Assembly: GCA_030146605.1 (NCBI GenBank)
Contig: JASLBO010000513.1
Location: 1-27,039 of the forward strand
DNA from: Sphingomonas sp.
Lineage (GTDB): Bacteria; Pseudomonadota; Alphaproteobacteria; Sphingomonadales; Sphingomonadaceae
DNA length: 27,039 bases
Reading direction: 5' to 3'
Shown here: one piece after another, positions 1-27,039 of the stretch
Numbering within the stretch: position 1 is the first letter of the stretch
How the letters are laid out: the number at the start of each line of letters is the position of its first letter
Notes under the pieces: generated by a model
Seen by the model: the letters and a program-made list of their open reading frames with translations, nothing else
Database searches by the model: none
What the model was told of the DNA's origin: nothing
Made by a program: the position numbers and the translations under genes

Positions 1-356
1 CTCTGTTCGTCGTGACGAACGAGGTGGCATCCCTGGCGACGGCGGACCATCGGTCCGCACCAGATGTGAGGTACAGCAATGCAGGCCGGCACTGACCGGG
101 TGCTCCATAGCAGACCCCGCTCGATCGCGCGGGTTCACGCATGGCGTCGGTGCGGATCAGGTGCCGCCTGAATGGTCGAAGAACCCGATTTTCCGTTCTG
201 TCGCCGCCCATCCTGTCGGCTGACGATGACGTCGTCGGCAACACCCGCCATCCAGCGCCCTGCAGCGGCCCTCGCCGGCCACGCTGCACCGCGTGCGCGC
301 GATTCGCGGCAACCCGCGCCAGGCCGGCGGCACGGCCTGGAACGAACGAGGCACCC
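1..356. other. Left-edge stretch without a convincing gene; two short palindromes
   Basis: No frame here on either strand has a start with a good ribosome site or a recognisable protein family. Two tight inverted repeats are visible: GTTCGTC-GT-GACGAAC at 5-20 and GCGGACC-ATC-GGTCCGC at 42-58. They could be protein-binding sites, transcript hairpins or part of a recombination site next to the serine recombinase downstream, but nothing in the sequence decides between these. The stretch may also be cut by the window edge, so whatever lies further left could change the reading. Confidence 0.4.
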
Positions 357-512
357 GTGAAACGGCGCACTGGAACTTGCTCCGATCCGGAGGTAATCGC
401 GTTCGCCGAGGCGCTCGCCCGCGCTAGCGTGGCGCGCGACATTGCAGCGGCCCGGTCCGAAAGGGAGGCAATCGGTGCGAACCGTCATCTACGCACGCTT
501 CAGCAGCGATAA
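357..512 (+). CDS. Small 51-aa hypothetical protein overlapping the recombinase start
   Basis: A short frame opens at GTG 357 and runs 51 codons, ending at 512, so it overlaps the recombinase start at 475 by 38 bases in another frame. The middle (about residues 10-33) is rich in Ala, Glu and Arg and predicts as one amphipathic helix, with runs such as EVIAFAEALARASVARDIAA. I recall short helical ORFs in this position ahead of sphingomonad recombinases, which suggests translational coupling; this is memory, not a search. The ribosome site is weak. The open frame extends further 5' to 141, but that extension is Arg/Pro-rich and unconvincing. Function unknown. Confidence 0.45.
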   Translation: MKRRTGTCSDPEVIAFAEALARASVARDIAAARSEREAIGANRHLRTLQQR

Positions 513-2061
513 CCAGAATCCGCGCTCGGTCGCGGACCAGGTGGCGCTGTGCCGCGAGCGCGCCGAACGCGAAGGCTGGCCGATCGTGGCCGTGTTCGAG
601 GACGCCGCGATCTCGGGTGCGGCCGGCATCGGCGAGAACCAGCGCCCCGGCCTCAATGCCATGCTCGATCTGGTCGAGGCGGGCGGCATCGACCAGGTGC
701 TCGCCGAATCCACCGACCGCGTGTCGCGTCACGTCGCAGACGCGCATCTCATCCGCGAGCGCATCGAATTCACCGGCGCGCGGCTGTTCACCCTGTTCGA
801 CGGCATCGTGACGCCGATGGTCGGGCTGGTGAAGGGTTTCATGGACGCCCAGTTCCGCACCGACCTCGCCGCGCGGGTGCGCCGCGGCCAGCGCGGCTCG
901 ATTGCGGAGGGCCGCTCGTCAGGCGGCGTTTCCTATGGCTACCGGGTCGCCAACCGTATCGACGAACGGGGCAGGCTCGTGGCGGGCCTGCGCGAGATCG
1001 ACCCGATACGCGCCGCGATCGTCCAGCGCATCTTCCGCGAGTTCGCAGCGGGCGAGAGTCCCCGCTCGATCGCTGGGCGGCTCAATGCCGAAGGGGTGCC
1101 GCCGCCAAGGCGCGGCTATTGGCACACGACGACGATCAGCGGCGACAACAAGAACGGCCACGGCATCCTGCGCAACCGTCTCTATATCGGCGAGCTGGTC
1201 TATGGGCGCACGAAGAACGTCATCAATCCGAAGACGCGCCGGCATCTGATGCGCCCCAATTCCGGCGAGCCGCTCGTCGAACGGCAGGTACCGCATCTGC
1301 GGATCATCCCGGACGACCTCTGGCAGCAGGTACAAGAGCGGCTTGCGACCGCCAGAACGATGCCCCCGGAGCGCCAGCGTCGGCCGAAGCATCTGCTGTC
1401 GGGTCTTGGAATTTGCGGCGTCTGCGGCGCACCCTGGACCAAATGCTCGAGTACCTTCTGGGGATGCAGCCGCTTCCGGAACGGACGCGGCTGCTCCAAC
1501 AACCGCATGATCGGCTCGAAGCGCTACGAAGTTCGCGTGCTTGCGCAGCTCAAGCAAGGCATGCTCGCGCCCGACGCAGTCGCGGCGTTCGTGCGCGAAT
1601 ATCATCGCGATTTCGCGCGCCGGGCGTCGGAGCTCGCCCGCGAGCGCGCCCAACTCGAAGGCAGACTGGACGCGGGGACGCGAAAGGTGCGACGACTGCT
1701 CGACGCCTTTATGGATGGCGGCAGCGAATTCCCCGAGATCCGCGATCTGTTGTCGGCAGCACGCGAGGAGAAGGACGGTCTGGTGCGCGCGCTTGCGAGC
1801 ATGGACGCGCTGCCGCAGGTAGTTGCGCTGCACCCCCGCCTCGACGAGGAATATCGCCGGCAGATCGAGGCGCTTGAGACGGCGCTCGCCGCACCCGAGG
1901 CGGCCGTCGAGGCCGTGCCGCGCCTTCGCGCGATGATCGCCCGCATCGTGGTCATGCCAGGTCCGAAACTTCGCGGGGTGCAGCTGGAGGTAATCCGCCA
2001 GTTCGATGAAGTGCTGAGGTTCGCCGGCGAGCAGGCTCCACGCCAGGTGAACCGCTCGTGA
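475..2061 (+). CDS. Large serine recombinase (resolvase/invertase family)
   Basis: This 528-aa protein is a site-specific DNA recombinase that cuts and rejoins DNA through a serine-DNA intermediate. The N-terminal resolvase domain begins with the Y-x-R-x-S-x-x-x-Q signature (Tyr6, Arg8, Ser10, Gln14), with Ser10 the likely nucleophile. A Recombinase domain follows at about residues 165-280. A Cys-rich zinc-ribbon lies near 320-355 (CGVCG, then further Cys). A long charged coiled-coil region fills roughly 380-480. Length and order match large serine integrases of mobile islands and phages. I chose GTG 475 because AGGGAGG stands 7 bases upstream; the frame also allows TTG 442. No directionality factor, att repeats or other phage genes were recognised. 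It probably moved the surrounding accessory DNA, which is inference. Confidence 0.92.
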   Translation: MRTVIYARFSSDNQNPRSVADQVALCRERAEREGWPIVAVFEDAAISGAAGIGENQRPGLNAMLDLVEAGGIDQVLAESTDRVSRHVADAHLIRERIEFTGARLFTLFDGIVTPMVGLVKGFMDAQFRTDLAARVRRGQRGSIAEGRSSGGVSYGYRVANRIDERGRLVAGLREIDPIRAAIVQRIFREFAAGESPRSIAGRLNAEGVPPPRRGYWHTTTISGDNKNGHGILRNRLYIGELVYGRTKNVINPKTRRHLMRPNSGEPLVERQVPHLRIIPDDLWQQVQERLATARTMPPERQRRPKHLLSGLGICGVCGAPWTKCSSTFWGCSRFRNGRGCSNNRMIGSKRYEVRVLAQLKQGMLAPDAVAAFVREYHRDFARRASELARERAQLEGRLDAGTRKVRRLLDAFMDGGSEFPEIRDLLSAAREEKDGLVRALASMDALPQVVALHPRLDEEYRRQIEALETALAAPEAAVEAVPRLRAMIARIVVMPGPKLRGVQLEVIRQFDEVLRFAGEQAPRQVNRS

Positions 2062-2152
2062 CGCCTGACGTGCTCGATGCTGGTGTGACCCGCGCGCACA
2101 ACGTTCGATTGCCTCAGGCGCTGGAAAAGCATTGGTGCGCGGACGCGCTCGC

Positions 2153-2181
2153 TTGTTTGACAGGCGGCATCTGCGCATAAT
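2153..2181 (+). promoter_or_regulatory. Candidate sigma-70-type promoter ahead of the 2188 operon
   Basis: TTGTTT at 2153-2158 and CATAAT at 2176-2181 are separated by exactly 17 bases, a good fit to a housekeeping promoter. The expected transcription start, about 7 bases beyond the -10 box, falls on the ATG at 2188 or next to it. There is no purine-rich ribosome site between box and ATG, so the mRNA could be leaderless. The match was found by eye and has not been scored. Confidence 0.4.
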
Positions 2182-2187
2182 GGTGTC

Positions 2188-2391
2188 ATGATCCTGCCGG
2201 CACCAGACATGGTTGCGTTGCGGCGCCAGCTGGGTGAGCAAATCGATCGCGCGCTTCAGACCAGCGATCATATCGGCACCTCCACGGTCAGCTGCTACCT
2301 CCAGATGGCGCGGGACATGCTCGGCGAACCGGCAGCTATGGAACCGGCCGGCCCCTGTGCCGACTCCGGCGGCACGGCACACAGCCTATGA
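2188..2391 (+). CDS. Small 67-aa protein of unknown function, first gene of LuxR operon
   Basis: The 67-residue product has an N-terminal amphipathic helix (VALRRQLGEQIDRAL) and a second helical stretch around YLQMARDMLG, then a Gly/Ala/Pro-rich tail. It carries no signal peptide or membrane segment. Its stop overlaps the start of the LuxR-type gene in an ATGA junction at 2388-2391, so the two are translationally coupled. No ribosome site precedes ATG 2188, which fits either a leaderless transcript or a later start at the second Met (2209). I do not recognise the family; the coupling suggests a partner or modulator of the downstream regulator. Confidence 0.6.
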   Translation: MILPAPDMVALRRQLGEQIDRALQTSDHIGTSTVSCYLQMARDMLGEPAAMEPAGPCADSGGTAHSL

Positions 2392-2912
2392 CCGCGACTG
2401 ATTCCTGCCTGCCGAACCTTGATGCAGTTTCAGACTCGCCTGATTCGGCAGGCGCATCGGCAAGCAAAATCGCGCGACTCACGAGGCGCCAGAAGGACTG
2501 CCTTCGCCTCGTCGCGCAAGGCTACACTTCCAAGGAGATTGGCCGACAAATCGGCATTTCCCACTCCACCGTCGACAATCACCTGCATGAGGCAGTGCAA
2601 CGCCTGGAGTTGTCGGAAAGGGGGGAGGCGGCCCGCAAACTCGTCGCGCACGAGAGTACGTCCAGGCAGAAACTACCTAGGCAGCCGCGGGTGCTTGCCC
2701 CGGCCGCGGCGCTGGCGGAAGATCGACCCCAGGCAGAGCAAATTGGCCGGTCCGGCTGGCCGGCAAGCCTGCTTCCGCCAGTCGGGGGACACCGGAATGA
2801 TCTGCCAGTTTCGCAGCGCGTGTACGCCATCGCCAGGATTGCGCTGTTCTCGACCCTCGTCTTTGTTGCGTGCGTCATCGTGATCCGGACGTGCCTCGCC
2901 GCACTTCACTGA
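2388..2912 (+). CDS. LuxR/NarL-type HTH regulator with C-terminal membrane anchor
   Basis: The 174-aa protein has a classic LuxR-type helix-turn-helix at about residues 30-85: LTRRQKDCLRLVAQGYTSKE, then IGISHSTVDNHLHEAVQRL. That order is characteristic of NarL/FixJ output domains. There is no receiver or autoinducer domain before it. A linker of roughly 55 residues follows, then one hydrophobic helix close to the C-terminus (about 150-170, ALFSTLVFVACVIVI). This architecture implies a DNA-binding domain tethered to the inner membrane on the cytoplasmic side, perhaps released or modulated by a membrane signal. It starts within the stop of the preceding small gene. The anchoring role is inferred from hydrophobicity only. 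Confidence 0.85.
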   Translation: MTATDSCLPNLDAVSDSPDSAGASASKIARLTRRQKDCLRLVAQGYTSKEIGRQIGISHSTVDNHLHEAVQRLELSERGEAARKLVAHESTSRQKLPRQPRVLAPAAALAEDRPQAEQIGRSGWPASLLPPVGGHRNDLPVSQRVYAIARIALFSTLVFVACVIVIRTCLAALH

Positions 2913-2969
2913 TCTTCCGGGCTTCCAGATCGAAAACAGGGATGCGCCGTTCGGCGCAAGGGAGAAGTC

Positions 2970-3338
2970 ATGACCAAACTCACACAGGGCGCCGCGCGGG
3001 TCATCGCCGGCGACATCACTGCGGTGTTTCACTCTACCGACAATGCGCTTCTGAGCAGCGTTCGGGTCGTCAGCTCGGTGCTCGAAGGGACTGCAGACTC
3101 GGGCATGCATCCCCGCACCAAGCAGAAGCTGCTCGAGACCTTGAGCAGCGGCTACGGCAAGCTCCTCGAAGGCCGAAAGGAAATGGTGCAGGCACAATCC
3201 CAGATGGTGGTCATCCAGCGGCAGAGCAACCTGGATACGGTCGACTTTGGTTGCTGGGGTGCCCCGGCGACATTCTTCACCACGGCGGAGATGCCGGAAG
3301 TCCTCCCCGCTACCGCGGACGTACTATCCTGCAGGTAG
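2970..3338 (+). CDS. 122-aa hypothetical protein, helical, unknown function
   Basis: ATG 2970 has a good ribosome site (GGGAGA about 6 bases upstream). The 122-residue protein is mostly helical and soluble: Thr/Val-rich N-terminus, then a central helix with TKQKLLETLSSGYGKLLEGR and a Gln/Met-rich stretch (MVQAQSQMVVIQRQSN). Residues 88-122 are less regular, with FGCWGAPATFF. No signal peptide or catalytic motif is visible. It lies 57 bases behind the membrane-anchored LuxR-type gene on the same strand and probably belongs to the same transcription unit. I recall similar ORFs beside LuxR-type genes in sphingomonads, but can assign no function. Confidence 0.7.
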   Translation: MTKLTQGAARVIAGDITAVFHSTDNALLSSVRVVSSVLEGTADSGMHPRTKQKLLETLSSGYGKLLEGRKEMVQAQSQMVVIQRQSNLDTVDFGCWGAPATFFTTAEMPEVLPATADVLSCR

Positions 3339-3396
3339 TCCGGTTCGGGTCGACCTCACCTTGACGCCCGACACGCTGCTGTGATCGGCTAGGGTA

Positions 3397-3813
3397 ATGG
3401 TCGAGGTTCTTTTCACAATCTTGCTGCTCGGGAGCTGCGCTTATGGGTGGGCTGCCGGCGGGAGTGAAGGTCGATGGATCGTCGCAATGCTCGTCGCCGC
3501 CGCCGGGCTCAGCATCCCGGCATCGCACCTGGATCATGGCTGGACGCGAACGCAGCTGCCTGTGCTCGCCATAGACTTGCTGCTCCTCGCGGGGCTGATC
3601 TCGATGGCTATGCGCAGCCGCTCGTACTGGCCGCTATGGATGACTGCCTTTCATCTGATCAGCGTGACCACCCATGTGGCGACCGTCGCCCAGCCGGAAT
3701 TGAAGCCGCTGATCTACTTTGCCCTTCAGTCCTTCTGGAGCCTTCCGTTGCTGCTCGCCATGGTTGGCGGAATCATGCTCGATCGCCGGGCAGGGCTGCC
3801 CCTGGCACCCTGA
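3397..3813 (+). CDS. Small integral membrane protein, about four helices
   Basis: The 138-aa product is strongly hydrophobic, with probable membrane segments near residues 3-22, 28-44, 52-70 and 108-128, separated by short polar loops (DHGWTRTQ, MRSRSYWP). It is most likely an inner-membrane protein; no transporter or enzyme motif is recognisable. The start at 3397 has a modest GGG-type ribosome site in ctaggg. It follows the 122-aa gene by 58 bases and ends 16 bases before the winged-helix regulator, so the genes from 2188 to 4318 probably form one operon. Its role is unknown. Confidence 0.72.
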   Translation: MVEVLFTILLLGSCAYGWAAGGSEGRWIVAMLVAAAGLSIPASHLDHGWTRTQLPVLAIDLLLLAGLISMAMRSRSYWPLWMTAFHLISVTTHVATVAQPELKPLIYFALQSFWSLPLLLAMVGGIMLDRRAGLPLAP

Positions 3814-3829
3814 TCGAAGAGTATGGCGC

Positions 3830-4318
3830 GTGAGTTCGGCCGCGCCCTCCGAGGTCGCAGATCCGATCGAAACGGAGCTGGAAGCTATCGCGCGCGACTG
3901 CCATCTTCTTGCACGGCGGCTTGCTTCGCTGGCGCCGGCAACGATCAGCACCGCAAAGCGGCCGCACGTCAGCTTATCCAGACTTTCGCAAGTGCGCCGC
4001 TATCTGCGCGCAAGGCGCCTGCGCGAGCGCTTGTTCCCGGCGGATCTGTTCGCGGACCCCGCCTGGGACATGCTCCTCGACCTTTATGCATCCGAACTGG
4101 AAGAGCAGGCAGTGTCGATCTCCAGCGCGTGCGTAGCGTCCGCCGTTCCCGCGACTACGGCGCTTCGCTGGCTGGGCAGGCTGGAGCAACTTGGACTGAT
4201 CGAGCGGTCCGACGACAAGAACGACAACCGCAGGACCTTCGTTCGTCTCACGCCGACAACTCGCGCTGCAGTGGAGCGTTGGCTCGAACAGGCGCCGCTG
4301 ATAGCGGGTGTGGAATAG
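3830..4318 (+). CDS. MarR-like winged-helix transcriptional regulator
   Basis: I place the start at GTG 3830, with GAAGAG about 8 bases upstream, giving 162 aa; the frame extends further 5', but that part is not protein-like. Residues about 60-140 form a winged helix: DPAWDMLLDLYASELEEQAV, a helix-turn-helix with VPATTALRWLGRLEQLGLI, and a wing ending in DNRRTFVRLTP. The C-terminus is a helix with AAVERWLEQ. The protein is clearly paralogous to the regulator at 15341-15835 within the peptide cluster: both have DPxWDMLLDLY, VPxxTxxRWxGxL and RRTxVxLxPxxRAAxER. No ligand pocket can be predicted. It may regulate its own operon or the peptide cluster. Confidence 0.82.
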   Translation: MSSAAPSEVADPIETELEAIARDCHLLARRLASLAPATISTAKRPHVSLSRLSQVRRYLRARRLRERLFPADLFADPAWDMLLDLYASELEEQAVSISSACVASAVPATTALRWLGRLEQLGLIERSDDKNDNRRTFVRLTPTTRAAVERWLEQAPLIAGVE

Positions 4319-4493
4319 GTCGATCGGCCCCCGGCGCATGGGTAAGGCCGAAACTTTCGGCGCAACTGCTGCGTCATTGGACGCACCGCCGCCTGAACCC
4401 GGCCGAATATGCTGTCAGGGCGAGCTGGCATAAAGGGTGGCAGGCGAAGACACGACCCTCGTTTCTTTTATGCTCGAAACGAATCAAACGCAC

Positions 4494-4513
4494 CAGGCGC
4501 GACAACGCGCCTG
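4494..4513. terminator. Hairpin between convergent genes, candidate bidirectional terminator
   Basis: CAGGCGCG-ACAA-CGCGCCTG is a perfect 8-bp stem with a 4-base loop. It lies between the end of the plus-strand regulator (4318) and the end of the minus-strand hydrolase gene (4529). Neither side has a clean T-run, so intrinsic termination would be weak; placement is the main argument. The rest of 4319-4528 holds no recognisable gene. Confidence 0.5.
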
Positions 4514-4528
4514 AGAGACATGCCCTCT

Positions 4529-5791
4529 TTAGTCGGCGATCGGGTAGTAGCGCGCGCGCAACGGTAATCCTCTCGCGAACTCAACGAGAATGTTGTCGCA
4601 GCCCCCGACCTTCTTGTCCTTGTCTGGCCCGATCTTGTCGACCTTGGCGCGGCACGCAGCATCATCCCGGTCGGTTCGGAGCAGGGCGCCGCGACGCTCA
4701 TACTCCGACACGACCTCGCTGTCGGGCAGGCCGGTGCCACTATACAGGTATGGGCCGGACGAGATGACGAAGGTCGATGCTCTCACCGCGTCGAGGAAGG
4801 ATCGCCGGGAGGACGTCTTGCTTCCATGATGCCCGCTCACAAGCAGATCGGCGCGCAAATCGGCTGCGCAGCAACTCAGTAGCCTGGCCTCGATCGAACC
4901 TGGATCAGGTGCCGAGGCCGGGTCTTTGCGACCGCCGGCCTCAGCATCGCCCATCAACAAGACACGCTGCCCGCCCAGATCGAGCCGCAGGACCAGGCTG
5001 TTCTCGTTGGGATCGTCATGGAGTTCGGTGTCGAGATAGAGGAAGCGCATCGACGCGTCAGCGCCCAGGGGGATTTGGTCGAGCTGCAAAGCCGGGCCAA
5101 GGCGGACCGTGACGGCGCGCGGCTCCGACTGGCAACTTACGAATCGGTACTCATGATCGCGGCCGGCGCCCACTCCGGTCCGCAGAACGACACCTGGCTC
5201 CCGGGCGACGCGGTCGAGGAAATCCCGATAGCCGCAGCTATCGTACAACCGGCCGCTGTCCCAGATCGTCTTCACCGAGAAGGCGTCGAAGATGTCCGGG
5301 AGCAGATAGAGATGATCCTTGTGTGCATGGCTAAGGATCAGATGGTCGATGGTGGCTAGATCCGGGCGGACCTTGCGAAGATAGGCCAGAACTCGATTGC
5401 TCGCGCCGCGCCGCGTGTCGTCCTGGCTTCCGGCGTCGTAAAGGAGGGTGAAGTCAGGCCCTTCGACAAAGATGGCAAGGCCGGTGCCGACATCGATGGC
5501 GTGAACCCGATATGTGGCTGCTAACGCGTCCACCGGCACCGTCCAGACCTTGCTCACAAAGCCTTCGCGCCCGTTGGGAAGGATCACCCGATACCACCGG
5601 GGCACGTCGCCCTTGAGGATTGCGGTCTCGCCCGGCCCCAGCGCACCGATCGGGGCGGCTTCGGAGCTCGGCTGGCTTCGCACGACCACATTGCGAACCA
5701 CGCGCCCGTCGGGCTGAACCCGGTCCTGGCCAAACGCAGCAGAGCAACAAAGCAGGCTGGCGGCGATAAAGCCCGCGATCGATCGCAACAT
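4529..5791 (-). CDS. Secreted SH3b plus metallo-beta-lactamase-fold hydrolase (ComEC-like domain)
   Basis: Start ATG 5791 has a GGGGGG tract 6 bases upstream and gives 420 aa with a clear signal peptide (residues 1-21: short basic start, hydrophobic core, cleavage near AFGQ). A bacterial SH3-like domain follows (about 28-85: VVVRSQPSSEAAPIG, GREGFVSKVW). From about 93 onward comes a metallo-beta-lactamase fold of the ComEC/Rec2 type: HAHKDH at 155-160 is the zinc-binding HxHxDH motif, a later Asp sits in LLMGDAE, and SGHHGSKTS supplies another metal His. The protein is probably periplasmic; its substrate is unknown (nucleic acid or a phosphodiester/ester substrate would fit the family). An alternative upstream start at 5860 would bury the signal peptide. 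Confidence 0.85.
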   Translation of the reverse strand: MLRSIAGFIAASLLCCSAAFGQDRVQPDGRVVRNVVVRSQPSSEAAPIGALGPGETAILKGDVPRWYRVILPNGREGFVSKVWTVPVDALAATYRVHAIDVGTGLAIFVEGPDFTLLYDAGSQDDTRRGASNRVLAYLRKVRPDLATIDHLILSHAHKDHLYLLPDIFDAFSVKTIWDSGRLYDSCGYRDFLDRVAREPGVVLRTGVGAGRDHEYRFVSCQSEPRAVTVRLGPALQLDQIPLGADASMRFLYLDTELHDDPNENSLVLRLDLGGQRVLLMGDAEAGGRKDPASAPDPGSIEARLLSCCAADLRADLLVSGHHGSKTSSRRSFLDAVRASTFVISSGPYLYSGTGLPDSEVVSEYERRGALLRTDRDDAACRAKVDKIGPDKDKKVGGCDNILVEFARGLPLRARYYPIAD

Positions 5792-5888
5792 CGGTTTCCC
5801 CCCCAATGGTCCTCGGACCAACTGCATGGCGCCTTGTCTGACCGCAAGCGGCAGGATCATAAGGATGACGGACAGTCGCGTCGCTGGC

Positions 5889-6071
5889 TTACCCGTCGCA
5901 AGCGCACCCGCGCGGCTGATGACAAGTCAAATGGCGCGCTATGCAGCTATTTCCGCACGCCTTGCCCTTCGTACAAACTTTGCAGCACGCAGACGTCGCC
6001 GAGACGATACCGCAGGGCGCGAAGTTAGCGGGACCAACCGCGAGCAGAGCAGCAAATGCAAGAGCCTTCAT
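5889..6071 (-). CDS. Cys-rich secreted 60-aa protein
   Basis: ATG 6071 has an excellent ribosome site (GGGGGAGGA). The 60-residue product begins with a short signal sequence (MKALAFAALLAVGPA) and the mature part is packed with cysteine: Cys at 20, 29, 30, 33, 39, 43, 50, 56 and 58. The core motif CCKVCTKGKACGNSCI resembles a widespread family of tiny bacterial secreted or lipoprotein-like proteins of unknown function with CCxxCxxGKACGxSCI. The Cys spacing could make disulfides in the periplasm or bind metal. It lies upstream of the hydrolase gene on the same strand with about 100 bases between, so co-transcription is possible but not shown. Confidence 0.78.
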   Translation of the reverse strand: MKALAFAALLAVGPANFAPCGIVSATSACCKVCTKGKACGNSCIARHLTCHQPRGCACDG

Positions 6072-6516
6072 GATATCCTCCCCCGAAGACGCTCCAAGGC
6101 TAGCATGATTTACGTTTGAGTCCAGCTCGCCTGATCAAGCCTCCGCTCTTTCCGCTTTATTCCGAAACGTCTCCTGTCCGGACTATGAAAGCCCGCAGAC
6201 AATCCGACCCTGACGACATAATAGATCTTTCAACCTTCGTGGCTGACCTCGCGCAACTCGGCCGCAAGATGTTCACCGCTCGCTGCGCTCCTCCTTCGCC
6301 ACTTCTTGTATGCGATTTCCGCCTTGCGATCGGCCTCCTCGAGGCGCTCCCGAACGTGAGAACCTTCTCCAGACAGTCCTTCGAGGCCGTGAGATCGAGG
6401 AACAGATGCTTGAACGCCGGAGATACTCGCACCCTCCGCGTAGCGCTCTGCCTGCTGGCCAATCCTGTTACTTTTGGGGGATCCGGGGATTACTCCCTCG
6501 CCGCCGCTCCGATCGT
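6072..6516. other. About 445 bases without a supported gene; possible decayed coding remnant on minus strand
   Basis: No frame with a good start and ribosome site is present. One minus-strand frame without a start codon runs from about 6500 down to a TGA at 6230-6232; its last 40 residues look protein-like (ERLEEADRKAEIAYKKW, then GEHLAAELREVSHEG) and would form a charged helix. This may be the 3' end of an otherwise lost gene. A short minus-strand frame at 6157-6462 and a plus-strand frame over the same DNA are less convincing. The region separates the peptide/export cluster from the Cys-rich gene. Confidence 0.35.
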
Positions 6517-6536
6517 CCGGAACTCCGCAGTCCCGG
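6517..6536 (-). terminator. Hairpin just after the last permease gene, candidate operon terminator
   Basis: Read on the minus strand, CCGGGACT-GCGG-AGTTCCGG forms an 8-bp stem (one G-T wobble) with a 4-base loop, 5 bases after the stop of the final FtsX-type permease. There is no U-run after it, so it is either a weak intrinsic terminator or a 3'-end-protecting stem. Position at the end of a long unidirectional cluster supports the call. Confidence 0.45.
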
Positions 6537-6541
6537 TCCGT

Positions 6542-7723
6542 TCAACCCGCCGCGGCGTTGCCCAGCGTCCGTCGGGCGGCGCGCCATGCCGGCACCGCGC
6601 CGCCGAGCACCCCAACAATCACTGCAAGGGTAACAGCCTGGACGATGTCGTTCATGGTGAGATCGAACTTGAACATCACCTGTGTGAGGTTGCCGCCGAT
6701 CGTGCTCGCGCTCCGCCCTTGCAGGAACAGGCCAGCCAGCGCCACCCCGAGCCCCGAGCCGAGCAGCACGAGCAGCACCGCTTCCACCATCGTGCTCACG
6801 AAGATCGAGGGCCCGCGAAAACCGAGAATGCGCAAAGTCGCGATCTCGGTCGCGCGCGTCGATACCGAAGTGAACATGGTGTTGAGCGCGCCGGCAAGCG
6901 CGCCGACCGCCATTGCGATGCCCAGCGGCCAGCCGACGAACAGGATGAGCTTGCCCATGTTCCTCGCCTGCGCGGCGAAATAATCCCGCTCGGAGCGGGC
7001 CACGAGTTTCAGGCTGGTATCGGCGGCGAGGTAGCGCTGCAGCGCGGCGAGCGCGGAAGCATCGCTCAGCCGCGCGCGCACCGATTGCACCGCCGCGCTC
7101 GACCCGAAGAACTGGCCGACCAGTTTCCGGTCGGTCCAGACCTCCGATTCCATTGCCGATCCGCCGGCTTCGAACACGCCGACGACGCGCCACGCCATCC
7201 CGGCGAGACGCACGCTGCCGCCGAGCTTGAGGTCGCGGTAGCGCCCGGCGAGCGCACTGCCGACGACGAGCTCGTTTCGGCCGGGGGTGAACATGCGCCC
7301 GCTCGCGAGGCGTGCCAGGGGGCGGACCGCCAGCCCCTGCGGCTCCATGCCGCGCAAGGTCACACTCGACTCGGCGCCGCCGTCCTCGACTGCGCTGATC
7401 GTCGCGAAGCTCTCGGCCGAGAGCAGCGGCCCGTGCTCGCCGGCGGCGACTCCCGGCGCATTGTCGAGCCGCGCGAGCCGCGCGGTATCGATCGCGCTGT
7501 TGAACTCGGACGCCGATCCCTCGGCGAGGATGATCGCGCTCTGGTCCGATCCAGTGCCGGCAACGGTCGCGCGGAAACCCGATGCCATCGCCAGGAAACC
7601 GAGCAGCACCAGCGTGGCAAGCGCGATGCTCAGCACCGTGGCGGACGACATGCGCGCGCGCGCGGGGAGCCCGAGCATGGCGATGCGTGCCACTGCGGCG
7701 ATCTGTTTGACACTGCCGGTCAT
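6542..7723 (-). CDS. ABC transporter permease, FtsX/MacB type (second permease)
   Basis: This 393-aa membrane protein has the FtsX-like layout: one N-terminal helix (about 28-48), a large extracytoplasmic domain (about 50-265) and three C-terminal helices (about 270-290, 318-342 and 360-382). The C-terminal domain holds typical sequence such as TEIATLRILGFRGPSIFVS. I use ATG 7723, which shares one base with the upstream permease stop (TGATG) and has GGGAGG a few bases earlier; a GTG lies one codon before. It is the last gene of the export operon. With the adjacent permease and ATPase it forms a heterodimeric MacB/Lol-like ABC complex that works mechanically across the periplasm. Substrate unknown; peptide export or immunity is inferred from context. 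Confidence 0.88.
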   Translation of the reverse strand: MTGSVKQIAAVARIAMLGLPARARMSSATVLSIALATLVLLGFLAMASGFRATVAGTGSDQSAIILAEGSASEFNSAIDTARLARLDNAPGVAAGEHGPLLSAESFATISAVEDGGAESSVTLRGMEPQGLAVRPLARLASGRMFTPGRNELVVGSALAGRYRDLKLGGSVRLAGMAWRVVGVFEAGGSAMESEVWTDRKLVGQFFGSSAAVQSVRARLSDASALAALQRYLAADTSLKLVARSERDYFAAQARNMGKLILFVGWPLGIAMAVGALAGALNTMFTSVSTRATEIATLRILGFRGPSIFVSTMVEAVLLVLLGSGLGVALAGLFLQGRSASTIGGNLTQVMFKFDLTMNDIVQAVTLAVIVGVLGGAVPAWRAARRTLGNAAAG

Positions 7724-8883
7724 CACTTCCTCCCCAATGCTTCGACGATGTTGACACGGCTTGCCTGGAGCACCGGCAGGATGCCGGTCAGCAGGATCAG
7801 CAGCGCCACGAGCCCGGCCGCCATCGCGAGTGTTGACGTGCCCATCGCCATGCCGGGCAGCACGTCCTTCAGCGCGGCGCCGACCGCCGAGACGATCAGT
7901 GCCGCCACGCTCATGCCCGCGACCGCGCCGGCGATCGCGATCAGCGCGACTTCGCCCGCGAAGATCCGCGCCACACGCAGCCTCGAGAAGCCGAGCGTCT
8001 TGAGCACGCCGATCTCACCGGTGCGCTCGCCGACCATGAAGATCAGCGTGTTGCCGACGACGCAGAGGATGACGACGAACGCCGCGCCGACGATCAGCCG
8101 GACGATCAGCATCACGTCGCCGATCTGCGACAGGAAGGCGCGGCCAAGCGCAGCCTCGCTCTGCGTGCGCGTCGCAGCTGCCGAATTGGCGTATCCGGCG
8201 TCGATCACGCGGGCCATCGCATCGTTGGCGGCGAGGTCGCGGCCCTGGACGAGGATCCAGTTGATGCGGTCGCGCCCGGTGATCAGGGCTTCGTTGTAGT
8301 AAGCGAAGTGCCCGGCCATCGCCAGTTCGCTGCCGCCGGGCTGGGCGGCGGTATAGATGCCCGCCACGGTGAAGCGCCACGCGCGCGTTCCGTCCTCGCG
8401 CAGATCGTTGAAACTCTGCAGCGTGACCTGGTCGCCGCGCTTCCAGCCATAGCGCTCGGCCAGAGCGCGGCCGATCAGCAGGCCGTCCCGCGTGGCAAGG
8501 AAGCGGGCGCGGTCCTCGTCCGTCACCGTCACGACGTCCTTGGACACAGCTAGATAGGTTTCAGGCTCGACCATCACTGCCGAGACGATGTCCTTGGGCT
8601 GACGCCAATAGACCAATGCCATGCGCACCGGGCTCGAAACCGCGACATTGGCCTGGCGGGCGACATCGCGGGCATAGGCGATCGGCAGCGTCTGCTGGAA
8701 GCCATTGCGGTTGACCACCATCATCCGCTCGTGCGCGCCCGGCTGGTCCTCGAGCCGGAACGCAGTGCCGACGGCACTCAGCACCCCGAAGATCAGGAAG
8801 GCGACGGCGATGCAGCCCACCATCAACAGCATGCGGACCGGATTGCGAAGCGCGTTGCGCCGGATGAGCGTGGCCTCCCTCAT
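7723..8883 (-). CDS. ABC transporter permease, FtsX/MacB type (first permease)
   Basis: The 386-aa product begins with a short basic region and a membrane helix (about 17-40), followed by a periplasmic domain of roughly 210 residues and three C-terminal helices (about 260-285, 305-335, 350-372). The segment GERTGEIGVLKTLGFSRLRV is the typical FtsX cytoplasmic loop that contacts the ATPase. ATG 8883 overlaps the ATPase stop (ATGA) and its own stop overlaps the second permease start, indicating coupled translation at balanced levels. It is related to the neighbour but not a recent duplicate, consistent with a heterodimer. Function in efflux of a peptide or damaged envelope component is inferred. 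Confidence 0.88.
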   Translation of the reverse strand: MREATLIRRNALRNPVRMLLMVGCIAVAFLIFGVLSAVGTAFRLEDQPGAHERMMVVNRNGFQQTLPIAYARDVARQANVAVSSPVRMALVYWRQPKDIVSAVMVEPETYLAVSKDVVTVTDEDRARFLATRDGLLIGRALAERYGWKRGDQVTLQSFNDLREDGTRAWRFTVAGIYTAAQPGGSELAMAGHFAYYNEALITGRDRINWILVQGRDLAANDAMARVIDAGYANSAAATRTQSEAALGRAFLSQIGDVMLIVRLIVGAAFVVILCVVGNTLIFMVGERTGEIGVLKTLGFSRLRVARIFAGEVALIAIAGAVAGMSVAALIVSAVGAALKDVLPGMAMGTSTLAMAAGLVALLILLTGILPVLQASRVNIVEALGRK

Positions 8884-9596
8884 GCCGCGATCGCTTCGTC
8901 GACGAAGCGTCCCTTTTCGAGGTGGAGCACGGTGTCGGCCGCACGCGCTGCGACGGGATCGTGAGTAACCATGACAATGGTCTTGCCGAGCTCGTCGGCG
9001 AGCAGCCGTAGGATCTCAAGCACTGCGTCGGCGCTCGGCCGGTCGAGGTCGCCCGTGGGCTCGTCGGCGAGGATCAGCTTGGGATCGGCGACCAACGCCC
9101 GGGCGATCGCGACGCGCTGCTGCTGCCCGCCCGAAAGCTCGCGCGGGCGATGTCGGGCGCGGTCTGCCAGCCCGACCACGTCGAGCGCAGTATCGACGCG
9201 GCGGCGGCGCTCTTTCGTGCTCATCGGGTGGAGCAGCAGCGGCAGTTCGACATTCTGTGCTGCAGTTAGCATCGGCATCAGATTGTAGAATTGGAAGATG
9301 AAGCCGAGCGTCTGCGCGCGCCACCGGGTCAGGCCCGACTCGCTGTAGCTGTCTATCCGCTCGCCATCGACGGCGAGCATGCCACTGTTGGGGCGATCGA
9401 TGCCGGCGAGCATGTTGAGCAAGGTCGTCTTGCCCGATCCTGACGGCCCCATCAGCGCGACGAAGCGTCCGCGCGCGATCGTCAACGACAGCTTGTTGAA
9501 GATCGGCACTTCGGTGTTGCCACGGCGATAGCTCTTGGAGAGATCGACGATGTCGATGAGATTGTCGGGGGCGGGAACGCGCTGCATGAAGTTCAC
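8880..9596 (-). CDS. ABC transporter ATPase, MacB/LolD-like
   Basis: The 238-aa ATPase has all canonical motifs: Walker [11 protein letters not shown]-loop in [11 protein letters not shown], signature LSGGQQQR, Walker [12 protein letters not shown] and switch His in VMVTHDP. The Q-loop region and the DEPTGDLD sequence place it in the MacB/LolD/FtsE group that pairs with FtsX-like permeases, which follow directly. The start is GTG 9596, inside the adaptor stop (GTGA), with GGAG 7 to 8 bases upstream. It powers the complex from the cytoplasmic side of the inner membrane. LolD itself is less likely because a HlyD-type adaptor precedes it, an arrangement typical of tripartite efflux pumps. Confidence 0.92.
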
Positions 9597-10639
9597 GAAC
9601 GGTCTCCTTTGGGAAGGAATGCCGCCTTGGCGGCCATTTGGGGGAGGATGCGCGGATCGCGGCGCACGAACGCGATGTTGACACGCACGGTGGCTCGGTT
9701 TCGGTCCGCCGACGGGACGATTGCGGCGACTGCGGCCTCGAACCGCTCGCCGGGAAGCGCATCGAAGGTGAGAACTACACGCTGGCCCGAGCGAATGCCG
9801 CTGATATAGGCTTCGTTGACATCGGCCTCGACCTGCAGGCTGCCCATGTCGACCAGGGTCACCACGCCGGTGCGGGTGAACCCGCCGCCCGCAGAGATCG
9901 GCGACACGAGCTCGCCGACTTCGGCATTCTTCTCGATAACAACTCCGGCGAAGGGGGCGCGGATCGCGTAGCGGTCAAGCGTTACGTGGGCCGCACGGAC
10001 TGCCGCGGCGGCACCGCTCAGCGCGGCTTCAGCGGCGGCGATGCGGGCGCGGAGCACGCCGTTCTCGGACTGGCTTTCCTCAAGCGCCGCCATGGTGGTG
10101 AAGCCGCGCTGGCTGAGCGCCTGGCGGCGCGCGAGCGTGGCAGACGCCTGGCGATGCTGGTGACGCAGCGCCGTGACCGTCTGTCGCGCTTCGGCTTGGG
10201 CGGCGATCGCCCCGTCGAGCGCCGCGCGCGCATCCGAATCGTCGACCCGGGCAATGACCTGGCCGGCCCGGACATGGTCGCCCTCGGCCACGAGCACCTG
10301 ACGAAGCTGGCCTGTGACCTGCGAACCGACGGTGCCGCCGCGCTGAGGCACCACGAATCCGGCAGCAACCAGGCTGGCAAGGGGCGCATCGGGAGCCGGG
10401 GCAGCGGCGCGCGCGGGGGCGGTGGCGGTGGCGGCCGGTGCGGCCTTGCTGCGGCCGAGCAGCGATGCCGTCGCGACGCTGCCAACAGCGAGGCTCACCA
10501 GCCCGGTGAGGAGCACCGGCAGCAGGGACCAGCGCCCGTGGCTCTCGACGGGGATCGCAAGCGCCGGCCTGGGCATGGCCGTGCTCGGCTCGCGATCGAG
10601 CCGAAGCTCGCGCAGCCGATCCGCTACGGTGGCGGTCAT
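9593..10639 (-). CDS. HlyD/MacA-type periplasmic adaptor (membrane fusion) protein
   Basis: The 348-aa protein has a cytoplasmic N-terminus of about 35 residues, one membrane helix (about 36-58, LLPVLLTGLVSLAVGSVATA) and a periplasmic part with the usual adaptor layout. The first lipoyl half is near 90-140 (VTGQLRQVLVAEGDHVRAGQ), a coiled-coil hairpin rich in Ala, Gln and Arg spans about 145-215, and the second lipoyl half follows (YAIRAPFAGVVIEKNAEVGE). A beta-barrel domain completes it. It should link the inner-membrane ABC pump to an outer-membrane channel; no TolC homologue occurs in the window, so the host's own channel would be used. It starts in ATGA overlap with the preceding gene. 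Confidence 0.9.
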   Translation of the reverse strand: MTATVADRLRELRLDREPSTAMPRPALAIPVESHGRWSLLPVLLTGLVSLAVGSVATASLLGRSKAAPAATATAPARAAAPAPDAPLASLVAAGFVVPQRGGTVGSQVTGQLRQVLVAEGDHVRAGQVIARVDDSDARAALDGAIAAQAEARQTVTALRHQHRQASATLARRQALSQRGFTTMAALEESQSENGVLRARIAAAEAALSGAAAAVRAAHVTLDRYAIRAPFAGVVIEKNAEVGELVSPISAGGGFTRTGVVTLVDMGSLQVEADVNEAYISGIRSGQRVVLTFDALPGERFEAAVAAIVPSADRNRATVRVNIAFVRRDPRILPQMAAKAAFLPKGDRS

Positions 10640-11127
10640 TGGTCGTCCTCCGTCCTGCGCTCACAGCGGGCCCGTGCGGCTGCCCAGACCAGGCCTGCGC
10701 CAACGCCCGACACGATGTGTGTCGCGGTTGCGACCACGCCCGCGTTCCACAACAAACTGCCGCTGGTCGCTGTGAAATAGTCGAACGGGGCGGCGCAGAG
10801 GAGCACGGTTGCGGCGACGAGGCCGGCGACCATGCCGGTCGTCGGGCTTCCACCGGGCAGCGACAGCCGCGGCAGCACGTAGAGCAGGAGCAGGAACAGC
10901 GCGCCGAAACCGATCTTCGCATAAGGGGGCACCTTGTCGGCGATCATGAACACCGCCCTCGCGATGGCGCCGGCTTCGGTCTCGCTACCCACCTGTAGCC
11001 ACCGCACCGCCGCGGATACATAAGTGAACGACGCCCAGCCGATCATCCATCCGATCAGCGTGCATTTGTGCGCCGCCAGACCCGTAAGTGCCGAGGCGTG
11101 AGCCTGCGGTGTCAACGGCGCGGTCAT
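10636..11127 (-). CDS. Small integral membrane protein of unknown function in export operon
   Basis: The 163-aa product has about four hydrophobic helices (near residues 22-42, 70-88, 95-117 and 128-150) with short loops, and a charged C-terminal tail (ARARCERRTEDDQ). No enzymatic motif is seen. It lies between the ABC half-exporter and the HlyD-type adaptor and overlaps both neighbours by 4 bases (ATGA at each end), so it is made together with them. Given this placement it could be an immunity protein, an accessory subunit of the exporter or a membrane-bound processing factor; none of these can be proven from the sequence. I do not recognise the family. Confidence 0.75.
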   Translation of the reverse strand: MTAPLTPQAHASALTGLAAHKCTLIGWMIGWASFTYVSAAVRWLQVGSETEAGAIARAVFMIADKVPPYAKIGFGALFLLLLYVLPRLSLPGGSPTTGMVAGLVAATVLLCAAPFDYFTATSGSLLWNAGVVATATHIVSGVGAGLVWAAARARCERRTEDDQ

Positions 11128-12920
11128 GCGGACTTCTCCTCAAGGAACTGGCGATGGACGAGGCGGCGGTAGAAACCGGTGCCAGACAGCAGGGACTCGG
11201 GCGCGCCGCGTTCGACCAGTTCGCCACCGTCGAGCGCGACGATCTGATCCATCGCCTCCAGCCCGGTCATACGGTGCGTGACGAGGATGCAGGTGCGGCC
11301 GCGCATCAGCGCTTCGAGCCCCTGCAGGACGAGATGGGCGTTCTCCTCGTCGAGGCTCGAGGTAGCTTCGTCGAGGAGCAGGATCTCGGGATCGCGCAGG
11401 AACATCCGCGCGATGGCAAGTCGTTGGCGTTCACCGCCTGATAGCCGCGCACCGCGCTCCCCGATCTGAGTGTCGAGCCCCTCGGGCAACGCCGCCACGA
11501 AGCCGTCCGACCGCGACGATGCGAGCGCGCCGGCGATCGCTTCTTCGCCGACCGGCCGGTCGATCCCATACAGCAGATTTTCGCGGACGCTGCCCGACAG
11601 CATGGCCGAAGTCTGCGCGACATAGCCGATCCGCGCGCGCCATTCGCGCAGCGGGATCGCCGTGATGTTCTCGTCGCCGTGGCGGATGCTGCCCTGATCG
11701 GGCGTATAGAAGCGCTCTACCAGGGCGAGCAAAGTCGACTTGCCCGAGCCGCTGGGACCGATGATCGCCGTGCGGCTGCCCGGCGCGAAGAGCAAGCCGT
11801 CGAGAGACAGCGCCAGTCGATCGCCATAGCTGAAGCGGACCCGATCGAAGGTCAGCGCCTTGGGCGTACGGACTGCGGCGCGCGACGTGACCGGTGCCGA
11901 CCATTCAGGGGCGAGGCGCAGCACTTCGGCGAGCCTGGTTGAGGCGCCGCGTGCAACCGAGAGCTGCGAGAAGAAACTGGTGAGCTGCGCCAGCGGCCCG
12001 ACGACAGTGAAGATGTAGAGCAGGAACGCCGTCAGCGTACCCGAGGACAAGGTCCCGGCCGCGACGCGCATCCCACCATAAGCGAGGATCGTCACCAGCG
12101 AGATCGTCACTGCCAGCGTCATCACCGGGCTGAGCGCAGCCTCGATCCGGGCAGAGCGGCAGCCGAGCGCGAACAGGGCGAAAATGCCGGAATCGGCACG
12201 GCGGCGCTCGCGCTCCTCGGCGCCGAAGGTCTTTACCATCCGCATCTCGGCGAAGACCTGGGTCAGGCGCCCGCTCAGCCGGGCAGTCTCGTCCTGGGTG
12301 CGATAGGCCACCGCCGCCATGGTCAGCATCACCGGCAGCATTGCCAGGAAAGCCGCGCCGATCACGCCGAACAATATGCTGGCGAGCGCGGCGTCCATCG
12401 AGAACAGCACCAACGCCGCGCCGACGAGCAGCAGCACTGCCGAGGCGGCGTTGAGGCTCTCGCGCGAGATGAGCTGGGCGACGGCCTTGGTGTCGTTGAT
12501 CACGCGGCTGGTCACTTCGCCGCTGGCGAGCCCGTCCAGATACGTGACCGGTGCCGCCACCAGCCGCTCGATCGCCGCGCTGCGCAGCCGGGCGCCGAGC
12601 GAAAGCCCCGCCCGGCTGGTGAGGTAGCGCGCGACCGCCGCGGCGACGGCGGCGGCGAGGAGTACCAGCACCAGCTGGACGATCACCGGCCGGTCGAACA
12701 GCCCGCCGGAAGTCGCCGCCATCGCGCTCGAGCCGTCAACGATCGTACGGGTCAGCAGCGGAAAGCCGAGCGTGCCGCCCACCTCGACCAGGGTCAGCAT
12801 CGCCGCGACGGCGAGCGCGGCGCGATCAATGCGGACATGGCCCAATACCGAGAACAGATCGGCATAGGATGCAGGACCCGTCTTGGGGACTGCGGCGTCG
12901 GTGGGCGTTGCGCGGGTCAC
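11124..12920 (-). CDS. ABC half-exporter with fused permease and ATPase domains
   Basis: Start GTG 12920 overlaps the cupin-like gene stop (GTGA) and gives 598 aa; an open frame continues upstream to 13160, but that part overlaps the neighbour and is not protein-like. A six-helix exporter domain spans about residues 35-320 and the ATPase follows: Walker A GPSGSGKST near 400, signature LSGGERQRLAIARM near 500, Walker B ILLLDEATSSLD near 520, switch His in LVTHRM. There is no N-terminal C39 peptidase domain, so this transporter would not itself cut a double-glycine leader. The family includes MsbA and peptide exporters such as McjD. Next to short peptide genes and their putative modification enzymes, export of the peptides is the most natural role. 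Confidence 0.92.
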   Translation of the reverse strand: MTRATPTDAAVPKTGPASYADLFSVLGHVRIDRAALAVAAMLTLVEVGGTLGFPLLTRTIVDGSSAMAATSGGLFDRPVIVQLVLVLLAAAVAAAVARYLTSRAGLSLGARLRSAAIERLVAAPVTYLDGLASGEVTSRVINDTKAVAQLISRESLNAASAVLLLVGAALVLFSMDAALASILFGVIGAAFLAMLPVMLTMAAVAYRTQDETARLSGRLTQVFAEMRMVKTFGAEERERRRADSGIFALFALGCRSARIEAALSPVMTLAVTISLVTILAYGGMRVAAGTLSSGTLTAFLLYIFTVVGPLAQLTSFFSQLSVARGASTRLAEVLRLAPEWSAPVTSRAAVRTPKALTFDRVRFSYGDRLALSLDGLLFAPGSRTAIIGPSGSGKSTLLALVERFYTPDQGSIRHGDENITAIPLREWRARIGYVAQTSAMLSGSVRENLLYGIDRPVGEEAIAGALASSRSDGFVAALPEGLDTQIGERGARLSGGERQRLAIARMFLRDPEILLLDEATSSLDEENAHLVLQGLEALMRGRTCILVTHRMTGLEAMDQIVALDGGELVERGAPESLLSGTGFYRRLVHRQFLEEKSA

Positions 12921-13834
12921 GCGCGCAGGCTCTCGAGGCGGGCGAGCTTGTGCTGGGCCCAGCCGGCGACCAGCGCGCTCTCGCTGCGCGCGCCCCGCTC
13001 GAACACTGCCATCGTCTCTTCCAGATCCGGCTTGGTCGCGGCTATTGCCTTGAGCGCTGCGAAACGCACGCGCTCCGAGAGATGTGACCGTGCCGTCTCG
13101 GCCAGATAGTCCTGGGCGTTCTCGCCGCCGACCTGGGCGATCATCGGCATCAGCGAGCACATCGACATGCGATTGATCATGTTGCCGACGAAGTTGCGCT
13201 CGACGTCGAAGCCATATTGATCGACCACGCTGCCGCGCACGGTGAGCTCCATGATGTTGAGGCTGATCGACATGCTCTCGGGCGGTAGCTGATCATGGAT
13301 GTCGTAGCAGGCGCGGTAGAGCATCACTTTGCCCTCGCTTAGCGAACTCTTTTCCACGAACTTGAGATCTACTGGCTCGCCCGGATAACCGGCGGTCTCC
13401 TCATAGTCATAGGTATAATAGTTGCTGCTGTAGCCGGGACCGAAATGCCCGACGGTCAAGAAGTTGAACGAATGATCGTGCGGGTGGTGATAGAAGAACT
13501 GCTCGGGCCCGCTCGCCCGCAGGATGTGGTCCTTGTTCGACGGCCAGAAATTGGCGCGCAGGAAGAAGGTCTGCTGGCGCTTGGTGGGCGCGTAGAGCAT
13601 GATGACCTGCGGTCCGTAGTTATTCGAGCCGTTTCCGATTCCGGTGCGTTTTTTCAGCTCGTCGAGCGCCATGTCGCCAAGGAAGCTGCGGTTGTTGCTG
13701 AGCCGCTTGAGCATCGGCGCCGCTGCAACCATTTGATCGTGATCAGAGGTGTCGATATTCTCGTCGTGCAGATACTCGATGATTTCGTCGAGCTCGATCG
13801 CGTCGGTCTGCGGAGAATCGATGACTAGTGGCAT
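12917..13834 (-). CDS. His-rich cupin-like protein with HEAT-like C-terminus (module 2)
   Basis: The 305-aa soluble protein starts at ATG 13834 with AGGAG 8 to 9 bases upstream. Its core resembles a cupin barrel: YGPQV and FLRANFWPS lead to FFYHHPHDHSFNFLTVG at 113-129 and later YRACYDIHDQLPPESMSISL, with N193 just beyond. His119, His121 and His180 could form a metal-binding triad; the usual cupin Glu is not evident. A GPGY segment and a run of Tyr (YYTYDY) follow the first His motif. The last about 65 residues look like HEAT/Armadillo helices. The paralogue at 15848-16774 keeps nearly every one of these motifs. A non-heme iron oxygenase-type role on the peptides is inferred; no family name comes to mind. 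It is coupled to the exporter gene by a GTGA overlap. Confidence 0.75.
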   Translation of the reverse strand: MPLVIDSPQTDAIELDEIIEYLHDENIDTSDHDQMVAAAPMLKRLSNNRSFLGDMALDELKKRTGIGNGSNNYGPQVIMLYAPTKRQQTFFLRANFWPSNKDHILRASGPEQFFYHHPHDHSFNFLTVGHFGPGYSSNYYTYDYEETAGYPGEPVDLKFVEKSSLSEGKVMLYRACYDIHDQLPPESMSISLNIMELTVRGSVVDQYGFDVERNFVGNMINRMSMCSLMPMIAQVGGENAQDYLAETARSHLSERVRFAALKAIAATKPDLEETMAVFERGARSESALVAGWAQHKLARLESLRA

Positions 13835-13858
13835 GGTGACGTCTCCTATCGGTGAGTG

Positions 13859-14839
13859 TCATTCGGCCGCGATGGCCGGCATTTCGTCGCTGAGCATTTC
13901 GATCGTCCGCTGCGCTGCGCGGCGCACTGCGGCCTGCGGGTCCCGGTCGCGCATGCGCTCGAGATGCGGCCAGGCCCGCTCGAGATCGAGGCCGAGATAT
14001 TCGCGCATGGTGTGCCAGCGGACGTAGTGCGACGGATGCTCGAGCAGGCGCTCCATTTGCTCGCAGCTGTCCTGGCGGCCGAACAGGCGCATCGCGGTGG
14101 CGAGCATCTGAAGTCTCGTCGGCTCTTGCGCGGGCGAGCTGGCGCCGACCATCCGGCGCGTATCGAAGTCGAACTCGAGCGCCATCGGCATCCCGCCGCG
14201 GTACATCTGGATCTGCAGCACCAGCGCGTGCGATCCAGCCTTGGCCGAATATTCGAAGGATTCATTGGCCTTGAAGTGGAGAGAGTCGCCGGCCTTGCAG
14301 TTGAAGCGGTCCCCCTCCTCGAAGCGAAGGTCGAGCGTGTGAAGGTCGTCATCGTCGCCGAAAGTCGGGATCCTCCACGACTGGAGTGGAAATTCGTGCG
14401 AGCGGAAGAATTTGAGATACGTTTCCTGTCCGCCGAAAGTCAGCGTGCGTCGCTCGCCGTAACGCTGCTTGGCGAGATCGATCTCGAAACCGTCGAGCGC
14501 CAACAGCATCGCGGTGAACTGGTCGGTGGAGGCGAGCACCATGCCGCCGAAGAATTCGCCGCCGATCGGCTGAAACGAAGAGCCGTAAAAGGGATTGCGG
14601 TCGGCGCAGCGCTTCTCTTCGGCGACGATCGCCTGGATGCGGTCTTCGGTGAAGAAGACGTCGCACAGGCGGAACACTTCGGCCGGCGTCATTTCTTCGT
14701 TCGCCGCCAGAATACGCTTGAGATCACCGAAACCTAGATAGTCATTGTAATAGCTGACGCTCCGCTTGTTATCTTCCAGCAGACCGGGACGGAACTCGGG
14801 GGCCGTCACCACCGCCATGACATCCTTGAGATTCTTCAT
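13859..14839 (-). CDS. HEAT-like partner protein of the cupin-like enzyme (module 2)
   Basis: I use ATG 14839, with GAGGGAAA upstream, giving 326 aa; an in-frame GTG at 14872 is possible but lacks a ribosome site. The N-terminal 110 residues are helical and acidic. The middle (about 145-235) is beta-rich and barrel-like (GDSLHFKANESFEYSAKAG, ALVLQIQMYRGGMP). The C-terminus has HEAT-like helices containing YVRWHTMREYLGLDL and MRDRDPQAAVRRAAQRT. The gene at 16762-17739 is a distant paralogue: it shares the FxxGM segment, the barrel and a C-terminus with RWH, RDP and RAA in the same order. Each copy sits directly before a cupin-like gene, implying a two-protein complex. It lacks a clear His metal triad, so it may be a substrate-binding partner. 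Confidence 0.72.
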   Translation of the reverse strand: MKNLKDVMAVVTAPEFRPGLLEDNKRSVSYYNDYLGFGDLKRILAANEEMTPAEVFRLCDVFFTEDRIQAIVAEEKRCADRNPFYGSSFQPIGGEFFGGMVLASTDQFTAMLLALDGFEIDLAKQRYGERRTLTFGGQETYLKFFRSHEFPLQSWRIPTFGDDDDLHTLDLRFEEGDRFNCKAGDSLHFKANESFEYSAKAGSHALVLQIQMYRGGMPMALEFDFDTRRMVGASSPAQEPTRLQMLATAMRLFGRQDSCEQMERLLEHPSHYVRWHTMREYLGLDLERAWPHLERMRDRDPQAAVRRAAQRTIEMLSDEMPAIAAE

Positions 14840-14889
14840 GTCGTTTCCCTCATGCCGATCGGAACGGTTCACCCGATCCCGTCAGGTGT

Positions 14890-14921
14890 TTGCGGGCGCG
14901 GCCAACGTGCCGCGCCCGCAA
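14890..14921 (-). promoter_or_regulatory. Strong hairpin between peptide C and its enzyme genes
   Basis: The minus strand carries TTGCGGGCGCGGC, a 6-base loop, and GCCGCGCCCGCAA: a perfect 13-bp, almost all G-C stem starting 4 bases after the peptide C stop. No U-run follows, so it is unlikely to be a full terminator. In peptide-product operons such a stem commonly limits read-through or protects the upstream mRNA so that precursor outnumbers enzymes; that role is inferred here. The first peptide module has an equivalent stem. Confidence 0.7.
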
Positions 14922-14925
14922 GCGA

Positions 14926-15078
14926 TTACTCGGCGCTGACCGCGTCGTTGGTGACCGCGATCACGACGCCGATGATGATGCCGGCGATGACCTGGCCGGC
15001 GACGACCGGCGTGTGGCGGGCCGAGCCGGGAGCACCGACTTCGAGATCGAGGGCGGGCAGGTTGTTGGTATCGAACAT
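14926..15078 (-). CDS. Peptide C: 50-aa putative precursor peptide
   Basis: ATG 15078 has a strong AAGGGGAAA ribosome site. The 50-residue product begins MFDTNNLPALDLEVG. It shares NLPALDxEVG with peptide B encoded just upstream, which looks like a recognition or leader block. A short spacer (residues 16-24, with Arg21-His22) follows, then a very hydrophobic stretch VVAGQVIAGIIIGVVIAV (25-42) and a polar end TNDAVSAE. It contains no Cys. Size, tandem duplication with B, the strong ribosome site and the hairpin after the stop all fit a ribosomally made, exported peptide, either modified or membrane-active. It is equally possible that it is a small membrane protein. No known precursor family was recognised. 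Confidence 0.78.
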   Translation of the reverse strand: MFDTNNLPALDLEVGAPGSARHTPVVAGQVIAGIIIGVVIAVTNDAVSAE

Positions 15079-15101
15079 GGAATTTCCCCTTGTTGAGCGT
15101 G

Positions 15102-15254
15102 TCAGAGTTGATCGACTTCTGCGAAGAAGATCGCGCCGATGATAGAAGCGATGCCGGCGGTGAGGCTGCAAATGACAGCCTCGCCACGCTGTTCAACGAG
15201 CATACCAACTTCAAAGTCGAGCGCAGGCAAGTTATGTACTTGATGATTGCTCAT
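15102..15254 (-). CDS. Peptide B: 50-aa putative precursor peptide
   Basis: This 50-codon gene starts at ATG 15254 behind an AGGAG ribosome site and stops 23 bases before peptide C. The N-terminal half reads MSNHQVHNLPALDFEVGMLV and shares NLPALDxEVG with peptide C; the spacer carries EQRGE, and a hydrophobic stretch follows at about 26-45 (AVICSLTAGIASIIGAIFFA) with a single Cys29, ending EVDQL. The conserved front and divergent hydrophobic back are the usual signs of a leader/core pair. It is the first gene after the winged-helix regulator and has a palindromic candidate operator 44 bases before its start. Whether any residue is modified cannot be seen. Confidence 0.75.
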   Translation of the reverse strand: MSNHQVHNLPALDFEVGMLVEQRGEAVICSLTAGIASIIGAIFFAEVDQL

Positions 15255-15297
15255 ATTCGATCTCCTGTTATTGGGCCATAAGCCCCGATCTACACCG

Positions 15298-15318
15298 TGT
15301 CGGCAATCGTTGCTGACA
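15298..15318. promoter_or_regulatory. Palindromic candidate operator upstream of peptide B
   Basis: On the plus strand TGTCGGCAA-TCG-TTGCTGACA forms an inverted repeat of two 9-base arms with a 3-base centre; 8 of 9 positions pair. It lies between the stop of the winged-helix gene (15341) and the peptide B start (15254), in an 86-base gap. The length and symmetry suit a dimeric winged-helix regulator, and the adjacent 15341-15835 protein is the obvious candidate to bind. On the minus strand TTGTCA overlaps the distal arm and could be a -35 element, but no convincing -10 box was found at the right spacing. Confidence 0.6.
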
Positions 15319-15340
15319 ATTAGAATGTGTCATTACTGAC

Positions 15341-15835
15341 CTATGCGGTCAATGCGTTGTAACTGTTGTTACGCTCAACTTGAGACCATTTCCGCGGCGC
15401 GCCGGGCCCACGCGCAAAGGTGCGCGCCACTTCGAGGAAATAGCGCTCCAGCGCTGCGCGTGAGTCAGGGCTCAGCTCGACCCAGGTGCGGCGACCGTCG
15501 CACGCGTCGGGTTCGCTGCTGAGCGTGCCCGTCTCGATCAGGTTGCCGACCCAGCGCACCCCGGTGCTGCGCGGCACGCCCGCGGCCAAAGCAAGGTCAG
15601 AGATGGAGACCCGCACACCCTTGCGCTCTGACAGATAGAGGTCGAGCAGCATGTCCCATACCGGGTCGGCCATGTGGAAGTCGGCGAGGAGCCGGCGCTG
15701 CAGGCTACGCGAGCGTGCGATGTCCGCCGCGATGCGGCCGCAGCATTCGGATTCCGACGGCTCGCGCTCAGCGGTGCCCCAGCTAAGCGTGGCCTGAAAT
15801 GGAGCATTCGTGGGCAGGGTGATATGCACGAGCAT
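15341..15835 (-). CDS. MarR-like winged-helix regulator inside the peptide cluster
   Basis: The 164-aa protein starts at ATG 15835 with GAGGAGG about 8 bases upstream, 12 bases after the first cupin-like gene. Residues 54-135 hold the winged helix: MADPVWDMLLDLYLSERKGV, VSISDLALAAGVPRSTGVRW and the wing RRTWVELSPDSRAALERY. It is paralogous to the regulator at 3830-4318, most strongly in the first helix and the recognition helix. The N-terminal 30 residues are unlike the other copy. Its position, between the two peptide modules and just before the palindrome in front of peptide B, suggests local control of the cluster; activator or repressor cannot be told. Confidence 0.83.
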   Translation of the reverse strand: MLVHITLPTNAPFQATLSWGTAEREPSESECCGRIAADIARSRSLQRRLLADFHMADPVWDMLLDLYLSERKGVRVSISDLALAAGVPRSTGVRWVGNLIETGTLSSEPDACDGRRTWVELSPDSRAALERYFLEVARTFARGPGAPRKWSQVERNNSYNALTA

Positions 15836-15847
15836 TGCAGCGCCTCC

Positions 15848-16774
15848 TCAATGAACGGATCTCTGAATCCATGGACGCCCGGCCTCGACCGCGGCACATT
15901 GGCGTGCGGCCATCCGGGCGATGAATGGGTTGGCGTCGCGCGCGCCGCGCTCGAACACCGCGAGACGGTCCTCCAGGCTGGTTTGAGCCGAGGCGAGCGC
16001 AGTGATCGCGCTGAACTGTATCCGGTCGCTCGGATGAGACGCGGCAAAGGATTGCACGAGATCGCGGCCATCGCCGCCGCCCAGCTGCGCACACAGTGCC
16101 AGCAGCGGCTCGACCGCGCTGCGCGTCAGATGCGCCTCAACCGTTTTGCTTTCGGCATCGAAGCGATACTGATCTCGAAAGCTCAGGTGCGGCGCGCGCT
16201 CCATGATGTTGAGCGAGACCGACAATTCGTCGGCGGGGAGCTGGGCATGGACGTCGCGATGCGCGCGGTAGAGCATGATCTTGCCCTGCTCGAGCCGCGA
16301 TCTCTCGACGAAGCGCAGATCGGCTTCGTCGCCAATGGCGCCGGCGAAATTATCATAGTCATATTCATAATAATCGCTCCAATAGCCGGGGCCCATGTAG
16401 CCCGCGGTCAGAAAGGAGAAATTGTGGTCGTGCGGCACGTGGTAGAAAAATGCCTCATGGCCGTTGTCTTGGAGCAATCGATCACCCTCGGATGGCCAGA
16501 AATTCGCGCGGATAAAGAAGTCGCGCGCCTGATGCAGGATCACTACCTGTGGCCCGTAGACATTCCTCGCGCTCTGATCGCGACAGCGCTGCTTGAGCTC
16601 TTCGACGATAATATCAGCCAGAAAATCACGATTGTTGGCGAGCGCCTTGAGGCCGTCGCCAAACGACGCGAAGCAATCCTCGTCGCGCGCGTCGAAACCG
16701 CCGGCTTCCAGCGCTTCGACAAGATCGCCGAGTTGGGCGCGGTTTTGCGTAGCGGTTTCGATCACGCGTGGCAT
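15848..16774 (-). CDS. His-rich cupin-like protein with HEAT-like C-terminus (module 1)
   Basis: The start is ATG 16774 (GGAGG 7 to 8 bases upstream), giving 308 aa; the longer open frame up to 16918 lies inside the upstream gene. It keeps the motifs of the copy at 12917-13834 in order: NNRDFLADIIVEELKQR, YGPQV, FIRANFWPS, FFYHVPHDHNFSFLTAG, GPGYWSDYYEYDY, DLRFVE, GKIMLYRAHRDVHAQLP, SVSLNIME and DQYRFDAE. The His cluster HVPHDH plus the later His of DVHAQLP could bind iron or another metal in a cupin barrel. The C-terminal about 70 residues are helical repeats with FERGARDANPF, again matched in the other copy. It overlaps the HEAT-like partner gene by 13 bases. Enzymatic action on peptide A is inferred. 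Confidence 0.75.
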   Translation of the reverse strand: MPRVIETATQNRAQLGDLVEALEAGGFDARDEDCFASFGDGLKALANNRDFLADIIVEELKQRCRDQSARNVYGPQVVILHQARDFFIRANFWPSEGDRLLQDNGHEAFFYHVPHDHNFSFLTAGYMGPGYWSDYYEYDYDNFAGAIGDEADLRFVERSRLEQGKIMLYRAHRDVHAQLPADELSVSLNIMERAPHLSFRDQYRFDAESKTVEAHLTRSAVEPLLALCAQLGGGDGRDLVQSFAASHPSDRIQFSAITALASAQTSLEDRLAVFERGARDANPFIARMAARQCAAVEAGRPWIQRSVH

Positions 16775-17739
16775 GCGCTGGCCTCCATCGCGAGCACGCC
16801 GAGCGCGTTTCGCGCAGCCGCGCGCAGGTCGGGATGCGGATCCCGCTCGGCCATCGCATGGAGCCGCGCCCGCGCGCGGCTTTCGTTCAGACGGAACAGT
16901 TCGGTGGTCGCGTGCCAACGCAGGAAGAAGCTGTCGTCATGCGTGAAGGGCTCGACCACCGCGTCGTCCTCGCTGCGCCCAAGCGTAGCGAGGAAGCTGA
17001 GCAGCATCTGGCTGCGCGAGGCACCATCGCTCGTGCTGCACGCCGCGACGGCTGTAAAATCTTCCGAATCATATTCCACGAGCAGCGGTGCGCGATCGAC
17101 CAGTATCTCGGCCTGCAGTACGACGATGTCAGCGATTGCATGCTCGATGACATAGCTCTGGGTGCGGCCGTCGAGCGTCAGGATGTCAGCGTCTCCGAGC
17201 GCCCGATGCCCCGCCGGGCGACATGCGAGGCCGTCGTCGAGACTGAAATTGCCCGATACTTGCGGTGCATCCCACATCCGCAGCAGCGCGCCGCCGGCGC
17301 GCAGAAACTTCTGCACCGATACGGTGCCGGTGAAGGTGATTGCCGCGGGGCCGCGCGGCCGCATCTTCTTCGCGGCGAGCACATCCACCGGCAGGCTGTT
17401 CAGCGCGATGTCGACATGGCGGTGCGCGAACACTGCCATGCCGCGTTGGAAGCCGTTGCCAGTCGGCGCGAGCGGTGGTTCGAAATAGGCGTCGCGAAGC
17501 GCGGCCTGCGCCATCGCGGCGATCCAGCCATCGATCCAATCGGTATCGGCAAAGGCGGCTTCCACGACTTCGCGAACGGAATCGACGGTTGGATCAGTTA
17601 GCGCATCGAGTGCGTCATGAAGAGCCGCCAGCGCCGGCTGCAGACGCCAGTGGTGCGCCGGCAGGCTCGTCGGCAGCGCGCCGCGGCGGACTTGCTCCGC
17701 CTGTTGGAAATAGTGCCGAAGTTCTGGTCCTGAAATCAT
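16762..17739 (-). CDS. HEAT-like partner protein of the cupin-like enzyme (module 1)
   Basis: The 325-aa protein opens at ATG 17739, with GGAG about 10 bases upstream. The N-terminal half is helical; the segment FQRGMAVFAHRHVDIAL resembles FFGGMVLASTDQFTAML of the module 2 copy. A beta-rich centre follows (VQKFLRAGGALLRMW, ADILTLDGRTQSYVIEH). The C-terminus has helical repeats with FFLRWHATTELFRLNE and RDPHPDLRAAARNAL. Similarity to 13859-14839 is distant but collinear, strongest in the C-terminal RWH and RDP segments. It precedes and overlaps the cupin-like gene, as in module 2. Function is unknown; a two-component peptide-modifying or peptide-binding complex fits the repeated pairing. Confidence 0.7.
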   Translation of the reverse strand: MISGPELRHYFQQAEQVRRGALPTSLPAHHWRLQPALAALHDALDALTDPTVDSVREVVEAAFADTDWIDGWIAAMAQAALRDAYFEPPLAPTGNGFQRGMAVFAHRHVDIALNSLPVDVLAAKKMRPRGPAAITFTGTVSVQKFLRAGGALLRMWDAPQVSGNFSLDDGLACRPAGHRALGDADILTLDGRTQSYVIEHAIADIVVLQAEILVDRAPLLVEYDSEDFTAVAACSTSDGASRSQMLLSFLATLGRSEDDAVVEPFTHDDSFFLRWHATTELFRLNESRARARLHAMAERDPHPDLRAAARNALGVLAMEASACHA

Positions 17740-17846
17740 ACATCATACTCCAGCGCCAGGCACGATTCACGGTCGCCGCGCCCTGCTGACAGCGGCGGGA
17801 TCGATGCATGGTTTGTACGCAGACGTCTTGTTCGAGCGGATTGGAG

Positions 17847-17874
17847 GGGGCCGTGGCGGGCTCGCCACGGCCCC
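17847..17874 (-). promoter_or_regulatory. Strong hairpin between peptide A and its enzyme genes
   Basis: The minus strand has GGGGCCGTGGCG, a 4-base loop and CGCCACGGCCCC, a perfect 12-bp G-C-rich stem about 14 bases after the stop of peptide A and roughly 107 bases before the HEAT-like gene. The next bases are ctccaatc, not a U-run, so partial termination or mRNA protection is more likely than full termination. It mirrors the stem after peptide C. Confidence 0.7.
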
Positions 17875-17888
17875 TTCGCTGTCGGCCG

Positions 17889-18029
17889 CTATCCTCCGAT
17901 GAGATAGGTGCCGACGATCACGCCGATGCAGACGGGTCCGCCGACCTCCTGGCGCGTGACATGCCCGCAAAATCCAACGGGGGTACGCAGAGTGAAAGCG
18001 GAAGCGTGCACGTTGCTTGTCTTGGTCAT
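17889..18029 (-). CDS. Peptide A: 46-aa putative precursor peptide
   Basis: ATG 18029 is preceded by GGGGGAA at a good distance, giving a 46-residue product; the frame reaches 18095 but the extra 22 residues have no better start. The N-terminal half is polar (MTKTSNVHASAFTLRTPVGF), with Cys21 and His23 next; then TRQEVGG at 27-33 is followed by a hydrophobic Gly-rich tail PVCIGVIVGTYLIGG that ends in GG. Overall size and the polar-front, hydrophobic-back pattern match peptides B and C, but the NLPALDxEVG block is absent. A GG pair sits in front of the tail, yet the cluster exporter has no C39 peptidase domain. It heads the first enzyme module. Confidence 0.7.
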   Translation of the reverse strand: MTKTSNVHASAFTLRTPVGFCGHVTRQEVGGPVCIGVIVGTYLIGG

Positions 18030-18165
18030 CGATATTCCCCCGAAAGCAGCCGGCGGGACCGGCCAGTACCTCCCAAGTCGTCGTCTCTGGCGCACAAGTC
18101 TCCGCTTCGCCGGTCGCGTAGTATCGCGTTCGGCGGATCGGTATCCGTCTGAGACTTTCGACGAA

Positions 18166-18185
18166 GACGGCTTTTCAATGCCGTC
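18166..18185. repeat. Short inverted repeat between anti-sigma gene and peptide A
   Basis: GACGGC-TTTTCAAT-GCCGTC is a perfect 6-bp inverted repeat with an 8-base loop, in the 238-base gap between the membrane protein stop (18268) and the peptide A start (18029). It could be a weak terminator of the sigma/anti-sigma unit or a protein-binding site for control of peptide A. A second small palindrome, CTCAAA-TTTTT-TTTGAG, lies nearby at about 18225. No clear promoter boxes were found in this gap. Confidence 0.35.
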
Positions 18186-18267
18186 AATCAGTTAGTCCCG
18201 CGGGAGTGGAAAACCTGTCGCAGTTTCTCAAATTTTTTTTGAGCGCGGGATTTGTTGGCGCGGCCCC

Positions 18268-18882
18268 TTAGGCGCCAAGCATCAGTTGATCGATCGCAGT
18301 CTCTCGGCGATGATCGTCCAGCACCTCCGAGAGCTGCTGGATGACAGCGCGTTGGCGCCGGAGCCGCACGAACAGGAATGCGATCGTGGCGGCGATTACG
18401 GCCAGGCCTAGCAGCGCCGACCAACTGAGCAGCGCGTTCGCCAGATGCGGGACAGGCGGGCGCCCATCGCGCTGGCTCAGCACTGCAAATACCATTCCCA
18501 GCAACGTCGCCGGTCCGAACAGCGCCAAGTCGAACAGCGTGCGGCGGACGCGGGCGCGGTATCGCCGTATTTGGCCTTCCAGGAAAGTTTCCCGGTCGCG
18601 CTGGTTGGCGCCCCACTCCACACGACGCAACCGATAGCGCGCCCGCGCCGACCACAATAGGAGGAGCAGGATCATCACGCCGACCGCGAGCGAACCAAGC
18701 GTGAATTTGCGCCAGATCCCGAAAACCACGAAAACGGTCAGGCAGGCTGCGACCAGCAATTCGGCCCGCTCGATCCATTGGGCGCGCCGCAGCACGCGCT
18801 CCGAAAGCGCCGACACCTCTTCCGGGGCATGCCGTACGCTACCGCGCCATAATTCGGATAGATCGTCCAACTCACCGGCCAT
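18268..18882 (-). CDS. Membrane protein, likely anti-sigma factor of the adjacent ECF sigma
   Basis: The 204-aa protein has a short cytoplasmic N-terminus of about 38 residues (MAGELDDLSELWRG and following) and four probable membrane helices near 40-58, 62-80, 115-137 and 150-178, ending in a basic, Gln/Arg-rich tail. ATG 18882 lies inside the sigma gene, which it overlaps by 11 bases in another frame, so the pair is co-translated. Sigma gene followed by an overlapping membrane-protein gene is the usual layout for ECF sigma and its inhibitor. No zinc-finger (ZAS) HxxxCxxC motif is present, so the anti-sigma role rests on gene order and membrane location only. Confidence 0.7.
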   Translation of the reverse strand: MAGELDDLSELWRGSVRHAPEEVSALSERVLRRAQWIERAELLVAACLTVFVVFGIWRKFTLGSLAVGVMILLLLLWSARARYRLRRVEWGANQRDRETFLEGQIRRYRARVRRTLFDLALFGPATLLGMVFAVLSQRDGRPPVPHLANALLSWSALLGLAVIAATIAFLFVRLRRQRAVIQQLSEVLDDHRRETAIDQLMLGA

Positions 18883-19372
18883 GCGCGCGCCCCATTTGCT
18901 CGACGAGCGCCGACTTTGCCCGTTGGCATCGGAGCATCGCGGCGTTGGCGGTGATCCCCAATGTCTCGCCGATCTCGATGAACGAAAAACCTTCCAGCAT
19001 TAGCGTCGCCGTCTCCCGCTGGGCCACGCTCAACTGCCGCATCGCCGCCACCAGTTGCGAACGTCGATCCGCGACGATTGCCGCTTCGTCAGGCTGCAGG
19101 TCGGCTGTGGCGAGCTCTTCGCCCAACTCTTCCGTAACAGGATTTCGCGCGCGGCGCGACACGTGCGTCACCGCCCGCTTCTGGGCGATGCTTGCGACGT
19201 AGGTCTTTAGGGAAGATTGGCCGCGAAAGGACGGCAGCGCGCGCCACACGGCAAGGACGATCTCCTGCTTGAGATCCTCCCGCTGGCTCGGATCAGCTTC
19301 ATAGGCGAGTGCTATACGCGAAAGTAGCCCTGAATGGGTGCGTATGACGTCATTGAAGCTCACATCGCTCAA
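18872..19372 (-). CDS. ECF-type RNA polymerase sigma factor
   Basis: The 166-aa protein has both ECF sigma regions. Region 2 lies near 10-75, with AYEADPSQREDLKQEIVLAV and SSLKTYVASIAQKRAVTHV. Region 4 is near 105-160, with LSVAQRETATLMLEGFSFIE and IGETLGITANAAMLRCQRAK. The start is uncertain: TTG 19372 has GGCGGG 8 bases upstream, while GTG 19360 has no visible ribosome site. It sits at the promoter-proximal end of the minus-strand cluster, so it may drive its own gene and the peptide modules, but no repeated ECF promoter motif was found by eye ahead of 19372 or peptide A. Confidence 0.88.
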   Translation of the reverse strand: MSDVSFNDVIRTHSGLLSRIALAYEADPSQREDLKQEIVLAVWRALPSFRGQSSLKTYVASIAQKRAVTHVSRRARNPVTEELGEELATADLQPDEAAIVADRRSQLVAAMRQLSVAQRETATLMLEGFSFIEIGETLGITANAAMLRCQRAKSALVEQMGRAHGR

Positions 19373-20150
19373 GACGTTTACCCGCCCCCGGACAACCAGC
19401 CACTCTCAGCGAACTAAACCGATCTGATGCCACAGGGAAGCGTTGTCGTGCTTGCCGAGTTCAACATACGCATTTGGCGAACGATGCAGGATCACCGGCC
19501 CTCCCGGCCCGCAACTGGGCGAGGGCTGCGTCGCATGGTCGCCGGTCGGCCCGGTGATCAAATCGCGTCGTCGCCTCGTCACAGGCTCCCGTCCTAAGTT
19601 CCAGGTGCGCACGACGATCGGTCGAGCTCTTGCTGCCCTTCGGCTACCCATCGGCGCACGCGCGCCGCGCTCGCCAAAAGCCGATGCTCCGGGTGCATTG
19701 TTGCTCGCGCCGAACCGTTTAGGCGCGCGGCACCCGCACGCTGCCAATCCGATTGCTCTTCTCAATCTCCCTGCTCCGCCCCTACGAGACGAGCGCGCCG
19801 GGCAAGGCTGCGTGCTCTGGCAGTCGATCCGTCTTTGCATGCGGCTGGGCCAATCGGGATCTTGCGGCCACGGCTTGCTTCCGTCGACTTGGCAAACGAA
19901 CCGTCAGCACGCCGTTGCGGAAATCCGCCCCTCGAGGACGCAGCCTCGGTCGCTTCGCTGGTCATCACGACGGGGCGTTGGTAGCCAAGCCTCCAAAGCA
20001 GAAGAAGCCGGCACCCGTTTATGCCATGAGCTACTGAGCACAAGGCGCGGACTCTGCGATCCGGCGAGCCCCGGCCGTTCGTGTAGCGGCTCATGTTTAA
20101 GCTGGCATCGTGGGGCGCCATCCGCGGCACTCGACCGAAGTTCTGTCAAC
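19373..20150. other. About 780 bases of degenerate sequence without an intact gene
   Basis: Open frames exist on both strands but are rich in Arg, Pro and Ser, lack ribosome sites and show no recognised family. One minus-strand fragment resembles an Hsp20 C-terminus (listed separately). Another frame near the sigma gene reads VVRTWNLGREP, vaguely like an endonuclease/phosphatase start, but nothing continues it. The stretch ends where the glycosyltransferase homology begins abruptly near 20150. The whole stretch looks like an accumulation of gene remnants at an island boundary. Confidence 0.45.
19882..19932 (-). pseudogene. Fragment resembling the C-terminal core of a small heat-shock protein (Hsp20)
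   Basis: The minus-strand frame encodes GADFRNGVLTVRLPSRR. The AxFxNGVLTVxLPxR pattern is the signature end of the alpha-crystallin domain. A stop codon lies about 10 codons upstream in the same frame and the N-terminal part of an Hsp20 is not found in any frame nearby, so this would be a decayed remnant. The stretch is short, so chance similarity is possible. Confidence 0.3.
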
Positions 20151-20921
20151 GCGCAGTTAGCGGAGGCGCATGCCAAAGTGCTGGTCGTGCGCCAGGCGCT
20201 CGGCGCGGGGCTCCCGCTCGCCGGGGTGGGCTGCGCGATCCGCCGCGACATTCTCGGGGAGATCGCAGCAGCCCGTGGAGGCGCGCCATTCGACGCGACC
20301 AGCCTTACCGAGGATTACGAGCTGGGTCTGACGATCAGCGCGATGGGGGGCCGGGTATGCCTCGCGCGCGTCGCCGAAGGCCCGGGGGGGCCGCCGGTGG
20401 CCGTGCGGGCCTATTTCCCCGACACGCTCGGCGCGGCGGTGCGGCAAAAGGCGCGCTGGCTCACCGGGATCGCGCTCGCCGGCTGGGACCGCACCGGCTG
20501 GCGCGCGACGCTCAACCTCGGCGATCACTGGATGCGGATGCGCGACCGCCGCGCGACGCTGGCACTCCCCGTGCTCGCCATCGCCTATGCCACGCTGCTG
20601 CTGTGGGGGGCGTCGGCAATCCTGCATCTGCTCGCCGGCTCCCATATGCCACCACTCGCCCCGGCGGTACGGACGCTGCTGTGGATCAACTTCGCGCTGC
20701 TGCTCTGGCGGTTGCTGGTCCGCGCGGCATTCGTCCGGCACGCTTATGGCTGGCGGGAGGCGATGTGGTCGGCACCCCGGATATTGGTGGGCAATTACAT
20801 CGCGTTGTTCGCCGCGCGTCGTGCGATCGGGCTATATTTCCGCATGCTGCTCGGCGGCGCGCCGCGCTGGGACAAGACCGACCACCAATTCCCTGACCTG
20901 CCGGAGCGGGCGGCCCGGTGA
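20148..20921 (+). pseudogene. nfrB: 5'-truncated NfrB-like glycosyltransferase (C-terminal part only)
   Basis: From about AEAHAKVLVVRQALGAGLPL onward the plus strand encodes 257 residues that match the C-terminal half of NfrB-like inner-membrane glycosyltransferases: LAGVGCAI, LTEDYELGLTI, RQKARWLTGIALAGWDR, then two to three membrane helices and a C-terminal WDKTDHQFP. The N-terminal membrane helices and the catalytic GT2 half of about 200 residues are absent; the DNA before 20148 keeps the frame open but encodes unrelated Arg/Pro-rich sequence. Without the DxD-bearing half the product should be inactive. The stop overlaps the next gene (GTGA at 20918-20921), the original operon joint. The break probably marks a recombination or insertion boundary. 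Confidence 0.75.
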
Positions 20922-21934
20922 CCGGCCAGGGGCGGCCGATCCGGTTCCTCGCACTCGTCATGTTGGGATGGGTCGGAGTCCGCTTCGCCTTGCTCTGGTC
21001 CGAGACCGGATCGTTTCCGGCCGCGATCCGCGCGTTCGCGCCGATGGCGGCGAGACCCGAGGCTCTCCGCATGCCGCAGCCGATGAATCGTGCCGCGCCG
21101 CTCGCCGGCGCTGCGCCGGTGCGGGGCATCCCGCGCCGGATCGGCGAAGCGCCGTTCCCCGCACCAAAGCCCGCCCGCACCGCCGACCCCCGGCGGGTTC
21201 AGATGGCGCTGATGGGGCTGATTCAATATGGCCTGGCGTCCCCCGTCATCACCGGCGCCCTTCCCGTCCCGCTGGCAGCGCAGCCCGAGACTTTGCCGGC
21301 CCTGCCCTCGCGCTGGTCGGCCAGCGCATGGCTGGTCGCACGGCCCGGCACCGGGCTTGGCGCGGCACCCGGCGCGAGCCAGCTCGGCGGCAGCCAGGCC
21401 GGGCTGCGAATCGCCTGGCTGGCCTTGCCCGACCAGCGGGTGGCGGCCGTCGGCCGGGTCGTAACCCCGCTGCGCGGCAAAGGCGCCGAGGCTTCGCTCG
21501 GGCTCGAATGGCAGCCGATTCGCGCCCCCGTGCGGCTCGTCGTCGAGCACCGGTTCGGGCTCGACGGGACGCGCAGCGGCCCGGGACTTGGCGTCGTGGC
21601 CGGCTTCGACGGGCTCATTGCGACGGGCTTTCGGCTCGAATCCTGGGGCCAGGCCGGGGCGATCCGCCGCCGGCGCACCGAACCTTACGCCGACGGCGCG
21701 GTCCGCGCCACACGGACGCTGGCCGACGCCGGCGATGTCCGCCTCGCGCTCGGCAGCGGAATCTGGGGGGCGGCGCAGCGCGAGGCGGGGCGGCTCGACA
21801 TCGGCCCGTCGGCGACGCTGGCGCTGCCGCTCGGCAAGCAAAATGTCCGCCTCGCGCTCGACTGGCGCCAGCGCGTCGCGGGGGATGCCCGCCCTGGCTC
21901 GGGCCTCGCGCTGACGTTCGGTAGCGATTTCTAG
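20918..21934 (+). CDS. NfrA-like / outer-membrane beta-structured protein, 338 aa
   Basis: The gene opens at GTG 20918 overlapping the nfrB-like stop. The first about 25 residues have a hydrophobic helix (FLALVMLGWVGVRFALLW), consistent with a signal or anchor. A Pro/Ala-rich linker of about 90 residues follows, and the C-terminal 210 residues alternate as in a beta-barrel, with short strands such as ASLGLEWQPI and VRLVVEHRFG, ending in a terminal Phe (ALTFGSDF). That layout and the neighbour match the partner gene of NfrB-like proteins, sometimes annotated as N4 phage adsorption protein A or cellulose-synthase-associated. No TPR repeats were obvious, so the NfrA name is only suggestive. Confidence 0.65.
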   Translation: MTGQGRPIRFLALVMLGWVGVRFALLWSETGSFPAAIRAFAPMAARPEALRMPQPMNRAAPLAGAAPVRGIPRRIGEAPFPAPKPARTADPRRVQMALMGLIQYGLASPVITGALPVPLAAQPETLPALPSRWSASAWLVARPGTGLGAAPGASQLGGSQAGLRIAWLALPDQRVAAVGRVVTPLRGKGAEASLGLEWQPIRAPVRLVVEHRFGLDGTRSGPGLGVVAGFDGLIATGFRLESWGQAGAIRRRRTEPYADGAVRATRTLADAGDVRLALGSGIWGAAQREAGRLDIGPSATLALPLGKQNVRLALDWRQRVAGDARPGSGLALTFGSDF

Positions 21935-21982
21935 CCGCCGGGCTTTTGCACCCCAACGCAAACTTGGTATCGCCTTGCCCCA

Positions 21983-22893
<911 letters not shown>

Positions 22894-22897
<4 letters not shown>

Positions 22898-23679
22898 AAG
22901 CCGCGGCTTCAAAGACCTTGGGCGCCGCCCTGCTGATGCTCGCCGCCCCGCTGCTGATGGGGCAGGCCAAGCCGGTGCTCGTCCCGGACGTCTCGCAGCG
23001 CAATATCGAGATCGCTTATTCGTTCACTGGCGCCGAATTGCTGCTGTTCGGTGCGATCCTCTATCCAGGCGGACGTGTGCCCGATCCCGAGGACGGTCCG
23101 GTCGATATCGTGGTGGTGGTCCGCGGGCCGAGCCAGGCGGTGCTGGTGCGCGAGAAGGAGAAGCTCGCCGGTATCTGGCTCAACGCCGAATCCACGCGCT
23201 ATCGCTCGGCCCCGAGCTTCTACGCCGTCGCCTCGTCGCGCCCGATCCGACGCATCGTCGACGAGCGGACGCGGGCGATCTACGAGCTTGGCGTCGACAG
23301 CCTGCAGCTCTCGCCCGCTTCGGGAGCGATTCCCGAGGTGCAGGGCCGGTTCGACCATGGACTGGTCGACCTGCGCACCCGCGCCGGACTGTTCTACGAG
23401 GATTCGAACGCAGTCGAGATCACCGGCGGCGTTCTCTATCGGGCGCGGATCGACATTCCGGCGCGCGTACCGGTGGGGCGCTTCACGGCCGAAACCTTCC
23501 TGATCCAGAACGGCCGGGTGCTCGCCGCGGCAGTGCGCCCGATCCATATCCGCAAATCGGGATTCGAGCGATTCGTCGCGACCAGCGCCGAACGCTACTC
23601 GGTCCCGTACGGCCTCGTCGCGGTGGCACTGTCGGTGTTGTTCGGCTGGGGCGCGGGGGCGCTCTGGCGGAGGTTCTAG
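22894..23679 (+). CDS. TIGR02186-type predicted transmembrane protein
   Basis: The 261-aa product begins at GTG 22894 inside the TSUP stop. It has a signal peptide (about 1-24, ALLMLAAPLLMGQA), a long periplasmic domain containing VPDVSQRNIEIAYSFTGAEL, LLFGAILYPGG and a KLAGIWLNAES segment, and a final C-terminal helix (about 238-256) followed by Arg residues. This matches the alphaproteobacterial family TIGR02186, which typically accompanies a TSUP permease. The biochemical role is unknown; a periplasmic partner of the transporter is plausible. Confidence 0.85.
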
Positions 23680-23759
23680 TCCTCGGACAAGCCGTTCCTG
23701 ACAAACGCAAAATTTACGCTCTTCGGGCATGGTGCAAATCGTAACCCCAGGAGTATCCG

Positions 23760-25433
23760 ATGGAAGGTCAGTTCGGCGCGCGCGTCTTCGATAATGCCGC
23801 GCCCGTTTCATCGGGAGAGCCGGTCGCGCCCCGCAGCCAGGCCCGCGCGATCGGTGCGGTGCTCGAGATCGCCGGCTCGTCGAGCCAGGTGATGTTCGAT
23901 CCCGCCGAGGTCGAGGCGCTCGGCGCAAGCAGCGACGCCGCGATCGCCAATTCCGGGCAGGTCGGCAGCCAGGTCAAGATGCGCGTCGGCAGCACGTGGC
24001 TGATCGCGAATGTCCGCTCGCTCCGGCTCGATGCCAGCGGCGACCGCATCCTCGCGCAGGTCGATTTTCTCGGCGAAGGCGACGAGGAGAAACTCACCGG
24101 CAAGCTCTACAAGTTTCGCCGCGGCGTCACCCGCTATCCCACGCCGGGCTGCACGGTGTTTCCCGTCTCCACGGCCGATCTCAAGCAGATCTATGCGGCG
24201 GACGACCGGGCGCATATCGAGATCGGCAACGTCTATCCGACCAAGGACATTCGCGCCGCGCTCTATGTCGACGCGATGCTCGGCAAGCATTTCGCGCTGC
24301 TCGGGAGCACCGGTACCGGCAAATCGACCGCGGCGGCGCTGATTCTCCACCGCATCTGCGAGCTCTCGCCGCAGGGGCATATCGTGATGATCGATCCGCA
24401 CGGCGAATATGCCAGTGCGTTCAAGACCATTGGCGCGCTCTATGACGTCTCGAACCTGCAGATGCCGTATTGGCTGATGAACTTCGAGGAGCATTGCGAG
24501 GTGTTTCTCACCACGCAGGGCTCCGACCGCCAGGTCGACGCCGATATTCTCGCCAAATGCATCCTGCTCGCCAAAAGCAAGAACCGGCTCGCGCAGGAAT
24601 TCGGCAAGCTCACCGTCGACGCGCCGATCCCCTATCTGCTGTCGGACCTCACCCAGATCCTCCAGCTCGAAATGGGCAAGATGGACAAGGCGACCGACAC
24701 GGCGCCCTATCTGCGCCTGCGCAGCAAGATCGACGAGATCAAGGGCGACCCGCGCTACACCTTCATGTTCTCGGGCATGCTGGTCGCCGATTCGATGGCG
24801 AGCTTCCTCGCGCGGATCTTCCGCCTGCCGGGCGACGGCAAGCCGATCTCGATCATCGACGTGTCGGGCGTGCCAAGCGAGATCACCTCGGTGGTGGTCG
24901 CAGTGCTCAGCCGGATGGTGTTCGATTTCGCGATCTGGTCGCGCGGCGAAACGAGGCGTCCGGTGCTGCTGGTCTGCGAAGAGGCGCATCGCTACGTGCC
25001 CAACGAGCGCAACGCCGATAATTCGTCGGTCGGCCGCATCCTCAGCCGGATCGCCAAGGAGGGCCGCAAATACGGCGTCTCGCTCGGCCTGATCACCCAG
25101 CGCCCGTCGGACCTTGCCGAAGGCGTGCTCTCGCAATGCGGCACGATTCTCGCGATGCGGCTCAACAACGAGCGCGACCAAGCCTTCGTCAAGGCGGCGA
25201 TGCCCGAAGGTGCGCGCGGCTTTCTCGATTCGATCCCGGCGCTGCGCAACCGCGAATGCATCGCGGTGGGCGAGGGCGTCGCCACGCCGATCCGCTTGCT
25301 GTTCGACGGGCTCGAGGACGGCAAGCGCCCGGCGTCCGATGATCCTCTGTTTTCCGAGCTGTGGCGCGAAAGCGGCGGCGAGGAGCAGATGCTCGAGCGC
25401 ACGATCAAGCGCTGGCGTTCGCAGGGACGGTAA
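23760..25433 (+). CDS. HerA-like / DUF87 hexameric ATPase
   Basis: The 557-aa protein starts at ATG 23760 with AGGAG 6 bases upstream. The N-terminal about 140 residues are beta-rich, as in the HAS-barrel of HerA proteins. Walker A GSTGTGKSTAA lies near 182-192, MIDPHGEYASAF follows, Walker B VLLVCEEAHRYVP is near 402-414, and a conserved SRIAKEGRKYGVSLGLITQR segment contains the sensor and probable Arg finger. The family pumps DNA or remodels chromosomes with the NurA nuclease in archaea; here no NurA gene is adjacent. The role in alphaproteobacteria is not settled. An in-frame antisense shadow on the minus strand was rejected. Confidence 0.9.
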   Translation: MEGQFGARVFDNAAPVSSGEPVAPRSQARAIGAVLEIAGSSSQVMFDPAEVEALGASSDAAIANSGQVGSQVKMRVGSTWLIANVRSLRLDASGDRILAQVDFLGEGDEEKLTGKLYKFRRGVTRYPTPGCTVFPVSTADLKQIYAADDRAHIEIGNVYPTKDIRAALYVDAMLGKHFALLGSTGTGKSTAAALILHRICELSPQGHIVMIDPHGEYASAFKTIGALYDVSNLQMPYWLMNFEEHCEVFLTTQGSDRQVDADILAKCILLAKSKNRLAQEFGKLTVDAPIPYLLSDLTQILQLEMGKMDKATDTAPYLRLRSKIDEIKGDPRYTFMFSGMLVADSMASFLARIFRLPGDGKPISIIDVSGVPSEITSVVVAVLSRMVFDFAIWSRGETRRPVLLVCEEAHRYVPNERNADNSSVGRILSRIAKEGRKYGVSLGLITQRPSDLAEGVLSQCGTILAMRLNNERDQAFVKAAMPEGARGFLDSIPALRNRECIAVGEGVATPIRLLFDGLEDGKRPASDDPLFSELWRESGGEEQMLERTIKRWRSQGR

Positions 25434-25441
25434 GCTTCCAA

Positions 25442-25469
25442 ATCCTCCCTCGCGCTGGCGGGGGAGGAT
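25442..25469. terminator. Hairpin between convergent genes, candidate bidirectional terminator
   Basis: ATCCTCCC at 25442-25449 and GGGAGGAT at 25462-25469 form a perfect 8-bp stem around a 12-base loop, in the 40-base gap between the HerA-like stop and the M23 peptidase stop. There is no T-run. Similar CCTCCC/GGGAGG stems are frequent in intergenic sphingomonad DNA as I remember them, so it may also be a dispersed repeat. Confidence 0.55.
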
Positions 25470-25473
25470 CAGC

Positions 25474-27039
25474 TCAGTCCTCGTCCCGTGAGGCGCCGCG
25501 GCCAACCGGGACCGACAGCAGTTGGCTCAGCTTCGAGCGGAACGCGCCGAGATCGCTGCCGGTGAGCTGGCGCATCGACGTGAACGACACCGAACGCGGA
25601 TTCACTGCGCCGCCATTCTTGTAGAGCTCGTAATGCAGATGCGGCCCGGTCGACATGCCGGTGCTGCCCACCGCGCCGATCACCTGGCCCTTGCGCACGC
25701 TCTGGCCGCCACGGACGACGATCCGGCTGAGATGGCCATAGCCGGTGCCGAACGCGCCGCCATGGTTGAGCTTGATGAAATTGCCATAGCCCGCGCTGCG
25801 CCCGGCGAACTGGACGATTCCGTCGGTTGCGGCATAGACGGGGGCGCCCCAGGGCGCGGCGATGTCGATGCCCTTGTGCATGCGGGTATAGCCGAGCAGC
25901 GGATGCCGGCGCATGCCGAAGCTCGACGAGATGCGGCCCGCGGCGGGCATCGCCATCATCCCGGTCTTGCTGCCCTTGCCCAGGCCGTCGAACCATTCGG
26001 TCTTGCCGTTCGATTCCCACGGCATCATCTGGACCTTGTTGCCGCAGCCGCTGACACCCGCATAGAGCAGATTCCCGAGCTGGACTTCGCCGGTCGCGGC
26101 GCGCGCCTGCTTGACGATGATGTCGAACTTGCAGTCCGAGCCCAGCCGCGAGACCGGCACCCGCGTCGCCAGCGTGCGGATGAACGATTCGACTGCCTTG
26201 GCCGGCGCACCGGCGGAGCGCGCCGAGCGATAGAGGCTCGATCCGATCGCGCCCTGGACACGCAGCGGGGTGTGGTCAATCGCGATCGGGATCTGCCTGA
26301 GCGACAGGCTGTCGCCACTGCGCGCGACTTCGAGCTTGAGGTCGAACCTGGCGCGGAACGCCATGTTCTGCAGCGGCCGCGGCTGCGCCTTGTCGGTGCG
26401 GCGGCCCAGGGTCAGATCGAGCGTTGTGCCCGGCTGGATCTCGTCGAACGACACTGCGCTGGTGATCAACGCGCCGACTTGCTCGGCATCGGCGGCGCCG
26501 ACACCCGAGCGGCGCAGCACGCTGAGCAACGCGCCGCCCGAGGCCAGCTTGACTCCGTCGAGGCTGATGATCGGGCGCTCGGGCGTGTCGGTCAGCGGCG
26601 CGACGAGGCTGGTCGCGGCGACGCGGTAGCCGGTGGTCGCGCCCATGCCGAGCGGCCGGATCGCCTGCGCACGCGCGGCATCGAGTTCGACCCCGGTCAG
26701 CGCCGGCGCGACGGTGCCGTAGATCGGAGTCTCGAAGCCGGGCGCCATCAGGAAGGTCATCGCGCACAGCCCGATGCAGGTCGCGACGCCGCGATACCAG
26801 GTCAGCGTGCCGATGCGCGCGCCGAGATCGGGCGCGAGATCGAGATCGGCGAAGACGCGGCGCTTGAGCTTCGTGCTGAGCGCCGTGCCGGGCACAGGCG
26901 GGAACGCGCGCGTGACCGCCGCGCCGCCGCCAAGCTCCAGGCCATGATCGTTACGCAGGAACAAGGCGCGATGCCCCCCGAAAACCCCGTCGTCGAACGT
27001 GCCGCCACCCCCGGCGAGCACCGAATCACTGTGGAAGAG
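25474..27039 (-). CDS. M23 family metallopeptidase (LytM-type), 5' end may lie beyond the window
   Basis: The frame stays open to the right edge, so the true start may lie outside; GTG 27021 is one inside option (515 aa). A short cytoplasmic N-terminus is followed by a membrane helix (about residues 73-93 counted from 27021, TCIGLCAMTFLMAPGF), a long central domain that includes LysM-like/OapA-like segments (DEIQPGTTLDLTLGRR), and a C-terminal M23 domain. Metal and catalytic residues are visible in MHKGIDIAAPWGAPV (His and Asp) and GPHLHYELY (HxH). It should cleave peptidoglycan cross-bridges in the periplasm during growth or division. The C-terminal 20 residues are Arg- and acid-rich. Nothing unusual beyond the cut edge. 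Confidence 0.9.
   Translation of the reverse strand, partial: LFHSDSVLAGGGGTFDDGVFGGHRALFLRNDHGLELGGGAAVTRAFPPVPGTALSTKLKRRVFADLDLAPDLGARIGTLTWYRGVATCIGLCAMTFLMAPGFETPIYGTVAPALTGVELDAARAQAIRPLGMGATTGYRVAATSLVAPLTDTPERPIISLDGVKLASGGALLSVLRRSGVGAADAEQVGALITSAVSFDEIQPGTTLDLTLGRRTDKAQPRPLQNMAFRARFDLKLEVARSGDSLSLRQIPIAIDHTPLRVQGAIGSSLYRSARSAGAPAKAVESFIRTLATRVPVSRLGSDCKFDIIVKQARAATGEVQLGNLLYAGVSGCGNKVQMMPWESNGKTEWFDGLGKGSKTGMMAMPAAGRISSSFGMRRHPLLGYTRMHKGIDIAAPWGAPVYAATDGIVQFAGRSAGYGNFIKLNHGGAFGTGYGHLSRIVVRGGQSVRKGQVIGAVGSTGMSTGPHLHYELYKNGGAVNPRSVSFTSMRQLTGSDLGAFRSKLSQLLSVPVGRGASRDED

Follow-up and report, generated by a model that had tools for sequence, protein, structure and literature searches.

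Double-glycine-leader bacteriocins are short hydrophobic peptides with GG before the core, encoded next to ABC/HlyD export genes. In the MbnBC, TglHI and ChrHI systems, as outlined in the available portion of PMC12141560, an MNIO (DUF692) enzyme and a substrate-binding partner act as a heterodimer beside a short precursor. PbsQ/BpmG, a cupin-like hydroxylase of biphenomycin-type RiPPs, is related to a JmjC-domain protein according to the accessible sections of PMC12257519. Here we describe a three-gene module, apparently undescribed, which recurs in many related bacteria and occurs twice in a window of 27,039 nucleotides from Sphingomonas sp. (the whole stretch of DNA that was analyzed). Each module consists of one or two short peptide genes, then a partner gene, then a cupin gene. 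The two modules and their surroundings contain the following features.

18872..19372, minus strand: ECF-type sigma factor, upstream of module 1 (Pfam Sigma70_r2, E 2.4e-13)
18268..18882, minus strand: membrane protein overlapping the sigma gene (open reading frame; Pfam matches all sub-threshold)
17889..18029, minus strand: peptide A, 46 aa, GGPVC-type hydrophobic core (open reading frame; pN/pS 0.09 and 0.14 against two relatives)
16762..17739, minus strand: partner 1, homologue of partner 2 (open reading frame and paralogy; fold modelled for partner 2 only)
15848..16774, minus strand: cupin 1, putative three-histidine iron oxidase with a HEAT-like C-terminus (fold modelled for cupin 2 only)
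15341..15835, minus strand: MarR-like regulator between the modules (MarR_2, E 3e-4, below the curated cut-off)
15102..15254, minus strand: peptide B, 50 aa, leader HNLPALDFEVG (open reading frame; pN/pS 0.05 and 0.06)
14926..15078, minus strand: peptide C, 50 aa, leader NNLPALDLEVG (open reading frame; pN/pS 0.00 and 0.27)
13859..14839, minus strand: partner 2, predicted thiol-dioxygenase-like barrel with a HEAT-like C-terminus, no metal ligands conserved in the partner family
12917..13834, minus strand: cupin 2, putative three-histidine (H119, H121, H180) iron oxidase with a HEAT-like C-terminus
11124..12920, minus strand: ABC half-exporter, no peptidase domain found (Pfam ABC_membrane and ABC_tran)
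10636..11127, minus strand: small membrane-like protein inside the export block (open reading frame; no Pfam match)
9593..10639, minus strand: HlyD-type membrane-fusion protein (HlyD_D23, E 2.3e-20)
8880..9596, minus strand: ABC ATPase, MacB-type by its neighbours (ABC_tran, E 1e-35)
7723..8883, minus strand: MacB/FtsX-type permease (FtsX, E 1.2e-11; MacB_PCD, E 9e-8; both above cut-off)
6542..7726, minus strand: MacB/FtsX-type permease (MacB_PCD, E 1.2e-15; FtsX, E 3.6e-11; both above cut-off)

All open reading frames of both modules and the ABC exporter lay where the initial annotation had placed them. The exporter indeed directly follows module 2: by its sequence it begins with GTG, and it overlaps the stop codon of cupin 2. 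The ATG of cupin 1 at 16774 likewise overlaps partner 1. The cluster is longer than first noted, with the ECF sigma factor and membrane protein upstream and HlyD/MacB-type export genes downstream to 6542. The MarR-like frame clusters with frames at the equivalent place in loci L001–L004. An Rfam search over 11000–20000 returned nothing at the gathering score.

The partner and cupin genes had been described as keeping a fixed order, and this held outside the window: the partner directly preceded the cupin in 77 of 77 loci fetched from other genomes, which came from the best 80 of 227 relatives and thus represent the closest third. Among 199 sampled genomes of the family, at least 74 (about a third) carried the module and at least 73 had both partner and cupin, and the partner alone was found in none (up to 11 candidates scored per genome). 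In an overlapping draw searched with one distant cupin, at least 134 of 397 genomes were positive (5–6 candidates scored per genome); these survey counts are lower bounds because only some candidates, at most 5–11, were scored per genome.

Homologues that mostly lack neighbouring peptide genes would have contradicted the proposed pathway; instead, a profile match to a peptide gene was obtained for 111 of 121 module entries (seed loci included). Five of the other ten entries were truncated or split, and five had short hydrophobic-tailed open reading frames, as judged by eye. In a held-out test, a leader profile built from a subset of the loci recovered the peptides of the others, and its sole stray match also sat before a partner. 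The peptide genes evolve as coding sequences under purifying selection (pN/pS 0.20), and the peptides of the window, together with two others, had no match in NCBIfam, PHROGs or Pfam. This selection and the recurrent partner-cupin order speak against a chance arrangement. The peptides have in common the leader IDxxxLPxLxTxxGxxGS and differ in their hydrophobic cores, some of which are preceded by GG. Peptides B and C of the window agree at 8 of 13 leader positions versus 4 of 25 core positions; this contrast was weaker for A versus C and absent for one pair in locus L008. Some operons hold two or three peptides. A shared leader, differing cores and multiple peptides in some operons form the pattern expected of a RiPP pathway. 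The ribosomal peptide pathway first proposed for this locus is partly supported: the adjoining peptide genes and the leader/core pattern agree with it, but the predicted cupin fold partly matches known thiol dioxygenases.

The partner and the cupin share one predicted architecture, a thiol-dioxygenase-fold barrel followed by a HEAT-like tail (modelled for cupin 2 and partner 2). The description of the partner as HEAT-like holds, weakly, for its C-terminal part but not for its body, which is modelled as a thiol-dioxygenase-like cupin; the partner 2 model ruled out a plain HEAT scaffold. HEAT_2 matches were below the curated Pfam cut-off in all four core proteins. No family was found above cut-off for these four in Pfam, NCBIfam, PHROGs or PADLOC, with no cysteine dioxygenase or PCO/ADO family at E ≤ 1 (Pfam) or E ≤ 5 (NCBIfam) and no DUF692 match in Pfam or NCBIfam. 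Several public records label the cupin "transposase".

The initial annotation had named a structure match to an unrelated known metabolic enzyme as evidence against its reading. This applied to the cupin in part: the cupin 2 model has the fold of cysteine and mercapto-acid dioxygenases, with thiol dioxygenases as its nearest folds, but PDB sequence searches with single proteins and profile A1 reached no thiol dioxygenase and gave weak unrelated matches only. Moreover, the Ser-His-Tyr triad of 3MDO (described in the consulted part of PMC10966181) reads Ser-Asn-Met in the cupin when placed by eye, so that two triad residues appear changed; S191 was present in 116 of 117 cupins, N193 in 117 of 117, and position 195 was M, L, I or V. 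The candidate metal ligands H119, H121 and H180 were kept in all 117 readable cupin sequences, as were D178, Q182, S189 and Y135. In the partner family no metal-ligand histidine was conserved, and almost nothing else was kept. Since the three histidines are invariant in the cupin and absent as conserved residues from the partner, the pair looks like a catalyst and a pseudo-enzyme.

The paralogy noted between the modules was confirmed for both genes, with 44% identity between cupins 1 and 2 (E 2e-94) and 25% between partners 1 and 2 (E 1e-18). In the cupin tree, where several deep branches lack a firm position and the long rows are uncertain, the group of cupin 2 consists of second cupins from other two-module loci (7 rows, support 100/97). 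Cupin 1 falls among copies of the Sphingosinicella type from single-module loci (16 rows; its support of 93/90 does not reach the tool's star level). This separation rules out a recent tandem duplication, and an old duplication may lie behind the two modules.

Counted by gene clusters, 15 of 78 loci have export genes following the cupin (the window plus loci from the best 80 of 227 relatives). Tallying ABC ATPases around the cupin by motif gave 10 loci and was rejected as too strict, having missed Pfam-supported ABC genes in L008, L012 and L026. The exporter in the window had ABC_membrane, ABC_tran and other ATPase-type matches only, without a C39 peptidase domain (Pfam, E ≤ 1). A sigma homologue lay upstream of the first module on the same strand in 16 of the 78 loci (window included, best 80 of 227 relatives), and from its position the membrane protein at 18268..18882 is a possible anti-sigma factor. 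Proteins or peptides are common ligands of HEAT-like domains. Together with the membrane-like hydrophobic C-termini of the peptides, the exporters, and two distant copies that adjoin yidC, a membrane insertase gene, this could fit unmodified hydrophobic bacteriocins or signals, for which the cupin and partner would form a complex that binds the peptide for immunity, as a chaperone or as a sensor, without chemistry. We regard this as unlikely, as the eight residues invariant in every readable cupin are what an active site would show, whereas the partner keeps almost nothing.

Plant PCO oxidizes N-terminal cysteines. ADO does so as well, as stated in the part of PMC8503633 available to us. A peptide thiol dioxygenase that converts a peptide cysteine to sulfinic or sulfonic acid would agree with the nearest folds of the cupin, with the cysteines of window peptides A and B, and with a cysteine that 12 of the 15 peptides belonging to neither the chromosomal nor the exporter groups share at one column. 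However, cysteine occurs in only 42 of the 119 distinct peptides and is missing from peptide C, peptides of the chromosomal group conserve Tyr then Asp/Glu instead, and the 3MDO triad appears altered, which makes this explanation rather improbable.

The chromosomal group, in an exporter-poor setting, makes up 47 of the 78 loci (the window plus loci from the best 80 of 227 relatives). Its peptides keep D at column 36 (41/45), Y at column 46 (41/44) and D/E at column 47 (42/43). PQQ and mycofactocin are made by peptide-scaffold routes to small molecules. The exporter-less copies would best fit a comparable route, likened to the 3-thiaglutamate pathways, in which a core residue, for example in the conserved Tyr-Asp/Glu pair, is oxidized and then cut out to give a small molecule or cofactor. 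We consider this quite doubtful: no protease was recognized among the neighbour genes inspected beside these copies, AMP-binding and enoyl-CoA hydratase genes, possible later steps, stand near only a few copies, and exporter-linked operons can hold several different cores, which suits a secreted peptide better than a scaffold.

We therefore favor, as the probable explanation, a RiPP-like class with an Fe/O2 cupin pair as maturase, in which each module makes and modifies a ribosomal peptide. Its basis is the gene order and conservation, the coding peptides, the leader/core pattern, the predicted folds, the three conserved histidines and the association with exporters that some members show; the chemical modification itself we infer. 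The N-terminal leader would be bound by a heterodimer of the two homologous cupin-plus-HEAT proteins. The cupin would act as an Fe(II)/O2 oxidase with its metal on H119, H121 and H180, and the partner, its metal ligands lost, might position the substrate, a role that MbnC has for MbnB, so that the pair could oxidize the variable hydrophobic core. In the window, the ABC exporter together with the HlyD/MacB genes would carry the product out, and the ECF sigma factor probably controls module 1. More tentatively, the modules may represent a new RiPP class. Its maturase would be a heterodimer of two thiol-dioxygenase-fold cupins, one active and the other catalytically dead, with O2-dependent chemistry on non-thiol core residues (e.g., the Tyr-Asp/Glu pair conserved in the chromosomal branch). 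Many Erythrobacteraceae and Novosphingobium would keep it at a single chromosomal position, and in Sphingomonas, Lysobacter, Alteromonas and others it would be coupled to exporters.

A full-text literature search found no description of the module, nor of a RiPP role for thiol-dioxygenase-branch cupins, and "cupin" and "dioxygenase" are absent from the available text of PMC9716278 on Sphingomonas gene clusters. If the proposal is true, the thiol-dioxygenase branch of cupins joins the makers of ribosomal peptides. More than 100 peptide-enzyme sets are available for such tests. The pair would also be a clean case of an enzyme seemingly duplicated into a catalyst and a pseudo-enzyme, with the partner as the candidate leader-binding subunit.

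Compared to known systems, the peptides resemble double-glycine bacteriocins in being short and hydrophobic, in some cases with GG before the core, and in lying near ABC/HlyD genes, but they have a distinct leader motif and a cupin pair beside them, and the window exporter lacks a C39 domain. The predicted cupin fold is shared with the thiol dioxygenases (CDO, 3MDO, mercaptosuccinate dioxygenase, PCO and ADO), which differ in the absence of the HEAT-like domain, the homologous partner and the adjoining peptide gene; the by-eye triad also differs from that of 3MDO, and many putative substrates have no cysteine. Like PbsQ/BpmG, the module would bring a cupin-type oxygenase to a RiPP core, but PbsQ/BpmG performs late tailoring in a pathway with an MNIO, an arginase and a B12-radical SAM enzyme, as far as the accessible sections of PMC12257519 describe it. 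As in the MNIO systems MbnBC, TglHI and ChrHI, at least as the available portion of PMC12141560 presents them, a short peptide gene lies beside a putative non-heme iron oxidase and a partner protein; unlike in those systems, there is no DUF692 match, the putative catalyst belongs to the cupins, and its partner appears to be a degenerate homologue of it.

The two modules of the window, each composed of one or two short peptide genes followed by genes for a partner and a cupin (homologous proteins with a predicted thiol-dioxygenase-fold barrel and a HEAT-like tail), lie on the minus strand, and several adjoining genes of the cluster overlap.

Genes of the window cluster
19372-18872, minus strand: ECF sigma factor
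18882-18268, minus strand: membrane protein
18029-17889, minus strand: peptide A (module 1)
17739-16762, minus strand: partner 1
16774-15848, minus strand: cupin 1
15835-15341, minus strand: MarR-like regulator, between the modules
15254-15102, minus strand: peptide B (module 2)
15078-14926, minus strand: peptide C (module 2)
14839-13859, minus strand: partner 2
13834-12917, minus strand: cupin 2
12920-11124, minus strand: ABC exporter
then to 6542, minus strand: small membrane-like protein, HlyD, ABC ATPase and two MacB/FtsX permeases

Beyond the export genes, the minus strand encodes a protein that combines a metallo-beta-lactamase fold and a bacterial SH3 domain (4529-5860; Pfam E 3e-17 and 1e-8). 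The window also contains a serine recombinase gene at 442-2061 (Pfam Resolvase and Recombinase) and two MarR-like regulators (3719-4318 and 15341-15835) sharing a DPxWDMLLDLY stretch. The closest named protein to cupin 2 was from Sphingomonas psychrotolerans (96%).

One scan of genome contigs gave 227 relatives, the best 80 of which yielded 77 loci; among these, the loci closest to the window were from S. gei and Sphingomonas sp. DG1-23. A partner ORF was found immediately 5' of the cupin on the same strand in all 77, including L015 and L020, where the partner is shortened by the contig end, and L038, where the cupin is split over two ORFs. In a draw of 199 genomes from the S. gei family, the cupin (E<=1e-3) was present in at least 74 and the partner (E<=1e-5) in at least 73, all of them among the 74; the exception (G197) carried a cupin fragment of just 100 residues. 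The finding on adjacency applies to the fetched loci, which cover part of the 73 genomes. A phylum-wide draw found the cupin in at least 15 of 398 genomes, including those of the S. gei family, and a distant-cupin profile matched at least 2 of 369 genomes from the class of genome G496, one being G496 itself.

A leader profile was built from 40 peptides of L030-L077 and run on 14,415 six-frame short ORFs (E<=0.01), of which only 591 fall within 1 kb upstream of a partner gene in the same orientation. It gave 66 matches, 65 of them upstream of a partner, 22 of these in non-training loci. Reverse training with 13 seeds gave 82 matches, 81 upstream of a partner and 42 held out. The sole stray match was the same in both runs (L014, 8809-8943), within an over-extended partner ORF and 5' of the partner's likely start. 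The initial annotation would have been refuted by homologues mostly lacking neighbouring short peptide genes; instead, a 53-seed profile (E<0.05, seeds included) matched 111 of 121 module entries. Of the ten entries missed, two (L015 and L020) lack upstream sequence, two are fragmentary partners terminating L084 and L085, whose complete versions are included under other entries, and one is half of the partner that is split in L098. In the other five (L012, L047, L124, L125 and L126), inspection by eye showed short ORFs ending in hydrophobic tails. Four of five additional distant loci had a leader-profile match (E<=1). The fifth, L152, had none at this threshold and only an antisense 50-aa ORF (..FVELDDVSIAGAD..) between the partner and a Cupin_8 protein 5' of it (Pfam E 4e-41; coordinates 3573-4520 and 4650-4802). 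Nineteen peptides used as database queries had 577 relatives (E<=1), and none of the 120 listed carried a functional name.

Once trimmed by a start-codon rule, the 119 distinct peptides are 40-68 aa long; their alignment reads IDxxxLPxL(D/E)TxxGxxGS, and beyond this pattern the C-terminus is variable and mostly hydrophobic. Leader positions were widely shared (L14 in 113/119, G22 in 100/119, P12 in 101/114). Alignment columns D36 (41/45), Y46 (41/44) and D/E47 (42/43) were nearly invariant in the 45 peptides of the chromosomal group, and C34 occurred in 12 of 15 peptides from other first-set loci. Peptides B and C were identical at 8/13 leader and 4/25 core columns, and peptide A was more distant (leader, 4/12 to C and 3/12 to B; core, 6/23 to C and 2/22 to B); one L008 pair was alike in the core too (19/27). 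For 14 peptide-gene pairs, pS was 0.37 and pN 0.073 (uncorrected proportions), a ratio of 0.20 (single pairs, 0.04-0.47), and the peptide genes evolve as protein-coding sequence.

In the cupin tree, cupin 2 clustered with the cupins in second position at other loci with two modules (7 rows, support 100/97), while cupin 1 grouped with Sphingosinicella-type single modules (93/90, just under star level), whose peptides are mostly GGxxC. BLAST identities of cupin 1 were 53-58% to the Sphingosinicella-type copies vs 44% to cupin 2. Tree and identities rule out a recent copying of one module into two, and they indicate that the window brings together two module types, behind which an old duplication may lie. 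Core type, read by eye, seems to track cupin clade, as an action of the pair on the core would predict, although common descent alone could also explain it.

Genomic settings were compared in 78 loci (the 77 and the window). Export genes lay 3' of the cupin in 15 (L001-L008, L012, L022, L026, L033, L047, L068 and the window), with HlyD first in L005 and L007, an outer-membrane factor first in L022 and an intervening gene in L047 and L068. The exporter types differed (ABC-2 permeases in L012 and L026, an ABC-2 permease match under the Pfam cut-off in L033, and for the window a fused ABC exporter), which suggests repeated recruitment. In 47 loci, the neighbours of the module included RuvX, DUF3089 or a member of either of two 4HBT thioesterase families, often in the same gene order; the remaining 16 had neither export genes nor these neighbours. 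Sixteen of the 78 have an ECF sigma homologue upstream in the same orientation, and L008 has a distant one on the opposite strand.

Several of the chromosomal copies (L029, L037, L041, L057 and L061) have a nearby AMP-binding gene (Pfam for L037 and L057). This acyl-CoA ligase-like gene is downstream, followed in L037 and L057 by an enoyl-CoA hydratase-type gene, and 4HBT thioesterases are upstream; an acyl link is possible for such copies. Distant second module copies in L131 (4095-7977) and L135 (5707-9582) directly adjoin a yidC gene (membrane insertase, Pfam) in the same orientation, one copy lying upstream of it and the other downstream; the hydrophobic peptide may be linked to the insertase. 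Closely related to the window, S. gei genome G001 carries an additional, third module copy at another site (L134, 7125-9113) with a chromosomal-type peptide (..VELDTRVAIHGAV..LIYELAPR).

The cupin alignment contained 118 distinct rows from the window and 127 loci, one row being a piece gapped at key columns. H119, H121, H180, D178, Q182, S189, N193, W97 and Y135 (cupin 2 numbering) were identical in all 117 readable rows, and six distant cupins (24-32% identity to the first of the six) retained HxH, DxHxQ, S and N. Thiol dioxygenases have an HxH...H pattern, and from this and the predicted fold we take the cupin histidines as a putative metal site. In the partner alignment (119 rows), only M1, R274, W275 and L293 reached 90% conservation, and no histidine did. 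Set beside these alignments, the main alternative, in which the partner and cupin serve a non-chemical binding role, appears unlikely. The thiol and scaffold readings overlap the main reading, so the likelihoods assigned to the several readings do not sum to one.

A distant 234-aa cupin (L128, 5126-5830) without most of the HEAT-like tail keeps the three histidines, so the tail may be dispensable. Public records P0001, P0024, P0025, P0034, P0070, P0075 and P0100 name the cupin 'transposase', a label supported by no family model or gene context examined, which looks like a propagated misannotation.

No description of the module appeared among the papers listed by full-text searches of a literature with few subscription journals; one may exist in such journals. 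We consider it probable, by analogy, that the leader would be held by the partner or by the partner-cupin pair, that a putative iron of the cupin would activate O2 and oxidise the core, and that exporters would carry the product out. The roles assigned to the two proteins follow those in MbnBC and TglHI, in which, according to PMC12141560, the substrate peptide is bound by the partner protein. Compared to the Ser-His-Tyr triad of 3MDO, as given in PMC10966181, the cupins here appear, as placed by eye, to have Ser-Asn-(Met/Leu/Ile/Val).
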